Assembly: GCF_004341365.1 (NCBI RefSeq)
Contig: NZ_SLXH01000021.1
Location: 1 to 64,000, forward strand
Length of the DNA: 64,000 bases
DNA from: Simplicispira metamorpha
GTDB lineage: Bacteria; Pseudomonadota; Gammaproteobacteria; Burkholderiales; Burkholderiaceae_C
Reading direction: 5' to 3'
Within the stretch, counting starts at the first letter, position 1, and every line of letters starts with the position of its first letter. Under the pieces are notes generated by a model, which worked only from the letters and a program-made list of their open reading frames with translations, was not told where the DNA came from and ran no database searches. Positions 1 through 64,000 of this stretch are shown here, piece after piece. The translations under genes were made by a program, and so were the position numbers.

Positions 1-115
1 CAAAGGGTTCGTGGACGGCAGCCTCGCTCGCTCGCATGTGGCAACCGCGCGGGTTATCAAGGCTGGGCGGGAAACACCTTGAAAGGGGTGGTTCTTAGAA
101 GCCTGAAGATATTCC
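1..115. other. Window edge, no gene assigned
   Basis: The first 115 bases lie downstream of the LysR-type regulator gene. A plus-strand frame from base 2 stays open to a TGA at about base 83, so the tail of a truncated gene is possible, and a minus-strand ATG sits at base 37 without a ribosome binding site. Neither gives a recognisable product. Confidence 0.4.
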
Positions 116-1057
116 CTAACGGGCCACAACAGCAGCGCTGGCCAGCGCCCGGTCTACCACCTCGCGCGTGAGGGTGGGCACAAAGCTCTCGATAAACCGA
201 TAGGCGTAGCCGCGCAGCCAGGCACCCCGGCGCAGGCCCAGCCGCGTGAGGTTGACCTCGAACAAATGGCCCGCGTCCAACAGGCGCAGGTGGCGGTCGC
301 GCTCGGCATCCACGGCAATCGAGGCCACGATGCCCACGCCCATGCCCAGCTCCACATAGGTTTTGATGACGTCGGCATCCATGGCGCTGAGCACGATGTC
401 GGGTGCCAGGCCCGCGCGGGCAAAGGCCGCGTCGATGTGCGCGCGGCCCGTGTAGCCCAGCTCGTAGGTGATGATGGGGTAGCGCGCCAGCTGCTCCAGC
501 GTGGGCGGCTCGGCGCCCTCCAGCAGCGGGTGGCCCGGCGGCACGACGATGCTGTGCGTCCAGCGGTAGCACGGCAACGTGACCAGCGCGTCGTAGCCCG
601 CCAGCGCCTCGGTGGCCACACCGATGTCGGCCTCGCCCGAGAGCAGCATCTCGGCCACCTGGCGGGGCGAGCCCTGGTGCAGGTGCAGGCCCACTTTGGG
701 AAACAGCACCCGAAAATCCCGCACCACCTGCGGCAGCGCGTAGCGCGCCTGCGAGTGCGTGGCGGCAATCGACAGGCGCCCTTCCTCGCTGGCACAAAAA
801 TCGCTGCCCGCGCGCTTGAGGTTGTCGGCCTCCAGCAGCAGGCGCTCCACGATGGGCAGCAGCGCCTGGCCCGGCGGCGTCATGCCCGTCAGGCGCTTGC
901 CCGCGCGCACAAAAATGTCCACGCCCAGTTCTTCTTCGAGTTCACGGATTTGGCGGCTCACGCCGGGCTGCGAGGTGTGCAGCATGGCCGCCACCTCGGT
1001 CAGGTTGAAGCCCCGGCGGGCGGCTTCGCGCACGGAGCGCAGTTGCTGAAAGTTCAT
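116..1057 (-). CDS. cysB: CysB-family LysR-type transcriptional regulator
   Basis: A 313-residue LysR-type regulator of the CysB/Cbl branch. The N-terminal winged helix-turn-helix covers about residues 1-60 and has the TSQPGVSRQIRELEEELG stretch typical of CysB. The effector domain contains ATHSQARYALP, which matches the sulfate/O-acetylserine pocket region of CysB. CysB-type proteins activate sulfate and organosulfur genes during sulfur limitation. I chose the ATG at 1057 because MNFQQLRSVREAARRGFN aligns with the family start; the open frame extends 11 codons further upstream. It is the last gene in the same direction as the sulfatase/ABC operon, after a gap filled by a repeat copy, so it probably controls that operon. 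Whether it is CysB itself or a Cbl/SsuR-like paralogue cannot be settled here. Confidence 0.92.
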   Translation of the reverse strand: MNFQQLRSVREAARRGFNLTEVAAMLHTSQPGVSRQIRELEEELGVDIFVRAGKRLTGMTPPGQALLPIVERLLLEADNLKRAGSDFCASEEGRLSIAATHSQARYALPQVVRDFRVLFPKVGLHLHQGSPRQVAEMLLSGEADIGVATEALAGYDALVTLPCYRWTHSIVVPPGHPLLEGAEPPTLEQLARYPIITYELGYTGRAHIDAAFARAGLAPDIVLSAMDADVIKTYVELGMGVGIVASIAVDAERDRHLRLLDAGHLFEVNLTRLGLRRGAWLRGYAYRFIESFVPTLTREVVDRALASAAVVAR

Positions 1058-1090
1058 GGCGGTGCAAACCCCCGGCACACCGGGGCTCAA

Positions 1091-1149
1091 TTACTCTTCT
1101 TTTGATAGCTGCTAGCGCCCAATGTGCGGGCGCTGGAGGCACTTTTTTC
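1091..1149 (+). repeat. Comamonadaceae-type intergenic repeat, copy 1
   Basis: A copy of the window-wide repeat: TTTTGATAGCTGCTAGCGCC, a short spacer, then GGGCGCTGGAGGC and a T-rich end. The GCGCC and GGCGC blocks can pair as a short hairpin. It fills the gap between the sulfatase stop and the regulator start. Confidence 0.85.
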
Positions 1150-1160
1150 CAACAATGGGC

Positions 1161-2495
1161 TTACATGCCACGCGTGGCCAAATCCGGCGCATAGCGGTCG
1201 GCCTGGATGTCGGGCGAGAGGCCATGCGTGATGACCTCGTCGGTGATGGGCAAGAACTGCGCATTCCAATCCGCCCAGGCCTGGCGCAGGCGCGCAAACA
1301 CCGCTGGCTGCTGGTGGCGCAGGTTGGCACGCTCCAGGGTGTCGGTTTCCACGTCGAACAAAAATTCGTTGTCGTTGATCTTCAGGTACTTCCAGCGCCC
1401 GTCGCGGGCGGCGCGCTGGCGCTGGGCTTTGTAGCGCCAGAACAGCGTGCGCTCGTGTACCGGCGCCTGGCCTTCGAGCACGGGCAGGATGTTCTCGCCG
1501 TCAGACGGGTAGCGTGCGTCGGGCGCCACACCGGCTGCGGCCAGCAGCGTGGGCAACCAGTCCATGGTGATGGTGACTTGCTCGCTGACCTGGGGCTTCA
1601 GGCGCGCAGGCCAGCGCAGCAACGTGGGCACGCGGATGCCACCTTCGAGCAACTCGGTTTTTTGCCCGGTAAAGGGCCAGGTTTTGGCAAAGCGCTCGCC
1701 GCCGTTGTCGCTGCTGAACACCACGATGGTGTTGTCGCTCAGGCCCTGCGCTTGCAGCGTCTGTAAGACCTGGCCCACGGCCGCGTCGAGTGAACGCACC
1801 ATCTTGGCGTAGGTGTGCAGATTGCCGCCGTCGTAGTGAAAAATGTCGGTGAGGTTGCGCGAGACTGCTTCGTCTTCCGGCCCCACCCAGGGCCAGTGCG
1901 GCGCCGTGAAGTGCAGCGACAGCAAGAAGGGTTTGGCCGCGCTTTGCTGGCGTATCCAGTTCGAGGCCTCATCGGCCAGCAGCTGGGTGTAGTAGCCCAC
2001 GCGCTCCACCGGCACCTCGCCTTCATACAGGTCGCGCGCCACGGCCTCGCCCACGCGGGGCTTGTGCGTGAAGTAATCGATCGCGCCGCCGTAGTTACCA
2101 AAAAAGTGCTGGTAGCCGCTTTTCAGCGGGCCGAACGTGGGCAGATTGCCCAGGTGCCATTTGCCGATCAGTGCCGTCTCGTAGCCGGCACCCTGCAACA
2201 GCGAGGGCAGCGTGGGGTGCTCGGGCGGCAGGCCGTATTTGTGCGCGGTGCGCACCAGGGGCTCTTCCAGCCCGCCGCGCAGGCGGTACTGGTAGCGCCC
2301 GGTGATCAAGGCAAAGCGCGTGGCCGAGCACACCGCCGAGTTGGCATAGGCCTGCGTAAAGCGCACGCCCTGGGCGGCCAAGGCATCGAGGTGCGGCGTC
2401 TGGAAGTCGGTCTGGCCGTACACACTCAGGTCGGCCCAGCCCAGGTCATCGGCCAGGATAAAAATGATGTTGGGGGCGGTGGTGGTGCTGCTCAT
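1161..2495 (-). CDS. Arylsulfatase/sulfatase, cysteine type
   Basis: A 444-residue sulfatase expected to hydrolyse organic sulfate esters to alcohol and sulfate. The N-terminal metal-binding ILADDLGWADLSVYG, the formylglycine site CSATR (a variant of C-x-P/A-S/T-R) followed by FALITGR, GKWHLG, a HFTAPHWPW histidine region and FSSDNGGE match the alkaline-phosphatase superfamily sulfatases. No signal peptide is visible, so it should act in the cytoplasm, which fits uptake of sulfate esters by the adjacent ABC transporter. The start ATG at 2495 overlaps the stop of the upstream binding-protein gene (ATGA), showing translational coupling; the longer open frame lies inside that gene. It needs a formylglycine-generating enzyme, which is not in this window. 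The exact substrate is unknown. Confidence 0.93.
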   Translation of the reverse strand: MSSTTTAPNIIFILADDLGWADLSVYGQTDFQTPHLDALAAQGVRFTQAYANSAVCSATRFALITGRYQYRLRGGLEEPLVRTAHKYGLPPEHPTLPSLLQGAGYETALIGKWHLGNLPTFGPLKSGYQHFFGNYGGAIDYFTHKPRVGEAVARDLYEGEVPVERVGYYTQLLADEASNWIRQQSAAKPFLLSLHFTAPHWPWVGPEDEAVSRNLTDIFHYDGGNLHTYAKMVRSLDAAVGQVLQTLQAQGLSDNTIVVFSSDNGGERFAKTWPFTGQKTELLEGGIRVPTLLRWPARLKPQVSEQVTITMDWLPTLLAAAGVAPDARYPSDGENILPVLEGQAPVHERTLFWRYKAQRQRAARDGRWKYLKINDNEFLFDVETDTLERANLRHQQPAVFARLRQAWADWNAQFLPITDEVITHGLSPDIQADRYAPDLATRGM

Positions 2496-3589
2496 GCCTT
2501 GCCTTTCAGCTTGCCGCTGGCATCGGTTTCTGGCCACTGGTTGTCCAGCTTCAGTGTTTTGACGGCCTGCTGCACCAAACCGGGCTCAAACCAGGTGGGC
2601 ACATCAAAACCCTGGCGCAGCAAACCGTGCTTGAGGCCATCGTTGAGCACGCCCTGGTAACTGGCAATCAAGCCCTCGTCCAGCAGCGGCGAGAACCGGC
2701 TGGCCAGACGTTCGCCCGCCAGCTCTTCGCGGAAAGCCACCTCGGGGCTGCCACTGCGGTCGGCAAACAGCTGGATCAGCGCCTCGCGGTTGCCTTCCTG
2801 CGATGCCCAGTGCGCAGCCCGCACCATCTGCACCACCAGGCGCTGTGCCAGCTGGGGTTGGCCGGACAAGAAGTCCTGCGTGGCCAACAGGCCCGACTGG
2901 ATGGTGTAGGCAGGCCCCAGCCCTTTGGTGCTCAGCGCAATGCCCACGCCCTTGGGCTGGAGCAAGAACAGATCGGGGCCGCCAAAAGTGGCGTCAATCT
3001 GCCCGGCCACCAGGGCGGCCTTGGAGCTGGGCCAGTCCATGTTGATGAGCTTGACGTCTTTTTCGGTCAGGCCCGCGCTGGCCAGCAGGTTGTCAAACGG
3101 GCGCTGGTAGGCCGTGCCCTTGAGCACCGTGACGCGCTTGCCCTTGAGGTCGGCCACCGTTTTCACGGACACGCCTGGCGCCGTGGCCAGGTAGCTGTTG
3201 CTGCCGCGCCCGGAGGCCGCAATCAGGCGTGTGGGCAGGCCGCGCGCACGGCCAATCACCGAGGCCAGATCGGCCAACGCCACCACGTCCAACTGCTTGG
3301 CCGACAGCGCCTCGTGCACCGCCGGGCCAGCGCCCCGGAAGAAACTCCATTCCACCTTGATGCCATCTGGGGCAAATTCTTCTTCCAGCCAGCGGTTGGC
3401 GTGCAGCACCGCCGTCACGCTGCCGCCCGGAAAGGGCTTGCCCGCCGTGCCCAGGTCGGGCGAGCCAATGCGGATGACCTTGGCGGGCGTTTGCGCGCGC
3501 AGCACCGGGGCGGCCGCCAACGCGGCACCGGCCAGCAGCACAGAGCGGCGTTGCACCCCGGGCACAAACGAAAAAATGGGATTGTTCAT
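2492..3589 (-). CDS. ABC transporter substrate-binding protein (sulfonate/sulfate ester type, copy 1)
   Basis: A 365-residue periplasmic binding protein of the SsuA/AtsR/NMT1 family. The N-terminus has QRRSVLLAGAALAAAPVLRA, a twin-arginine-like or Sec signal with a probable cleavage near residue 33. The mature part carries IRIGSPDLGTAGK and the FRGAGPAVHEAL motif that recurs in the second binding protein at 6245-7324, so the two are paralogues. It contains only three methionines and no cysteine. It lies between the ATPase gene (90 bases upstream, repeat copy between them) and the sulfatase, with which it overlaps by four bases. Substrate is inferred from the neighbours to be a sulfonate or sulfate ester. 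Confidence 0.9.
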   Translation of the reverse strand: MNNPIFSFVPGVQRRSVLLAGAALAAAPVLRAQTPAKVIRIGSPDLGTAGKPFPGGSVTAVLHANRWLEEEFAPDGIKVEWSFFRGAGPAVHEALSAKQLDVVALADLASVIGRARGLPTRLIAASGRGSNSYLATAPGVSVKTVADLKGKRVTVLKGTAYQRPFDNLLASAGLTEKDVKLINMDWPSSKAALVAGQIDATFGGPDLFLLQPKGVGIALSTKGLGPAYTIQSGLLATQDFLSGQPQLAQRLVVQMVRAAHWASQEGNREALIQLFADRSGSPEVAFREELAGERLASRFSPLLDEGLIASYQGVLNDGLKHGLLRQGFDVPTWFEPGLVQQAVKTLKLDNQWPETDASGKLKGKA

Positions 3590-3615
3590 GGTTCAGTACA
3601 CCAATTGAAATCAAC

Positions 3616-3683
3616 AATTACTATTTTTTTGATAGCTACTAGTGCCCACTGTGCGGGCGCTGGAGGCCGTTTTGATGCTTTAA
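3616..3683 (+). repeat. Intergenic repeat, copy 2
   Basis: A repeat copy with TTTTTTGATAGCTACTAGTG and GCGGGCGCTGGAGGC and the right end TTTGATGCTTTAAA. The TAA stop of the ATPase gene on the minus strand (3680-3682) lies inside this right end. Confidence 0.85.
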
Positions 3684-4513
3684 ATCGCAAACTGCCATTG
3701 CGTGGCCGGGGCCAGCTCGGCATCGCGCTTGAGCGGTGGCTCGGCCAGCTCGGCGGCGGGGTGGCCGGCAAACTCTTTCAGCACATCGTCTTTGACGGCG
3801 GTGAAGGCGTATGAGGTGCGCTCACGCGGGTGCGCCAGCCCCACGGGCACGGTGCGGCGGATGCGGCCCGGGCGCGGCTCCATCACCACCACCTTGTCGC
3901 CCAGGTACACGGCCTCTTCCACGTCGTGCGTGACCAAAATCATGGTGATGTTTTCCTGCCGCCAGATGCGCAGCAGCTCTTGCTGCAAGTGGGCGCGGGT
4001 CATGGCGTCCAGGGCGCCGAAGGGCTCGTCCAGCAACAAAATGTCGGGCCGGTTGACCAGCGCCCGCGCAATGGCCACGCGCTGCGACATGCCGCCCGAG
4101 AGCTGGTGCGGGTAGGCGGTTTCAAAACCGTTCAGGCCCACCAGCGCGATGTGTTCGCGCACCGTCTCGCGCCGCTGGCCCTCGGTCAGATTCGAGTTGA
4201 GCAGGCCCAGGGCCACGTTTTTCTCGACCGTGAGCCACGGAAACAGCCGATGCTCCTGGAACACGATGCCCCGGTTCAGGCTGGTGCCGGTGATGCGCTG
4301 GCCGTCGAGCAGGATGTCGCCCTGGTAGTCGCCCTCCAGGCCGATGATGAGGCGCAACAGCGTCGATTTGCCGCAGCCGCTGGAGCCGACGATGCTGACG
4401 AACTCGCCCGGCGCAATCGTCAAATCGATGTTTTGCAGCACGGGCAGCACTTCGCCCTTGACTTCGTACTGCTTGTTCAGCGCTTGGATGCGCAGGGTTC
4501 CGGCGTGTGCCAT
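3680..4513 (-). CDS. ssuB: ABC transporter ATP-binding protein, sulfonate/sulfate ester type
   Basis: A 277-residue ATPase of the nitrate/sulfonate/taurine family. Walker A is GSSGCGKST, the Q-loop region is FQEHRLFPWL, the signature is LSGGMSQRVAIARAL and Walker B is ILLLDEPFGALD, followed by the H-loop VTHDVEEA. It energises the two permeases encoded immediately upstream, from which it is separated by only 20 bases. It is the only ATPase in the operon, so it must serve both permease/binding-protein sets if both are functional. About 30 residues follow the usual end of the domain, and the stop codon is provided by a repeat copy. Confidence 0.94.
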   Translation of the reverse strand: MAHAGTLRIQALNKQYEVKGEVLPVLQNIDLTIAPGEFVSIVGSSGCGKSTLLRLIIGLEGDYQGDILLDGQRITGTSLNRGIVFQEHRLFPWLTVEKNVALGLLNSNLTEGQRRETVREHIALVGLNGFETAYPHQLSGGMSQRVAIARALVNRPDILLLDEPFGALDAMTRAHLQQELLRIWRQENITMILVTHDVEEAVYLGDKVVVMEPRPGRIRRTVPVGLAHPRERTSYAFTAVKDDVLKEFAGHPAAELAEPPLKRDAELAPATQWQFAI

Positions 4514-4533
4514 GGTGGGTTTCCTTGTATTTA

Positions 4534-5328
4534 TCAGTAACTTGCGAGGGTGCGGTCGCGCCAGGCCAGCAGGCGCTTTTCCAGCGTGCCGAGCAGCCAG
4601 TTCAAGATGAACCCGACCAGCCCGATCACGACCACGCCAAACAGCACCAAGTCCATCCAGAAATGCTCGCGCCCGTCGATCAGGGTGTTGCCAATGCCCT
4701 TGCCCGAGGCCAGCAGGTACTCGGCGCCCAGCGTGGCCAGCCAGGTGTAGATGAGCGAGAGGTGGATGCCGGTGAAGATGGACGGCGCCGCCGCAGGCGC
4801 CACCACCCGGCGCAGCAGCTGCCAGGTGCTGAACTCGTACACCCGCGCCACCTCGATGAATTCGCGCGGCACGCTGCGGATGCCCTCAAAGGTATTCAGC
4901 ACCACCGGAAAGAACGCCGCCATGGCGATGAAGGCGATCTTGGCCGCGTCGCCCAGGCCAAACCACATCGACAGCATCGGAATCCAGGCAAACAGCGAAA
5001 TCTGCTTGAGGGTGTGGAATGACGGGCCAATGAGCCGGTCAAACCAGCGCGATCCGCCCAGCAGCGCGCCAAACACCAGCCCGGCGCTGGCGCCAATGGC
5101 AAAGCCCCAGGCGTTGCGCCACAGGCTGGCCGACAGCGCCACCCACAGCTCGCCGCTGGCCACCTGCTGGGCGCCGCGCTCCCACACCGCCACCGGCGAC
5201 ACCAGCAGCGCCGAGGTGCTCCAGCCCGAGGCCACCGCCGCCCACCACAGGGCCAGCAGCGCCAGCGGCAGCACCCAGCCGCGCAGGCGCTTGGGGATCA
5301 ACACTTTGTTCTGTACCAAACTCGACAT
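4534..5328 (-). CDS. ssuC: ABC transporter permease, sulfonate/sulfate ester type (copy 1)
   Basis: A 264-residue inner-membrane permease of the SsuC/TauC family with about six hydrophobic segments. The cytoplasmic EAA-like loop reads EGIRSVPREFIEVARVYEFS, the site expected to contact the ATPase. The ATG at 5328 was chosen because an AGGAGG-type ribosome binding site lies just upstream; the open frame extends 16 codons further. The gene is 14 bases from the second permease gene. The two permeases share the EAA loop pattern but differ in length, so they may form a heterodimeric channel or two separate homodimers. Confidence 0.92.
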   Translation of the reverse strand: MSSLVQNKVLIPKRLRGWVLPLALLALWWAAVASGWSTSALLVSPVAVWERGAQQVASGELWVALSASLWRNAWGFAIGASAGLVFGALLGGSRWFDRLIGPSFHTLKQISLFAWIPMLSMWFGLGDAAKIAFIAMAAFFPVVLNTFEGIRSVPREFIEVARVYEFSTWQLLRRVVAPAAAPSIFTGIHLSLIYTWLATLGAEYLLASGKGIGNTLIDGREHFWMDLVLFGVVVIGLVGFILNWLLGTLEKRLLAWRDRTLASY

Positions 5329-5342
5329 ATTCAGCCCCCTCC

Positions 5343-6218
5343 TCACAGCCCGGGCCTGCGCCAGCGCAGCAACCACGATTCCGTGCGCGCCAGCACCTTG
5401 TCCAGCGCCAGCCCGACGATGCCCACGGCCAGCACCGCTGCCAGCACCACATCGAGCTGAAACAACTGGCGGCCATACACAATCAAAAAGCCCACGCCCT
5501 CGGACGAGGCCAGCAGCTCCACCACCACCAGCGCCAGCCAGGCGTGGGTGAGGCCGTAGCGCACGCCGTTCCAGATGGGCGCCGTGGCGGCGGGGAAGAC
5601 CACTTTGGTCAGCATCTGCCAGCGGGTAAAGCCATAGACCTTGGCCACCTCGACAAAACGGTTGGGCACGCTTTGAATGCCCTGGCAGGTGTTGATGGCC
5701 ACCGGCACCAGCGCGGCCTTGGCAATGAGCAAGAACTTCAGCGCCTCGTCAATGCCCACCAGCAGCATGAGCAGCGGCAGCCAGCCAATCACCGGCACCT
5801 GGCTGAACGCCTTGAACAGCGGAAACACGTAGTCCCGCACCGTGGGCGACAAGCCCATGGCCGCGCCCAGCAGCAGCCCGGCGGCCAGGCCGATGCCAAA
5901 GCCGCTGAACACCCGCACCAGGCTGATGGACAGGTGGCTCCACAGCTCGCCGCTGGCGGCCATGTCGGCAAAGGTGGAAAACACCACGCCCGGCGGTGGC
6001 AGCACCTGGTCGGGCACCCAGCCGTTGACCGCCGACAGTTGCCACAACGCCAGCACCGCCAGCGGAAAAGGCCAGGCCCACAGCCAGCGCCAGTTCCAGT
6101 GGCCTGCGCCCCGGCGGGGCTGCCGGGTCGGCGCGGCGGCCTGCGCTCCAACACCCGCAGCGGCGCCTGGAGGAACACTGCCCCCCGTGGCCACAGCAAT
6201 CCAATGGTTGATCCACAT
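5343..6218 (-). CDS. ABC transporter permease, sulfonate/sulfate ester type (copy 2)
   Basis: A 291-residue permease paralogous to the downstream one, with the EAA loop QGIQSVPNRFVEVAKVYGFT and the same run of membrane segments. It has a longer N-terminus of about 50 residues rich in Ala, Gly, Pro and Arg before the first membrane helix, which is unusual for SsuC proteins. The ATG at 6218 has AGGAG seven bases upstream, so I prefer it over the open-frame start at 6248. It overlaps no gene and lies 26 bases after the binding-protein gene at 6245-7324. Confidence 0.9.
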   Translation of the reverse strand: MWINHWIAVATGGSVPPGAAAGVGAQAAAPTRQPRRGAGHWNWRWLWAWPFPLAVLALWQLSAVNGWVPDQVLPPPGVVFSTFADMAASGELWSHLSISLVRVFSGFGIGLAAGLLLGAAMGLSPTVRDYVFPLFKAFSQVPVIGWLPLLMLLVGIDEALKFLLIAKAALVPVAINTCQGIQSVPNRFVEVAKVYGFTRWQMLTKVVFPAATAPIWNGVRYGLTHAWLALVVVELLASSEGVGFLIVYGRQLFQLDVVLAAVLAVGIVGLALDKVLARTESWLLRWRRPGL

Positions 6219-6244
6219 GGCATCACTCCTTGCGCGGTGGCGGG

Positions 6245-7324
6245 TCAACGGGTTTGCAACTTGCCGTCGGCGGCGTAGCTGGGCCAGTAGCCTTCCAGCT
6301 GCAACTCTTTGAGCGCAGTGTTCAGGTAGCGGCGGTCAAACCAGGAGTCGATCTCGGGCTTTTTGCGGATCAGCTTGAGCTGCAAGGCTTGCTCAGCCGA
6401 GTCTTTGTAGATGCCCACCAGGAACGGGTCGAGCAGCGGCGACAGGCGCACGCGCAGCGGCTGGCCGACAAAATCCTCGCGCCAGACTTTCTCGGGGTAT
6501 TCGGTTTTACCCCACTGGGCAAACAGCTCGGCGCGGCGGTTCTCGTCGGAATACTGGTGCGTGGTTTTGACCACCGCATTGACCACGCGCTGCACCGCCT
6601 GCGGGTGGCGCTGGGCAAAGGCGTCGGTGACCAGCAACACCGTCTGGCGGGTGTATTGGTAAGAGTCTTCTGCGGCCGACCAGATCACTTTGGCCAGGCC
6701 CTTGTCGCGCAGGTCAAACAGGCCGACGTAGCCAAACACGGCATCCACATCTTTGCTGGCCAGGGCCGCCTGCGAGGTGGGCAAATCCAGGTTGATGAGT
6801 TTGAGATCGCGCTCTTTCAGGCCCTTGCTGGCCAGCGCGCGTGCGGCGGCCAGGTGCAGGTTGGTGCCCTTAAACACCGCCACCCGCTTGCCCTTCAAGT
6901 CTTCAATGCGCTGGATGCCCGAGTCGGGCTGCACCGCCAAGTACAGGCCCGTGCGCACGCCGCTGCCCAGAATGATTTTGGTTTTGACATCGCCCGCCCG
7001 GTGGACGATGGAGGGCAAATCGCCCTGCCAGGCAAAGTCCAACTGCTGGTTGACCAGCGCCTCGTTCACCGCCGGGCCTGCGCCTTTGAAGAACGTCCAC
7101 TCGACCTTCACGCCGTCTTTCTTGAATTCTTCTTCCAGCACGCCATCGGTGTAGGCCAGCGCCGTCGAGGTGCCGCCGTGGCGCACCGGGTTGCTGCCCA
7201 CGCCGCCCGTGGCCACGCCGATGCGGATGACTTTCAACGGCTCTGGCGCCTGTGCTTGTGCGGGCGCCACGGCGCTCAGTGACAGCGACAGTGCCGCCAG
7301 CCAAAGGGTTTTCCAGGGTTTCAT
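6245..7324 (-). CDS. ABC transporter substrate-binding protein (sulfonate/sulfate ester type, copy 2)
   Basis: A 359-residue periplasmic binding protein, first gene of the minus-strand operon. A Sec signal peptide (LWLAALSLSLSAVAPAQAQA) ends near residue 26. The mature protein has VIRIGVATGGVG and FFKGAGPAVNEAL, matching the paralogue at 2492-3589. The only sulfur-containing residue is the initiator methionine: no cysteine and no internal methionine. That composition is known for proteins induced by sulfur starvation and supports the assigned role. Its promoter should lie in the AT-rich gap shared with the divergent dioxygenase gene. Confidence 0.92.
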   Translation of the reverse strand: MKPWKTLWLAALSLSLSAVAPAQAQAPEPLKVIRIGVATGGVGSNPVRHGGTSTALAYTDGVLEEEFKKDGVKVEWTFFKGAGPAVNEALVNQQLDFAWQGDLPSIVHRAGDVKTKIILGSGVRTGLYLAVQPDSGIQRIEDLKGKRVAVFKGTNLHLAAARALASKGLKERDLKLINLDLPTSQAALASKDVDAVFGYVGLFDLRDKGLAKVIWSAAEDSYQYTRQTVLLVTDAFAQRHPQAVQRVVNAVVKTTHQYSDENRRAELFAQWGKTEYPEKVWREDFVGQPLRVRLSPLLDPFLVGIYKDSAEQALQLKLIRKKPEIDSWFDRRYLNTALKELQLEGYWPSYAADGKLQTR

Positions 7325-7560
7325 GCTCGACCTCCATTGCGATTTTTAATAACTGAAATGAATGTAGAACAGTTTTTTAAAATCAATAAAGAATAAAAAA
7401 GCATGAGCAACGACAAAGATGTTTTGCGCATGAGCTGCCACCCCGCAGTAGTAAGGCGCAGCCCAACTATCGATATGCGAACTGCTTCGTTCGCGCGGCG
7501 CAGGGGCCTGCCTAGAGTCCATTCCTGTCGATACACCCCGCAACTTCAGGAGCACCTTGC
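7325..7560. promoter_or_regulatory. Divergent promoter region of the organosulfur genes
   Basis: A 236-base gap between the divergent binding-protein and dioxygenase genes. The first 80 bases are strikingly AT-rich (a run around 7347-7402) against a GC-rich genome, as is usual for CysB/Cbl-type binding regions. For the plus-strand gene, TAGAGT at 7513-7518 is a possible -10 box and AGGAG at 7548-7552 is a good ribosome binding site. No operator can be assigned with certainty. Confidence 0.5.
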
Positions 7561-8430
7561 ATGTCCCAACTCAACGATCTGGCCCAGCCCTACACCCGCT
7601 TTGTGGCCGAGCCCTACACACCCACCATTGGCGCCGTCATCCACGGCCTGGACCTGGGCCAGCCGCTGGACGAAACCACGCAGGCCGAGCTGCGCCACGC
7701 CCTGGCCGCACACGAAGTCATCTTCTTTCGCGGCCAGCACCTGACGCCGGCGCAGCATGTGGCCTTCACCCGCACGTTTGGCGGCGTGGCCGAGGTCAAA
7801 GCCTTCTTCCCCCGGCTGGAGAGCCACCCGGAAATCGAGATCGTCGAGAGCACGGCGCAGCGCCCCAAGGCGGCCAACAACTGGCACGCCGACATCACCT
7901 GGCGCGAGCAGCCGCCGCTGGGCACCAGCCTGTATGTGCAGGTGATTCCGCCCCACGGCGGCGACACCATCTGGAGCAGCCTGACCGCCGCTTACGCCAG
8001 CCTGCCGCCCGCGTTCCAGGCCTACCTGGAGACGCTCACCGCCGTACACACCTGGGAAATCAGCAACTGGACGGAGTACCTGCTGAACAAGGACGCCAGC
8101 GGCGAGCAGCTGCGCGAAGCGCGCGCCAAATACCCGCCCGTGGAGCACCCGGTGGTGCGTACCCACCCCATCACGGGGAAAAAGATTTTGTACGTCAACA
8201 GCACCTTCACCAGCCACATCAAGGGCCTGCCACGCGCACAAAGCGATGCGCTGCTGAGCCAACTGTTTGCGCTGGCGCAGGTGCCTGAATTCCAGGCCCG
8301 CCTGCGCTGGCAAGAGGGCACGCTGGCCGTGTGGGACAACCGCTCCACCCAGCACTACGCCGTGGGCGACTACTTCCCGGCACACCGCAAGCTGCACCGC
8401 ATCACCATCACCGCGCCGCAAACCTTCTGA
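7561..8430 (+). CDS. TauD/AtsK-type alpha-ketoglutarate-dependent dioxygenase
   Basis: A 289-residue Fe(II)/2-oxoglutarate dioxygenase. The iron ligands are H109 and D111 in WHADIT and H265 in NRSTQHYAVGDY; the 2-oxoglutarate-binding arginine is in HRKLHR near the C-terminus. Family members release sulfite from taurine (TauD) or sulfate from alkyl sulfates (AtsK). The adjacent sulfatase and the two-set importer make alkyl sulfate or sulfonate the likely substrate. The protein contains no cysteine and no methionine apart from the first residue. AGGAG eight bases before the ATG fixes the start. It is followed 43 bases later by a flavin monooxygenase gene. Confidence 0.92.
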   Translation: MSQLNDLAQPYTRFVAEPYTPTIGAVIHGLDLGQPLDETTQAELRHALAAHEVIFFRGQHLTPAQHVAFTRTFGGVAEVKAFFPRLESHPEIEIVESTAQRPKAANNWHADITWREQPPLGTSLYVQVIPPHGGDTIWSSLTAAYASLPPAFQAYLETLTAVHTWEISNWTEYLLNKDASGEQLREARAKYPPVEHPVVRTHPITGKKILYVNSTFTSHIKGLPRAQSDALLSQLFALAQVPEFQARLRWQEGTLAVWDNRSTQHYAVGDYFPAHRKLHRITITAPQTF

Positions 8431-8473
8431 GCACCAGCGCAGCGCCAGCCACCCCACACCGGAGAAAAACCCT

Positions 8474-9832
8474 ATGACCACCCCCCAACGCCAACTGCGC
8501 CTGGGCGCCTTCATCATGCCCACGGGCCACCACATTGCCGCCTGGCGCCACCCCGGCGCGCAGGCCGACGCCGGGGTCAATATCGACCACTACATCGCCT
8601 TGGCGCAAACAGCAGAGCGCGGCCTGTTCGACCAGGTGTTTGTGGCCGACAGCCCCGGCGTCTGGCACAAGGGCGACAAAGAATCCTTCAGCCGCCAGGG
8701 CCGCGTCTCGCACTTCGAGCCCGTGACGCTGTGGGCGGCGCTGTCGGCCGTCACCAAGCACATCGGCTTTGTCGCCACCGCCTCCACCACCTACGAAGAC
8801 CCGTTTTTGCTGGCGCGCAAATTTGCCTCGCTCGACCACATCAGCAAGGGCCGTGCCGCCTGGAACGTGGTCACCACCAGCGCCGAAGATGTCTATGGCA
8901 ATTTTGGCTACGAGGCCCACCCCGACCCCGCCACCCGCTATGAAAAAGCGCATGAATTCGTCGATGTGGTCAAGGGCCTGTGGGACAGCTTTGACGACGA
9001 CGCCTTCACGCGCGACAAAGCCAGCGGCGTGGCCTTTGACCCCGACAAGCTGCACACGCTCAACCACATCGGCAAGCACCTGAAGGTGAAAGGCCCGCTG
9101 AACATCGAGCGCCCACCGCAGGGCCACCCGGTGATCGTGCAGGCGGGCTCGTCCGAGGACGGCAAAGAGCTGGCCGCCGCCAGCGCCGAAGCCATCTTCA
9201 CCGCGTGGACGAGCCTGGCCGAGGCCAAAGCGTTCTACCAGGACGTGAAGGGCCGCCTGGCCAAATATGGCCGCCGCCCCGAGCAACTGCTGGTGCTGCC
9301 CGGCATCTCCACCGTGATTGGCCGCACCGAGGAAGAAGCCCAGGCCAAGTGGGCCGAGCTGCAAGCGCTGATCCACCCCAGCGTGGGCCTGGCCACGCTG
9401 GTGCCCTTCTGGCCGGGCGAAGACCTGACGAAGTGGAACCTGGACGCCCCGCCGCCCTACATCCCCGAGCCGCCCAAGGGCATCAACAGCCGCGCCCACG
9501 TGGTGCTGGAGCTGGCCCGGCGCGACAAACTCACCGTGCGCCAGCTGTACGAATACCTGGCCGGTGCGCGCGGCCACTGGGTGGTGATCGGCACGCCACA
9601 AACCATTGCCGACAAGATGCAGGAATGGCTTGAAAACGGTGCCTGCGACGGCTTCAACGTCATGCCGCCGGTGCTGCCGCAGTCGCTCAACGAGTTTGTC
9701 GATTTGGTGGTGCCCGAGCTGCAAAAGCGCGGCCTGTTCCGCACCGCCTACGAGGGCACCACCCTGCGCGAAAACCTGGGACTGGAGCGCCCGGCCAGCC
9801 GCTACGCCGTGCCGCTGGCCAAGGCAGCGTAA
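8474..9832 (+). CDS. LLM-class flavin-dependent monooxygenase (NtaA/SnaA/DszA family)
   Basis: A 452-residue two-component monooxygenase of the nitrilotriacetate/dibenzothiophene-sulfone type, using FMNH2 supplied by a separate reductase. The N-terminal LRLGAFIMPTGHH, the VADSPGVW stretch, NVVTTSAEDVYGNFGYEAHP and VQAGSSEDGKELAA are typical of this subgroup. In an organosulfur locus it probably cleaves a C-S bond to release sulfite, with the SsuE-type reductase at 11015-11605 as likely partner. The ATG at 8474 has GGAG ten bases upstream; the open frame starts earlier, inside the dioxygenase gene. It holds few sulfur residues (four Met, one Cys). Confidence 0.9.
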   Translation: MTTPQRQLRLGAFIMPTGHHIAAWRHPGAQADAGVNIDHYIALAQTAERGLFDQVFVADSPGVWHKGDKESFSRQGRVSHFEPVTLWAALSAVTKHIGFVATASTTYEDPFLLARKFASLDHISKGRAAWNVVTTSAEDVYGNFGYEAHPDPATRYEKAHEFVDVVKGLWDSFDDDAFTRDKASGVAFDPDKLHTLNHIGKHLKVKGPLNIERPPQGHPVIVQAGSSEDGKELAAASAEAIFTAWTSLAEAKAFYQDVKGRLAKYGRRPEQLLVLPGISTVIGRTEEEAQAKWAELQALIHPSVGLATLVPFWPGEDLTKWNLDAPPPYIPEPPKGINSRAHVVLELARRDKLTVRQLYEYLAGARGHWVVIGTPQTIADKMQEWLENGACDGFNVMPPVLPQSLNEFVDLVVPELQKRGLFRTAYEGTTLRENLGLERPASRYAVPLAKAA

Positions 9833-9849
9833 GGCAGCGCCCCACCCCG

Positions 9850-9871
9850 CCGCGCCATCCCGATGGCGCGG
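9850..9871 (+). terminator. Hairpin downstream of the monooxygenase gene
   Basis: CCGCGCCATC and GATGGCGCGG form a perfect 10-bp stem with a two-base loop, 18 bases after the monooxygenase stop. No T-run follows, so it may be a weak or factor-dependent terminator. Confidence 0.5.
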
Positions 9872-9904
9872 TTACGCCCCCTCATCCGCCGCCAAACCGC
9901 CCAA

Positions 9905-10259
9905 CATCGGGCCATGATGAGCAGGTTTTTAGCCCAATTGATTTCTGCAACCAGCGGTTGCAGTTTTGGCTTGTCGCTGTATTCGTTGAAAAACTGCCGC
10001 ATCAACCACAAGTTTTGGGAAGAAAACCCGTTGCGCCCCGGAAACTCCACTTGCAAATCACGGGCCAAGGTTTCGACCACAGCTTTGCCCAGCCTTGCTC
10101 GGCTTGCTTGCGACAAATAACCTCCCCCAGCCACCAATACAAAGTCAGCAACTCCTTGTTGGCCGCGCGCAGGGCTTGGTATTGGCGCTGGCGGATTTGC
10201 ACTTTGACTTCGTGCAAAAAGTCGCCGTAGTCAGCGGGCGGCACCACGCTGAGGCTCAT
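9905..10259 (-). pseudogene. Broken DUF1016 (YhcG-type PDDEXK nuclease) gene remnant
   Basis: Two overlapping minus-strand frames together read as the N-terminal DUF1016 domain. The first starts MSLSVVPPADYGDFLHEVK and runs to RKQAEQGWAK; the second continues as GKAVVETLARDLQVEFPG, then NLWLMRQFF and LQPLVAEINWAKNLLIM. They join if one base is added to the CCC run at 10088-10090 (plus strand), restoring QGWGKAVVET, so a single-base deletion is the likely break. After LLIM the similarity stops, and the nuclease C-terminal half (about 200 residues) is missing. DUF1016 proteins are full-length at about 340 residues. This is an inactivated, truncated copy between two sulfur gene groups. Confidence 0.8.
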
Positions 10260-10348
10260 AACGCATACCCCAGGCGAGGGGTGTCAAGGTCAATCCAGCA
10301 TGGTGGTTCCATGGCGTTCATGGCGGTTTCGTTGGCTGGTGAAGAGAA

Positions 10349-10385
10349 GAAAAGCATAGCTGCTTGCGCCCTCGCACCCTGCTGT
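10349..10385 (+). repeat. Degenerate repeat half, copy 3
   Basis: GCATAGCTGCTTGCGCC matches the left half of the repeat family; the right half is not recognisable. It lies upstream of the DUF1016 remnant start. Confidence 0.6.
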
Positions 10386-10433
10386 ACCGCCACGCAGCGT
10401 CAACTACCGCTTGCGGCCACTGACCACCCGCCC

Positions 10434-10460
10434 AGAAAAAAACCAGGCCCAAGCCTGGTT
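10434..10460 (-). terminator. Rho-independent terminator of the molbindin/sulfate-binding group
   Basis: On the minus strand AACCAGGC-TTGG-GCCTGGTT is followed by a run of T residues (plus-strand A-run 10436-10442). It lies about 80 bases beyond the molbindin stop and would end the minus-strand transcript. Confidence 0.8.
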
Positions 10461-10470
10461 CTGAAAAACG

Positions 10471-10534
10471 CTACTGAAAAAATAGCTGCTTGCGCCCAAC
10501 CTGTAAGGGCTGGAGGCCGATTTGGCCTCAAAAA
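10471..10534 (+). repeat. Intergenic repeat, copy 4
   Basis: AAAATAGCTGCTTGCGCCC, a spacer, AGGGCTGGAGGCCGATTTGG and a right end rich in A. It sits between the terminator and the molbindin stop. Confidence 0.8.
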
Positions 10535-10541
10535 CCCAGCC

Positions 10542-10757
10542 TCACAGCTTGGCGATAGACACCTCGGTGGACTTGACCAGCGCCACCACGTCCGAGCCGA
10601 TGGTCAGGCCCAGGCTGTCCACCGAGCGGGTGGTGATGACCGAGGTGACGATGCCCCAGGGCGTCTCCACATCGACCTCCGAGACAACATCGCCGCGAAT
10701 GATTTCGCGCACTTTGCCCTTGAACTGGTTGCGCACGTTGATGGCTTGAATGGACAT
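10542..10757 (-). CDS. Molbindin-like TOBE domain protein
   Basis: A 71-residue protein made of a single TOBE/Mop domain: MSIQAINVRNQFKGKVREI, then GDVVSEVDVETPWGIVTSVI and GSDVVALVKSTEVSIAKL. Such molbindins bind molybdate or tungstate as oligomers and may store it in the cytoplasm. The ATG at 10757 has AAGGAG a few bases upstream; the longer frame adds an unlikely hydrophobic stretch. No molybdate transporter is nearby. It is the last gene of the sbp-ssuE group, so binding of another oxyanion is conceivable but unproved. It contains no cysteine and only the initiator methionine. Confidence 0.85.
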   Translation of the reverse strand: MSIQAINVRNQFKGKVREIIRGDVVSEVDVETPWGIVTSVITTRSVDSLGLTIGSDVVALVKSTEVSIAKL

Positions 10758-10818
10758 GGTTTTCTCCTTGAAAAGTCCGTTGAAAAAGTCTGCGAAAAGC
10801 CGCAAAAAACCCAAAAAA

Positions 10819-10959
10819 TCAGCAAGAAATCGCAAAGCCGCCCCGGGGAGCGCGCGCCACGGGGGTGCGGGCCTGCGCGCTCAGGCCCCAGGCCATGGCC
10901 GTGACGCACAGCACGCGCTGCAAACGTTGGTGCAAGACAAAGGGCATGGGTACAGCCAT
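10819..10959 (-). CDS. Possible small secreted or leader peptide
   Basis: A 46-codon frame on the minus strand between ssuE and the molbindin gene. AGGAGG lies five bases before its ATG, among the strongest ribosome binding sites in the window. The product looks like a signal peptide (VLCVTAMAWGLSAQA, cleavage after about residue 30) followed by a short basic tail ending AISC. I know no family for it. It could be a secreted small protein, a leader peptide coupling translation of the next gene, or a chance frame; codon use alone cannot decide. Confidence 0.45.
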   Translation of the reverse strand: MAVPMPFVLHQRLQRVLCVTAMAWGLSAQARTPVARAPRGGFAISC

Positions 10960-11014
10960 GGGAGCCTCCTGGGTGGTGGGTGCGGTGGGGGGAGTAAAAA
11001 ATCTGCGGTGGTGC

Positions 11015-11605
11015 TCAGACGCTGCACTGCACCTGCGAAAACGCCACGGGCGCAAACCGGCCCGATTGCGCAGGCGGCGGGCGCAGGGTTTCGGTGAGCA
11101 GGGTGTGGGTGGCTTCGTCCAGGCGGGCGGCGATGTCGGCGTCCAGGGTGTAGGCGCCTTCGGGCGTGAGCGCCACCTGGGCGTCGGTGGCGTAAATACC
11201 GGGCAGGATGTGTCGCGCACCCAGCGACTGCAGCACCGGGCGCAGTGCGTAGTCCAGCGCCAGCATGTGGTGCGGGCTGCCGCCTGTGGCCAGGGGCAGC
11301 ACGGTTTTGCCCTTGAGCGCCGTTTGCGGCAGCAAGTCCAGAAACACCTTGAGCACGCCGCTGTAAGCGGCCTTATAGACCGGCGTGGCCACCACCAGCA
11401 CGCGCGCGGCGGCCACTTGCTCAATGGCCTGAGTGATGCTGCGGTGGCCAAAATCGGCCAGCACCAGCGCTTGGGGCGAGAGGTTGCGGATATGGATGCG
11501 ATCAACCAATGCGCCCTGCGCACTCAGGCGCAGCGCAACGGCATCGAGCAAAGCCGCCGAGCGCGAGCGCTCCGAGGGGCTTCCGGCAATCAACAAGGCA
11601 GACAT
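11015..11605 (-). CDS. ssuE: NADPH-dependent FMN reductase, SsuE type
   Basis: A 196-residue flavodoxin-fold reductase. LLIAGSPSERSRSAALLDAV is the phosphate-binding loop of the SsuE/chromate-reductase family, followed by VLVVATPVYKAAYSGVLK and PLATGGSPHHMLALDYAL, which match SsuE closely. It supplies FMNH2 to two-component monooxygenases such as the one at 8474-9832. It follows the sulfate-binding protein gene by 38 bases in the same direction, so the two are probably cotranscribed under sulfur limitation. Length is normal for SsuE (about 190). Confidence 0.93.
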   Translation of the reverse strand: MSALLIAGSPSERSRSAALLDAVALRLSAQGALVDRIHIRNLSPQALVLADFGHRSITQAIEQVAAARVLVVATPVYKAAYSGVLKVFLDLLPQTALKGKTVLPLATGGSPHHMLALDYALRPVLQSLGARHILPGIYATDAQVALTPEGAYTLDADIAARLDEATHTLLTETLRPPPAQSGRFAPVAFSQVQCSV

Positions 11606-11643
11606 GGATACACCTTTGCGTGAATAGGCGGGTACGGCGCGCT

Positions 11644-12669
11644 TTACTTGCGCGCGTAAATCTGGTCAAAGCTGCCGCCATCGGCAAAGTGGACTTTGGC
11701 CGCCTGCTCCCAGCCGCCAAAGGCGTCGTCGATGGTGAACAGATTGAGCTTGGGGAACTGGGCGGCGTACTTGGCCCGGGCTTTTTCCGACACGGCGGGG
11801 CGGTAGAAATGCTTGCCCGCAATGTCCTGGCCCTCTTCGCTGTAGAGGTACTTCAGATAAGCCTCGGCCACGGTGCGGGTGCCTTTTTTGTCCACGTTCT
11901 TATCGACCACGGTGACGGCAGGCTCGGCCAGGATGCTGATGCTGGGCGCGACGATGTCGATCTTGTCGCCAAACTCTTTCTTGAGCAGGTAAGCCTCGTT
12001 CTCCCAGGAGATGAACACATCGCCCTGGCCGCGCTGCGAGAAGGTGATGGACGAGCCGCGCGCCCCGGTGTCGAGCACCGGCACGTTGGCGTAGAGCTTT
12101 TGCACAAAGTCTTTGGCTTTGGCATCCCCACCGTATTTGCGCTTGGCAAACTCCCACGCGGCCAAATAATTCCAGCGCGCGCCGCCCGAGGTTTTGGGGT
12201 TGGGCGTGATCACGCTGACGCCGGGCTTGACCAGATCGTCCCAGTCCTTGATGGCCTTGGGATTGCCCTTGCGCACCACCAGCACGATGGTGGAGGTGTA
12301 GGGCGAGCTGTTGTGCGGCAGGCGCTTTTGCCAGTCTTTGGGAATGAGCTGGCCGCTGTTGCGCAGTGCGTCGGTGTCGCCCGCCAGGGCCAGCGTGGCC
12401 ACGTCGGCGGCCAGCCCGTCGATCACCGAGCGCGCCTGCTTGCCCGAGCCGCCGTGCGACTGCTGGATGACCACATCCTGGCCGCTGGTGGCCTTCCAGT
12501 GCCTGGCAAACGCCTGGTTGAACTCCACGTACAGCTCGCGGGTGGGGTCATACGAGACGTTGAGCAGCGTCAGCGGCTGTTGCGCCAACGACGGCAATGC
12601 GGTCAGGGCCAAACCACCCACCAGCGCGGTGGCCAGGGGAATCTTGATAAAGTGGCGGCGAAGGCTCAT
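11644..12669 (-). CDS. sbp: Sulfate-binding periplasmic protein
   Basis: A 341-residue sulfate/thiosulfate-binding protein. A signal peptide ends near SLAQQ (residues 28-32). [30 protein letters not shown] and [18 protein letters not shown] are the hallmark Sbp/CysP motifs, the serine- and glycine-rich loops binding sulfate by hydrogen bonds. The permease and ATPase genes (cysT, cysW, cysA) are not adjacent, so it is an orphan here. Apart from the initiator it contains no methionine and no cysteine. It is the first gene of the group with ssuE, and divergent from yggX. Confidence 0.95.
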
Positions 12670-12787
12670 GGGGGTAACTCCGGGGGTCTGAAAATGCGAT
12701 GGATGGATTCTGAAAGCCGCCCATCAAAACTGGAACGACTGAGTTTTCAGTTTTTAATTACCCAAACATCTAAAGAAACACCACCCC

Positions 12788-13060
12788 ATGGCACGAATGG
12801 TTCAATGCATCAAGCTCGGAAAAGAAGCCGAGGGCCTTGATTTCCCTCCCTATCCCGGTGATCTGGGCAAACGCCTGTGGGAAAACGTCAGCAAAGAGGC
12901 CTGGGCGGCCTGGCTCAAGCACCAGACCATGCTGGTCAACGAGAACCGCCTGAACCTGGCCGATGCGCGCGCCCGCCAGTACCTGGCGCGCCAGATGGAG
13001 CAGCACTTCTTTGGCGGCGGCGCCGACACCGTGCAGGGCTACGTGCCGCCCAGCGCCTGA
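12788..13060 (+). CDS. yggX: Probable Fe(2+)-trafficking protein YggX
   Basis: A 90-residue protein matching YggX over its whole length. [37 protein letters not shown], the [19 protein letters not shown] helix and the final [15 protein letters not shown] are all conserved. YggX is a small cytoplasmic protein that protects iron-sulfur clusters against oxidation and helps iron delivery; the cysteine near residue 7 is the conserved one. It is monocistronic, with a terminator downstream. Confidence 0.96.
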
Positions 13061-13124
13061 GCCCGGTGCGCGCGCCCTGCCAGCACGGCGGGGCCTGAGC
13101 GCGCTGCCCGCCTCTCCCCCTCAC

Positions 13125-13148
13125 GGGCGCCCTTTGCGGCGCCTTTTT
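13125..13148 (+). terminator. Rho-independent terminator after yggX
   Basis: GGCGCC and GGCGCC (13126-13131 and 13138-13143) form a stem with loop CTTTGC, followed by TTTTT. It lies 65 bases beyond the yggX stop and just before mnmC. Confidence 0.8.
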
Positions 13149-13176
13149 CGTGGTCTTTACTCTCGGAATACCCCCT

Positions 13177-15315
13177 ATGGCCGAACCCCTGGACTGGCTG
13201 GACGACGGCACGCCCTACAGCCCCCGCTTTGGCGACCGCTACCACAGCGAACAAGGCGGTCTGGCGCAGGCGCGCGAGGTGTTTTTGCACGGCTGCGGCC
13301 TGCCAGCGGCCTGGGCCCATCAGCCGCAGTGGCGCATTCTGGAAACCGGCTTTGGCTTTGGCCTGAACTTCCTCACCACCTGGGCCGCCTGGCGCGCCGA
13401 CCCGCAGCGCCCCCAGCTGCTGCACTTTGTCTCGCTCGAAGCCTGGCCCGTGGCCGCAGACGACCTGCTGCGGGCCACCCGCGTCCATCCCGCACTGGCG
13501 CCACTGACCCAGGAGCTGCACCGCCACTACTGGGGGCTGCTGCCGGGCATCCACCGCATCGCCCTCGATGGCGGCCAGGTGCTGCTGACGCTGTGCATTG
13601 GCGATGCGCAAACGCTCTTGCGCCAGCAGGACTGGACGGTGGACTCGGTGTACCTGGATGGCTTCAGCCCCCAGCGCAACCCCGAGGTGTGGAGCCTGCA
13701 CACGCTCAAGGCCGTGGCGCGCTGCTGCCGGCGCGGCACGCGCCTGGCCACCTGGACGGTGGCGCGCGCCGTGCGCGACGACCTGGCGCAGTGCGGCTTC
13801 ACCGTGGCCAAAGTGCCCGGTGTGCCGCCCAAGCGCGACAACCTGCACGCCACCTTCGACCCGCGCTGGGAGCCGCGCCAGGCGCAGGCGGCCAGCGCTG
13901 CCCATACAGCCAGTGCCGCGCCCGGGGCCACCCCTGCGCCCGGCGCCAGTGCAACACCTGGCACCGGCACACCCGCGCGCTGCATCGTCATTGGCGCGGG
14001 CCTGGCCGGTGCTGCTGTGGCTGCCAGCCTGGCACGGCGCGGCTGGCAGGTGCAGGTGCTCGACCAAGGTGACGCACCGGCAGCCGGTGCCTCGGGCCTG
14101 CCAGCGGGGGTGTTTGCGCCCCATGTCTCGGTCGATGACAGCGTGGTATCGCGCCTGTCGCGCAGCGGCGTGCGCGCCACGCTGCAAGCCGCCGCCCAGT
14201 ACCTGCAAGAAGGCACGGACTGGCAACCCAGCGGCGTGCTGCAACACCACGTGGATGGCAAACGCGGCCTGCCCACCGACTGGGACGCTGGCCCCGGCGC
14301 CGACTGGAGCCACGCTGCCCCCGACGTGGTGCGTGCAGCCCTGGGCATCGCGCCGGGCGTGGGCGCCACCTGGCACCGGCGCGGCGGCTGGATTCGGCCC
14401 GCGCGGCTGGTGCAGGCCTTGCTGGCCCAGCCGGGCGTGCAGTTTCACGGCGGGCAGGCCGTGGCCCGGCTGGTGCGCGTTGCCAACTCCAGCGCCGACC
14501 TGTGGCAAGCCCTGGACGCCCAGGGCCGCGTGCTGGCCAGCGCCCCGCTGGTGGTGGTGGCCACTGGTTTTGGCAGCCCGCAGCTGCTGGCCCAGACCGA
14601 CCCCGCCCTGGCCCGCTGGCCGCTGGGCATCGTGCGCGGCCAGGTCACCGGCGCGCGCCAGGCCGACCTGCCCTGGCCAGGCCCGGCCTTCCCGGTCAAC
14701 GGCCATGGCAACGCCGTGCCCGCCTTTGTCTGGCCCGATCCAGCGCCCGCCCAGACCGGTGCCGCGCCCGCAACCGCTGCGGCAGATATGTCATGGATTG
14801 CGGGTTCCACCTTTGAGCGCGGCCCGGCCAGTGTCTGGCCGCCCGCAGCCCCGGAGCAAGCCGCCGCACACCACCACAACCTGGGCAAACTGCAAGCCCT
14901 GCTGCCCGGCAGCGCCTTGCCGTGGACGACCCTGCCGACACCCACGCCAGCGCAACCACCAGCGCAACCACCAGCGCAGGAGCCAGCGCCACACGCCGCC
15001 CCCGCAGACGCAGCGCCCCTGCCCCCCAGCCTGCGCCACTGGGCCGGTATCCGCTGCGCCAGCCCCGACCGCCTGCCGCTGGTCGGCCCGGTCGATGCGC
15101 AGGCGCTGCCCGGCCTGTGGGTCAGCACCGCCATGGGCGCGCGCGGCCTGACGCTGGCCCTGCTGTGCGGCGAGCTGCTGGCCGCCCGCCTGCACGGCGA
15201 ACCCCTGCCGCTGGACAGCAAGCTGGCCCAGGCGCTGGATACTGCGCGGATGGACAAGCCAGCGCGGGGCGACACAGCAGCGCCCGCCAAAAACAGGGGT
15301 CAAATTGGCCTCTAG
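13177..15315 (+). CDS. mnmC: tRNA 5-methylaminomethyl-2-thiouridine biosynthesis bifunctional protein MnmC
   Basis: A 712-residue bifunctional enzyme that completes the mnm5s2U34 modification of tRNA. The N-terminal methyltransferase domain (about 1-230) has the SAM loop ETGFGFGLNFLTTW and the YLDGFSPQRNPEVW motif. A Pro/Ala/Thr-rich linker (about 240-265) leads to the FAD-dependent oxidoreductase domain, with VIGAGLAGAAVAASLARRG and GLPAGVFAPHVS. A second Pro/Gln/Ala-rich insert (about residues 586-612, partly a 12-base tandem repeat near 14945-14978) interrupts the FAD domain and is probably a loop. The start ATG at 13177 gives MAEPLDWLDDGTPYSPRFGD, the family start. The last residues (RGQIGL) and the stop are encoded by an inverted repeat copy. 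Confidence 0.95.
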   Translation: MAEPLDWLDDGTPYSPRFGDRYHSEQGGLAQAREVFLHGCGLPAAWAHQPQWRILETGFGFGLNFLTTWAAWRADPQRPQLLHFVSLEAWPVAADDLLRATRVHPALAPLTQELHRHYWGLLPGIHRIALDGGQVLLTLCIGDAQTLLRQQDWTVDSVYLDGFSPQRNPEVWSLHTLKAVARCCRRGTRLATWTVARAVRDDLAQCGFTVAKVPGVPPKRDNLHATFDPRWEPRQAQAASAAHTASAAPGATPAPGASATPGTGTPARCIVIGAGLAGAAVAASLARRGWQVQVLDQGDAPAAGASGLPAGVFAPHVSVDDSVVSRLSRSGVRATLQAAAQYLQEGTDWQPSGVLQHHVDGKRGLPTDWDAGPGADWSHAAPDVVRAALGIAPGVGATWHRRGGWIRPARLVQALLAQPGVQFHGGQAVARLVRVANSSADLWQALDAQGRVLASAPLVVVATGFGSPQLLAQTDPALARWPLGIVRGQVTGARQADLPWPGPAFPVNGHGNAVPAFVWPDPAPAQTGAAPATAAADMSWIAGSTFERGPASVWPPAAPEQAAAHHHNLGKLQALLPGSALPWTTLPTPTPAQPPAQPPAQEPAPHAAPADAAPLPPSLRHWAGIRCASPDRLPLVGPVDAQALPGLWVSTAMGARGLTLALLCGELLAARLHGEPLPLDSKLAQALDTARMDKPARGDTAAPAKNRGQIGL

Positions 15316-15352
15316 CCCTTGCGCAGTAAGCGCAAGCAGCTATGCATTTTGA
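15298..15352 (-). repeat. Intergenic repeat, copy 5 (inverted)
   Basis: Read on the minus strand it begins GCATAGCTGCTTGCGCTTAC and ends AGAGGCCAATTTGACC. It overlaps the 3' end of mnmC and supplies its TAG stop at 15313-15315. Confidence 0.8.
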
Positions 15353-15390
15353 ATGCACCACCGACGGTAGAACGCTGCGCACAAAATGCT

Positions 15391-15450
15391 ACTTTATTCA
15401 TAGCTGCTTGCGCCCACCAGTCGGGCGCTGGAGGCATTTTTGGCATCAAA
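15391..15450 (+). repeat. Intergenic repeat, copy 6
   Basis: TTCATAGCTGCTTGCGCCCA, then CGGGCGCTGGAGGCATTTTT and GGCATCAAAG. It faces copy 5 across 38 bases, giving an inverted pair that could form a long cruciform between mnmC and the TSUP gene. Confidence 0.85.
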
Positions 15451-15513
15451 GACAAAGCCCTTCCCAGCGCTATCCTCGATTTTCAAATAACCAAATTCAC
15501 ATATTGGGAGAAC

Positions 15514-15531
15514 AAAACAATCGTTTGTTTT
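15514..15531 (+). promoter_or_regulatory. Candidate operator upstream of the TSUP-cys operon
   Basis: AAAACAA-TCGT-TTGTTTT is a perfect 7-bp inverted repeat within an AT-rich stretch (15481-15535) just before the TSUP gene. Its place suits a regulator of the sulfate assimilation operon, such as a CysB-type protein, but this is inference. Confidence 0.35.
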
Positions 15532-15559
15532 TATATGCAGCCCCCCTACATTCAGCGCC

Positions 15560-16363
15560 ATGCCTGATTTCGCGTTCATATTTGCTGGCTTTTGTGTGGG
15601 CCTGATCGTCGGTTTGACCGGCGTGGGCGGGGGCTCGCTGATGACGCCCATCCTGATCTTTTTCTTTGGCGTCAAGCCGCACATGGCCATTGGCACCGAC
15701 CTGCTGTTTGCCGCCTTCACCAAAATGGGCGGCACCGTCAGCCTGGCGCGCCAGCGGCTGGTGCCCTGGCGCGTGGTGGGCATGTTGTGCGCGGGCAGCA
15801 TCCCGGCGGCTTTCGCTGCCTTGTGGCTACTGAAGTACCTCGGCCCGGCCAGCGCGCAAGCGCAGCACATCATGACCACCACCCTGGGCGTGGCGCTGCT
15901 GCTGACGGCGGCGGCCACGCTGTACAAGGTGTTTGCCTTCTCCAAGGCCAAACACGCCATCGACCACGCCGCCCGCCTGGCCAACCCCGCCCTGGCCACG
16001 CAGCCGCGCCACTGGAGCCTGCCGGTGCTGCTGGGTGCGGTGATTGGCACGCTGGTCACGTTCACCTCGGTGGGCGCGGGCGCGGTGGGCGTCACGGTGC
16101 TGCTACTGGTGTACCCACTGCTGCCGCTGCCCCGGGTGATTGGCGCCGATATCGCCTACGCCGTGCCGCTGACGCTGGTGGCGGGCCTGGGCCACGCCTC
16201 GCTGGGCTCGGTGGACTGGAGCCTGCTGGCGCTGCTGCTGGCGGGCTCGCTGCCGGGCATCTGGCTGGGCTCTCGTTTAGTCTCGCGCGCCCCGGAGCGG
16301 CTGATCCGCTCGGCGCTTTCCGTGCTGCTTGCCTGGGCAGGCGCCAAACTGGTTTTGATTTGA
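15560..16363 (+). CDS. TSUP-family (TauE/SafE) sulfite/anion permease
   Basis: A 267-residue membrane protein with about eight hydrophobic segments in two related halves. VGLTGVGGGSLMTPILIF and the second-half VTFTSVGAGAVGVTVLL are the paired glycine-rich motifs of the TauE/SafE (TSUP) family, which transports sulfite, sulfonates or related anions. It begins the sulfate assimilation cluster, only 10 bases before cysI, so cotranscription is almost certain. It may export excess sulfite or import sulfate, replacing the missing CysTWA genes; direction cannot be read from the sequence. Confidence 0.9.
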   Translation: MPDFAFIFAGFCVGLIVGLTGVGGGSLMTPILIFFFGVKPHMAIGTDLLFAAFTKMGGTVSLARQRLVPWRVVGMLCAGSIPAAFAALWLLKYLGPASAQAQHIMTTTLGVALLLTAAATLYKVFAFSKAKHAIDHAARLANPALATQPRHWSLPVLLGAVIGTLVTFTSVGAGAVGVTVLLLVYPLLPLPRVIGADIAYAVPLTLVAGLGHASLGSVDWSLLALLLAGSLPGIWLGSRLVSRAPERLIRSALSVLLAWAGAKLVLI

Positions 16364-16373
16364 GTTTTGCCTT

Positions 16374-18158
16374 ATGTACCAATACACCGACTTTGACCAA
16401 CAGTTCGTGCGCCTGCGCGCCGACCAATTCCGTGACCAATTGCAGCGCTGGCAAACCGGCAAGCTCAGCGAAGACGACTTCCGTCCGCTGCGCCTGCAAA
16501 ACGGCTGGTATGTGCAGCGCTACGCACCCATGCTGCGCGTGGCCGTGCCCTATGGCGAGATTGCCAGCCGCCAGCTGCGCGTGCTGGCCACCATCGCCCG
16601 CGAGTACGACGAGCCCGAAGCCGAAGTGTTCAAAACGGCGATGGAAGGCCAGGGCAAGCTGGGCACCACCTTTTTGCCCAAAAACTGCGCCCACTTCACC
16701 ACCCGCACCAACGTGCAGTTCAACTGGATTCCGCTGTCTAAAAGCGCTGATGTGATGGATTTGCTGGCCAGTGTCGATATGCACGGCATCCAGACCAGCG
16801 GCAACTGCATCCGCAACACCACCACCGACGCGCTGGCCGGGGTGGCCATCGATGAAGTGGTCGATCCGCGCCCCTACGCCGAAATCATCCGCCAGTGGAC
16901 CACGCTGCACCCCGAGTTCGCCTTTTTGCCGCGCAAGTTCAAGATCGCCATCACCGGCGCCACGGAAGACCGCGCCGCCAGCGCCTGGCATGACGTGGGC
17001 CTGAAGCTGCTGAAAAACGCGGCGGGCGAGGTGGGTTTTCAGGTATCGGTGGGCGGCGGCATGGGCCGCACGCCCGTCATCAGCACCGTGATCCGCGAGT
17101 TCCTGCCCTGGAACCAGATCATGAATTACATCGAGGCCATCGTGCGCGTGTACAACGAGCATGGCCGCCGCGACAACAAATACAAAGCGCGCATCAAAAT
17201 TCTGGTCAAGGCCGAAGGCCAGGGCTACTTTGACGCCGTGGAAGAAGAGTTCCGCCAGATCGTCGAAGTGGACGGCGGCCCGCACACCATTCCGCAGGCC
17301 GAACTCGACCGCGTGGCCGCCTGCTTTGTGCCGCCCGTGCTGGCCGATCTGCCCGACGTGGAACCCGCCCGGCTGGAGGCGCAGCTCGAAGCCCTGGGCA
17401 CCGAGCGCCCCGAGTTTGCCCGCTGGCTGGCGCGCAACGTCCACGCCCACCAAAACCCGCAGCTGCGCGCCGTCACGCTGTCGTTCAAGCGCGTGGGCCA
17501 GTCGCCGGGCGACGCCAGCGCCGACCAGCTCGACGCCCTGGCCGCGCTGGTGGACAAATACTCCGCCGGCGAGGCCCGCGTGACGCACGACCAGAACGTG
17601 CTGCTGCCCTGGGTGCATGGCAGCCAACTGTTTGCGCTGTGGCAAGAGGCCAAAGCCCTGGGCCTGGCCAGTGCCAACGTGCAGCTGCTGACCGACATGA
17701 TTGCCTGCCCCGGCGGCGACTTCTGCGCTCTGGCCAACGCCCGCAGCCTGCCCCTGGCCGAAGCCATCACCCAGCGCTACCAAGACCTGGACGAGCTGGA
17801 CGACCTGGGCGAAATCGACCTGCACATCAGCGGCTGCATCAACTCCTGCGGCCACCACCACAGCGGCCACATCGGCATCCTGGGCGTGGATAAAGACGGC
17901 AAGGAGTGGTACCAGATCACGCTGGGCGGCTCGGACGGCTCCAAGCTGTCGGGCGCGCCGGGTGCGGGCAAGGTGATTGGCCCCTCGTTCTCGGCCGCCG
18001 AAGTGCCCGATGTGATCGAGGCCGTGCTCACCACCTACCGCGACCAGCGCCAGCCCTTCGAGCCCTTGATCGACACCGTGCGCCGCGTCGGCCTGGAGCC
18101 TTTCAAGCAGGCCGCCAACGCTGTGCGCACCCCGGCGCCAGTGCCTGCCGCCGCCTGA
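16374..18158 (+). CDS. cysI: Assimilatory sulfite reductase hemoprotein (nitrite/sulfite reductase family)
   Basis: A 594-residue siroheme/4Fe-4S reductase converting sulfite to sulfide. Two ferredoxin-like half domains and two siroheme domains are present. NTTTDALAGVAIDEVVDPRP lies in the first half, and the cluster/siroheme cysteines are in CPGGDFC (C-x5-C) and SGCINSCGHHHSGHIG (C-x3-C). The protein has the length of ferredoxin-dependent or unassigned beta-proteobacterial CysI, and there is no flavoprotein gene cysJ nearby, so the electron donor is probably a ferredoxin. It is followed by DUF934, cysH, cysD and cysN in the same direction. Confidence 0.94.
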   Translation: MYQYTDFDQQFVRLRADQFRDQLQRWQTGKLSEDDFRPLRLQNGWYVQRYAPMLRVAVPYGEIASRQLRVLATIAREYDEPEAEVFKTAMEGQGKLGTTFLPKNCAHFTTRTNVQFNWIPLSKSADVMDLLASVDMHGIQTSGNCIRNTTTDALAGVAIDEVVDPRPYAEIIRQWTTLHPEFAFLPRKFKIAITGATEDRAASAWHDVGLKLLKNAAGEVGFQVSVGGGMGRTPVISTVIREFLPWNQIMNYIEAIVRVYNEHGRRDNKYKARIKILVKAEGQGYFDAVEEEFRQIVEVDGGPHTIPQAELDRVAACFVPPVLADLPDVEPARLEAQLEALGTERPEFARWLARNVHAHQNPQLRAVTLSFKRVGQSPGDASADQLDALAALVDKYSAGEARVTHDQNVLLPWVHGSQLFALWQEAKALGLASANVQLLTDMIACPGGDFCALANARSLPLAEAITQRYQDLDELDDLGEIDLHISGCINSCGHHHSGHIGILGVDKDGKEWYQITLGGSDGSKLSGAPGAGKVIGPSFSAAEVPDVIEAVLTTYRDQRQPFEPLIDTVRRVGLEPFKQAANAVRTPAPVPAAA

Positions 18159-18178
18159 CAACCCCTGTGGATCGCTTT

Positions 18179-18568
18179 ATGAACTTCCAGATTCTTGCCG
18201 CTGCCAGCCACACCGCCCCCGCCGAGGGCGATGCCACCACCGTGGCCCTGGCCAACGATGCCGACGCCCTGACCCTGCCGCTGGACGGCGTGGTGCGCGT
18301 CGATTTGCACTTTCCCAACTTCACCGATGGCCGCGCCTTCAGCCAGGCCTATTTGCTGCGCCGCCGCCGGGGCTTTGCGGGCGACATCCGCGCCACGGGC
18401 GATGTGCTGATCGACCAGCTGGTGCAAATGCAGCGCACCGGTTTCAGCTCAGCGGTGCTGAAAGAAGGCGTGGACGCCGCCGACGCGCAGCGCCAGTTCG
18501 AGCGCTTTCAGGGCTTTTACCAGGCCGACGCCGTGCAGCCCAAGCCCATTTTTTCTCTGGAACCATGA
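18179..18568 (+). CDS. DUF934 domain protein of sulfate assimilation
   Basis: A 129-residue protein of the DUF934 family, which nearly always sits between cysI and cysH in proteobacteria. The conserved core VDLHFPNFTDGRAFSQAYLL and the RRRRGFAGDIRATGDVLIDQ stretch are present. The function is not established; an accessory role in sulfite reduction or electron transfer is suggested only by the constant neighbourhood. The ATG at 18179 lies 21 bases after cysI. Its stop overlaps the start of cysH. Confidence 0.88.
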   Translation: MNFQILAAASHTAPAEGDATTVALANDADALTLPLDGVVRVDLHFPNFTDGRAFSQAYLLRRRRGFAGDIRATGDVLIDQLVQMQRTGFSSAVLKEGVDAADAQRQFERFQGFYQADAVQPKPIFSLEP

Positions 18569-19329
18569 TGACCAGCAGCCTGCTTTCTGCGCGCGGCGCC
18601 GCTGCCAAAGCCACCGCCGTCCATGCCCGCGCCAGCGCCGACTTTGCCGCCAAGCTGGAGCAAACCCGCGCCGTGCTGCGCCAGGCCGCCGCCCTGGGCG
18701 CGCCGGGTGCGGTCACGCAGGCCTCCAGCCTGGGCGCTGAAGATGTGGTCATCACCCACCTCATCAACGCGCTGGCCCTGGACATCCCCGTGTTTGTGCT
18801 GGACACCGGCGCGCTGCACACCGAAACCCTGGCCCTGCTGGAGCGCACGCAAGCGCACTCGCGCGCGCCCATCGTGGTTTACAAGCCTGCGTTCGATGGC
18901 GTGATCGAGTTTGTGCGCCAGAACGGCCAGGACGCCATGTACCGCAGCATCGAGCTGCGCAAACAGTGCTGCCACATCCGCAAGATGGAGCCGCTGGCGC
19001 GCGCGCTGGCGGGCAAGCAAGGCTGGATCACCGGCCTGCGCCGCGAGCAATCCAACGCCCGCGCCGAGGTGCCGCTGGTGGACACCGCCGAGGTCGCCAG
19101 CAAGGGGCTGACCAAGTTCAACCCGCTGGCTGACTGGACGCTGGGCGACGTCTGGCACTACATCGCCGAGAACCAAGTGGACTACAACCCGCTGCACGAC
19201 CAGTTCTTCCCCAGCATCGGCTGCGCGCCCTGCACCCGCGCCATCAGCCTGGGCGAGGACTTCCGCGCCGGCCGCTGGTGGTGGGAAAGCGAGGATGCGA
19301 AGGAATGCGGCTTGCACGTCAAAAAATGA
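18565..19329 (+). CDS. cysH: Adenylylsulfate (APS) reductase, iron-sulfur type
   Basis: A 254-residue thioredoxin-dependent reductase of the CysH family. The two cysteine pairs QCCHIRK and GCAPC bind a 4Fe-4S cluster and mark enzymes that reduce APS rather than PAPS. SSLGAEDVVITHLI is the nucleotide-binding P-loop-like motif, and the C-terminal ECGLH contains the catalytic cysteine. The absence of an APS kinase (cysC) in the cluster agrees with direct use of APS. The start overlaps the DUF934 stop (ATGATG). The TGA stop lies inside repeat copy 7. Confidence 0.95.
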   Translation: MMTSSLLSARGAAAKATAVHARASADFAAKLEQTRAVLRQAAALGAPGAVTQASSLGAEDVVITHLINALALDIPVFVLDTGALHTETLALLERTQAHSRAPIVVYKPAFDGVIEFVRQNGQDAMYRSIELRKQCCHIRKMEPLARALAGKQGWITGLRREQSNARAEVPLVDTAEVASKGLTKFNPLADWTLGDVWHYIAENQVDYNPLHDQFFPSIGCAPCTRAISLGEDFRAGRWWWESEDAKECGLHVKK

Positions 19330-19375
19330 TAGCTGCTAGCGCTTACCCCATAAGCCTTAGAACCAGATTTGACTG
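19321..19375 (+). repeat. Intergenic repeat, copy 7
   Basis: ATGATAGCTGCTAGCGCTTA, then AAGCCTTAGAACCAGATTTG. It fills the whole cysH-cysD spacer, supplies the cysH stop codon and forms most of the cysD leader. Confidence 0.75.
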
Positions 19376-19383
19376 GAAATAAT

Positions 19384-20316
19384 ATGAACGCCCGTATCGA
19401 CACCTCCGCGCTGAGCCACCTCAGCAACCGCCACCTCGATGCGCTGGAAGAAGAAACCATCTTCATCCTGCGCGAAGTGGCCGCCGCCTTTGAGCGCCCC
19501 ACCCTGCTGTTCTCGGGCGGCAAGGATTCGCTGGTGATGCTGCGCTGCGCCGAAAAAGCCTTTGGCGCGGGCCGCATCCCCTACCCGCTCTTGATGATCG
19601 ACACCGGCCACAACTTCCCGGAAGTGACCGATTTCCGCGACTTCCGTGCCCAAGAGCTGGGCGCCGAACTCATCGTGCGCAGCGTCGAGGACTCGATGGC
19701 GCGCGGCACGGTGCGGCTGGCGCACCCGGGCGAATCGCGCAACGTCCACCAGTCGGTCACGCTGCTGGAGGCGATTGAAGAATTTCGCTTTGACGCGCTG
19801 ATTGGCGGCGCCCGCCGCGACGAAGAAAAAGCCCGCGCCAAAGAGCGCATCTTCAGCCACCGCGACAGCTTTGGCCAATGGCAGCCCAAGGCCCAGCGCC
19901 CCGAGCTGTGGACGCTGTTCAACACCCGCCTGCAACCGGGCGAGCATTTCCGCGTCTTTCCGATCAGCAACTGGACGGAGCTGGACGTGTGGCAGTACAT
20001 CGACCGCGAGAACATTGCCCTGCCCAGCCTGTACTACACGCACCCGCGCCAGGTGGTCGAGCGCAAGGGCCTGCTGGTGCCCGTGACCGAGCTGACCCCG
20101 CCGCGCGAGGGTGAAGAGGTGGTCACGCGCGACGTGCGTTTTCGCACCGTGGGCGACATCACCTGCACCTGCCCCGTCGAGAGCAGCGCCGCCACGGCAG
20201 CCGACATCGTCATCGAAACCCTGGCCGCCGACGTGAGCGAGCGCGGCGCCACGCGCATGGACGACAAAACCAGCGACGCCTCGATGGAAAAGCGCAAAAA
20301 AGACGGCTATTTCTGA
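19384..20316 (+). CDS. cysD: Sulfate adenylyltransferase subunit 2
   Basis: A 310-residue catalytic subunit of ATP sulfurylase, forming APS from ATP and sulfate with CysN. The PP-loop LLFSGGKDSLVMLRCAEKAF is the ATP-pyrophosphatase signature, and LIGGARRDEEKARAKER with the C-terminal GATRMDDK region is typical of CysD. The ATG at 19384 gives the family start MNARIDTSALSHLSNRHLDA; an alternative ATG lies 15 bases earlier. The leader has no clear Shine-Dalgarno and derives from a repeat copy. Confidence 0.96.
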   Translation: MNARIDTSALSHLSNRHLDALEEETIFILREVAAAFERPTLLFSGGKDSLVMLRCAEKAFGAGRIPYPLLMIDTGHNFPEVTDFRDFRAQELGAELIVRSVEDSMARGTVRLAHPGESRNVHQSVTLLEAIEEFRFDALIGGARRDEEKARAKERIFSHRDSFGQWQPKAQRPELWTLFNTRLQPGEHFRVFPISNWTELDVWQYIDRENIALPSLYYTHPRQVVERKGLLVPVTELTPPREGEEVVTRDVRFRTVGDITCTCPVESSAATAADIVIETLAADVSERGATRMDDKTSDASMEKRKKDGYF

Positions 20317-20330
20317 CCGGAAAGAAGAAC

Positions 20331-21695
20331 ATGAGCACTACGAATTCGATAGCTACCAGCGCGCATCCAGCGGGCGCTACGGGCACAAATGACCACATTT
20401 CTGCGCTGCGCTTCATCACCTGCGGCAGCGTGGACGACGGCAAAAGCACGCTGATTGGCCGCCTGCTGGTCGATAGCAAAGCTGTGCTGCAAGACCACCT
20501 GGCGGGCGTGCAGCGCCAGGGCGAAACCGATCTGGCGCTGCTCACCGATGGCCTCAGCGCCGAGCGTGAGCAGGGCATCACCATCGACGTGGCCTACCGC
20601 TACTTCGCCACCGAAGACCGCAAGTTCATCATTGGCGACGCGCCCGGCCACGAGCAGTACACGCGCAACATGGTGACGGCGGCCTCGCAGGCCGATGCGG
20701 CCGTGGTGCTGGTGGACGCCACCAAGCTCGACTGGCAGAACCCGCAGCTGCCCCTGTTGCCACAAACGCGCCGCCACAGCCTGCTGGTGCATTTGCTGCG
20801 CGTGCATTCGCTGGTGTTTGCCGTCAACAAACTCGACGCCGTGGCCGACCCCGAACTGGCCTGGAAGCACATCAGCGCCGCGCTGGAGCGCTTTGCCCAA
20901 GAGGCGGGCATTGCCGTACACACCACGGTGCCGGTGTCGGCGCTCAAGGGCTGGAACGTGGTCGATGCCCACAGCGGCTGGTGCGGCTACACCGGCCCGA
21001 CGCTGCTGCAAATTCTGGAGCAGCTGCCCAACACGCCCACCGATGCGCATTTGCCGCTGGCCTTTCCGGTGCAGTGGGTGGAAAAGTTCCACGACTCTGC
21101 CGTCACCACGCAGGGGCGGCGCGTGTTCTGGGGCCGTATGGCCGCAGGCAGCGCCACCGTGGGCGCCGAGGTGCAAATCTTCCCCAGTGGCCAGAAGGCC
21201 GTGGTGGCCCAGGTGATTGACCACGCCCGCCGCGCAGGCAGCGTGGCTGCGGGCCTGAGCGCTGGCATCACCCTCGACCGCGAGGTGGACGTGTCGCGCG
21301 GCGACTGGATCGTGGCCGCCCCGGTGGCCGCTGCCGTGGCCGAAGACGACTTCGACACCCCCGCCGCCGCCAGCGCCTGGCCGGGGCGCAAAGAGCTGCC
21401 TGCCACCATCGCCTGGATGGACGACGAACCGCTGGTGGCCGGGCGCACCTACTGGGCGCTGCACGGCCACCGCTGGGTCAAGGCCAAGGTGCGCCGCGTG
21501 GTACACCGCCTCAACATCAATACGCTGGCCGAAGAAGACGCCACGCAGCTGGAGCCCAACGCCATCGGCCATGTCGAGCTGCTGCTGCAAGAAGCGCTGC
21601 CCGCTGCGCCGTTTGCCCAGGCGCGCGTGCTCGGTTCGCTGATTTTGGTGGACACGGCCAGCCACAAAACCGCTGCCGCCGTGCTGGTGAACTAG
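20331..21695 (+). CDS. cysN: Sulfate adenylyltransferase subunit 1 (GTPase)
   Basis: A 454-residue elongation-factor-like GTPase that drives APS synthesis by CysD. G1 is GSVDDGKSTLIGRLL, G3 is DAPGHEQYTRNM, G4 is VNKLDA. There is no C-terminal APS kinase domain, in contrast to CysNC fusions. The N-terminus before the GTPase domain (about residues 4-20, SIATSAHPAGATGTN) is not conserved-looking and is encoded by a repeat copy at 20343-20396. A start further downstream is not available because the domain itself begins near residue 25. It follows cysD by 14 bases. Confidence 0.96.
   Translation: MSTTNSIATSAHPAGATGTNDHISALRFITCGSVDDGKSTLIGRLLVDSKAVLQDHLAGVQRQGETDLALLTDGLSAEREQGITIDVAYRYFATEDRKFIIGDAPGHEQYTRNMVTAASQADAAVVLVDATKLDWQNPQLPLLPQTRRHSLLVHLLRVHSLVFAVNKLDAVADPELAWKHISAALERFAQEAGIAVHTTVPVSALKGWNVVDAHSGWCGYTGPTLLQILEQLPNTPTDAHLPLAFPVQWVEKFHDSAVTTQGRRVFWGRMAAGSATVGAEVQIFPSGQKAVVAQVIDHARRAGSVAAGLSAGITLDREVDVSRGDWIVAAPVAAAVAEDDFDTPAAASAWPGRKELPATIAWMDDEPLVAGRTYWALHGHRWVKAKVRRVVHRLNINTLAEEDATQLEPNAIGHVELLLQEALPAAPFAQARVLGSLILVDTASHKTAAAVLVN
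20343..20396 (+). repeat. Repeat copy 8, translated within cysN
   Basis: TCGATAGCTACCAGCGCGCA, then AGCGGGCGCTACGGGCACAA and ATGACC. It begins 12 bases after the cysN start codon and is read in frame, giving a low-complexity N-terminal extension. Confidence 0.75.
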
Positions 21696-21744
21696 ACCGG
21701 CGCAGCCAGTCGGCCCTCCTCTCGCGGCATGCCCTGCCCGCCAT

Positions 21745-21763
21745 CCTCCCCACGCCGGGGAGG
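21745..21763 (+). terminator. Hairpin after cysN
   Basis: CCTCCCC-ACGCC-GGGGAGG forms a 7-bp stem about 50 bases beyond the cysN stop. There is no T-run, so termination strength is uncertain. Confidence 0.45.
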
Positions 21764-21783
21764 CCCTTGCCCTCCAACCCTCT

Positions 21784-21815
21784 GGTGAAAGCTTCTAAAA
21801 TCGCGGGTTTTCACC
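21784..21815 (+). promoter_or_regulatory. Candidate promoter/operator of fdxA
   Basis: GGTGAAA and TTTCACC form an inverted repeat around a -10-like TAAAAT (21796-21801), 22 bases before the fdxA start. No convincing -35 box was found, so this may be an activator- or repressor-dependent site. Confidence 0.35.
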
Positions 21816-21836
21816 GACCCTCTCAAAAGAAATCCC

Positions 21837-22166
21837 ATGACCCACGTCGTTTCTGAAAACTGCATCAAGTGCAAATACACCGATTGCGTGGACGTGTGCC
21901 CGGTGGACTGCTTTGTTGAAGGCCCGAACATGCTGGTCATCAACCCCGACGAGTGCATCGACTGCGCCGTCTGCGTGCCCGAGTGCCCGGCCAATGCCAT
22001 CTTTGCCGAAGAAGACCTGCCCCCAGCCGAATTGGCCTTCATCAAGATCAACGCCGACCTGACCAACGCTTCGGGCTGGAAAGCCATCACCAAGCGCAAG
22101 GCCGCCCTGCCCGACGCCGACGCCTGGAACGGCCAGCCCGGCAAAATCAAAGACTTGCAGCGTTAA
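21837..22166 (+). CDS. fdxA: Ferredoxin FdxA (3Fe-4S/4Fe-4S)
   Basis: A 109-residue seven-iron ferredoxin. The N-terminal [18 protein letters not shown] and the second group [17 protein letters not shown] bind the two clusters, and the C-terminal extension ending IKDLQR is typical of the Azotobacter FdI/FdxA type. It is a low-potential electron carrier in the cytoplasm. Its position between the cys operon and a flavoprotein reductase makes it a candidate donor to CysI, which lacks a CysJ partner here; that link is inference. Confidence 0.96.
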
Positions 22167-22295
22167 GGCGCTGGCAGTGGGGCGCAGCGCCCCCGCCGGG
22201 TGGCTGCTGCGCCACTGGCCCGGCGCCCCCAGCGCTGCGGCTGCCTGCCCACCACCCCTGGCCCACTTCCCTCTGGGCGCACCCTGGCCCCGCCT

Positions 22296-23372
22296 GTGAA
22301 CACTTCCTACTCCCCACCCACCGCCCCTGAGCCCATCGCCACCGATGCGGTGGTGATTGGTGCCGGGCCGGTGGGCTTGTTCCAGGTGTTCCAGCTGGGC
22401 TTGCAGGGCCTGCGCGCCCACGTGATAGATGCCCTCCCCCACGCGGGCGGCCAGTGCGCGCAGCTGTACGCGGACAAACCCATTTACGACATCCCCGCCG
22501 TGCCCGTGTGCAGCGCGCGCGAGCTGGTGCAGCGCCTGGAGCAGCAGGTGGCGCCGTTTGCGCCGCAATGGCATTGGGGCGATCTGGTCAGCAGCGTGGC
22601 CGTGCAGGCCGATGGGCGCTTGCTGGTCGGCACCGGCCAGGGCACGCAGCTGCTGGCGCGCGCGGTGTTCATCGCTGCGGGCGTGGGCGCTTTTGTGCCC
22701 CGGGCGCTGAACCTGCCCGGACTGGACGCCTTTGTCGGCACGCAAGTGCACTACCACCTGGACGACGCTGCCGCGCTGGCTGGCCAGCACGTGGTGGTAC
22801 ACGGTGGCGACGAGGCCGCTGTGCAGCAAGCCATCGCTTGCGCCAGCGCCCCCGAGGCCCTGCGCCCTGCCCGCACCACGCTGCAACACCGGCGCGACGT
22901 GTTCGACGCCCCGCCGTCCGTGCTGGCGCAGTTGCAGGCGCTGCGCGAGGCCGGGCGCATCGCCGTAGCGGTGGGCCAAGCCACCGGCATCGAAGAAGAC
23001 GCTGGCCGCCTGCGCGCCCTGGCGCTGCTGGCCCCCGATGGCAGCAGCCAGCGCCTGGCCCTGGATGTGCTGCTGGTGCGCCTGGGCCTGGCCGCGCGGC
23101 TGGGGCCACTGGCCGACTGGGGCCTGGCACTGGAGCGCAAGCAGCTGGTGGTGGAGCCCGCCACCTTCAGCACCAGCGTGCCGGGCATTTACGCTGTGGG
23201 TGACATCGCCAGCTACCCCGGCAAGCGCAAGCTCATCGTCTGTGGCTTTCACGAAGCCACGCTGGCCGCCTTTGCCTGCGCCGAGCGCCTGGCCCAGCAC
23301 AAAGTGCCCCTCGAATACACCACCAGCAGCACCCGCCTGCAACAGCGCCTGGGCGTGGCACCAGCGCCCTGA
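22296..23372 (+). CDS. Thioredoxin reductase-like ferredoxin-NADP(+) reductase
   Basis: About 358 residues from a GTG at 22296 (VNTSYSPPTAPEPIATDAVV). The FAD-binding GAGPVGLFQVFQLG, the HAGGQCAQLYADKPIYDIP stretch, the second Rossmann HVVVHGGDEAAV and the C-terminal YAVGDIASYPGKRKLIVCGF match the ferredoxin-NADP reductase group related to thioredoxin reductase (YumC type). The CxxC of thioredoxin reductase is absent, as expected for this group. It follows fdxA by 129 bases and probably reduces that ferredoxin. The start is uncertain because an ATG-less upstream frame is also open. Confidence 0.85.
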   Translation: MNTSYSPPTAPEPIATDAVVIGAGPVGLFQVFQLGLQGLRAHVIDALPHAGGQCAQLYADKPIYDIPAVPVCSARELVQRLEQQVAPFAPQWHWGDLVSSVAVQADGRLLVGTGQGTQLLARAVFIAAGVGAFVPRALNLPGLDAFVGTQVHYHLDDAAALAGQHVVVHGGDEAAVQQAIACASAPEALRPARTTLQHRRDVFDAPPSVLAQLQALREAGRIAVAVGQATGIEEDAGRLRALALLAPDGSSQRLALDVLLVRLGLAARLGPLADWGLALERKQLVVEPATFSTSVPGIYAVGDIASYPGKRKLIVCGFHEATLAAFACAERLAQHKVPLEYTTSSTRLQQRLGVAPAP

Positions 23373-23540
23373 ACCCTTCAAAAAAAGGAGCATCCTGCGC
23401 ACGCTGCGCGGGCCTTACAGCCTTTTTTTGATGCAAAACAAGCTTTCATGGTGCTGGTACAGCAGTTTGTTTGCCCGCACTGGGCCAGAACCCTGTGCCA
23501 TGCCACCTAAAATCCGCAGCACTAATTTGGGCCCCCCTTG

Positions 23541-26426
23541 ATGCGCTTGTCTGCCAACGAAACCACTATGCCTCGGCTGCACCTGATTGGCACCCTGGGC
23601 CTGGTACTGATCGTCACGCTGGCCATGGCGGGATTTTTCTCGTGGCAGAACATCCAGGAGCAGCGCGCCTCGCTGGGGCGGGTGGAAGCAGCCGTCAGCC
23701 AGGAACAAAAAGCGCGCCTGACGGCAGAAATGCAGTCCGCCACCGACTACCTGGAATTCGTGCGCCAGCGCACCGCCAGCGTGCTGCGCCGCAGCGCCGT
23801 CGAGCAGGTGGACATGGCGATGCAAATGGCACAGGCCATCCACGCGCGCGAATCGGGCAAGCGCCCGGCCCAGGAGGTGCAGCGCCTGATCGTCGAGGCC
23901 CTGCGCCCGATGCGTTTTTTTGATGGCCGGGGCTACTTCTTCATTGACGACATGCAAGGCCGCTTTGTGCTGCTGCCCACAGGCCCCGAGTTTGAGGGGC
24001 GCAACGGCATCGACAACCAGGACGACACCGGCCACTACATCATGCGCGGACTCATCGAGGCGGCGCGCAAACCCCAGGGCGAGGGTTTTTCCAGCTACCG
24101 CTGGTACCGGCCAGACGCCCCCAAGCAAATGGCCGAAAAACTGGCCTACGTGCGCCGCTTCGAGCCCTACGACTGGCTGATCGGCACGGGCGACTACCTT
24201 TACGAATGGGAAAACCGACAACAGCAAGAGGCCCTGGGGCGCCTGCGCTCCCTGCGCTTTGGTGCCAGCGGCCACATTGGCCTGCTCAGCAGCGATGGCC
24301 GCTCACTGCTCAGCCCCAGCAACGCCGCGCTGGAGGGGCTGCTGCCGCGCCAGATGCCAAGCCATGCGCGCAAAGCCCTGGAAACATTGCAAGCCACGGC
24401 CCAGGCGGGCGGCGGCTTTGTGGAGTACGACTGGCCGCGCACCGACGCCACCGCCGCCGCAGCCTCTGAACCCGTCATGGGCCGCAAAACCGCCCTGGTC
24501 AGCACCTACGCCCCCTGGGGCTGGGTGCTGGTGACCAGCATGTTCAATGACGAACTGCGCCCCATGATGGACGCAGAGCGCCAGGCCCACGAGCAAGGCA
24601 GCACCGAACGCCGGGTGCGCCTGGCGCTGGTGCTGCTGGCTGCGCTGGCGCTGGGCGTGGCCGGTTCGTTCGCGTTTTCGCACTGGTCGCGGCATTTGTT
24701 TCTGCGCTACCACCGCGAGCTGCAAAACGCCCAGGCCAACCTGCGCATCGCCGCCATTGCCTTTGAGTCGCAGGAAGGCATTTTTGTCACCGACGAGCAC
24801 CACACCATCTTGCGCGTCAACAGCGCCTTCACCGAGATCACCGGCTTCAGTGCCACCGAAGCCATTGGCGCCACACCAGCGATGTTGCGCTCGGGCAAAC
24901 ACGGCCCCGAGTTTTACGCCGCCATGTACGAATCCATCCGCACCAGCGGCGCCTGGAGCGGCGAGGTCTGGAACCGGCACAAAAGCGGCGCCATTTTTCT
25001 GGAGTGGCTGACCATCACCGCCGTGCAGACCGAAGACGGCAAGGTCACGCACTACGTCAGCACCCTGACCGACATCACCCAACGCAAGGCCGCCGAGGAC
25101 GAAATCCGCCACCTGGCCTTCTACGACCCCCTGACGCGGTTGCCCAACCGGCGCCTGCTGCTCGACAGGCTGCACCAGGCGCTGCTGACGAGCCGGCGCA
25201 CCCGGCGCCAGGGCGCGCTGATGTTCATCGACCTGGACAACTTCAAGCTCATCAACGACACCATGGGCCATGACAAGGGCGACATGCTGCTGCAGCAAGT
25301 GGCCCAGCGCCTGGTGGCCACCGTGCGCCAGGGCGATACCGTGGCGCGCCTGGGCGGCGACGAGTTTGTGGTGGTGCTGGAGAACCTCAGCCCCCAGTCC
25401 CACGAGGCGGCCAAGCAGGCCGAGGTGGTGGCCGAGAAAGCCCTGCTCAGCCTGGCCCAGCCCTGCCTGCTGGCGGGCATCGAGGTGAAAAACTCTTGCA
25501 GCATCGGCGTGGTGCTGTTCACCGACGACAACGCCAACGCCGACGACCTCATGAAGCACGCCGACCTGGCCATGTACCAGGCCAAAGAGGCCGGGCGCAA
25601 CACCTTGCGCTTTTTTGACCCCGAAATGCACGCCGCCGTGGTCAAGCGCGTGGCCCTGGAAAAAGACCTGCGCAAGGGCCTGCGCGAGGGCCAACTGGTA
25701 CTTTATTACCAGGCCCAGGTGGATGCCCTGGACCGGGTACTGGGCGCAGAAGCCCTGGTGCGCTGGCACCACCCGCAACTGGGCATGATCTCGCCCGGCG
25801 ACTTCATCCCGCTGGCCGAAGACAGCGGCCTCATCCTCCCACTGGGCCAATGGGTGCTGAACGCCGCCTGCGAGCAGCTGGCCCGCTGGGCACAGGTGCC
25901 CGCCCACGCCGCGCTGACGCTGGCCGTCAACGTCAGTGGCCGCCAAATGCACCAACCCGACTTTGTCGCCCAGGTGCTGGAGACGCTGGAGCGCACCGGC
26001 GCCAACCCACGGCGCCTGAAGCTGGAGCTGACCGAAAGCCTGCTGCTGGACAACCAGGAAGACGCCATCACCAAAATGACCGCCCTGAAAGCGTATGGCG
26101 TGGGCTTCTCGCTGGACGACTTTGGCACCGGCTACTCCTCACTGGCCTACCTGCGCCGCCTGCCCCTGAGCCAGCTCAAGATCGATGGCAGCTTTGTCCA
26201 CGACCTGGTCAATGAGCCCCGGGCCACCGCCATTGTCCGCACCATCGTGACCCTGGCCGACAGCCTGGGTCTGCAAGTGATTGCCGAAGGCGTAGAGACG
26301 CCCGAGCAGCGCGATTGCCTGGCACGCAATGGCTGCCACACCTGCCAGGGCTATTTGTTTGGCCGCCCCGGGCCAGTAGAAGCCCTGAACATTTACGACA
26401 CCGCCCCTGCGGCAACCCCGGCATGA
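23541..26426 (+). CDS. Cache-PAS-GGDEF-EAL sensor protein (cyclic di-GMP turnover)
   Basis: A 961-residue membrane sensor. A first membrane helix (about 15-35) and a second (about 360-378) enclose a periplasmic region with two Cache-like segments (GYFFIDDMQGRF ... LIGTGDYLY, then GHIGLLSSDGRSLLSP ... YAPWGWVLVTSMF). A PAS domain (about 385-515) precedes GGDEF (residues 605-609, intact) with an RQGD inhibitory site five residues upstream. The EAL domain keeps EALVRW (737-739), LTES, DDFGTGYSS, KIDGSFV and AEGVET. Both synthesis and hydrolysis of cyclic di-GMP are therefore possible. The ATG at 23541 is favoured over a second at 23568; no strong ribosome binding site separates them. It overlaps the next permease gene by four bases. 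Confidence 0.93.
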   Translation: MRLSANETTMPRLHLIGTLGLVLIVTLAMAGFFSWQNIQEQRASLGRVEAAVSQEQKARLTAEMQSATDYLEFVRQRTASVLRRSAVEQVDMAMQMAQAIHARESGKRPAQEVQRLIVEALRPMRFFDGRGYFFIDDMQGRFVLLPTGPEFEGRNGIDNQDDTGHYIMRGLIEAARKPQGEGFSSYRWYRPDAPKQMAEKLAYVRRFEPYDWLIGTGDYLYEWENRQQQEALGRLRSLRFGASGHIGLLSSDGRSLLSPSNAALEGLLPRQMPSHARKALETLQATAQAGGGFVEYDWPRTDATAAAASEPVMGRKTALVSTYAPWGWVLVTSMFNDELRPMMDAERQAHEQGSTERRVRLALVLLAALALGVAGSFAFSHWSRHLFLRYHRELQNAQANLRIAAIAFESQEGIFVTDEHHTILRVNSAFTEITGFSATEAIGATPAMLRSGKHGPEFYAAMYESIRTSGAWSGEVWNRHKSGAIFLEWLTITAVQTEDGKVTHYVSTLTDITQRKAAEDEIRHLAFYDPLTRLPNRRLLLDRLHQALLTSRRTRRQGALMFIDLDNFKLINDTMGHDKGDMLLQQVAQRLVATVRQGDTVARLGGDEFVVVLENLSPQSHEAAKQAEVVAEKALLSLAQPCLLAGIEVKNSCSIGVVLFTDDNANADDLMKHADLAMYQAKEAGRNTLRFFDPEMHAAVVKRVALEKDLRKGLREGQLVLYYQAQVDALDRVLGAEALVRWHHPQLGMISPGDFIPLAEDSGLILPLGQWVLNAACEQLARWAQVPAHAALTLAVNVSGRQMHQPDFVAQVLETLERTGANPRRLKLELTESLLLDNQEDAITKMTALKAYGVGFSLDDFGTGYSSLAYLRRLPLSQLKIDGSFVHDLVNEPRATAIVRTIVTLADSLGLQVIAEGVETPEQRDCLARNGCHTCQGYLFGRPGPVEALNIYDTAPAATPA

Positions 26427-27694
26427 CCCTTTCCACTTCCCCCACCAACGAGGCGCTGGCCCCCATCGCGGCGCAACAGCGCGTTTTTGGCTGGCACGAC
26501 CATGCCGCGCTGTGGTTCAGCCTGGGCGTGGGCCTGCTGGTGATGCAGGTGGGCGCCTACCTGGTGCCCGCCCTGGGCACCCAGGAGGCGCTGCTGGCCA
26601 TCGTGGTCGGCTCCCTGCTGGGCGCGGGCCTGCTGGGCTGGGTGGCAAAAATAGGCTGCGACAGCGGCCTGGCCAGCGCAGGGCTGATGCACGCCGTGTA
26701 TGGCCGCAGCTTTGCCCGCCTGCCCATCCTGCTCAACATCGTGCAATTGCTGGGCTGGGGCACGTTTGAGCTGGTGGTGATGCGCGATGCCACCGTGGCC
26801 ATTGGCCGCCAGTCGGGCCAGCTGCTGGCAGCGTACTGGCCGGTGCTGGCCACGCTGCTGTGGGGCGGTGTGGTGGTGGCGCTCATCAGCGGCTCCATGG
26901 TGCAGCTGGTGCGCCGCACCATTGCGCGCGTGGCCTTGCCGCTGGTGGTGCTGTCGTTGCTGTGGCTGAGCTGGCAATTTGTGGCACTGGCACAAACGCA
27001 GGGCCTGGAGCAGCTCTGGCAACGCCGGGGTACGGGCGGCATGGGCGTGCTGCCCGCGCTCGACCTGGTGATTGCCATGCCCATCAGCTGGCTGCCGCTG
27101 GTGGCCGATTACGCCCGCCACGGCACCAGTGGCCGCGCGGCACTGCGCGGCACCTGGGCGGGCTATGCGCTGGCCAACATCTGGTGCTATGCGCTGGGCG
27201 TGCTGGTAGCCCTGACGCTGCCCAGCAAAGACCTGGTCACGGCGCTGCTGCTGGCGCAAGGCGGGCTGATTGCGCTGTCGCTGATCCTCATCGACGAGGT
27301 GGACAACGCCTATGGCGACACCTACTCGGGCGCTGTCTCGGCCCACAGCCTGCAACCGCGCTGGAGCGTGCGCCAATGGGGCGTGGGCGTGGCGCTGGTG
27401 TGTACGCTGCTGGCGCTGGTGCTGCCCATGCACAGCCTGGAGCCGTTTTTGTTGCTGCTCAGTTCGGTGTTTGTGCCGCTGTTTGGCGTGATCCTGGGGC
27501 GCCTGGCCTTTGGCGCCAACGCCAGCGCGCTGCTGGCGCAAGCCCGCCAAGCCCATGCCGTACCAATTGCACTGTGGCTGGCGGGCATCGCGTTCTACCA
27601 CCTGGTGCCGCGCTTTGCGCCCGCGCTGGGCTCGGCCCTGCCCACGCTGGCGCTGTGCTTTGCCTTGGCGTTTTTCAGCCGCTCGCGGGGGTGA
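26423..27694 (+). CDS. NCS1-family permease, putative hydroxymethylpyrimidine transporter CytX
   Basis: A 423-residue inner-membrane protein with about 12 hydrophobic segments, related to cytosine permease CodB. The GWHDHAALWFSLGVGLLVMQ start, WVAKIGCDSGLASAGLMHAV and PISWLPLVADYARHG fit the CytX subgroup, which is linked to uptake of the thiamine precursor hydroxymethylpyrimidine. The thiamine genes thiD and thiOSGE lie 0.8-5 kb downstream, which supports that role, although no TPP riboswitch precedes this gene. Its ATG overlaps the TGA of the GGDEF-EAL gene (ATGA), so the two are translationally coupled. Confidence 0.8.
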   Translation: MTLSTSPTNEALAPIAAQQRVFGWHDHAALWFSLGVGLLVMQVGAYLVPALGTQEALLAIVVGSLLGAGLLGWVAKIGCDSGLASAGLMHAVYGRSFARLPILLNIVQLLGWGTFELVVMRDATVAIGRQSGQLLAAYWPVLATLLWGGVVVALISGSMVQLVRRTIARVALPLVVLSLLWLSWQFVALAQTQGLEQLWQRRGTGGMGVLPALDLVIAMPISWLPLVADYARHGTSGRAALRGTWAGYALANIWCYALGVLVALTLPSKDLVTALLLAQGGLIALSLILIDEVDNAYGDTYSGAVSAHSLQPRWSVRQWGVGVALVCTLLALVLPMHSLEPFLLLLSSVFVPLFGVILGRLAFGANASALLAQARQAHAVPIALWLAGIAFYHLVPRFAPALGSALPTLALCFALAFFSRSRG

Positions 27695-27732
27695 CCCCGG
27701 CCCACCACAGGCTGCGTACCCACAAAAATCAA

Positions 27733-27830
27733 TCAAAAAGAATAGCTGCTTGCGCATGCCGTACAAAGCTTTCAGGCTTAAAAGTGCCTGAAACCAGCAC
27801 CCAGTAAGCGCGACTAGCTCTTTTTTCTAG
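27733..27830 (+). repeat. Repeat copy 9 plus inverted half copy
   Basis: AGAATAGCTGCTTGCGCATG followed by a degenerate right half ending near 27790. At 27802-27830 a half copy lies in inverted orientation (minus strand AGCTAGTCGCGCTTACTG). Together they fill the gap between the permease and the SH3 protein gene. Confidence 0.65.
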
Positions 27831-27913
27831 AGCAATGCCCGGAACTTCGTTACCACAGGCCTGTCGCACAGGCGGCGCAAGTTCCATATTTTTTTGATAG
27901 GAGTGATGTTCCC

Positions 27914-28384
27914 GTGCTGTCTTTGACCCACCGACTCTCGCAAACTTTTCTCGCCCTGGGGCTGGCTGCCGGCGCTGTGTTCTCCAGCATCAGCGCAGCC
28001 CAGGCCCAGGAATTTGTCAGCATCAAAACCACCACGGCGCATGTGCGCGAGAAGCCCGCAGCGCGCGCGCCCTCGCTGTGGGAGCTGGGTGCAGGCTACC
28101 CGCTGCAAGTGACGCAGCGCAAAAACGGCTGGCTGCGCGTGAAAGACCACGAGGCCACGCTGGGCTGGGTACACGCACCGCAAACGCACAAAAAGCCCCA
28201 CATGGTCATCACCGCACGCAGCGCCCAATTGCGCGCCGGGCCGGGCACGCAACACAAGCCACTGGCCAAGCTCGACCAGCACGAGGTGGTGCGCACCCTG
28301 AAAAAATCCGGCGACTGGGCCCAGGTGCAGCGCGAGGGTGGCCAAAAAGGCTGGATTTCGCGGCGCCTGGCCTGGGGCTGGTAA
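27914..28384 (+). CDS. Exported SH3-domain protein
   Basis: A 156-residue protein starting at GTG with AGGAG ten bases upstream. A signal peptide (LALGLAAGAVFSSISAAQAQ) ends near residue 31. Two bacterial SH3 (SH3_3-type) repeats follow: TTAHVREKPAARAPSLWELG ... GWLRVKDHEATLGWVHA and SAQLRAGPGTQHKPLAKLD ... GDWAQVQREGGQKGWISRR. Such proteins usually act in the periplasm, often at peptidoglycan. No catalytic domain is attached. No functional link to the thiamine genes is apparent. Confidence 0.85.
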   Translation: MLSLTHRLSQTFLALGLAAGAVFSSISAAQAQEFVSIKTTTAHVREKPAARAPSLWELGAGYPLQVTQRKNGWLRVKDHEATLGWVHAPQTHKKPHMVITARSAQLRAGPGTQHKPLAKLDQHEVVRTLKKSGDWAQVQREGGQKGWISRRLAWGW

Positions 28385-28471
28385 AGCGCAGGCGGCTGCG
28401 CTGGCAGCCGAGGCAGTGCTCTGGGCATTGCGCCGATGCGATGCCCATCCCTGCGCGCCAGAGCGCGTTTT

Positions 28472-29326
28472 TCAGCTGCGCACCACGCGCTGCGCCAGTG
28501 GTGCGTAGCCGTGGTTGAGCGGGCCGTGGCCCTGGCCGGTGCGCACATCGGCACCAGCGGCAATCGCGCCCAGGATGTAAGAGCGCGCCTGCTCCACAGC
28601 CTGGGGCAGCGGCAAGCCCAGCGCCAGGTGGCAGGCAATGGCCGACGACAGCGTGCAACCCGTGCCGTGGCCGTTGTGCGTGGCAATGCGCGGCGACTGC
28701 AAGCGCAGGCGACCGCCACCGGCCAGCGCCAGCACATCGGTCACGGTATCGCCGGGCAGGTGCCCGCCTTTGAGCAGCACGGCGGGCGCGCCCAGCGCCA
28801 GCAAGGCGGTGGCGGCCTCGTCCAGCGCATCGGCGCCGTCAATGGCACGGCCCAGCAGCAGCGCCGCCTCGTCCAGATTGGGCGTGACCACGGTGGACAG
28901 CGGAAACAGCTCCTGCACCAGCACCTCCACGGTGTCTTGCGCCATCAGGCGGTCGCCGCTGGTGGCCACCATCACGGGGTCCAGCACCACCTGCAACATC
29001 TGGTGGCGGGCAATGGCTTTGACCACCACACGCACCACGTCGGGCGTGTGCAGCATGCCGATCTTGACGGCATCGACGCCAATGTCCTCGGCCACGGCGT
29101 CGATCTGGGCGCGCAGCATATCCACCGGAATGCCGTGAATGGCGCGCACACCCAGCGTGTTTTGTGCGGTGATGGCGGTGATGGCGGTCATGCCGTAGCA
29201 GCCCAGCGCGCTGAAGGTTTTGAGGTCGGCCTGGATACCGGCGCCGCCGCCGCTGTCCGAGCCAGCAATCGACAGTACGCGGGCATAGCGCGCCAGCGCG
29301 GGGGCGTTCAAAGGGGAAGGTTTCAT
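28472..29326 (-). CDS. thiD: Hydroxymethylpyrimidine/phosphomethylpyrimidine kinase
   Basis: A 284-residue ribokinase-fold enzyme that phosphorylates HMP and HMP-phosphate to the pyrophosphate used by ThiE. LSIAGSDSGGGAGIQADLKT is the substrate-binding start, VLLKGGHLPG and the anion-hole motif NGHGTGCTLSSAIACHLA complete the signature. The ATG at 29326 matches the family N-terminus; the longer frame would run into the thiamine riboswitch region. It is divergent from the riboswitch-controlled thiO operon. Confidence 0.95.
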   Translation of the reverse strand: MKPSPLNAPALARYARVLSIAGSDSGGGAGIQADLKTFSALGCYGMTAITAITAQNTLGVRAIHGIPVDMLRAQIDAVAEDIGVDAVKIGMLHTPDVVRVVVKAIARHQMLQVVLDPVMVATSGDRLMAQDTVEVLVQELFPLSTVVTPNLDEAALLLGRAIDGADALDEAATALLALGAPAVLLKGGHLPGDTVTDVLALAGGGRLRLQSPRIATHNGHGTGCTLSSAIACHLALGLPLPQAVEQARSYILGAIAAGADVRTGQGHGPLNHGYAPLAQRVVRS

Positions 29327-29442
29327 GCCGGGGAAGTCTCCGAAATTGCAGCCATGGCACATGGTCGGGGCGACATTGTGGCCTATGCGCAAGGTCAAAA
29401 CCGGTGCGGGCCGCTTGTGCTGTAATTCCGGCCAGGACGAAA

Positions 29443-29556
29443 CAGGGGTGTCTGCACCAATGGGGTGCGGACTGAGAAACACCCTGGGGCCGTTTGCAAA
29501 GCGCCATGGCGCCCAGGCCCCGTTACCCGATCCAGGTCATGCTGGCGTGGGGAGTT
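29443..29556 (+). promoter_or_regulatory. TPP riboswitch (thi box) upstream of thiO
   Basis: CAGGGGTGTCTG, GGACTGAGAAACACCCTG, then TTACCCGATCCAGGTCATG and GCTGGCGTGGGGA match the conserved THI-box cores: P2 strands CAGGGGTGT and ACACCCTG with CTGAGA, and the pyrophosphate-binding GATCCAGGTCATGCTGGCG segment. Thiamine pyrophosphate binding should lower expression of thiO-thiS-thiG-thiE. The element ends 58 bases before the thiO start, enough for a sequestering helix over the ribosome binding region. Confidence 0.95.
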
Positions 29557-29614
29557 TCACAGCACTGGCGCTTGCCCGTTTTGTCCGCGTACACCCCACA
29601 GACGGACAACGTTG

Positions 29615-30703
29615 ATGATCTCTCACCCTTCCTCCTTTGCCATTTTGGGCGCTGGCCTCATGGGCAGGCTGCTGGCGCTGGCCTTGGCGCGCGCTGGCCA
29701 CCGCGTCAGTCTCTACGACCAGCAAGGCGCTGACGCGCAGGGCAGCGCCGCACGGGTGGCTGCGGCCATGCTGGCGCCGCTGGCCGAATCGGCCGTCACC
29801 GAGCCGGGTGTGGTGCGCATGGGCGAACATGCTCTGGTGCGCTGGCCGCAGTTGCTGGCGCAGTTGCCAGAGCCCGTGTTCTTCCAGCAAAACGGCACCC
29901 TGGTGGTCTGGCACCGCCAGGACGCCGTCGATGCTGCCCGGCTGCGCTTGCAGTTTGAAACCACCCGCACCACCGTGCCCACGCTGCCCGCCATGGAGGC
30001 GCTGGGCAGTGATCGCCTGACCACACTGGAGCCCGCCCTGGCCGGGCGCTTTGCCCAGGGCATGTACCTGCCCGGCGAGGGCCAGCTTGACAACCGGCAA
30101 CTGCTGGCCGCGCTGACGCACGCACTGGTGCAAGCGGGCGTGACCACACACTGGAACACCCCGCGCGAAGTGACCGACTTTGCCCCAGGCACAGCGGGCC
30201 AACCCGACTGGCTGCTGGACTGCCGGGGCCTGGGTGCGCGCCACCAGTGGAGCGCGCTGCGCGGTGTGCGCGGTGAAGTCGTGCGCGTACACGCCCCCGA
30301 AGTGACCTTGCAGCGCCCCACGCGGCTGGTACACCCGCGTTACCCCATCTACATCGCGCCCAAGGAAGACCACCTGTTCGTCATCGGCGCCACCGAGATC
30401 GAATCGGACGACCTCTCGCCTGCCAGCGTGCGCTCGGCACTGGAGCTGATGAGCGCGGCCTATGCCGTGCATTCGGGCTTTGCCGAAGCACGGATTGTGG
30501 AAATCGCCACCCAGTGCCGCCCCACCCTGCCCGACAACCTGCCCGCCGTGCGCCAGAGCGCACCGCGCGTGCTCGAAATCAACGGTCTGTACCGGCACGG
30601 CTTCATGATTGCGCCTGCCATGCTCGATGTGGTGTTGCAGCTGCTGTCCACCGGACAATCACCGCTGGCCGCCACCTTTGATTTGTCAGTGCAGTTGCTC
30701 TGA
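29615..30703 (+). CDS. thiO: FAD-dependent glycine oxidase ThiO
   Basis: A 362-residue DAO-family flavoprotein that oxidises glycine to dehydroglycine for thiazole synthesis. The N-terminal GAGLMGRLLALALARAG is the FAD-binding loop, AARVAAAMLAPLAES follows as in glycine oxidases, and the C-terminal NGLYRHGFMIAPAM is the second FAD-contact motif. It is first in the riboswitch-controlled operon. The ATG at 29615 gives MISHPSSFAIL; no strong Shine-Dalgarno is seen, consistent with control by the riboswitch. Confidence 0.93.
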   Translation: MISHPSSFAILGAGLMGRLLALALARAGHRVSLYDQQGADAQGSAARVAAAMLAPLAESAVTEPGVVRMGEHALVRWPQLLAQLPEPVFFQQNGTLVVWHRQDAVDAARLRLQFETTRTTVPTLPAMEALGSDRLTTLEPALAGRFAQGMYLPGEGQLDNRQLLAALTHALVQAGVTTHWNTPREVTDFAPGTAGQPDWLLDCRGLGARHQWSALRGVRGEVVRVHAPEVTLQRPTRLVHPRYPIYIAPKEDHLFVIGATEIESDDLSPASVRSALELMSAAYAVHSGFAEARIVEIATQCRPTLPDNLPAVRQSAPRVLEINGLYRHGFMIAPAMLDVVLQLLSTGQSPLAATFDLSVQLL

Positions 30704-30727
30704 CGCTATCTGCACCTTTGAATTGCC

Positions 30728-30925
30728 ATGCACATCACCATCAACCAGCAACCCCACGACCTGCCTGACGGCGCTACCGTGGCCGATGCCGTGGCGGCCA
30801 TTGCCGCCAAACCGCCCTTTGCCGTGGCCGTAAACACGGTTTTTGTGCCCAGCGCCCAGCACGCGCAGCATGCGCTGCACACGGGCGACCGGGTGGAAGT
30901 GATCTCTCCCGTTACTGGCGGCTAA
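30728..30925 (+). CDS. thiS: Sulfur carrier protein ThiS
   Basis: A 65-residue ubiquitin-like protein ending in the required Gly-Gly (VTGG), which is adenylated and thiocarboxylated to donate sulfur for the thiazole ring. The start [15 protein letters not shown] and the [13 protein letters not shown] tail fit the family. It lies 24 bases after thiO and 16 bases before thiG. The adenylating enzyme ThiF is not in the window. Confidence 0.95.
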
Positions 30926-30941
30926 AGCGCCGCGCCTTGCC

Positions 30942-31757
30942 ATGAACCCATCTTCTGTTGTTGACGACGCCCTGGTCTTGTACGGCCAGACTTTCCAGAG
31001 CCGCCTGCTGCTGGGCACGGCGCGCTACCCCTCGCCCGCCACGCTCAAAGCTGCCGTGCAGCGCGCCCGGCCCGCCATGGTCACGGCATCGCTGCGCCGC
31101 CAGGGCAGCAACCCGGCGGAAAGCGGCCACAGCTTCTGGGAACTGCTGCGCGAACTGGCCGTGCCGGTACTGCCCAACACCGCTGGTTGCCACAGCGTGC
31201 AAGAAGCCATCACCACCTCGCACATGGCGCGCGAGGTGTTCAACACGCCATGGATCAAGCTCGAACTGATCGGCGACGATTACACGCTGCAACCCGACAC
31301 GCTCAACCTGGTGCAGGCTGCCGAGCAATTGATTCGCGACGGCTTTTACGTGCTGCCCTACTGCACTGAAGACCTGGTGCTGTGCCAGCGGCTGGTGGAC
31401 GTGGGCTGCCAGGCCGTCATGCCCTGGGCGGCGCCCATCGGCACCGGGCGCGGCCCGGTCAACCCGTATGCACTGCAACTGCTGCGCCAGCGGCTGAATG
31501 TGCCCATGCTGGTGGATGCAGGTTTGGGCCTGCCATCGCACGCCTGCCAGGTCATGGAGTGGGGCTATGACGGCGTGCTGCTGAACACTGCCGTGGCGCT
31601 GGCCCAAGACCCGGTGGCCATGGCCGGTGCCTTTGCCGATGCCGTGCAGGCAGGCCGCAGCGCCCGCCGCGCCGGCGCCATGCAAGCCCAGGATACCGCC
31701 CAACCCAGCACACCCGTGCTGGGCACGCCGTTCTGGCACCACGACCAGCCCGCATGA
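30942..31757 (+). CDS. thiG: Thiazole synthase
   Basis: A 271-residue TIM-barrel enzyme forming the thiazole phosphate from deoxyxylulose phosphate, dehydroglycine and ThiS thiocarboxylate. [15 protein letters not shown] is the family start, K106 in [11 protein letters not shown] corresponds to the Schiff-base lysine, and [18 protein letters not shown] and [14 protein letters not shown] are conserved. About 20 extra residues at the C-terminus are Gln/Thr-rich and probably disordered. The stop overlaps the thiE start (ATGA). Confidence 0.95.
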
Positions 31758-32665
31758 AAGCGCCCATGACCGACATAGCCACCCTGCTGGCCCAGGACAT
31801 CGTGCGCGAGCACACCGCCACATTCGCGCCCTGCACCGCACAGCCCGTGCCCGAGAGCATGGAAACCGCCCCCGTGTACCGTGCGGCGCTACAAGCGTGC
31901 AGCGCACTGGGCTTTATCGCCGCTGACGCCCAGTGCCTGGCCCGGGCCTGGCAAGCGCGCTTTGAGCGCACCAGAAGCGCAGATACCAGCCACTGGCCCG
32001 ATGCGCCGCAAGACTTTGGCTTGCAAGCGCAGCCGCATCCGCAGGCTTTTGCCCCCTGCCCACAGGCACTGGGGTTGTACGCCGTGCTGCCCGATGCCAA
32101 CTGGGTAGGCCGTATGGCGCGCGCTGGCGTACCCACGGTACAGCTGCGCTTCAAAAGCGAGGATGCCGCTGCCATCGCCCGCGAAGTGCGCGCTGCCGTG
32201 CAAGCGGTGCAAGGCACCAACGCACTGCTGTTCATCAACGACCACTGGCAAGAGGCGCTGGCTGCTGGTGCCTACGGCGTGCATCTGGGCCAGGAAGACC
32301 TGGATGCCCTGGCTCCCGAGGCACTGGTCATGCTGCGCGCCTCAGGGGTGCGCCTGGGCGTGAGCACCCACGGCTACGCTGAAATGCTGCGCGCCGACGC
32401 CGTGGGCCCCAGCTACATCGCCATAGGGGCCGTGTTTCCGACCACGCTCAAACGCATGGCCACAGCACCGCAGGGGTTGGCGCGCTTGGCTGCTTATGCC
32501 CGGCTGATGCAGGCGTATCCGCTGGTGGCCATTGGTGGCATTGCGGCCGAGCACTTTGCCCAAGTACGTGCCACGGGCGTGGGCTCGATTGCCGTGGTGC
32601 GGGCACTGGTCAATGCCGCTGACCCGGAAGCGGCAGCAGCCCAACTGCTACAGGCCATGGGCTGA
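31754..32665 (+). CDS. thiE: Thiamine phosphate synthase with N-terminal extension
   Basis: A 303-residue protein in which the ThiE barrel begins only near residue 106 ([15 protein letters not shown]). The barrel then shows [52 protein letters not shown] and [11 protein letters not shown], so catalysis (joining HMP-pyrophosphate and thiazole phosphate) should be intact. The first 105 residues, including [20 protein letters not shown], resemble no domain I know and make it about 90 residues longer than standard ThiE. The extended N-terminus is in the same frame and has the codon use of its neighbours. A start at the second ATG (31766) is possible. Confidence 0.9.
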
Positions 32666-32712
32666 CGGCAGGGCCAACACCCCGCGCCACCGCACGACGC
32701 GGTGGTGGCTGG

Positions 32713-33381
32713 TCAAAGAGTGCCGCCCAACAGCGGCAGCAGCGCCAGCGGTGCATCAATCACGCTGTGGGCACCCCACGCGGCCACATCGCTTTGCGCG
32801 CCCAGGTAGCCATAAGTAGCGGCCACGGTGGCCATGCCAGCGGCACGGCCCGCCACGATGTCACGCTCATCGTCACCCACATAAATGCAGTGCGCCGGGG
32901 CTATGCCCAGCCGCTGCGCGGCTTCCAGCAGCGGCGCTGGGTGGGGTTTGGCGTGGGGCGTAGTGTCGCCGCTGATGACCGTCATGGCCGAGGCAAAGGT
33001 GGGAATGGCGCGCACCAGCGGATCGGTGAAACGGGCAGACTTGTTGGTCACCACACCCCAGGGCAGTTGCTGCGCCTGTAGCTGCGCCAGCAGTTCGGCC
33101 ACACCCGCAAAAATGCGCGTGTGCTGCGTCATACGGGACTCGTAGTTGGCGAAAAACTCTTCCCGATACAGCGCAAACTCGGCGTGGTCTGGCGCCATGC
33201 CAAAAGCGATATCGAGCATGCCCCGCGCCCCGGCACCGGCCATAGGCCGGTAAGCAGCCAAAGGCAGAGGGGGCAGGCCGCGATCGGTGCGCATTTTGTC
33301 GGCGGCAGCACCCAAGTCGGGGGCACTGTCAATCAGCGTGCCATCCAGATCGAACAGCACCGCGCGAATATCCTGGAACAT
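32713..33381 (-). CDS. gph: HAD-family phosphoglycolate phosphatase
   Basis: A 222-residue haloacid dehalogenase-type phosphatase. Motif I is LFDLDGTLIDSAPDL, motif II is GVVTNKS, motif III is the lysine in AKPHPAP and motif IV is YVGDDERD. The family dephosphorylates 2-phosphoglycolate; its usual neighbour ubiG lies 13 bases upstream. The ATG at 33381 has GAGAGGG upstream; a GTG three codons earlier is also possible. It converges with thiE, with 47 bases between the stops. Confidence 0.9.
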   Translation of the reverse strand: MFQDIRAVLFDLDGTLIDSAPDLGAAADKMRTDRGLPPLPLAAYRPMAGAGARGMLDIAFGMAPDHAEFALYREEFFANYESRMTQHTRIFAGVAELLAQLQAQQLPWGVVTNKSARFTDPLVRAIPTFASAMTVISGDTTPHAKPHPAPLLEAAQRLGIAPAHCIYVGDDERDIVAGRAAGMATVAATYGYLGAQSDVAAWGAHSVIDAPLALLPLLGGTL

Positions 33382-33394
33382 GGCAGGCACCCTC

Positions 33395-34105
33395 TCAGCC
33401 CAGGCGGCGGGTGGCGAACAAATAGTTCACGCTGGTATCGGCACTCAACCAGTAGCGCTGGGTGATCGGGTTGTACTCCAACCCCCGCGTGTGCAGCAAA
33501 TCCAGCTCGGCAGCGCGGCAACTGGCGGCCAGTTCACTAGGGCGGATGAACTTGGCGTATTCATGTGTACCCCGGGGCAGCATATTCAATACATATTCCG
33601 CACCCACGATGGCAAACAAAAACGACTTCAGGTTGCGGTTGATGGTGGAGAAAAACACCCAGCCCCCCGGTTTGACCAGCGCAGCGCAGGCACGCACCAC
33701 GGAGTCCGGGTCAGGCACGTGCTCCAGCATTTCCATGCAGGTGACCATATCAAAGCTGCCGGGCTGCTCCTGCGCCAGAGTCTCTACGCTGACTTCGCGG
33801 TATTCAATATCTGGCGTTTGCGCCTCCAGCGCGTGCAACTGGGCCACACGCAGCGCCTTCGTGGACAAATCAATGCCCGTGACCTGCGCCCCTTTGCGCG
33901 CCATGGCATCGGCCAGAATGCCGCCGCCACAACCCACGTCCAGCACCCGCTGGCCTTGCAACGGCGACAAACCGTTGATCCACTCCAGACGCAAAGGGTT
34001 GATCTGGTGCAACGGACGAAATTCGCTCTCCGGATCCCACCAGCGATGGGCCAGGTCGGAAAACTTGGCCAGTTCGGCCGGATCGGCATTGACAGTCTGA
34101 TTCAT
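33395..34105 (-). CDS. ubiG: Ubiquinone biosynthesis O-methyltransferase UbiG
   Basis: A 236-residue SAM methyltransferase acting at both O-methylation steps of ubiquinone synthesis. The N-terminal [20 protein letters not shown] and INPLRLEWI stretch is characteristic of UbiG. The SAM loop is [16 protein letters not shown], and the later [11 protein letters not shown] and [19 protein letters not shown] are conserved. The ATG at 34105 gives the family start; the longer frame crosses the terminator hairpin. It forms an operon with gph. Confidence 0.96.
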
Positions 34106-34146
34106 GGGAATGATTTTCCAGCAATGGGAACAATAGTGCGGAGCCA

Positions 34147-34178
34147 TAAAAAAAGCCCCGTCGCCGGGGCTTTTTTGG
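34147..34178. terminator. Bidirectional rho-independent terminator
   Basis: AGCCCCG-TCGC-CGGGGCT (34154-34171) flanked by A-run and T-run on the two sides. It would end the ompA-like transcript on the minus strand, 13 bases after its stop. Confidence 0.88.
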
Positions 34179-34190
34179 TGCAACCAAGAA

Positions 34191-34838
34191 TTACTTGGCA
34201 GCGGCGCGGGTACCGACCACTTCGATTTCAACGCGGCGGTTCTTAGCGCGACCTTCTTTGGTCTTGTTGTCGGCGACAGGCTGCTTTTCGCCCTTGCCTT
34301 CGGTGTAAACGCGGTTCTTTTCGATGCCCTTGGACACCAAGTAAGCCTTCACGGCTTCAGAACGACGCACCGACAGCTTCTGGTTGTAAGCATCAGAGCC
34401 CACGGAGTCAGTGTGACCCACGGCAATGATGACTTCCAGGTTCACATCCTTGACCTTGGAGATCAGGTCATCCAACTTGGCCTTGCCTTCGGGCTTGAGC
34501 ACAGCCTTGTCGAAGTCGAAGAATGCGTCTGCGGCGTAAGTCACCTTGCTGGCCACGGCAGGAGCGGGTGCTGCTGCGGGGGCAGGTGCTGCTGCGGGAG
34601 CAGGTGCTGCTGCGGGAGCAGGTGCTGCTGCAGGTGCAGCTGCGGCCAGAGCGCCGTCACAGCCAGGAGCGGCCGTGGCAGGAGTCCAGTTGGCATCGCG
34701 CCAGCACAGTTCGTTGGTACCGTTCTTCCAGACCAACTCGCCGGAACCGTTTTTCCAGTTGTCGATAGTCTGTGCGCCAGCGGCGGTTGCGAGCGCTGCA
34801 GAGGCAAACAACATCGCCACTTTATTCAGTTTTTTCAT
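34191..34838 (-). CDS. OmpA-family outer membrane/peptidoglycan-binding protein
   Basis: A 215-residue exported protein. A signal peptide ends near ALATAAGAQ (residue 23). A short tryptophan/cysteine-containing segment ([20 protein letters not shown]) is followed by a (Ala-Ala-Ala-Pro-Ala-Pro)n linker, encoded by an 18-base tandem repeat at about 34568-34640. The C-terminal OmpA domain (about 95-210) contains [40 protein letters not shown] and [12 protein letters not shown], the peptidoglycan-binding motifs. There is no N-terminal beta-barrel, so it is an OmpA-like anchored protein rather than a porin. AGGAGAACC precedes the ATG. Confidence 0.92.
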
Positions 34839-35062
34839 GGTTCTCCTCTTGGGGAAAAAGCCGCAGCCGCGCTGCGAATCAATGACGTCGTCGGTGACCA
34901 CCACCAAAAACGTTGATTTGATTGTGCCATACGTAACAGGGCAGCAATGCCGCTGCAAGGCCGCTAGTCGCAGGACGGGTGCGCATTTGCACGGATATGT
35001 TGCGCGGTCGCTACATCGGCTTGCGCCTAAAATGAACCTCCCTTGCTGTATCCGCCATCCCC

Positions 35063-37738
35063 ATGACCCAGTTCGCCAAAGAAACCCTACCTATCAGCCT
35101 CGAAGAAGAGATGCGCCGCAGCTATCTCGACTACGCCATGAGCGTGATTGTGGGTCGGGCACTGCCGGATGCACGCGATGGCCTCAAGCCAGTGCATCGG
35201 CGGGTGCTGTTTGCCATGCACGAGCTCAACAACGACTGGAACCGACCTTATAAGAAGTCTGCCCGTATCGTTGGTGATGTGATCGGTAAGTACCACCCCC
35301 ACGGCGATAGCGCGGTGTACGACACCATCGTGCGCATGGCGCAAGATTTCTCGCTGCGCCACATGCTGGTCGATGGCCAGGGCAACTTTGGCTCGGTCGA
35401 TGGCGACAGTGCCGCCGCCATGCGCTACACCGAAATCCGCCTGTCAAAAATCGCCCACGAGATGCTTGGCGACATCGATAAAGAAACCGTCGATTTCGGC
35501 CCCAACTACGATGGCAGCGAAAAAGAGCCGCTGGTACTGCCCAGCAAGCTGCCCAATTTGCTGGTCAACGGATCGTCCGGCATTGCTGTCGGCATGGCCA
35601 CCAATATTCCCCCGCACAACCTGAATGAAGTGGTGGACGCCTGCCTGCACCTGCTGGCGCACCCCGAGGCATCCATTGACGAACTGATGGAAATCATTCC
35701 GGCGCCCGACTTTCCCACCGCCGGCATCATTTACGGCATCAATGGCGTCAAAGACGGCTACCGCACAGGCCGTGGCCGGGTGATCATGCGGGCCAAGTGC
35801 CATTTTGAGGATATTGACCGCGGCCAGCGCCAAGCCATCATCGTTGATGAGCTGCCCTACCAGGTCAATAAAAAGACGCTGCAAGAGCGCATGGCCGAGC
35901 TGGTGCACGAGAAAAAGATCGAAGGCATCAGCCACATTCAGGACGAGTCCGACAAGTCTGGCATGCGCCTGGTGATTGAGCTCAAGCGCGGCGAAGTCCC
36001 CGAGGTAGTGCTGAACAATCTGTATAAGCAGACGCAGCTGCAAGACACCTTCGGCATGAACATGGTCGCGCTGATTGAGGGGCAGCCACGCCTGTGCAAC
36101 CTCAAGGATTTGATCGAAGTCTTTTTGCAGCACCGCCGCGAAGTGGTCACACGCCGCACGGTGTTTGAACTGCGCAAGGCGCGCGACCGGGGCCACGTGC
36201 TGGAAGGCTTGGCCGTGGCGCTGGCCAATATCGATGATTTCATCGCCATCATCCGCAACGCCCCCACGCCACCCGTGGCCAAGACCGCACTGATGGGCAG
36301 CACGTGGGACAGCAAGCTGGTGCGCGAGATGCTTACCCGCACCCGCCAGGATGGCGGCGTGGTAAACGCCGATGACTACCGCCCCGAGGGACTGGAAGCG
36401 GAATTCGGCATGGGCCAGGACGGCCTCTACCGCCTGTCGGAAACGCAGGCCCAGGAAATTTTGCAGATGCGCCTGCAACGCCTCACTGGGCTGGAACAAG
36501 ACAAGATCGTTGCCGAATACAAGGATGTGATGGCAGTCATCGAAGACCTGCTCGACATCCTGGCCACACCCGAGCGCGTCTCCACCATCATTGGTGAAGA
36601 GCTGGGGACCATCAAACAGGAGTTTGGCCAGCACAAGCTGGGCACACGCCGCAGCCTGGTCGAATACAGCGCCCAAGACCTCTCTACCGAAGACCTGATC
36701 ACGCCCACCGACATGGTGGTCACGCTCAGCCACACGGGCTACATCAAGAGCCAGCCCCTGTCTGAATATCGCGCGCAAAAGCGCGGCGGGCGCGGCAAGC
36801 AGGCCACGGCGACCAAGGAAGACGACTGGATCGACCAGCTCTTCATTGCCAACACGCACGACTACATCCTGTGCTTTTCCAACCGGGGTCGCCTGTACTG
36901 GCTCAAGGTCTGGGAAGTGCCAGCCGGTTCGCGTGGCTCGCGCGGTCGCCCCATCGTCAACATGTTTCCGCTGCAAGACGGGGAAAAAATCAACGTCGTG
37001 CTGCCGCTCACTGGCGACATGCGCACCTTCCCATCGGACCATTACGTGTTCATGGCCACCCGCATGGGCACGGTCAAGAAAACTGCGCTGGCCGAGTTCT
37101 CCAACCCGCGCAAAATCGGCATCATCGCCATCAAGCTCGATGAAGGCGACCAGCTGATCGGCGCTGCCATCACCGACGGCCAGCACGACGTGATGCTGTT
37201 CTCTGACGGCGGCAAGGCCGTGCGCTTTGACGAAAACGATGTGCGCGCGTTGGGTCGCGACACCCGCGGCGTGCGCGGCATGATGCTCGAAGAAGGCCAG
37301 GGCGTGATCGCCATGCTGGTGGCGCAAGACGAGCAGCAGAGCGTGCTCACGGCCACTGAAAACGGCTACGGCAAACGCACCGGCATCGCTGAATACACCC
37401 GCCATGGCCGTGGCACCAAGGGGATGATCGCCATCCAGCAATCCGAGCGCAACGGCAAAGTGGTGGCCGCCACGCTGGTGCATGCCGACGACGAGATCAT
37501 GCTCATCACCGATCGGGGCGTGCTGGTACGTACCCGGGTGGCCGAGATCCGTGAACTGGGCCGTGCCACACAAGGCGTGACGCTGATTGCACTGGACGAA
37601 GGCGCCAAGCTCAGCGGCCTGCAACGCATCGTCGAAAACGATGCCAACGCAGCCGACACCAGCGCCAGCGACTGCACAGAGCCCCCCGAGAACGCAGACA
37701 GCGCTTCCGCAGCGCCCACCGCCCCCCCCGAGGCCTGA
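35063..37738 (+). CDS. gyrA: DNA gyrase subunit A
   Basis: An 891-residue type II topoisomerase subunit that breaks and rejoins DNA to introduce negative supercoils with GyrB. The N-terminal winged-helix/tower region contains [15 protein letters not shown]; the quinolone-region residues Ser83 and Asp87 (E. coli numbering, identical here) are both unmutated, and the catalytic tyrosine is in AMRYTEIRL. The C-terminal half has the beta-propeller blades ([12 protein letters not shown] as GyrA box, then [11 protein letters not shown] and RHGRGTKGM). An acidic Ala/Pro-rich tail of about 30 residues ends it. Length is normal for beta-proteobacteria. Confidence 0.98.
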
Positions 37739-37775
37739 GCCAGCCAGTGGCGCTGCACCTGAGCAGCGCTGCTTT

Positions 37776-37840
37776 TTACTATTAAATTAATAGCTACTAG
37801 CGCCCGATACACAAGGGCTATAGCCTGATTTGACCTTAAA
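37776..37840 (+). repeat. Intergenic repeat, copy 10, abutting the serC start
   Basis: AATTAATAGCTACTAGCGCC, then AAGGGCTATAGCCTGATTTG and ACCTTAAAA. Its right end lies directly before the serC ATG at 37843, so it forms the whole translation leader; no Shine-Dalgarno is visible. Confidence 0.85.
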
Positions 37841-37842
37841 AA

Positions 37843-38952
37843 ATGCAACGTCCTTATAACTTTTCTGCGGGCCCTGCGGCCATTCCTGCCGAGGTTTTGG
37901 AACAAGCTGCGGCTGACATGCTCGACTGGCACGGCTGCGGCATGGGCGTGATGGAGATGAGCCACCGCGGCAAGGAATTCATCTCGATCTACGAGCAGGC
38001 CGAAAGCGACCTGCGCGAGCTGCTGGCAGTGCCAGAGCACTTCAAGATTTTGTTCATGCAAGGCGGCGGTCTGGCAGAAAACGCCATCGTGCCGATGAAC
38101 CTCTCTCGCGCGGCCACAGTGGACTTTGTCGTTACTGGCAGCTGGAGCCAGAACTCGCAAAAAGAGGCGCGCAAGTACGCCTCGGAAGTCAACGTGATTG
38201 CATCGGGCAAGGACAGCCACTTCACCACCCTGCCCGACCCGGCCTACTGGCAACCCAGCCGGGGCGCCAGCTACCTGCACATCTGCACCAACGAAACCAT
38301 CCATGGCGTTGAATTTCACGAGCTGCCTGACCTCAAGGCCCTGGGGGTTGATGCGCCGCTGGTGATTGATTTTTCGTCGCACGTCGCCTCGCGCCCGGTG
38401 GACTGGTCGCGCGTGGGCCTGGCCTTTGGCGGTGCGCAAAAAAACATCGGGCCAGCGGGCTTGACCATCGTGGTCGTGCGCGAAGACCTGTTGGGCCACG
38501 CACTGACCATCTGCCCCAGTGCGTTTGACTACAAAATCGTGGCCGAGCACCAATCCATGTACAACACCCCACCCACCTGGGGCATCTACATGGCGGGCCT
38601 GACATTCCAGTGGCTCAAACGCCAGCGCGAAGGCGAAGCCAGCGGCGTGGCCGCCATGGAACTGCGCAACATCGCCAAGGCACAGCTGCTGTACAACGCC
38701 ATCGACCAGTCAGGCTTTTACGTCAACAAAGTGGCAGCCAACTGCCGCTCGCGCATGAACATCCCGTTTTTCCTGCACGACGAAAGCCGCAACGATGCCT
38801 TCCTGGCGGGCGCCAAGGCCCGTGGCCTGCTGCAACTCAAAGGCCATAAATCGGTGGGCGGGATGCGCGCCAGCCTCTACAACGCCATGCCACTCGAAGG
38901 CGTACAGGCGCTGGTGAGCTACATGCGAGAATTTGAACAGCAGCACGCATGA
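37843..38952 (+). CDS. serC: Phosphoserine aminotransferase
   Basis: A 369-residue PLP-dependent aminotransferase for serine and pyridoxine synthesis. The start [19 protein letters not shown] and the [14 protein letters not shown] stretch are family signatures. The PLP lysine lies in [12 protein letters not shown]. The gyrA-serC-pheA order is the usual one in this family. Its stop overlaps the start of pheA. The gene has no recognisable ribosome binding site because a repeat element occupies its leader. Confidence 0.97.
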
Positions 38953-40064
38953 CCCAGGCCCCTCTGATGAACACGCCCCACACCTCTCCCGATCTCTCCA
39001 GTCTGCGCGTACAGATCGACAACATTGACCAGCAATTGCTGACCCTGCTGAATCAGCGCGCGCTGGTGGCAGAGCGCGTCGGCGAGGTCAAAAAGCGCGA
39101 AGGCACGCCCTTTTTCCGGCCCGACCGCGTTGCGCAGGTCATTGAAAAAATCCAGACAGCCAACCCCGGGCCGCTGAAGAATGCCCATGTCACCGCCATC
39201 TGGCGCGAGATCATGTCGGCCTGCCTGGCGCTGGAGTCACCCCAGCGGGTGGCTGTACTGGGCCCCGAAGGCACGTTCTGCGAACAGGCCGCCGTCGAAT
39301 ACTTTGGCGGCGCTGCCGACCTGATGTACTGCGCCAACTTTGACGAGGTGTTCCACGCCACGGCAGCGGGCAGCGCGCAGTTTGGCGTGGTCGGCGTGGA
39401 AAACTCCACCGAAGGCGTGGTCACGCGGTCGCTGGACATGTTCTTGCACACGCCCTGCCATGTGGTGGGCGAGGTCAGCCTGCTGATCCGGCACAACCTG
39501 CTGCGCCAGACCAACACGCTCGATGGCATTGAAGCCGTGCTGGCCCACCCGCAGGCACTGGCACAGTGCCAGGCCTGGCTGTCCAAGCACCTGCCCCACG
39601 CCGAGCGCCGCCCCGTCTCCAGCAACGCCGAGGGCGCGCGCCTGGCGGCCACCAACCCGGCTTGGGCAGCACTCTCAAGCGAGCGTGCCGCACAGCAGTT
39701 TGGCCTGCACATCGTCTCGCACGCCATCCAGGACGATGCCTACAACCGCACCCGTTTTGCCATCATCTGCCTGCCGCACACCTTGCAGACGCCACCGCCC
39801 TCCAGCAAAGACTGCACCAGCTTGATTGTTTCCGTACCCAACCACCCCGGTGCGGTACACGATCTGCTGGTGCCGCTCAAGCGCCACGGCGTCTCGATGA
39901 CGCGCTTTGAGTCGCGCCCGGCACGCACCGGCCAGTGGGAGTATTACTTCTACATCGACATCGACGGCCACCCCAGCCAACCCCACGTCAGCGCCGCGCT
40001 GACCGAGCTGCGGGCGCTGTGCGCTTTTTACAAAGTTCTGGGCACCTACCCTGTAGCGCCTTGA
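38949..40064 (+). CDS. pheA: Bifunctional chorismate mutase/prephenate dehydratase
   Basis: A 371-residue P-protein for phenylalanine synthesis. The AroQ chorismate mutase domain (about 15-100) has [20 protein letters not shown] and [10 protein letters not shown]. The dehydratase domain (about 105-280) has [15 protein letters not shown] and the [11 protein letters not shown] motif. A C-terminal ACT domain (about 285-365, [33 protein letters not shown]) is the phenylalanine-feedback site. Start ATG at 38949 overlaps serC (ATGA); a second ATG six codons later is possible. The tyrA gene follows after 9 bases. Confidence 0.97.
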
Positions 40065-40073
40065 GGAAACCGC

Positions 40074-40958
40074 ATGTTTGAACAACTCGGCCTGATTGGC
40101 TGCGGCCTGATGGGCGGCTCGTTTGCGCTGGCGCTCAAGCGCGCTGGCCTGGTACAGCGCGTGGTGGGCTACAGCAAATCTCCTTCCACCACCGACCGCG
40201 CCCGCCAGATGGGTGTGATTGACGTCGAGGCCCCTTCGGCCCTGCTGGCAGTAGCGGGCGCCGACATCGTGCTGCTGGCCGTGCCTGTATCGGCCACCGA
40301 AGCCACGCTCAAAGCCATCAAACATTTGGTCACGCCCAATATGCTGGTCATGGATGTGGGTTCCACCAAAACCGATGTGGTGCAGGCGGCGCGGCGTGCG
40401 CTGCGCGATCAGGTTGGATCGTTCGTTCCGGCCCACCCCATCACGGGCCGCGAGGTTTCGGGCGTCGAACACGCCGAGGCGGACTTGTACAGTGGCCGCC
40501 AGGTCATTCTCACGCCCATTGAGCGCACACTCACGGCGCAGCTGAAAAAAGCCGAAGAAGTCTGGACTGCACTGGGCTGCCGCGTCTCCAGCATGTCGCC
40601 AGAATCCCACGATGAGGCATTTGCCGCCATCAGCCACTTGCCCCACCTGCTGGCTTTCGCCTTCATCAATGGCCTGGCGGGCCAATCGCAGGCCGATACG
40701 TTCTTGTCTTTGGCTGGCCCGGGGTTTCGGGATTTCACCCGCATTGCCGGTGGCGAGCCCAAAATCTGGCGCGATATCTTTCTGGCCAACCGTGAAGAAC
40801 TCCTGACCCAATCGCAGCTGTTCCAACAGGCTTTGCAGCGCCTGGAGCACCTGGTGCGCAGCGACGATCCACAAGCCCTCGAAGACATGCTCACCCTGGC
40901 CAGCGAAACCCGCACCCACTGGCGCATGGGCGCACAACGCACCAGCAAAGGCCGCTGA
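40074..40958 (+). CDS. tyrA: Prephenate dehydrogenase
   Basis: A 294-residue NAD(P)-dependent enzyme making 4-hydroxyphenylpyruvate for tyrosine. GLIGCGLMGGSFALALKRAG is the dinucleotide-binding loop, VMDVGSTKTDVV and PAHPITGREVSGVEHAEADL are the substrate-site motifs. There is no fused chorismate mutase or ACT domain. The stop is followed directly by the aroA start (40959), so translation is coupled. A histidinol-phosphate-type aminotransferase gene often found between pheA and tyrA is absent. Confidence 0.95.
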   Translation: MFEQLGLIGCGLMGGSFALALKRAGLVQRVVGYSKSPSTTDRARQMGVIDVEAPSALLAVAGADIVLLAVPVSATEATLKAIKHLVTPNMLVMDVGSTKTDVVQAARRALRDQVGSFVPAHPITGREVSGVEHAEADLYSGRQVILTPIERTLTAQLKKAEEVWTALGCRVSSMSPESHDEAFAAISHLPHLLAFAFINGLAGQSQADTFLSLAGPGFRDFTRIAGGEPKIWRDIFLANREELLTQSQLFQQALQRLEHLVRSDDPQALEDMLTLASETRTHWRMGAQRTSKGR

Positions 40959-42983
40959 ATGTTCAGCACACCGTTTCTCGATATTCCCGCCTTGAGCGGC
41001 GCTGCTGGCAGCGTGCGCCTGCCCGGCTCCAAGAGCATCTCCAACCGCGTGCTGCTACTGGCCGCCCTGAGCCACGGCACCACCACCGTCCACGACCTGC
41101 TGGCCTCGGACGACACCCGCGTCATGCTGGACGCACTCAAAGCCTTGGGCTGCGGCGTCGAAGAAGAAGGCACGCAAGCGCGCATTACCGGCCTGGGCGG
41201 GCGCACACCGCAGTCGCCCGCAGCACTGTTTCTGGGCAATGCCGGCACGGCCATGCGCCCGCTGACAGCCGCGCTGGCACTGCTGGGCGGCGAGTTCACG
41301 CTCAGCGGCATCGCGCGCATGCACGAGCGCCCGATTGGCGACCTGGTGGACGCCCTGCGCCAGCTGGGCTGCCAGATCGACTACCTGGGTCAAGATGGCT
41401 ACCCGCCGCTGCGCATCGCCCACGCCACGGGCGTGCCGCCGCTGCAACTGGGGCAACCGATCCGTGTGCGTGGCGATGTCTCCAGCCAGTTTCTCACCGC
41501 CTTGCTCATGGCCCTGCCGCTGGCAGCCACTGAGCAGGATGTGGTCATCGAAGTGGTGGGCGAACTGATCTCCAAGCCCTATATCCACATCACCTTGCAA
41601 CTGCTGGAGCGCTTTGGCATCTGCGTGGCGCACGACCAGTGGCAACGCTTCACCATTCCGGCGGGCAGCCGCTATCAGTCGCCCGGCGACATCCACGTTG
41701 AAGCAGACGCCTCTTCTGCTAGCTATTTCATAGCTGCTGGCGCAATTGCAGCGGGCGCTGAAGGCCAAAATGGCATCAAAATTCTGGGCGTGGGGCTGGA
41801 TTCGATCCAGGGCGATATCCGCTTTGTGGATGCGGCCCGTGCCATGGGCGCGCACATCACCGGCGGCCCCAACTGGCTACAGATTGAACGCGGCCAGTGG
41901 CCCCTGAAGGCCATTGACCTCGACTGCAACCACATCCCCGACGCCGCCATGACGCTGGCGGTGATGGCGCTGTACGCCCAAGGTACCACCGTGCTGCGCA
42001 ACATTGCCAGCTGGCGCGTCAAGGAAACCGACCGCATCGCCGCCATGGCCACCGAGCTGCGCAAACTCGGCGCTACCGTGGAAGAAGGCGCCGATTTCAT
42101 CCGCGTGGCACCACCAGCCTCTGTAGCTAACTGGAAGGCTGCCAGTATCCACACCTACGATGACCACCGCGTGGCCATGTGTTTTTCGCTGGCAGCATTC
42201 AACCCGGCGGGCCTGCCAGTGCGCATCGAAGACCCGCAGTGCGTGGCCAAAACCTTCCCGGATTACTTTGAAGCGCTGTTTTCGGTGGTGCGCGCAGAGC
42301 AAATCCCCGTCATCTGCCTTGATGGCCCCACGGCCTCGGGCAAAGGCACGGTGGCCGCCCGGGTGGCGCAGCAACTGGGCTACCACCTGCTCGATTCGGG
42401 CGCGCTCTACCGCATCGTGGCACTGGCTGCGCGGCGTGCTGGCCTGCCGCTGGATGCCAGTGCCGAAGCGGCCATTGCCGACCTGGCGCAACAGCTGGCC
42501 ATTCGTTTCGAAGGCGACCGGGTGCTGCTGGCCAGCGAAGACGTGACCGAAGCCATTCGCACCGAACAAGCGGGCATGGACGCCTCCAGCGTATCGGTGC
42601 TGCCAGCGGTACGCACCGCACTGGTGGCGCTGCAACACAGCTTTCGCCGCCTGCCCGGCCTGGTCGCCGATGGCCGGGACATGGGCACCGTGATTTTTCC
42701 GGACGCACCACTGAAGGTGTTTCTCACGGCCAGCGCAGCGCAGCGCGCCCACAGGCGGCATGCGCAGTTGCTGTCCAAAGGCATTTCGGCTAACATTGCC
42801 GACCTTCTTGCAGACCTTGAGGCGCGCGACGCACGGGATATGTCCCGCAGCACAGCTCCCTTGCAGGCCGCACAAGATGCGCTGGCACTGGACAGCACAC
42901 AGCTCACGGCAGATCAAACCGTGGGCCAAGTGTTTGAATGGTGGCAGCAACAACAGCCTTTCACCCCCGGGGTGCAGAGCTGA
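40959..42983 (+). CDS. aroA: Fused EPSP synthase (AroA) and cytidylate kinase (Cmk)
   Basis: A 674-residue fusion. Residues 1-about 446 form EPSP synthase of the shikimate pathway, class I by [10 protein letters not shown] (21-30) and [12 protein letters not shown] (93-104), with [18 protein letters not shown] and the catalytic [10 protein letters not shown] and KETDRI stretches. From about 449 the cytidylate kinase begins, with P-loop GPTASGKGT (456-464), [24 protein letters not shown] and the [13 protein letters not shown] lid. Separate aroA and cmk genes are adjacent in other beta-proteobacteria; here they are one frame without an intervening start. Residues 256-275 ([20 protein letters not shown]) are encoded by a stretch matching the window's repeat family. 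Confidence 0.96.
41724..41783 (+). repeat. Repeat copy 11, in frame inside aroA
   Basis: TTTCATAGCTGCTGGCGCAA, then GCGGGCGCTGAAGGCCAAAA and TGGCATCAAA. Compared with copy 6 at 15391-15450, the blocks CATAGCTGCT, GCGC, GGGCGCTG, AGGC and GGCATCAAA are identical. It encodes the conserved Tyr-Phe-Ile-Ala-Ala-Gly segment of EPSP synthase. Confidence 0.75.
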
Positions 42984-43155
42984 AAACGGGGCGCTAAACC
43001 CCACCGGCCCACACTGCCTCCCACCGCGCGCCTGCGCACAGACAGTGTGGTTCTTGTCACTTAACCTGCGGCACCGCCGCACAGCAAACCACCACCGACA
43101 GCCTTTGAAACTGCGCCATCGTGCCGCAGTAAACCTGTCAGTGGCAAGGAAACAC
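42984..43155 (+). other. rpsA leader
   Basis: A 172-base leader before rpsA without a recognised gene or clear promoter. AAGGA at 43147-43151 is the likely ribosome binding site. In many bacteria the rpsA leader folds and mediates autoregulation by S1; I did not establish a structure here. Confidence 0.4.
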
Positions 43156-44841
43156 ATGTCAGAATCTTTTGCCGCCCTTTTTGAAGAATCCCTGCAGCGT
43201 ACCGAAATGCGCCCTGGCGAGGTCATCACCGCCGAAGTCGTGCGCGTGGAACACAGCTTCGTCGTCGTGAACGCTGGCCTCAAGTCTGAAGCCTACGTAC
43301 CGCTGGAAGAATTCAAAAACGATCAGGGCGAAGTCGAAGTTCAAGTGGGCGATTTCGTCTCCGTGGCCATCGGCTCGATCGAAAACGGTTACGGCGACAC
43401 CATCCTGTCGCGTGACACCGCCAAGCGCCTGGCCTCCTGGCTGGCCCTGGAAAAGGCCCTGGAATCCGGCGAATTCGTCACCGGCACCACCAGCGGCAAG
43501 GTCAAGGGCGGCCTGACCGTTCTGGTCAACGGCATCCGCGCATTCCTGCCCGGTTCGCTGATCGATACCCGTCCGATCAAGGATCTGACGCCGTACGAAA
43601 ACAAGACCATGGAATTCAAGGTCATCAAGCTGGATCGCAAGCGCAACAACGTGGTGCTGAGCCGCCGCGCTGTGGTGGAAGCCTCCATGGGCGAAGAGCG
43701 CGCCAAGCTGATGGAAACCCTGAAGGAAGGCTCCATCGTTCAAGGCGTGGTCAAGAACATCACCGAATACGGTGCGTTCGTGGACCTGGGCGGCATCGAC
43801 GGCCTGCTGCACATCACCGACATGGCATGGCGCCGTGTCCGTCACCCCTCCGAAGTGGTCACTGCCGGCCAGGAAATCACCGCCAAGATCCTCAAGTTCG
43901 ACACCGAGAAAAACCGTGTCTCTCTGGGTCTCAAGCAAATGGGTGACGATCCATGGATGGGCGTGTCGCGCCGCTACCCACAAAGCACCCGCCTGTTCGG
44001 CAAGATCACCAACATCGCCGACTACGGCGCGTTTGTTGAACTCGAACCCGGTATCGAAGGCCTGGTGCACGTTTCCGAAATGGACTGGACGAACAAGAAC
44101 ATCGCTCCTTCCAAACTGGTCACGCTGGGCGACGAAGTCGAAGTCATGGTTCTCGAAATCGACGAAGACAAGCGCCGCATCAGCCTGGGCATGAAGCAGT
44201 GCAAGGCCAACCCTTGGCAAGAATTCGCACAAAACACCAAGCGCGGCGACCGCGTCAAGGGCCCGATCAAGTCGATCACCGACTTCGGCGTGTTCGTGGG
44301 TCTGGCTGCTGGTATCGACGGCCTGGTGCACTTGTCTGACCTGTCGTGGAACGAAGCGGGCGAAGCCGCTGTCCGCAATTACAAGAAGGGCCAGGAAGTC
44401 GAAGCCATCGTGCTGGCCGTGGACGTGGATCGCGAACGCATCTCCCTGGGCATCAAGCAGCTCGACGGCGACCCGTTCACCACCTTCGTGACCGTGAACG
44501 ACAAGGGCCAGACCGTGACCGGCAAGGTCAAGACCGTGGACGCCCGTGGCGCTGAAATCGATCTGGGTGAAGACATCATCGGTTACCTGCGTGCTTCGGA
44601 AATCTCCCGCGACCGCGTGGAAGATGCCCGCAACGTGCTCAAGGAAGGCGACGAAGTCACTGCCGTGGTGGTCAATGTGGATCGCAAGACCCGCAACATC
44701 CAGTTGTCGATCAAGCAAAAGGACATGGCCGACGAACAAGGCGCCATGGCCAGCCTGAGCCAACAAGCCAGCCGCGAAAGCGCCGGCACCACCAGCCTGG
44801 GCGCCCTGCTGCGCGCCAAGCTGGACAACTCCGACAAGTAA
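43156..44841 (+). CDS. rpsA: 30S ribosomal protein S1
   Basis: A 561-residue protein with six S1 (OB-fold) domains, which brings mRNA to the 30S subunit. The start [20 protein letters not shown] is characteristic. Domain repeats are visible as [40 protein letters not shown] and [20 protein letters not shown], each followed by a conserved SLGLKQ/SLGMKQ/SLGIKQ ending. The cmk(aroA)-rpsA-ihfB order is conserved in proteobacteria. Codon use is strongly biased, as expected for a highly expressed gene. Confidence 0.98.
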
Positions 44842-44861
44842 GTAACGCCTTGTTCGGTTGA

Positions 44862-44903
44862 ATATGGGCCGGGTGGGTGCGCAAGTGCCCACCCGGCCCA
44901 TAT
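44862..44903 (+). terminator. Perfect long hairpin between rpsA and ihfB
   Basis: ATATGGGCCGGGTGGG and CCCACCCGGCCCATAT form a perfect 16-bp stem. The ten inner bases can add a C-G pair and two wobble pairs closing a GCAA (GNRA-type) tetraloop. No T-run follows, so besides termination it may act as a transcript-stabilising or attenuating structure between the two genes. Confidence 0.7.
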
Positions 44904-44940
44904 GTCCATCAGAACCCAGTTCATGCCCTTGCAGGAATCC

Positions 44941-45264
44941 ATGACCCGATCAGACCTCGTTGAAGAGCTTGCGGCCCGCTTTGGTCACATCACGCACCGT
45001 GATGCAGAACACGCTGTCAAAACCATTCTGGATGCCGTGAGCGAAGCCCTGGTTCGCGGGAACCGTATCGAAATTCGTGGTTTTGGCAGTTTCTCTGCCA
45101 ACACCCGCCCTCCCCGGATGGGTCGCAATCCGCGCAGCGGTGAGGCCGTTGCCATTCCCTCCAAGCGGGTCCCCCACTTCAAGCCCGGCAAAGCTTTGCG
45201 TGAGGCCGTCGATCACCGCACGACCGATGCCACCTACCGTGCCACGACGGCATCTGCCGACTGA
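44941..45264 (+). CDS. ihfB: Integration host factor subunit beta
   Basis: A 107-residue DNA-bending protein of the HU/IHF family, working as a heterodimer with IhfA. The start [18 protein letters not shown] and [20 protein letters not shown] with the intercalating proline in RNPRS are typical. About 13 extra residues ([14 protein letters not shown]) follow the usual end. The ATG at 44941 has GCAGGA upstream; an earlier in-frame ATG at 44902 overlaps the hairpin and is unlikely. Confidence 0.95.
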
Positions 45265-45333
45265 CGACCACGGGCCAACATACGCCATCCCCAGTGCGGC
45301 GACACTAAAATCTCCGCGTCATAAAGGGGATGC

Positions 45334-45633
45334 ATGAAATACCTTCTGTGGCTGCTCAAGGCAGCCATTTTTTTTACCCTGTTTGCTTTTGCCCTGAATA
45401 ACCAGCAAGACGCCACCGTGCATTTCTTCTTTGGCACGCAATGGCGTGCTCCGCTGGTGCTGGTGGTGTTGTCGGCTTTTGCCGTGGGCGTAGCCGTGGG
45501 TGTACTGGGCATGGTGCCGCGTTGGTGGATGCACCGCAGCGCAGCGCGCCGCACGGCACATGCAACCCCACCCACACCGGCTCCGGGAACCCCTTCTGGC
45601 ACAGAAGCTGCCCCCCCATCCCATGGAATTTGA
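45334..45633 (+). CDS. lapA: LapA-domain (DUF1049) inner membrane protein
   Basis: A 99-residue protein with two membrane helices (about 5-22 and 42-62). The VHFFFGTQWRAPLVLVVLSA region with the following VGVAVGVLG is the LapA/YciS signature. LapA assists LapB in balancing lipopolysaccharide synthesis. A Pro/Thr-rich tail of about 30 residues is probably cytoplasmic. It overlaps lapB by 11 bases, which fits one operon. Confidence 0.9.
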   Translation: MKYLLWLLKAAIFFTLFAFALNNQQDATVHFFFGTQWRAPLVLVVLSAFAVGVAVGVLGMVPRWWMHRSAARRTAHATPPTPAPGTPSGTEAAPPSHGI

Positions 45634-46780
45634 TATTGGCTGGATACTGCTGGGCTTGCCCCTGGCCTTCATGCTGGGTTGGCTGGCATCGCGGTTCGAT
45701 CTGCGCCAGCTGCGCGCTGAAAACCGCCGTGTGCCCCAGGCCTATTTCAAGGGCCTGAACTTCCTGCTCAACGAGCAGCAAGACCAGGCCATTGACGCCT
45801 TTATCGAAGCAGTGCAAAGCGACCCCGACACCTCGGAACTGCACTTTGCCCTGGGCAACCTGTTTCGCCGCAGGGGTGAATACGACCGGGCCGTGCGCGT
45901 CCATGAGCACCTTTTGTCGCGCGGCGACTTGAGCGACAAAGACCGCGATCGTGCGCAACACGCCCTGGCACTGGACTTTCTGAAAGCAGGTTTGCTGGAC
46001 CGCGCGGAAGCGGCCTTGCAACGCCTGGAAGGAACTGCTTTTGAGAGCCAGGCACGCCTGGCGCTGCTGGCCATCCATGAGCGCTCACGCGACTGGCCCC
46101 TGGCAACCGCCATCGCACAAAAAATGCAGCAATCCCAGCAAGGTGATTTCAGTACCCGGCAGGCGCACTACCTGTGTGAACAAGCGCAAACCCAAATAGC
46201 AGAACAGGATTGGGACGGTGCCACCCAGCGCTTGCAGCAGGCACTGCAAACTGCGGCGCAAGCACCCCGCCCCCGCATTGAACTGGCCAAGCTGCAACTG
46301 CGCCTGGGCCAAGCCCCTGAAGCGGTCGCCACCCTCACGGCCATGGGCAGTGAAACGCCCCATGCCCTGCCTCTGGCAGCAGCGCTGCTGGCGCAAGCCG
46401 CCCAGGCCGCCGGACAGGAGCGGCAGGTACTGCATTTCCTGTGCCAACACTATGAAAATGCCCCCTCACTGGATGTTCTGGACAGTATCGTAGCCCTCGA
46501 GCCATTGGCAGGCAGTGCCCCCCTCCAAGGTCGGATGTGGTATGCCCACCATCTGAAAAAGGAACCCTCGCTGGTGGCTGCTGCCAAATGGATTGCTGGC
46601 GAGGCGCTGGAGCACCCACAGTTCCAGCCCCAGGTACAACGTGCCCTGGACCACGCCGCCCAGCCCCTGACCCGCTACCGCTGCGCTGCCTGTGGTTTTG
46701 AGGCGCGCCAGCATTTCTGGCAATGCCCAGGGTGCCAGACCTGGGACAGCTACCCTGCGCGCCGCATCGAAGAACTCTGA
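45623..46780 (+). CDS. lapB: Lipopolysaccharide assembly protein LapB
   Basis: A 385-residue membrane-anchored TPR protein (YciM/LapB), which controls LpxC levels through FtsH. An N-terminal helix (IGWILLGLPLAFMLGWLAS) anchors it. Tetratricopeptide repeats run from about residue 40 to 320, starting AYFKGLNFLLNEQQDQAIDA. The C-terminal rubredoxin-like knuckle is RCAACGF ... CPGCQTWDSY, as in the family. The ATG at 45623 overlaps the end of lapA. Confidence 0.95.
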   Translation: MEFDIGWILLGLPLAFMLGWLASRFDLRQLRAENRRVPQAYFKGLNFLLNEQQDQAIDAFIEAVQSDPDTSELHFALGNLFRRRGEYDRAVRVHEHLLSRGDLSDKDRDRAQHALALDFLKAGLLDRAEAALQRLEGTAFESQARLALLAIHERSRDWPLATAIAQKMQQSQQGDFSTRQAHYLCEQAQTQIAEQDWDGATQRLQQALQTAAQAPRPRIELAKLQLRLGQAPEAVATLTAMGSETPHALPLAAALLAQAAQAAGQERQVLHFLCQHYENAPSLDVLDSIVALEPLAGSAPLQGRMWYAHHLKKEPSLVAAAKWIAGEALEHPQFQPQVQRALDHAAQPLTRYRCAACGFEARQHFWQCPGCQTWDSYPARRIEEL

Positions 46781-46895
46781 TGCTCCAGTCAGCGCCGCGC
46801 AGCAAAACAGCCGCAACGGAGCGGCCCAGGGTGAACGTTATGATGCTTCGGCGGCACTGGCGCCGCGCCTCACTTCCCCCCCTGGAGCTATGAAC

Positions 46896-47294
46896 ATGCT
46901 GAAAAAATTGCTGATGCTGATTGCCATGCTGTACGCTGCGGCTGCCTTTGCCGCAGTGGATGTCAACAAGGCTACGGCAGCCGAACTCGATGGCATCAAG
47001 GGCATCGGCCCTGCCATCTCAGGAAAAATCCTGGAAGAGCGCAAAAAAGGATCCTTCAAAGACTGGAACGATCTGATTGGCCGCGTCAGTGGCATTGGTG
47101 AAACTTCAGCAGCCCGCTTTTCTGCCAGCGGTCTGACCATCAATGGCAGCGCCTACAGCGGCGCACCAGCCAAAAAAGCCCCCGAAGTACGCCCTGCGGC
47201 CAATGCCAAAGAGGCAGCGGCAACCGCCAAAAAAGACGTCCCCATGGCCCCTGCCGTTGCCCCCATGGCAGCAGCCAGTGGTGCCAAAAAATAA
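46896..47294 (+). CDS. ComEA-like helix-hairpin-helix protein
   Basis: A 132-residue exported protein. The signal peptide LLMLIAMLYAAAAFA ends near residue 20. A ComEA-type double helix-hairpin-helix follows (VDVNKATAAELDGIKGIGPA and DLIGRVSGIGETSAARF), a DNA-binding module used in natural transformation and elsewhere. The tail is rich in Ala, Lys and Pro. GGAG is eight bases before the ATG at 46896; the ATG at 46890 would be too close. Short ComEA homologues of unproven role are common in beta-proteobacteria. Confidence 0.85.
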   Translation: MLKKLLMLIAMLYAAAAFAAVDVNKATAAELDGIKGIGPAISGKILEERKKGSFKDWNDLIGRVSGIGETSAARFSASGLTINGSAYSGAPAKKAPEVRPAANAKEAAATAKKDVPMAPAVAPMAAASGAKK

Positions 47295-47324
47295 CCTGCT
47301 GCGCTAACGCCTGGCTGGCCCGCC

Positions 47325-47347
47325 AACCCGCTGCGGCGGGTTTTTTT
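47325..47347 (+). terminator. Rho-independent terminator after the ComEA-like gene
   Basis: AACCCGC-TGCG-GCGGGTT followed by five more T residues, 31 bases beyond the stop. Confidence 0.85.
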
Positions 47348-47434
47348 CAGCCCGTAGCACAGGCATCGCCCTGCCTACAGGGTAAATCCCGCCGCACCAG
47401 AGTGCAAAAAACCTGCCCGTAAAATTACCGCCGC

Positions 47435-50359
47435 ATGTCCCTGACACTCCTCGTCCTACTCCCCTTCATCGCCAGCGTCATGGCAGCCCTGCTGCCCTCC
47501 AATGCCCGCAATACCGAGTCCACCCTGGCGGGCTTGGTCGCACTGTGGTGCTGTGTGCAAACCGCGCTGTATTTTCCGCAAATCGCTGAGGGCGGCGTGC
47601 TGCGTGAAGAAATCCAGTGGCTGCCCGCCCTGGGTTTGAATCTGGTGCTGCGCATGGATGGGTTCGCCTGGATGTTCTGCATGCTGGTGCTGGGCATTGG
47701 TGCGCTGGTGGTTTTGTACGCCCGGTACTACCTGTCTGCCGCTGACCCGGTGCCCCGTTTTTTTGCTTTTTTTCTCGCCTTCATGGGCGCCATGGTGGGC
47801 GTGGTGCTCTCGGGCAATCTCATTCAGCTGGCACTGTTCTGGGAGCTGACCAGCCTGTTCTCTTTCCTGTTGATTGGCTACTGGCACCACCGCAAGGATG
47901 CACGGCGCGGCGCACGCATGGCGCTGACCGTGACAGGCACCGGCGGACTGTGCATGCTGGCGGGCATGCTGGTGTTGGGCCATATCGTGGGCAGCTACGA
48001 CCTGGACCATGTGTTGGCTGCAGGCCAGCTGGTGCGCGACCACCCGCTGTACCTGGTGGCGTTGGTGTTGGTGCTGCTGGGCGCGCTGACCAAAAGCGCA
48101 CAGTTTCCTTTCCATTTCTGGCTGCCGCATGCCATGGCAGCGCCCACGCCGGTGTCTGCCTATCTGCACTCGGCCACCATGGTCAAGGCCGGGGTGTTTT
48201 TGCTGGCGCGCCTGTGGCCCGTGCTCAGTGGCACGGATGAATGGTTTTGGTTGGTGGGGGGTGCGGGTGCCTGCACGCTGCTGCTGGGCGCCTACATCGC
48301 CATGTTCCAGAACGACCTCAAGGGGCTACTGGCGTATTCGACCATCTCGCACCTGGGCTTGATCACCTTGCTGCTGGGCCTGAACAGCCCGCTGGCCGCC
48401 GTGGCGGCGGTGTTCCACATCCTGAACCACGCGACATTCAAGGCATCGCTGTTCATGGCGGTGGGCATCATCGACCACGAAAGCGGCACGCGCGACATCC
48501 GGCGCCTGTCGGGCCTGCGCACCATGATGCCGGTCACGGCCACGCTGGCTACGGTGGCGGCGGCAGCCATGGCCGGCGTGCCGCTGCTCAACGGTTTTTT
48601 GTCCAAGGAAATGTTTTTTGCCGAAACCGTTTTTCTGGACGGCAGCCCGCTCATCAACAACATCTTGCCGATTGCAGCGACGGTAGCGGGTATGTTCAGC
48701 GTGGCCTACTCGCTGCGCTTCACCATTGATGTGTTCTGGGGCCCTGCCGCCACCGACCTGCCGCTGACACCGCACGAGCCCCCGCACTGGATGCGCGTTC
48801 CGGTAGAGCTGCTGGTGCTGGCTTGTCTGGTGGTGGGCATGCTGCCGGCGTGGTCTGTCGGCAAATACCTCAACGCAGCTGCCTTACCCGTGGTGGGTGG
48901 CGAACTGCCCGCTTTCAGCCTGGCGGTCTGGCACGGTCTCAACACCCCTTTTCTCATGAGCCTGGCTGCTCTGCTGGGCGGCGCAGCGGTGTACCTGGCA
49001 CTGCGCTGGCAACGCGCCCGTGGACACCTCAGTGATGCACCGGGCTTGCAGCACCTCGACGGCCAGCGCATCTTTGAAAGCCTGCTGGCCAACATCAGCC
49101 TGGCCGCCCGTGTAGGCCGACGCTGGCTGGGCACACAGCGCTTGCAGTGGCAAATGCTCTGGCTGGTGTGCGCCGCACTGGCAGCGGCCACCATTCCGCT
49201 GTGGACCCGAGGGCTGCACATCGGCAACCGCACCGCCTTACCTGTTTCTGCCACCTTCATCGGCTTGTGGGCTACGGGCATGACTTGCGCCGTGGCAGCA
49301 GCCTGGCAAGCCAAATACCACCGGCTGGCAGCCCTCACGCTGATGGGCGGCGCAGGGCTGTGTACCAGCATCACCTTCTTGCTGTTCTCAGCACCCGATC
49401 TGGCCCTCACACAGCTGATGGTCGAAATTGTCACCACTGTACTGATCTTGCTGGGCCTGCGCTGGCTGCCCAAGCGCGAGCCCGATCTGCGCCCACCGGC
49501 TGCCGAAGAACTGCGCGCACGCGCACGGCGCCTGCGCGATCTGCTGCTGTCGGTGGCTGCTGGCGGTGGCATGGCGGCCCTGGCACTGGCCATGCTCAGC
49601 CGACCTTTTCCGGAGAGCACTTCCACCTTTTTTCTGGAAAACGCCCTCACAGAAGGTGGCGGCACCAACGTGGTCAACGTCATGCTGGTGGACTTCCGGG
49701 GTTTTGACACCTTTGGCGAAATTGTGGTGCTGGGTATCGTCGCGCTCACGGTCTATGCCCTGCTGCGGCGCTTTCGCCCTGCCCGCGAAACCATGGATCT
49801 GCCTGCCCAGCAGCGCGCTCTGCCCGCTGACCTGGTCACCGACCTGATCAACCCACGCCAAGCCGCCGACACCGCTGTGGGCTACCTGATGGTGCCCGCC
49901 GTGCTGGTGCGGCTGCTGCTGCCCTTTGCCATTCTGGTGGCTATCCACCTGTTCATGCGCGGGCACAACGAGCCCGGTGGCGGCTTTGTTGCAGGACTGG
50001 TGTTTTCCGTGGCGCTGCTGCTGCAATACATCGTCTCGGGCACGCAGTGGGTCGAAGCCCACATGCCCCTGACCCCCCGGCGCTGGATTGCCACTGGCCT
50101 GCTGTGCGCACTGGCCACGGGGCTGGCCTCCCTGTACTGGGGCTACCCGTTCATGACCACGCACACCGCACACCTGAACGTGCCGCTGCTGGGCGAGATG
50201 CACATTGCCAGTGCGCTGTTTTTTGACCTGGGCGTTTTCACGCTCGTTGTAGGAGCCACGCTGGTGATATTGACCTCCATTGCGCACCAGTCGGTGCGCA
50301 GCCACCGTTTCCATGCCCGCGTGGCCGAAGACGCGGCCAACCGACCAGGAGAGCAGTGA
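47435..50359 (+). CDS. mrpA: Monovalent cation/H+ antiporter subunit A with fused subunit B (PhaAB/MrpA')
   Basis: A 974-residue membrane protein. The first part (about 1-640) is related to NADH dehydrogenase subunit 5, with LFWELTSLFSFLLIGYWHH, LLGALTKSAQFPFHFWLPHA and the AYSTISHLGLI segment. After residue about 650 (LLFSAPDLALTQLMVE) come the MrpA C-terminal and MbhE-like parts. The final about 140 residues (MRGHNEPGGGFVAGL) are the MrpB domain. A-B fusion is typical of group 2 Mrp/Pha systems. The complex exchanges Na+ or K+ for protons. It overlaps mrpC by one base. Confidence 0.95.
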   Translation: MSLTLLVLLPFIASVMAALLPSNARNTESTLAGLVALWCCVQTALYFPQIAEGGVLREEIQWLPALGLNLVLRMDGFAWMFCMLVLGIGALVVLYARYYLSAADPVPRFFAFFLAFMGAMVGVVLSGNLIQLALFWELTSLFSFLLIGYWHHRKDARRGARMALTVTGTGGLCMLAGMLVLGHIVGSYDLDHVLAAGQLVRDHPLYLVALVLVLLGALTKSAQFPFHFWLPHAMAAPTPVSAYLHSATMVKAGVFLLARLWPVLSGTDEWFWLVGGAGACTLLLGAYIAMFQNDLKGLLAYSTISHLGLITLLLGLNSPLAAVAAVFHILNHATFKASLFMAVGIIDHESGTRDIRRLSGLRTMMPVTATLATVAAAAMAGVPLLNGFLSKEMFFAETVFLDGSPLINNILPIAATVAGMFSVAYSLRFTIDVFWGPAATDLPLTPHEPPHWMRVPVELLVLACLVVGMLPAWSVGKYLNAAALPVVGGELPAFSLAVWHGLNTPFLMSLAALLGGAAVYLALRWQRARGHLSDAPGLQHLDGQRIFESLLANISLAARVGRRWLGTQRLQWQMLWLVCAALAAATIPLWTRGLHIGNRTALPVSATFIGLWATGMTCAVAAAWQAKYHRLAALTLMGGAGLCTSITFLLFSAPDLALTQLMVEIVTTVLILLGLRWLPKREPDLRPPAAEELRARARRLRDLLLSVAAGGGMAALALAMLSRPFPESTSTFFLENALTEGGGTNVVNVMLVDFRGFDTFGEIVVLGIVALTVYALLRRFRPARETMDLPAQQRALPADLVTDLINPRQAADTAVGYLMVPAVLVRLLLPFAILVAIHLFMRGHNEPGGGFVAGLVFSVALLLQYIVSGTQWVEAHMPLTPRRWIATGLLCALATGLASLYWGYPFMTTHTAHLNVPLLGEMHIASALFFDLGVFTLVVGATLVILTSIAHQSVRSHRFHARVAEDAANRPGEQ

Positions 50360-50724
50360 TGGAGACTACCCTGGCGCTGGCCATCGGTGTGCTGACCGGA
50401 TCGGGGGTGTGGCTGCTGCTGCGCCCACGCACCTTCCAGATCATCATGGGCCTGTCTTTGCTGTCCTACGCCGTCAACCTGTTTATCTTCAGTATGGGGC
50501 GACTGGGCCTGTCCACCGGCATGGAGCCCGTGCTACGCCCCGGCGTAGTGCAAGACCTGGCGCATTACGCCGACCCACTGCCGCAGGCGCTGGTACTCAC
50601 TGCCATCGTCATCGGCTTTGCCATGACAGCCTTGTTCCTGGTCGTTTTGCTGGCATCTCAGGGCCTGTCGGGCACCGACCATGTGGACGGCAGTGAGCCC
50701 AGCCAAGGCCAGGAGAACGCATGA
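50359..50724 (+). CDS. mrpC: Monovalent cation/H+ antiporter subunit C
   Basis: A 121-residue three-helix membrane protein related to NuoK. LLLRPRTFQIIMGLSLLSYA and DPLPQALVLTAIVIGFA are the family motifs. The ATG at 50359 shares one base with the stop of the A/B gene (TGATG), and its stop overlaps mrpD, so the operon is translationally coupled throughout. Confidence 0.95.
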   Translation: METTLALAIGVLTGSGVWLLLRPRTFQIIMGLSLLSYAVNLFIFSMGRLGLSTGMEPVLRPGVVQDLAHYADPLPQALVLTAIVIGFAMTALFLVVLLASQGLSGTDHVDGSEPSQGQENA

Positions 50725-52478
50725 CGGCGCCCCTGTTGTCCCTGGCCCAGGCCAGCATGCCGCACCTCATGCTGGCGCCCATCGTGCTGCCACTGCTGAC
50801 GGCCGCGCTGATGCTGCTGCTGCGCGAAGAGCAGCAGCGCCTCAAGCTCACACTCAATGTCGGCTCCACCTTGCTCGGCCTGGTGGTGGCCATTGCCTTG
50901 CTGGCCTGGACCGATCAGCAGGGCCTGCCCACCACCCTGGGCGCCTACCTGCCCGGCAACTGGCCCGCCCCCTTCGGCATCGTGCTGGCGCTGGACAGGC
51001 TGTCTGCGCTGATGCTGGTGCTGACCAGCATGGTGGGCCTGGCATCAGCGCTGTTTGCCTCGGCGCGCTGGCACCGTGCGGGCGTGCATTACCACCCGCT
51101 GTTCCAGTTCCAGCTCATGGGCCTGGCCGGGGCTTTTCTCACGGCCGACCTGTTCAACCTGTTCGTGTTCTTTGAGATCATGCTGGCCGCCTCGTATGGG
51201 TTGCTGCTGCACGGCTCGGGACGGGCGCGGGTCAAATCCGGGCTGCACTACATCGCCATCAACCTGGCGGCCTCATCGCTGTTCCTGATTGGTGTGTCCA
51301 TGCTCTACGGCATCACTGGCACCCTGAACATGGCCGATCTGGCACGCAGCATGGCCCAGATTGCCGACAGCGATCGCGGCCTGCTGCACGCTGCTGCCGG
51401 TGTGCTGGCCACGGCCTTTCTGATCAAGGCCGCCGCCTGGCCGCTGAACTTCTGGCTGGTGCCTGCCTACAGCGCCGCCACCGCCCCGGTGGGCGCGCTG
51501 TTTGCCATCATGACCAAGGTGGGCATCTACGCCATCTTGCGGCTGTGGACGCTGCTGTTTGGCACCGAATCAGGTGCCTCGGCACTGTTTGGCAGCCTGT
51601 GGCTGGTCAGCGGTGGCCTGCTGACCATGGCCTTTGGCGCCATCGGCATGCTGGGCTCGCAGCGCCTGGGGCACCTGGCCGGTTACGCCGCCGTGCTGTC
51701 GTCGGGCACCTTGCTGGCGGCCATGGGATTTGGCCACAACCTGGTCACCGGGGGCCTGCTGTACTACCTGCCCGGCTCGACGCTGGCCGTCAGCGCGCTG
51801 TTTCTGCTGTGCGACCTGATCGACCGCTGGCGCAGCGAAGGCAGCGGCACCATGCCCTACGAGCCCCACGCCGACGAGGCCCCTTTCCTCAACGCCGAGC
51901 TGATGCCCTCCAAGGGCCTGAACCTGGACGAGGACGAAGAGGTGCTGGTAGGCCGCGTGATTCCGGCCGCCGCCGCCTTCATGGGCCTGGCCTTTCTGGC
52001 CTGCACGCTGATGGTGGCCGGGTTGCCACCGCTGGCCAGCTTTGTCGGCAAGTTCGCCATGCTCACCGCCGTGCTCAACCCGCTGGGCATAGGCGCCTCT
52101 GCCGGACACCAGCCGGGCGTGAGCGGCTGGACTTTTGTGGCCCTGCTGATTGCCTCGGGGCTGCTGGCGCTGGTGGCCCTGACGCGCGCTGGCATACGCC
52201 ACTTCTGGGCCGCCCACGACCGCCCTGCCCCGCAACTGCGCCTGATCGAGGGCCTGCCCATTGCCGCATTGCTGCTGTCCTGCGCCGCGCTGGCCGTGGC
52301 CGCCGGGCCAGTGATGCGCTACACCCAGGCCACTGCAGACGCCCTGCACTCGCCCGGCACCTACGTGCGCGCCGTGATGTCGGCCCTGCCCGTGCCCAAA
52401 CCACCAGAGGCTCCCGTGCAGCCCGGCGACCCGGCCACCCCGGCAGCGCCAGCCGCCCCCGAGGAGAAGGCCCCATGA
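50721..52478 (+). CDS. mrpD: Monovalent cation/H+ antiporter subunit D
   Basis: A 585-residue membrane protein of the NuoM/N type with about 14 helices. FNLFVFFEIMLAASYGLLLH holds the key glutamate, and AAAWPLNFWLVPAYSAATAP carries the lysine-equivalent ion-path region. An internal acidic stretch (LNLDEDEEVLVG) and a Pro-rich tail are longer than in most MrpD. It forms the proton-translocating partner of MrpA. Confidence 0.95.
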   Translation: MTAPLLSLAQASMPHLMLAPIVLPLLTAALMLLLREEQQRLKLTLNVGSTLLGLVVAIALLAWTDQQGLPTTLGAYLPGNWPAPFGIVLALDRLSALMLVLTSMVGLASALFASARWHRAGVHYHPLFQFQLMGLAGAFLTADLFNLFVFFEIMLAASYGLLLHGSGRARVKSGLHYIAINLAASSLFLIGVSMLYGITGTLNMADLARSMAQIADSDRGLLHAAAGVLATAFLIKAAAWPLNFWLVPAYSAATAPVGALFAIMTKVGIYAILRLWTLLFGTESGASALFGSLWLVSGGLLTMAFGAIGMLGSQRLGHLAGYAAVLSSGTLLAAMGFGHNLVTGGLLYYLPGSTLAVSALFLLCDLIDRWRSEGSGTMPYEPHADEAPFLNAELMPSKGLNLDEDEEVLVGRVIPAAAAFMGLAFLACTLMVAGLPPLASFVGKFAMLTAVLNPLGIGASAGHQPGVSGWTFVALLIASGLLALVALTRAGIRHFWAAHDRPAPQLRLIEGLPIAALLLSCAALAVAAGPVMRYTQATADALHSPGTYVRAVMSALPVPKPPEAPVQPGDPATPAAPAAPEEKAP

Positions 52479-52966
52479 AGCGCATCCTGCCCTCGCCCCT
52501 GCTGTCGCTGGCGCTGTTTGGTTTGTGGCTGCTGCTCAACCGCAGCGCCAGCCTGGGCCATGTGCTGCTGGCCACCTGCCTGGCCATTGCCATCCCCTTG
52601 CTGACCGCAGGCCTGCGCCCCCTGCCCGTGCGGGTGCGCAAGCCCGGCACCATCGTGCGCCTGATGCTCACGGTGTGCGTGGACAGCATGCGCTCCAACT
52701 TCGGGGTGATGCGCTTGTTGCTGCTGCCGCACCGGCGTCGCTACCCCCCCGACTTTGTCCATGTGCCCCTGGATGTGCGCGACCCCAACGCGCTGGCCGT
52801 GCTGGCCACCATCGTCTGCATCACCCCCGGCACCGCCTGGGCCGAGCTGTCGCTGGACCGCAGCATGCTGCTGCTGCATGTGCTCGAAGTCGAAGACGCC
52901 GCCGCCATTGCCGCCGACATCAAACAGCGCTACGAGCGCCCGCTCATGGAGATTTTTGAGTCATGA
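52475..52966 (+). CDS. mrpE: Monovalent cation/H+ antiporter subunit E
   Basis: A 163-residue protein with two N-terminal membrane helices (PLLSLALFGLWLLLN, LLATCLAIAIPLLT) and a cytoplasmic domain with VPLDVRDPNALAVLA and TPGTAWAELS. These are the MrpE signatures. The ATG overlaps the mrpD stop (ATGA). MrpE is required for assembly or stability of the complex. Confidence 0.94.
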   Translation: MKRILPSPLLSLALFGLWLLLNRSASLGHVLLATCLAIAIPLLTAGLRPLPVRVRKPGTIVRLMLTVCVDSMRSNFGVMRLLLLPHRRRYPPDFVHVPLDVRDPNALAVLATIVCITPGTAWAELSLDRSMLLLHVLEVEDAAAIAADIKQRYERPLMEIFES

Positions 52967-53244
52967 CCTCTCCCATCCTGTCGTGGGCCTTGCCGCTGGC
53001 CCTGCTCATGCTGGTGCTGGCCATGGGCTGCACCCTGGTGCGCCTGCTGCGCGGCCCCACCGCGCAAGACCGCGTGCTGGCCCTGGACTGCATGTACCTC
53101 AACGCCATGCTGGTGATGCTGGTGCTGGGCCTGCTCTACGACAGCACACACTACTTTGAAGCCGCCCTGCTCATGGCCATCCTGGGCTTTGTCGGCTCGG
53201 TGGCCATGGCCAAGTTTTTGCTGCGCGGCGAGGTGATCGAATGA
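52963..53244 (+). CDS. mrpF: Monovalent cation/H+ antiporter subunit F
   Basis: A 93-residue protein with three membrane helices. LVRLLRGPTAQDRVLALDCM is the conserved MrpF motif, followed by the helix VMLVLGLLYDSTHYFEAALL. It overlaps both neighbours by four bases (ATGA). Confidence 0.94.
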   Translation: MTSPILSWALPLALLMLVLAMGCTLVRLLRGPTAQDRVLALDCMYLNAMLVMLVLGLLYDSTHYFEAALLMAILGFVGSVAMAKFLLRGEVIE

Positions 53245-53615
53245 GCGCCTCCGTGCTGCCGCTGTGGGCTGAAATCACCATCGCCGCGCTGGTGCTGTGC
53301 GGCGCAGCCATCGCCCTGCTGGGTTCGGTGGGTTTGCTGCGCCTGCCCAGCTTCTTTGAACGCGTGCATGCCCCCGCCATGATTGCCACGCTGGGCTGCT
53401 GGTGCACCATGTATGCGGCGCTGCTGTACTTTTCACTGCGCGGCGGCAGCCTGGCCGCACACCTGCTGCTGATTGCCGCCTTCATCGCCATCACCGTACC
53501 CATCACCACCATCTTTCTCATGCGCGCCGGGCTGTTCCGGGCCCGCCAGGCACGGCGCCCCGGCATCCCTCCCAGCCTGAGCCGGATCACGCCGTCGGAT
53601 GTTCGTGACTCCTGA
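53241..53615 (+). CDS. mrpG: Monovalent cation/H+ antiporter subunit G
   Basis: A 124-residue protein with three membrane helices and the MrpG core GSVGLLRLPSFFERVHAPAM. It closes the mrpAB-C-D-E-F-G operon. Its stop lies at the left edge of repeat copy 12. Confidence 0.94.
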   Translation: MSASVLPLWAEITIAALVLCGAAIALLGSVGLLRLPSFFERVHAPAMIATLGCWCTMYAALLYFSLRGGSLAAHLLLIAAFIAITVPITTIFLMRAGLFRARQARRPGIPPSLSRITPSDVRDS

Positions 53616-53673
53616 AACCATAGCTGCTCGCGCCCGCCACACAAGCCTTGCAGGCGCTTTTGACCTGATTTTC
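53612..53673 (+). repeat. Intergenic repeat, copy 12
   Basis: AACCATAGCTGCTCGCGCCC, then AAGCCTTGCAGGCGCTTTTG and ACCTGATTTTC. It starts at the mrpG stop codon and fills much of the gap to crcB. Confidence 0.8.
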
Positions 53674-53756
53674 TCTGCGGGCCACCAGGGTGTGCCGTTG
53701 GTACCAAGCACCCCTACACCACCCGCCAGCGGCGCACGCCGCAGCGCATTGCCGCC

Positions 53757-54149
53757 ATGTCCCTGACCGCCATCGCCAGCATTTGCATCGGCGCCAGCCT
53801 GGGCGCGCTGGCGCGCTGGCGCCTGGGCCTGTGGCTCAGTGCCGGGGCCGCCCTGCCCTGGGGCACGCTGGCGGCCAATCTGGTGGGCGGCTACCTGGTG
53901 GGCGTGTGCGTGGCCGCCTTCCAGGCGCTGCCGCAACTCGACCCGGCGTGGCGGCTGGCCCTGGTCACTGGCTTTCTGGGCGCGCTCACCACCTTTTCCA
54001 GCTTCTCCGCCGAAGTAGTCGCCCTGCTACAGCAAGAGCGCTACCTGCTGGCGCTGGGCTGGAGCACGCTGCACCTGCCGGGCTCATTGCTGATGACGGT
54101 GCTGGGCATCAAAAGCACTACACTTTTCATAGCTTACTGCGCCCGATAG
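53757..54149 (+). CDS. crcB: Fluoride efflux channel CrcB/Fluc
   Basis: A 130-residue four-helix membrane protein. GASLGALARWRLGLWL is the first-helix motif, WGTLAANLVGGYLVGV carries the conserved asparagine, and VTGFLGALTTFSSFSAEVV is the pore-lining phenylalanine region. CrcB dimers export fluoride. No fluoride riboswitch was recognised upstream. The last residues (about KSTTLFIAYCAR) and the TAG stop are encoded by repeat copy 13, so the natural C-terminus has been replaced. Confidence 0.93.
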   Translation: MSLTAIASICIGASLGALARWRLGLWLSAGAALPWGTLAANLVGGYLVGVCVAAFQALPQLDPAWRLALVTGFLGALTTFSSFSAEVVALLQQERYLLALGWSTLHLPGSLLMTVLGIKSTTLFIAYCAR

Positions 54150-54180
54150 ACGCGGCCTGAAAGCCATTTTCAGTCAAACC
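54117..54180 (+). repeat. Repeat copy 13, overlapping the crcB 3' end
   Basis: ACTACACTTTTCATAGCTTA, CTGCGCCCGATAG, then CGGCCTGAAAGCCATTTTCA and GTCAAACC. It supplies the last eleven or so codons and the stop of crcB. Confidence 0.75.
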
Positions 54181-54204
54181 TTTCTTGAGACTCTCCTGCA
54201 CCCC

Positions 54205-55074
54205 ATGGATGCCACTACCCAACTCAACGAACGCCGCCTGGCCGATGCCTGGGCCGAGCTGCACCTGCACGCCACCAACGGCAACCCGCTGCACGCAGAC
54301 GCCCACCGGCTGGCCTTTGCCGACCCCGAATTTCTCTTCCGGCGCGAAACCCGTGGCATCCGCTTCCAGCTCGAAATGCTCAAGCCCGATCTGGGCCAGG
54401 CCGAGCAAGGCATAGAAAACACCGTGGTGGTCTATGGCAGCGCCCGCTTTGTGGCGCCCGACGAGGCCGCAGCGCAACTGGCCAGCGCCCAGGCGGGCGG
54501 CCACCCCGAGCACATCGCCCTGGCCGAGCGCGCCGTGCGCAACGCTGGCTACTACGCCCAGGCACGCCAGTTTGCCCGCCTGGTGGCCGAATACAGCAAC
54601 CAGCAGACGCCCGACCAGCGCATCTACATCTGCACCGGCGGCGGCCCCGGCATCATGGAAGCGGCCAACCGGGGCGCCCACGATGTGGGTGCGCCCAGCA
54701 TCGGGCTGAACATCCTGCTGCCGCACGAACAAAGCGGCAACCGCTTCATCACGCCCACGCTGAACTTCAAGTTCCACTACTTTGCGCTGCGCAAAATGCA
54801 CTTCATGATCCGGGCCAAGGCGCTGGTGGCCTTCCCCGGCGGCTTTGGCACGCTCGATGAGCTGTTCGAGGTGCTCACCCTGGTGCAAACCGGCAAGGCC
54901 AAGCCCGTGCCCATCATCCTGTTTGGCAGCGAATACTGGAAGCACCTCATCAACTTTGACGTGCTGGTGCAAGAAGGCACCATCAGCGCCCAAGACCTGG
55001 ACTTGTTCCACTACACCGATGACCCGGTGCAGGCATGGCAGCACATCCAGCGCTTTTACCAACTGCCCGCTTGA
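54205..55074 (+). CDS. LOG-family Rossmann-fold protein
   Basis: A 289-residue protein of the LOG (lysine decarboxylase-like) family. VVVYGSARFVAP, YICTGGGPGIMEAANRGAHD and FPGGFGTLDELFEVLT are the signature motifs of the nucleotide monophosphate-binding fold. LOG enzymes release cytokinin bases from their nucleotides; bacterial homologues such as PpnN cleave nucleotides generally. The N-terminal 70 residues are an extension seen in larger bacterial members. The exact substrate is not readable here. Confidence 0.88.
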   Translation: MDATTQLNERRLADAWAELHLHATNGNPLHADAHRLAFADPEFLFRRETRGIRFQLEMLKPDLGQAEQGIENTVVVYGSARFVAPDEAAAQLASAQAGGHPEHIALAERAVRNAGYYAQARQFARLVAEYSNQQTPDQRIYICTGGGPGIMEAANRGAHDVGAPSIGLNILLPHEQSGNRFITPTLNFKFHYFALRKMHFMIRAKALVAFPGGFGTLDELFEVLTLVQTGKAKPVPIILFGSEYWKHLINFDVLVQEGTISAQDLDLFHYTDDPVQAWQHIQRFYQLPA

Positions 55075-55155
55075 TCGGGCAACGCTGCCCATTCACCCGC
55101 CCCAGGCGCCAGCGTGCGGCGGGTGGCGTAACAGCCCGGCGCCACACCGCCAAAC

Positions 55156-55213
55156 ACTATTGATTTGATAGCTGCTTGCGCCCTTCCAGCGGGCGCCAGA
55201 GCCAGTTTTTATT
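55156..55213 (+). repeat. Intergenic repeat, copy 14
   Basis: TTTGATAGCTGCTTGCGCCC, then AGCGGGCGCCAGAGCCAGTT and a T-rich end. The TAA stop of rmuC (minus strand, 55209-55211) lies in its right end. Confidence 0.85.
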
Positions 55214-56768
55214 CAATATCTTCGGCCAGCGCCGCAGCGCTGCCTTCGGGTGCGGGCAGCGCCTGCACATCGCGCAGCTTGCGCTGGATGGCGCGGGTGC
55301 GCACGCCCACCTCGTCAAACTTCTTGGCGGCAGCATCGATGGATTTTTTGGTGGCATCGACCGCGTCGCCAAACTTGGCAAACTCCGTCTTGACCATGCC
55401 CAGCAGGTGCCAGACCTCGGACGAGCGCTTTTCAATCGCCAGCGTCTTGAAGCCCATTTGCAGGCTGTTGAGCATGGCCGCCAGGTTGGCCGGGCCCGTC
55501 ACCATCACGCGGCAATCGGTCTGGATGAACTCCACCAGCCCCGGGCGGCGCATCACTTCAGCGAACAAGCCCTCGGTGGGCAAATACAGCACGGCAAAGT
55601 CGGTGGTGTGCGGCGGCGAGACGTATTTGCTGAAAATCTTTTTCGCCTCCAGCTTGATGGAAGTCTCGAAAGCATTGCCCGCCGATGCGATGGCCAGCTT
55701 GTCCGCCGTGTCCTGCGCGTCCATCAGCCGCTGGTGCTGCTCTACGGGGTATTTGGCGTCAATGGGCAGCCACACCGGGTGCTCATCGCTGCGGCCCGGC
55801 AGGCGGATGGCAAATTCCACCAGCTCATCGCTGCCCGGCACGGTTTTCACGTTTTTGGCGAACTGGTCGGGCGTGAGCACGTTGTCGATGATGGCCCCCA
55901 GCTGCATCTCGCCCCAGGTGCCGCGCGAGCGCACGTTGGTCATCACGCGTTTGAGGTCACCGACGCTGCCGGCCAGGGTCTGCATCTCGCCCAGGCCCTT
56001 GTGGACTTGCTCCAGCCGCTCAGACACCAGCTTGAACGATTCGCCCAGGCGCTGCTCCAGCGTGGCGTGGAGCTTTTCGTCCACGGTGCGGCGCATTGCT
56101 TCAAGCTTGGTGGCGTTGTCTTGCTGGATGGCGGCCAGGCGCTCGTTGAGCGCGCTGCGCAACTGCTCGGCGCTGTGCTGGTGGCCCTGCGCCATGCCGG
56201 TGAGTTGCTGCGAGACGGCGTCTTGCAGCACGGCAAACTGGTTCTTGATTTGCCCACCGTTGCCTTCGAGCTGGTCTTTCAGCGCGGTGGACATCACGCC
56301 CAGCTGCCCCTGGATGTCGGATTTGAGCGAGTCCAGCGTCTGGCGCGTGGCCGCCGTCAACGCCTCAAAGCGCTCCTGGATGCGCTGCTCGAACAGCGCC
56401 GCGCTCTCGGCCATGGCGGTGCGTGCCTGCACGGTTTCGCTCGCCAGCGAGGCGACGATGGTCTGCTGCTCCGTGCGGCCACTGCGCGATTCGGCCACAG
56501 CCTGGGCCAGCTGGGCATCGACCGCGTGGCGCAGGGTTTCGAGCGTGGTGTTGGTGTGCTGGGTAAAGCCGCGCAGCTGCTGGGCCAGGCCGTTGAAGGC
56601 ACCGTCGTTCTTGGCCATGGCCAGTTGCGTGGCCTGGGCCAGTTGCTCCAGCGCCTGCAAGCGCTGTGGCCATTCGGGCGGCAAATCGACGCGCGGGCGC
56701 CGCACCAGCAGCACCGCCTGCAACACCACGACGACGGCCAACGCGGCCAGCACAAGTTCTGTTTGCAT
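55209..56768 (-). CDS. rmuC: DNA recombination protein RmuC
   Basis: A 519-residue protein with an N-terminal membrane helix (LVLAALAVVVVLQAVLLV), a long coiled-coil region (about 40-260) and the RmuC domain (about 265-490) with VRSRGTWGEMQLGAIIDNVL, WLPIDAKYP and LYLPTEGLFAEVM. RmuC limits inversions at short inverted repeats and is a predicted PD-(D/E)XK nuclease-like protein. It is interesting that the window is rich in short inverted repeats. ATG at 56768 gives MQTELVLAAL; the longer frame passes through a repeat copy. Confidence 0.93.
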   Translation of the reverse strand: MQTELVLAALAVVVVLQAVLLVRRPRVDLPPEWPQRLQALEQLAQATQLAMAKNDGAFNGLAQQLRGFTQHTNTTLETLRHAVDAQLAQAVAESRSGRTEQQTIVASLASETVQARTAMAESAALFEQRIQERFEALTAATRQTLDSLKSDIQGQLGVMSTALKDQLEGNGGQIKNQFAVLQDAVSQQLTGMAQGHQHSAEQLRSALNERLAAIQQDNATKLEAMRRTVDEKLHATLEQRLGESFKLVSERLEQVHKGLGEMQTLAGSVGDLKRVMTNVRSRGTWGEMQLGAIIDNVLTPDQFAKNVKTVPGSDELVEFAIRLPGRSDEHPVWLPIDAKYPVEQHQRLMDAQDTADKLAIASAGNAFETSIKLEAKKIFSKYVSPPHTTDFAVLYLPTEGLFAEVMRRPGLVEFIQTDCRVMVTGPANLAAMLNSLQMGFKTLAIEKRSSEVWHLLGMVKTEFAKFGDAVDATKKSIDAAAKKFDEVGVRTRAIQRKLRDVQALPAPEGSAAALAEDIE

Positions 56769-56778
56769 TGTCTGTGAT

Positions 56779-56834
56779 TTACTATTATTTTGATAGCTAT
56801 AAGCGCTTATCTGGCGGGCGACAAATGCCAATTT
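56779..56834 (+). repeat. Intergenic repeat, copy 15
   Basis: TTTTGATAGCTATAAGCGCT, then TGGCGGGCGACAAATGCCAA. It fills the spacer between rmuC and the dehydrogenase gene. Confidence 0.75.
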
Positions 56835-56844
56835 GCTTCTATTT

Positions 56845-57861
56845 TTACAACCGGTTGGCGCTGCTACGCTGGTGCGCTGGCGCCGCGTCGGGGGTGTTGA
56901 CCGGCGTCAGTGCCCCGCGCCCGCCCAAAAAGGCGATCAGGTTGTCGGCGGCCAAATCGGCCATGGCGCGGCGCGTGGGCACGGTGGCGCTGGCAATGTG
57001 CGGTGTGAGCACCACGTTGGGCAAGTCCAGCAGGGCCGGATGCACCTGCGGCTCGCCCTCGAACACGTCCAGCCCGGCGGCGGCAATGCGCCGCTGGCGC
57101 AGCGCCTCTGCCAGTGCCGCGTCATCAACGATGCCGCCGCGCGCAATGTTGACCAGCGTGGCGCTGGGCTTCATCTGCGCCAGCTCGGGCGCACCGATGG
57201 TGTGGTGTGCCTCTGCCGTGTAAGGCAGCACCAGCACCAGGTGGTCGGCGCTGCGCAGCAATTCGTCTTTACTGACGTAGCGGGCGCGACACTGGGCCTC
57301 GGTGGCAGCATTCAGGCGCGTGCGGTTGTGGTAGATGACGTTCATGCCAAAGCCGTGCGCGCCGCGCCGCGCAATGCCCTGGCCGATGCGGCCCATGCCC
57401 AAAATTCCCAGTGTGCTGGCGTGGATGTCGGCGCCCGCCAACAGGTCATAGCGCCAGGTGGTCCACTGCCCGGCACGCAGGTAGTGCTCGGCCTCGGCCA
57501 TGCGCCGCGCGGTGGCCATGAGCAGTGCAAAGCCGAAATCGGCCGTGGTTTCGGTCAGCACATCGGGCGTGTTGGTGCCTTGCACGCCAGCACGGGTCAG
57601 CGCCTCCACATCAAAGTTGTTGTAGCCCACGGCCATGTTGGCCACGATGCGCAGGCGCGGGCAAGCGGCCAGCAGTGCAGCATCAATGCGCTGGCTGCCG
57701 GTGGTGAAGGCGCCGTCTTTGTCGGCCAGGCGCGCAGCCAGCTCGGCAGGAGTCCAGATGGCGTCGGCCTGGTTAGCCTCGACGTCAAAGTGCTCGGACA
57801 AGCGCTGCACCACCTCAGGAAAAATAGCCCGGGTGATAAGAATGCGGGGGCGTGCGGTCAT
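56845..57861 (-). CDS. D-2-hydroxyacid dehydrogenase (glyoxylate/hydroxypyruvate reductase type)
   Basis: A 338-residue NAD(P)H-dependent enzyme. The nucleotide-binding loop is LGILGMGRIGQGIARR, and the catalytic residues lie in NIARGGIVDD (Arg), FEGEP (Glu) and LTPHIAS (His). The NMAVGYNNFDVEAL stretch places it with glyoxylate/hydroxypyruvate reductases (GhrB type). The ATG at 57861 matches the family start (MTARPRILITRAI). It lies 32 bases after the antiporter gene in the same direction. Confidence 0.92.
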   Translation of the reverse strand: MTARPRILITRAIFPEVVQRLSEHFDVEANQADAIWTPAELAARLADKDGAFTTGSQRIDAALLAACPRLRIVANMAVGYNNFDVEALTRAGVQGTNTPDVLTETTADFGFALLMATARRMAEAEHYLRAGQWTTWRYDLLAGADIHASTLGILGMGRIGQGIARRGAHGFGMNVIYHNRTRLNAATEAQCRARYVSKDELLRSADHLVLVLPYTAEAHHTIGAPELAQMKPSATLVNIARGGIVDDAALAEALRQRRIAAAGLDVFEGEPQVHPALLDLPNVVLTPHIASATVPTRRAMADLAADNLIAFLGGRGALTPVNTPDAAPAHQRSSANRL

Positions 57862-57893
57862 CAAAGTGCTTTCTCTCATGGCGGGTGCGAGCG

Positions 57894-59303
57894 TCACAGC
57901 AGCCAGATCCACGTCATCACCCCGAACAGCGGCACCAGAATGGCGCCCGACCAGAGCATGTAACCAAAGAAGCTGGGCATTTTCACGCCACGGTCTTCGG
58001 CGATGGCCTTGACCATCAGGTTGGGCGCATTGCCGATGTAGGTGTTCGCCCCCATGAACACGGCCCCCGCCGAGATGGCGGCCAGCGTCGGCGCCAGCTG
58101 GGCCATGAGCGTGGCCGGGTCGCCCCCAGCGGTGTTGAAGAACACCAGGTAGGTAGGTGCATTGTCCAGAAACGATGACAGCAGGCCCGTGGCCCAGAAA
58201 TACATCGCCGGGTCGGGCGAACCATCGGGCCGGGTCACGGCATGGACGATGGCGCCAAACGGGCCGTTGGTGCCCGCCTTGAGCATGGCAATCACCGGGA
58301 TGATGGTGAGAAAAATGCCCGCAAACAGCTTGGCCACCTCCTGCATGGGGGCCCAGCCAAACTGGTTGTTCTCATGCACGGCTTTGGGCGTGAGCCACAG
58401 CGACAGCAGTGTCACCACCACCAGCCCCACATCGCGCACGATGCCCGGCAGGCCCACTTCGGTGCCCGCGATATGGAACGCTACGGGCGACTTCCAGAAG
58501 CCACTGAGCAGCACCAGCCCAACCACCACAGCCAACAAGGCAAAGTTGACCTGGCCCTCAAAGCCGAAGCCGCACGTGTCAGGCGTGGGGTCTGGGCGCT
58601 GCACCTCGCCTGCCTTGCGGAAAAACCAGCTGTCCAGGACGTAAAACAGCGCCAGCAAAGTGCCCACCAGAAACAGCGTTTCCGGAAAGATGTGGCGTAC
58701 TGTCCAGAAAAAGTCCACGCCCTTCAAAAACCCGAGGAACAAGGGCGGATCACCCAGCGGCGTGAGCGAACCGCCCGCATTGGAGACGATGAAGATAAAA
58801 AACACCACCACATGCGCCTTATGGGCACGGTTGTCGTTGGCGCGGATCAGAGGCCGTATCAGCAGCATGGAGGCGCCCGTGGTGCCCATGAAGCTGGCCA
58901 GCACCGCCCCGATGGCCAGAATGGCCGTGTTCAACCCCGGGCTGCCGTGCAGGTTGCCACGGATGTAAATGCCCCCGGCCACCGTGAACAAGGCGGTGAG
59001 CAAGATCACAAAAGGCAGGTACTCGGCCAGCAGCGCATGCACCAAATTGACGCCTGCCGCCCCCGTGCCAAACACAACGGCAAAAGGCAGCAAAAACGCC
59101 AGTCCCCAGGCCGCAGCGACCTTGCCGTAGTGGTGGTGCCAGAAAATCGGTGCCAGCAGCGGCAACAGTGCAATCGACAACAAGATGCCTGCAAACGGTG
59201 CCCCCCACCACAAGGCCAGTGAGGCGCCGTCCAGATCAGCAGCCAGTGCCAGTGCCGGTGTAGCCCCAAGCACGGCCAACGCCAGCCAACGAAAAGCTTT
59301 CAT
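57894..59303 (-). CDS. NhaD-like sodium/proton antiporter
   Basis: A 469-residue inner-membrane protein of the ion transporter/CitMHS superfamily with about 12 helices. A signal-like first helix (LALAVLGATPALALA) is followed by GNLHGSPGLNTAILAIGAVL, FMGTTGASMLLIRPLIRAND, FIVSNAGGSLTPLGDPPLFL and SSFLDNAPTYLVFFN, the paired Asn/Gly motifs of NhaD-type antiporters. It probably expels Na+ in exchange for protons. The ATG at 59303 was chosen because the upstream frame is unrelated sequence. A second antiporter system (Mrp) lies 4 kb away. Confidence 0.9.
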   Translation of the reverse strand: MKAFRWLALAVLGATPALALAADLDGASLALWWGAPFAGILLSIALLPLLAPIFWHHHYGKVAAAWGLAFLLPFAVVFGTGAAGVNLVHALLAEYLPFVILLTALFTVAGGIYIRGNLHGSPGLNTAILAIGAVLASFMGTTGASMLLIRPLIRANDNRAHKAHVVVFFIFIVSNAGGSLTPLGDPPLFLGFLKGVDFFWTVRHIFPETLFLVGTLLALFYVLDSWFFRKAGEVQRPDPTPDTCGFGFEGQVNFALLAVVVGLVLLSGFWKSPVAFHIAGTEVGLPGIVRDVGLVVVTLLSLWLTPKAVHENNQFGWAPMQEVAKLFAGIFLTIIPVIAMLKAGTNGPFGAIVHAVTRPDGSPDPAMYFWATGLLSSFLDNAPTYLVFFNTAGGDPATLMAQLAPTLAAISAGAVFMGANTYIGNAPNLMVKAIAEDRGVKMPSFFGYMLWSGAILVPLFGVMTWIWLL

Positions 59304-59736
59304 GGATATAGATCTCCCTGGAAATTGAGAAGAAAGGCCGCAAAACGCCATGAAAGCCATAAAGACCATGGAGGGAGCGGCGCGCACCAGGTGCGCTGCT
59401 CTGCGCACCTGGCGCAGTCTGTAGCCGAAGCCCCAGGCCAGCGCAGGCGCTACAGCCCAACCTGCCGCAGTGGCCCGGTGGCGCCAGTGCAGGTCAACGC
59501 CATTTATTGTGCCAGCCCACTGCTGCGCGCAGCAGTGCGCCAAGGGGCAAGCCACGGGGTCTTTGTTTTCCAGTCAACTGCGCCTTATTGGGTCATAAAC
59601 TTCAAAAACTGCTTGCATTTGTCGAGACAGCACCTAGAATCCCTCTCATGCTGCACTGCAACATGATTTTCAAGCATGGTCAGCGCAGATGTCTGTGACT
59701 TTTTGGCCCTTGGCCATCTATTTTTGGAGAAATGAC
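59304..59736. promoter_or_regulatory. Intergenic region between the NhaD-like and phasin genes
   Basis: A 433-base divergent gap without a gene. It holds a hairpin with arms CCAGGTGCGC and GCGCACCTGG (59387-59412), a perfect 20-base palindrome CACTGCTGCGCGCAGCAGTG (59518-59537), the phasin promoter (59613-59640) and a near-perfect 21-base palindrome at 59646-59666. Confidence 0.7.
59613..59666 (+). promoter_or_regulatory. Phasin promoter with candidate PhaR operator
   Basis: TTGCAT (59613-59618) and TAGAAT (59635-59640) are 16 bases apart, a good sigma-70 promoter. Just downstream, 59646-59666 is a 21-base palindrome with one mismatched pair: arms TCATG and CATGA around TGCA-C-TGCA. TGC-rich palindromes are bound by the PHA repressor PhaR in other bacteria, so this is a candidate PhaR site. 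Confidence 0.6.
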
Positions 59737-60285
59737 ATGACGCTGACCGCTGAACAAATTCTGGCCGCCCACAAAGCCAACATCGAAACCCTGTTTGGTT
59801 TGACCAGCAAGGCGTTTGAAGGTGTGGAAAAGCTGGTCGAGCTGAACGTGACGGCTTCGCGTGCTGCACTGACCGAAGCTGCCAACCACAGCCAAGCCAT
59901 GCTCAACGTCAAAGACGCCCAAGAACTCCTGGCTCTGCAGGCCGGCCTGTTCCAGCCCTTGGCAGAAAAGGCAGCCGCGTACAGCCGCCACCTCTATGAC
60001 ATCGCCTCGGGCACAGGCTCTGAGTTCGGCAAGGCCTTCGAATCCAAGGCGGTTGAAGCACAAAAGAACCTGACCGACCTGGTCGAAACTGCGACCAAGA
60101 ACGCCCCCGCCGGTTCCGAAACCGCTGTGGCCGTGATGAAGAGCGCCGTGTCTGCTGCCAACAACGCCTACGAATCCGTGCAAAAGGCTGTCAAGCAAGC
60201 CTCTGACGCTGCTGAAGCCAACTTCAACGCCGTGGCAGCGTCTGCCGCAGACGCTGCCAAGTCGGCTGTGCCACGCAAGCGCTGA
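59737..60285 (+). CDS. phaP: Phasin family protein (PHA granule-associated)
   Basis: A 182-residue amphipathic helical protein of the phasin family. [20 protein letters not shown] and [20 protein letters not shown] are the typical beta-proteobacterial start. It coats polyhydroxyalkanoate granules and limits their size. The Ala/Lys-rich C-terminus ends AVPRKR. GGAG lies seven bases before the ATG. A terminator follows, so the gene is monocistronic. The PHA synthase genes are not in the window. Confidence 0.94.
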
Positions 60286-60391
60286 GCTCTCAGGTTTGAG
60301 CATCCCCTTCTCGGTCAGACCGGGGGATGATCCAGCTCCTACCAGTTGTCTCCTTGGATCCTCCCGAACAGCGAGTTCCAGGATCCCTTCA

Positions 60392-60417
60392 AAGCCCGGC
60401 TTGTCCGGGCTTTTTTT
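60392..60417 (+). terminator. Rho-independent terminator of the phasin gene
   Basis: AAGCCCGG-CTTGT-CCGGGCTT followed by five T residues. Confidence 0.9.
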
Positions 60418-60459
60418 GTCTGTGGCTTTGATCCATGGCACGTTATTGCACCAAGCTGA

Positions 60460-60488
60460 TTGCGAATAGTTCGCGTTTGATCTATTAT
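60460..60488 (+). promoter_or_regulatory. Promoter of the iron-binding protein gene, with inverted repeat
   Basis: TTGCGA and TATTAT are 17 bases apart, a near-consensus promoter, 30 bases before the start codon. GCGAA-TAG-TTCGC (60462-60474) overlaps the -35 box and could be the operator of an iron-responsive repressor such as Fur, although it is not a clear Fur box. Confidence 0.6.
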
Positions 60489-60517
60489 CAGGACGTTTCT
60501 CACCACCAAAGCGATCC

Positions 60518-61573
60518 ATGCGACACACCCTCACCGCCGCGCTGGCGGCTTGCTCATTGCTGACCTTGGCACAGGGGGCGCAGGCCCAGGATCAGGTCGT
60601 CAATCTGTATTCAGCACGCCACTACACCACGGATGAAGCGCTCTACAGTGGCTTTACCAAAGCCACGGGCATCAAGATCAACCGGGTAGATGCAGATGAT
60701 GCGGGCATTCTCGCCCGCCTGAAAGCCGAAGGTTCGGCCTCTCCTGCTGACGTGATTTTGCTGGTGGATGCAGCACGCCTGTACAAAGGCGAAGTGGACG
60801 GTCTGTTCCAGCCCATCCATTCCCAAGTGCTCAACGACGCCATACCAGCCAATCTGCGCAGCCAGCCCGCAGCCAACGGTGGTGGCATTTCCTGGTTCGG
60901 GTTGTCCACACGCGCACGTGTCATCGTCTACAACAAGGTTAAGGTACAAAAGAGCGATGTGGACACTTACGAAGATTTGGGCGACCCCAAGAACAAAGGC
61001 AAGCTGTGCATCCGCTCAGGCTCTCACCCCTACAACCTGAGCCTTTTCGGTGCCGTCACAGAGCACCTGGGCGAGCCCAAAGCAGAAGCCTGGCTCAAAG
61101 GCATGGTGGCCAACCTGGCCCGCCCGCCCAAAGGGGGTGATACCGACCAGATCAAGGCCGTAGCCGCTGGCGAATGCGACATTGCCGTGACCAACAGCTA
61201 CTACCTGGCACGCCTGCTGCGCTCCAACAAGCCTGAAGATGTGGCTGTCGCCAATAAGGTGGGTGTCGTATTTCCTAACCAGCAGTCTTGGGGAACGCAC
61301 TTGAACATTGCTGGCGGCGCCGTAGCCCGCCATGCCAAAAACCAGGCCAATGCCGTCAAGTTTCTGGAGTACCTGGCCAGCCCGCAAGCACAAAACTATT
61401 TTGCCAACGGCAACAACGAATGGCCCACAGCCAAAGGCGTGGTCGTAGAGAACCCGGCACTCAAGGCCATGACCGGTGGTGTGGCTTTCAAAAGCGAAAC
61501 CATTCCGATCAGCGCGGTGGGTGCCAACATCCCCAAAGTGCAGCAAATGCTCGACCGCGTGGGCTTTCCCTGA
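60518..61573 (+). CDS. Fe(3+) ABC transporter substrate-binding protein
   Basis: A 351-residue periplasmic iron-binding protein of the FbpA/AfuA/FutA family. A signal peptide ends at GAQAQ (about residue 23). The mature start VVNLYSARHYTTDEALYSGF and the tyrosine pair in TNSYYLARLL, expected to bind ferric iron, are conserved. The permease and ATPase genes (fbpBC) are not adjacent, so it is an orphan binding protein with its own promoter and terminator. Confidence 0.93.
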   Translation: MRHTLTAALAACSLLTLAQGAQAQDQVVNLYSARHYTTDEALYSGFTKATGIKINRVDADDAGILARLKAEGSASPADVILLVDAARLYKGEVDGLFQPIHSQVLNDAIPANLRSQPAANGGGISWFGLSTRARVIVYNKVKVQKSDVDTYEDLGDPKNKGKLCIRSGSHPYNLSLFGAVTEHLGEPKAEAWLKGMVANLARPPKGGDTDQIKAVAAGECDIAVTNSYYLARLLRSNKPEDVAVANKVGVVFPNQQSWGTHLNIAGGAVARHAKNQANAVKFLEYLASPQAQNYFANGNNEWPTAKGVVVENPALKAMTGGVAFKSETIPISAVGANIPKVQQMLDRVGFP

Positions 61574-61597
61574 AGCTTCGCCCCCTCATCTGAACCC

Positions 61598-61619
61598 AGC
61601 CCGGCTTGCCGGGCTTTTT
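61598..61619 (+). terminator. Rho-independent terminator of the iron-binding protein gene
   Basis: AGCCCGG-CTTG-CCGGGCT followed by four further T residues. Confidence 0.88.
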
Positions 61620-61688
61620 CACGCCCAAAACCAAGACAAGAGCACGTCATAATTGACGCTTACGTCAACACCATCCACAGGAGACAAC

Positions 61689-62447
61689 ATGGAAATCAAG
61701 GGCAACGTATTCATCGTGACAGGCGGCGCATCGGGCCTGGGCGAAGGCACGGCACGCATGCTGGCGCAGCAAGGCGGTACCGTCGTCATTGCCGATATGC
61801 AGGAAGAAAAAGGCCAGGCCGTTGCGCGCGACATTGGCGGGGCCTTTGTCCGCTGCGATGTCAGCAACGAGGCCGATGGCCAGGCCGTGGTGGCCAAAGC
61901 CGTGTCGCTGGGACGCCTGGCGGGCTTGGTCAATTGTGCTGGCATCGCGCCGGCTGAAAAAACGGTAGGCAAAAACGGCGCCCATGCACTGGCCGTGTTC
62001 AGCAAAACCATCACGGTGAACCTGATTGGCACCTTCAACATGATTCGTCTGGCCGCCGAAGCCATGTGCAAAAACGAACCCGAAGCCACCGGCGAACGTG
62101 GTGTGCTGATTTCCACCGCCAGCGTGGCCGCCTACGATGGCCAGATTGGCCAAGCAGCCTATAGCGCCTCCAAGGGTGGTGTGGTTGGCATGACGCTGCC
62201 GATTGCGCGCGACCTGGCACGCAACGGCATCCGCAACATGACCATTGCCCCAGGCATTTTTGGTACGCCCATGCTGTTTGGCATGCCCCAGGAAGTGCAG
62301 GATGCACTGGCAGCTGGAGTGCCCTTCCCCAGCCGCCTGGGCACCCCCCAAGACTACGCCCGTCTGGTAAAGCACATTCTGGAAAACGACATGCTCAATG
62401 GCGAAGTTATTCGCCTTGATGGCGCTATTCGCCTGGCACCACGCTGA
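61689..62447 (+). CDS. SDR-family 3-hydroxyacyl-CoA dehydrogenase
   Basis: A 252-residue short-chain dehydrogenase similar to 3-hydroxyacyl-CoA dehydrogenase type 2. [11 protein letters not shown] is the NAD-binding loop, [13 protein letters not shown] follows, and the catalytic Ser-Tyr-Lys are in [20 protein letters not shown] and the next Lys-Gly. [17 protein letters not shown] and [11 protein letters not shown] fit this subgroup of fatty-acid beta-oxidation enzymes. AGGAG before the ATG at 61689 fixes the start. Substrate is inferred. Confidence 0.9.
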
Positions 62448-62452
62448 TGATG

Positions 62453-62476
62453 GGGGTCGCCGCTGGCGGCGACCCC
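62453..62476. terminator. Hairpin between convergent genes
   Basis: GGGGTCGCCG-CTGG-CGGCGACCCC, a perfect 10-bp stem between the SDR and Hsp70-family gene stops. No T-run on either side. Confidence 0.6.
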
Positions 62477-62503
62477 GGCGGTTTCAGATGTAGTGGGGGG
62501 CGC

Positions 62504-63763
62504 CTATGCACGGCCTGCGTAAGCCAGCCCCGACGCCACACCGCCAAAAAGATCCCCCTCGACCAACGCAACACCCGGAAAAGCTTGCGCCAGCGCCGAC
62601 TGAAACGGGCGCAGTGCCGATGAACCTCCGGTCAAGTACACCGCCGCCAATTGCTGCGGCGCCACACCAGCGCGGCGTACGCACTCTTGCGCACAGGCGA
62701 CCACACGCCCCAAAAGTTGATCTAAATGCTGCGCCAGATCGGCAGGCGTCAGTTGCACGGCCAAGCCCGTCTCGACGCTTTCGAGTGCAATGGTTTGTGC
62801 CGCCTCCACGCAAGAGCAGCCAATTTTGGCCTGCTCCACCGCATTGGCAATGCGGTGCCCCAGGTGTTCACGCAGCACCACCATCAAGCGCTGGTGCAAG
62901 CGCTCATCGCTGTAGTCCTCACGCAGGGCTTGGGTTTCACGCAGTGCTTTGGGCGATGAAAGCCAATGGATCAAGTGCCAGGTGGCCAGATCAAAAAACA
63001 CCCGGCTGGGCACCTCACGCCCCTTGGGGCCAGTGTGCCGGTAGCCCAGCAGGGGCATGACCTGCTCCAGATTGAGCTTCTGGTCGTAGTCGGTGCCGCC
63101 AATGTGTACACCGGCAGTGGCCAGAATGTCAGCGCTGCGGTCGGGTTGCTGCATGCGTTCAGGCCCCAGACGCACCACCGTGAAGTCAGACGTGCCGCCA
63201 CCAATGTCCACCACCAGCACCGTGCGCTCGGCGGTCAGACGGCGCTCGTAGTCCAGAGCGGCAGCAATGGGCTCCAGTTGGAAGCTGACTTCCTCAAAGC
63301 CACAGCGCGATGCCGCCTGCAACAGCATGGTCTGCGCCAGCCGATCGCGTTCGGGGTTGTCGTCCACAAAATGCACTGGACGCCCCAGCACCAGGTGGCG
63401 TGGCAAGCCCCCCAACTGCACCTGGGCGCGCCGCACCAATTCCAACAGGAATCGACCGATGATGTCCTGGAAACTGACCAACTCGTTATGGATAGCGGTT
63501 TTCTCCAGGAGCAAAGGGCTCCCAAGCAGACTTTTGAGCGAGCGCATCAAGCGCCCCTCATGCTCAGCCAGATACAAACCAATCGCTTCGCGCCCAAAAT
63601 GGGTGCTGTGGGTTTCCGTATTGAAGAACAACGCGGTGGGCAGCGTGGTGGCAGCGCCCTCCAAGGCGATCAGACGGGCGTTTTCTGGGCCATGGGCCCA
63701 GGCGACGGCTGAATTGGAAGTACCGAAATCAATGCCCAGCGTGCCGGGAAGAATGCTTGTCAT
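62504..63763 (-). CDS. yegD: Hsp70-family protein, YegD type
   Basis: A 419-residue protein containing only the ATPase part of Hsp70. GTLGIDFGTSNSAVAW is phosphate-1, VLVVDIGGGTSDFTVVRL is phosphate-2 and VYLTGGSSALRPFQSAL is the adenosine motif. The substrate-binding domain of DnaK is missing, as in YegD. The role is unclear; a specialised chaperone or scaffold has been suggested for the group. The ATG at 63763 gives MTSILPGTLGI; the next ATG upstream is three codons away. Confidence 0.9.
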   Translation of the reverse strand: MTSILPGTLGIDFGTSNSAVAWAHGPENARLIALEGAATTLPTALFFNTETHSTHFGREAIGLYLAEHEGRLMRSLKSLLGSPLLLEKTAIHNELVSFQDIIGRFLLELVRRAQVQLGGLPRHLVLGRPVHFVDDNPERDRLAQTMLLQAASRCGFEEVSFQLEPIAAALDYERRLTAERTVLVVDIGGGTSDFTVVRLGPERMQQPDRSADILATAGVHIGGTDYDQKLNLEQVMPLLGYRHTGPKGREVPSRVFFDLATWHLIHWLSSPKALRETQALREDYSDERLHQRLMVVLREHLGHRIANAVEQAKIGCSCVEAAQTIALESVETGLAVQLTPADLAQHLDQLLGRVVACAQECVRRAGVAPQQLAAVYLTGGSSALRPFQSALAQAFPGVALVEGDLFGGVASGLAYAGRA

Positions 63764-63938
63764 GCGCAGCACGTCAAAAAAGTCGGCGATTGTGGCACAA
63801 CCCTTTCAAGATCGGCACCCGATGCCGCAAGGGCATCTACAGGGACTCAAAACACCCAGCACCGATGTGCATTGCACCAACGCTACCCGCCACAGGCCAC
63901 AGCAAAATCTGCGGTCGCACAGCCCGGCGCTGGGCACC
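63764..63938. other. Intergenic sequence, nothing recognised
   Basis: About 175 bases between the Hsp70-family start and the stop of the next minus-strand gene. A plus-strand frame crosses it but has no family features and no ribosome binding site. No clear promoter was identified. Confidence 0.5.
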
Positions 63939-64000
63939 TCAGGTGGAACCCAAGGCAGTGACCGGATCGAGCCGGGCTGCGTGGCGCGCGGGCATGTAAC
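63939..64000 (-). CDS. C-terminal end of a MacB/FtsX-type ABC transporter permease (partial)
   Basis: The last 20 codons of a minus-strand gene that continues beyond the window read YMPARHAARLDPVTALGST before a TGA. The pattern P-A-x-x-A-A-R-L-D-P-V-x-A-L is the standard C-terminus of MacB/LolE/FtsX-type permeases, where the last helix is followed by this basic tail. Only the very end is visible, so the subfamily is unknown. Confidence 0.7.
   Translation of the reverse strand, partial: YMPARHAARLDPVTALGST

Follow-up and report, generated by a model that had tools for sequence, protein, structure and literature searches.

A segment of aroA matches a dispersed ~65-bp repeat of Comamonadaceae-type bacteria, possibly as a DNA site kept in trans

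How does part of a gene for a conserved enzyme come to be spelled like a repeat that lies mostly between genes? The question is raised by aroA in the window, by which we mean the whole 64,000-nucleotide stretch of Simplicispira metamorpha DNA analysed here. In this window aroA and cmk are joined in one ORF, within the gene order serC-pheA-tyrA-aroA/cmk-rpsA (37843-44841), as named from the encoded proteins. The 674-residue product matches the Pfam domains EPSP_synthase (6e-121, residues 16-440) and Cytidylate_kin (5e-66, residues 452-661). A preliminary description had recognised blocks of the repeat inside aroA and offered two explanations: either the repeat had replaced native codons while the protein was kept, or the repeat family derives from aroA and spread from there.

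The repeat blocks are present in aroA, where the match extends further and is cleaner than first described, with 44 of 63 bases identical in an ungapped alignment of 41718-41780 with the window copy at 15388-15450. The bounds 41724-41783 originally given to the segment need correction, since its true start lies 6 bases further upstream. Aligned without gaps to each of the 339 detected copies, the segment reached 46/63 at best, and 200 shuffled versions of it at most 31/63. A profile built with the aroA-cmk ORF masked assigned 49.9 bits to the segment, and -29.7 bits was the highest score elsewhere in the gene. When the peptide was recoded synonymously with local codon usage, scores averaged 4.4 bits (sd 7.4, maximum 44.7) and none of 200,000 recodings reached 49.9 bits, which implies that the match goes beyond what protein sequence and codon usage provide. 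Furthermore, BLAST searches with a 180-nt aroA region returned, besides aroA orthologues, repeat-like places elsewhere in the genomes of relatives, with E values down to 6e-11. The assignment of the segment to a conserved AroA motif holds for its 5' part only, which corresponds to the strongly conserved motif of 10 residues; the 3' part codes for a variable loop that is 5 residues longer than in two solved EPSP synthases compared by alignment. Coordinates are collected in Table 1.

Table 1. Repeat copies in the window and elements of the aroA segment
Feature	Position	Strand	Basis
AroA-Cmk fusion ORF, 674 aa	40959..42983	+	ORF list; Pfam domains
In-frame coding repeat copy, aroA residues 254-274	41718..41780	+	Masked-ORF profile; alignment to copy 15388
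Core block ATAGCT, holding the rare Ile codon ATA	41730..41735	+	Repeat columns 12-17
5' core block GCGC	41740..41743	+	Repeat columns 22-25
3' core block GCGC	41755..41758	+	Repeat columns 37-40
3' part AGGCCAAAATGGCATCAAA, coding for loop part GQNGIK	41762..41780	+	Alignment with copy 15388; loop variable in relatives
Repeat copy	1093..1157	+	nhmmer E 2.9e-8
Repeat copy	3620..3684	+	nhmmer E 1.4e-7
Repeat copy	10470..10534	+	nhmmer E 3.1e-10
Repeat copy, head-to-head with copy 15388	15291..15355	-	nhmmer E 4.8e-11
Repeat copy, the window's best match to aroA	15388..15452	+	nhmmer E 4.8e-10
Repeat copy	19317..19381	+	nhmmer E 6.1e-8
Repeat copy overlapping the called start of gene 20331-21695 (rough gene call)	20337..20401	+	nhmmer E 1.8e-5
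Weak repeat copy	27730..27794	+	nhmmer E 7.2e-4
Repeat copy upstream of the gene presumed to be serC	37778..37842	+	nhmmer E 1.6e-9
Repeat copy	53608..53672	+	nhmmer E 9.1e-6
Repeat copy, window-only model; outside the 12 copies of the 27-genome set	54117..54177	+	E 1.4e-10, window alone
Repeat copy	55156..55220	+	nhmmer E 5.5e-10
Repeat copy	56781..56845	+	nhmmer E 1.9e-6

The repeat unit spans ~65 bp with the core CT-n9-ATAGCT-n4-GCGC-n11-GCGC-n4-G-n1-C-n3-TT at fixed spacing, contains the imperfect inverted repeats GCTAT..ATAGC and GCGC..GCGC, and has a consensus GC content, counted by hand over the 339-copy family, of ~44%. The search covered the window plus 125 further stretches (126 in all, from 27 genomes) and yielded these 339 copies, at one copy per ~3-20 kb depending on the genome. 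The profile search gave 376 hits at E 0.01 and 339 at E 0.001, all 339 of which were kept; the same search of the reversed stretches gave no hit at E 1e-3 and one at E 1e-2, indicating that false hits are rare. Eight of the window's copies share 61-88% identity with a ninth. The head-to-head copies at 15291-15452 are separated by 32 bases, four tandem copies with a spacing of ~165 bases occur in genome G040 (L190:18047-18609), and the window also carries a GC-rich tandem repeat with an 18-base unit at 34558-34647.

With correct spacing, one mismatch allowed and the end read as AGNC, which includes exact AGGC, the pattern matched in 50 of 200 genomes of the same family, with up to 342 matches per genome; an exact pattern one base shorter with an AGGC end matched in none of the 200. 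A sequence-only model applied at E 1e-5 with stricter filters detected the repeat in none of 78 genomes from other families of the order. The 80 genomes examined across the order further comprised the genome of the window itself, which matches, and one genome of the same family, which does not. The repeat family is thus seen in one bacterial family, of Comamonadaceae type, and there in many genera. A search of the openly licensed PubMed Central literature did not turn up a description of the present repeat.

According to a rough gene caller, 89 of the 339 copies lie in genes, 86 in convergent, 132 in tandem and 27 in divergent gaps, and 5 at edges. As all gaps of at least 60 bases comprise 184 convergent, 678 tandem and 256 divergent ones, convergent gaps are over-represented among the intergenic copies (86/245 versus 184/1118, gap length uncontrolled). 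The 89 coding copies use all six frames, two of which dominate, one on the same strand (29 copies) and one on the opposite strand (30 copies). The dominant same-strand frame encodes a peptide similar to xxxxIAASAxxASA. Several copies in this frame start at residues 2-8 and look by eye like signal peptides, such as IAASALLASA (L277:17785-17849, L203:14931-14995, L263:16143-16207, L195:3000-3064); one of these four ends in a lipobox-like LVACS, and the L277 protein carries a copper-binding domain. Judged from these peptides, the dispersed repeat may supply secretion signals to some proteins.

Conserved genes other than aroA also hold a copy at a common place. In RlmD-like orthologues the repeat lies on the opposite strand and was detected in 23 of 30 loci at E <=2e-5 in a stretch of ~450 nt; the L254 protein matches Pfam tRNA_U5-meth_tr and is presumably RlmD. 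A same-strand copy was present in 14 of 17 readable acyl-CoA dehydrogenase loci (18 in total, L369 not covering the place), and the loci of G028, G034 and G032 were without one. With in-frame copies in aroA, the RlmD-like gene and the acyl-CoA dehydrogenase gene, aroA is not unique.

Comparison of aroA among relatives revealed two states. From 125 loci, one of which had no stop-free full-length match and five of which were duplicates, we obtained 119 distinct genes. The Ile codon following SYF is ATA, as in the repeat haplotype, in 74 of them and an ordinary codon in the other 45; elsewhere in the 74-gene group ATA makes up 103 of 2066 Ile codons. The segment scored a median of 33 bits in the ATA group versus -32 bits (maximum -5) in the non-ATA group, the maximum of background windows being -13; two of the 74 ATA genes score on the native side and 72 are repeat-like. 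Concordantly, GCT matches the repeat in 65 of the 74 genes (5.2 expected) and in 0/45 of the other group, and TAT does so in 70/74 (18.9 expected). The 74 genes carry third-position T 51 times at column 20 (3.2 expected) and 57 times at column 41 (6.7 expected), and third-position A 63 times at column 50 (20.2 expected); columns 23 and 26 behave as expected and columns 29 and 32 fall below expectation. Repeat-state loci include Giesbergeria, Acidovorax, Extensimonas, Rhodoferax, Comamonas, Curvibacter and Polaromonas, and native loci belong to Variovorax, Limnohabitans, Ramlibacter and one Acidovorax (L017). The nearest named aroA locus is that of a Giesbergeria MAG, with 87% AroA identity. 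In L108, the aroA of G011, the reading shifts to SIQGISVS soon after the repeat segment, possibly by a frameshift or a sequence error.

The distance between flanking anchors in aroA is mostly 183 nt in the repeat state versus 171-210 nt in the native state. Since the repeat-state length lies inside the native range and insertion of 65 bp would add ~21 codons, the codons were replaced in place, without insertion of a unit. Insertion was rejected for RlmD as well, where the repeat-free locus of G032 (L353) is 7 codons shorter and the native L352 is equal in length. The two-state block and the unchanged length class fit the first of the two explanations, namely replacement of native codons with the protein kept. 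In a midpoint-rooted aroA tree built without the segment, in which many nodes are weak, we counted 19 state changes versus a mean of 37 after shuffling (minimum 29 in 300 shuffles), with L073 and L027 counted as native at segment scores of -24 and -18 bits; the inferred state at the root was the repeat state.

The state of aroA goes together with the abundance of the family in the genome. The ATA state was found in 28 of 34 genomes with at least five pattern copies versus 17 of 166 others (Fisher p 7e-17, uncorrected for kinship), a tally counted by hand from the lists of pattern matches and aroA states. With a looser model, for which matches were counted up to a maximum of 133 per genome, 14 of these 17 genomes had at least 11 matches and three had 1 to 3; native controls without pattern copies had 0 to 2 matches in nine of ten cases and 24 in one. 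The outcome that the preliminary description had named as refuting, identical aroA bases in repeat-free relatives, is not seen in most of them; three ATA-state genomes are nearly copy-free. Since six of the 34 repeat-rich genomes have the gene in its native state, a copy in aroA is not obligatory.

Within the genus, pattern counts over 26 genomes, some of them incomplete, were 0 in G001, G004 and G007, 13 in G009 and 40-234 in the other 22; the low counts of the first three had been predicted ahead of counting. The looser model found 1, 6 and 5 matches in G001, G004 and G007, respectively, the best at E 5e-11 in G004. The RlmD copy was undetected in these three genomes or had an E value above 0.03. 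The aroA gene was native in G001, the only one of the three whose aroA was read; BLAST with the aroA region did not find the G007 gene. G001, G004 and G007 form a single clade (support 1.0) nested in the genus and adjoining G009 (support 0.68), so that the family was lost once and not three times. The clade that is nearly without dispersed copies is thus also without the RlmD copy and, where read, without the aroA copy.

Moreover, the aroA copy follows the deviations of the repeat in its own genome. Over 21 genomes, those of the 27 with at least 8 sampled copies, the aroA segment exceeded expectation by 4.24 bits (p 5e-5, the lowest value that 20,000 permutations can give), and by 4.59 bits with the same p of 5e-5 when one genome per genus was used (12 genomes); an earlier version with 13 genomes pointed in the same direction. 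At the other 24 register shifts the values lay between -1.1 and 2.1 bits, with shift -6 the highest (p 0.002) and shift -1 at p 0.047. The signal resides in columns 12-48, where the variable loop and 3' GCGC block contribute most, with none in the protein-fixed columns 0-11 or in columns 49-62. The own genome ranked first in 6 of 21 cases and 7th or worse in 8 of 21. For RlmD the tracking amounted to 2.86 bits (p 0.005) with equally high values in wrong registers; as it is not register-specific, it is no replicate of the aroA result.

Constraint on the copies was assessed in eight comparisons of orthologous copies at four loci, which were picked because both members had a copy, a choice that favours core conservation. 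Differences amounted to 21 of 160 positions in core columns, 45 of 120 in variable columns, and 151 of 800 (5') and 136 of 798 (3') in the partly coding flanks within 100 nt; at one place whose 5' flank looks intergenic by rough gene calls, 97 of 300 flank positions differed. The core is therefore slower than the flanks by little (13% versus 17-19%), and the variable columns are about twice as fast as the flanks. Orthologous copies, at 13% core and 38% variable differences, nevertheless remain more alike than random copies within one genome, which in six genomes differed by 16-22% in the core and 64-72% in the variable columns. Strong overall synonymous constraint on the aroA motif was not seen: its 10 codons show a synonymous change of 0.26 versus 0.31 per same-residue codon in the rest of the gene (Fisher p 0.043, rank 77 of 436 windows), and as this rate is scarcely below that of the rest, constraint on the whole motif is weak. 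The top synonymous-codon conservation of aroA in the repeat-state group falls on residues 391-399 (NWKAASIHT, window 42129-42155).

Selection for a DNA site and recurrent conversion are both compatible with in-place replacement, dependence on the family and tracking. The explanation we prefer, to which we give somewhat less than an even chance, is that the aroA segment genuinely belongs, and has long belonged, to a family of ~65-bp DNA sites spread over the genome and kept in trans by a putative binding factor. Such a factor would most likely be a sequence-specific DNA-binding protein, whose site preference would drift by lineage; sites in coding sequence would be fitted through codon choice and through the free residues of a flexible loop. 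EPSP synthase would lend itself to this with the Ala-rich stretch SYFIAAGAI, the codons of which can be written as the core, and with a loop a few residues longer. Loss of the factor or of the family would let the codons drift back to the genomic norm, and the protein would stay. We lean towards site selection because the copies in a genome are diverse outside the core while the core recurs. The reading as sites maintained in trans is weakened by a core that is scarcely slower than the flanks and by fast variable columns, which copying would also give, as well as by the single loss event, the weak constraint on the motif and the six repeat-rich genomes with native aroA.

Recurrent gene conversion or template switching, in which other copies overwrite partly matching coding sequence such as the Ala-rich part of aroA and coding copies decay once the donors are lost, is a strong competitor that has a fair share of the probability without reaching half of it. 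Its case is built on own-genome tracking, to which the variable loop and 3' GCGC block contribute most, the block-wise haplotype in aroA, the in-place replacement with small length changes and the 19 state changes on the aroA tree. The fast variable columns of orthologous copies (45/120, above the flanks at 151/800 and 136/798) likewise speak for conversion; the two readings are close. However, copies in one genome stay diverse in core and variable columns alike (16-22% and 64-72%), and orthologous copies resemble each other more than random ones do (13% and 38%).

A single ancient capture by aroA, followed by vertical inheritance and decay without maintenance, appears improbable to us. It would agree with the repeat state at the root of the aroA tree, with 19 changes where shuffling gave a mean of 37, with the weak synonymous constraint on the whole motif and with the three ATA-state genomes that are down to 1 to 3 copies. 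It accounts poorly for three rare codons that, over several genera, are retained by 65 to 74 of the 74 genes, for the genome-specific tracking, and for the like behaviour of RlmD, in which absence of the copy goes with absence of the family. That the family arose from aroA and spread, the second explanation of the preliminary description, is very hard to maintain. The in-frame repeat peptide does resemble the conserved SYFxAAxA motif and the aroA copy is old and widespread, but native aroA genes score a median of -32 bits, repeat-free genomes mostly have ordinary codons, good copies are embedded in other genes, including the opposite strand of RlmD, six repeat-rich genomes are without the ATA state, the aroA copy is gone from the copy-free clade where it was read, and the repeat occurs in 0/78 genomes from other families of the order. 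Chance or protein-level constraint can be practically dismissed: the peptide itself lifts the score (recoded mean 4.4 versus -29.7 bits for the next best window), but 0/200,000 recodings reach the observed value and 74/119 orthologues have ATA, 72 of them with repeat-like scores.

Several candidate identities and functions of the repeat were rejected. A hairpin or RNA as the selected feature is disfavoured by a mutual information between columns of at most 0.10 bit over 339 copies; standard pairs amounted to 77.5% versus 77.2% after shuffling (103 copies), that is, no excess covariation, and Rfam gave no match at the gathering score in the window. KOPS is a polar chromosome motif with strand bias along the replichores. 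The window alone hints at such polarity, with 11 of 12 copies on the plus strand, which did not hold up across all 126 stretches, the window among them: of 515 within-stretch pairs, 275 are on the same strand, and there is no link to GC skew (Fisher p 0.55). REP elements are linked to Y1 (RAYT-type) transposases. Dependence on these was rejected for our repeat, since PF01797 is present in 136 of 200 genomes and absent from the repeat-rich G002 (145 pattern copies); G152, G213 and G243, with 39, 7 and 53 copies, are likewise outside the PF01797-matching genomes among the 200. REPs resemble the present repeat in being short and of high copy number, with enrichment between convergent genes in our case. 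They differ in being palindromes of 20-40 bp according to PMC3733652, whereas the ~65-bp unit lacks excess pair covariation.

In MITEs the inserted unit bears terminal repeats and is often accompanied by target duplications; among the loci compared here, no clean empty insertion site was found. ERIC and other MITE-type repeats share with our repeat the occurrence of intergenic and intragenic copies, some coding for signal-like segments, as PMC2229807 reports signal or membrane segments for these elements. Nearest in kind are the Rickettsia palindromic elements (RPE), small dispersed repeats of 105-146 bp with long stem-loops that are inserted in-frame in conserved protein genes as well as between genes (PMC2229807). 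Compared with RPE as described there, the present unit is ~65 bp, replaces codons in place and shows no excess covariation, and the same site is common to many genera, its presence being tied to the genome-wide family. Nearest in host range is BRE (Hot et al. 2011, PMC3110155), which is likewise dispersed in Betaproteobacteria including Comamonadaceae and mostly intergenic, with some copies in genes. BRE is described there as 75-91 bp long, with 69% GC in Bordetella, often tandem and with up to 29 copies per genome. By that description it differs in length and GC content from our ~65-bp, ~44% GC repeat with up to 342 matches per genome.

Small intragenic repeats are usually viewed as inserted junk that the protein tolerates. 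Here the same codons of a housekeeping gene are affected in many genera without a 65-bp insertion, and their presence is linked to the family elsewhere in the genome. Should conversion be the cause, dispersed repeats would be exchanging sequence ectopically with a core biosynthetic gene. Should site selection be the cause, it would be a clear example of a conserved enzyme shaped by information other than that for the protein, with part of its sequence dictated by a DNA site instead of by the enzyme. Carried further, and with more doubt than confidence on our side, a lineage-specific chromosome-organising or DNA-handling protein of Comamonadaceae-type bacteria might need hundreds of ~65-bp sites, strongly enough to write codons of EPSP synthase and RlmD, which would drift back once the protein is lost. 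The contrast between the family-free clade and its relatives makes this putative trans factor findable by comparative genomics.
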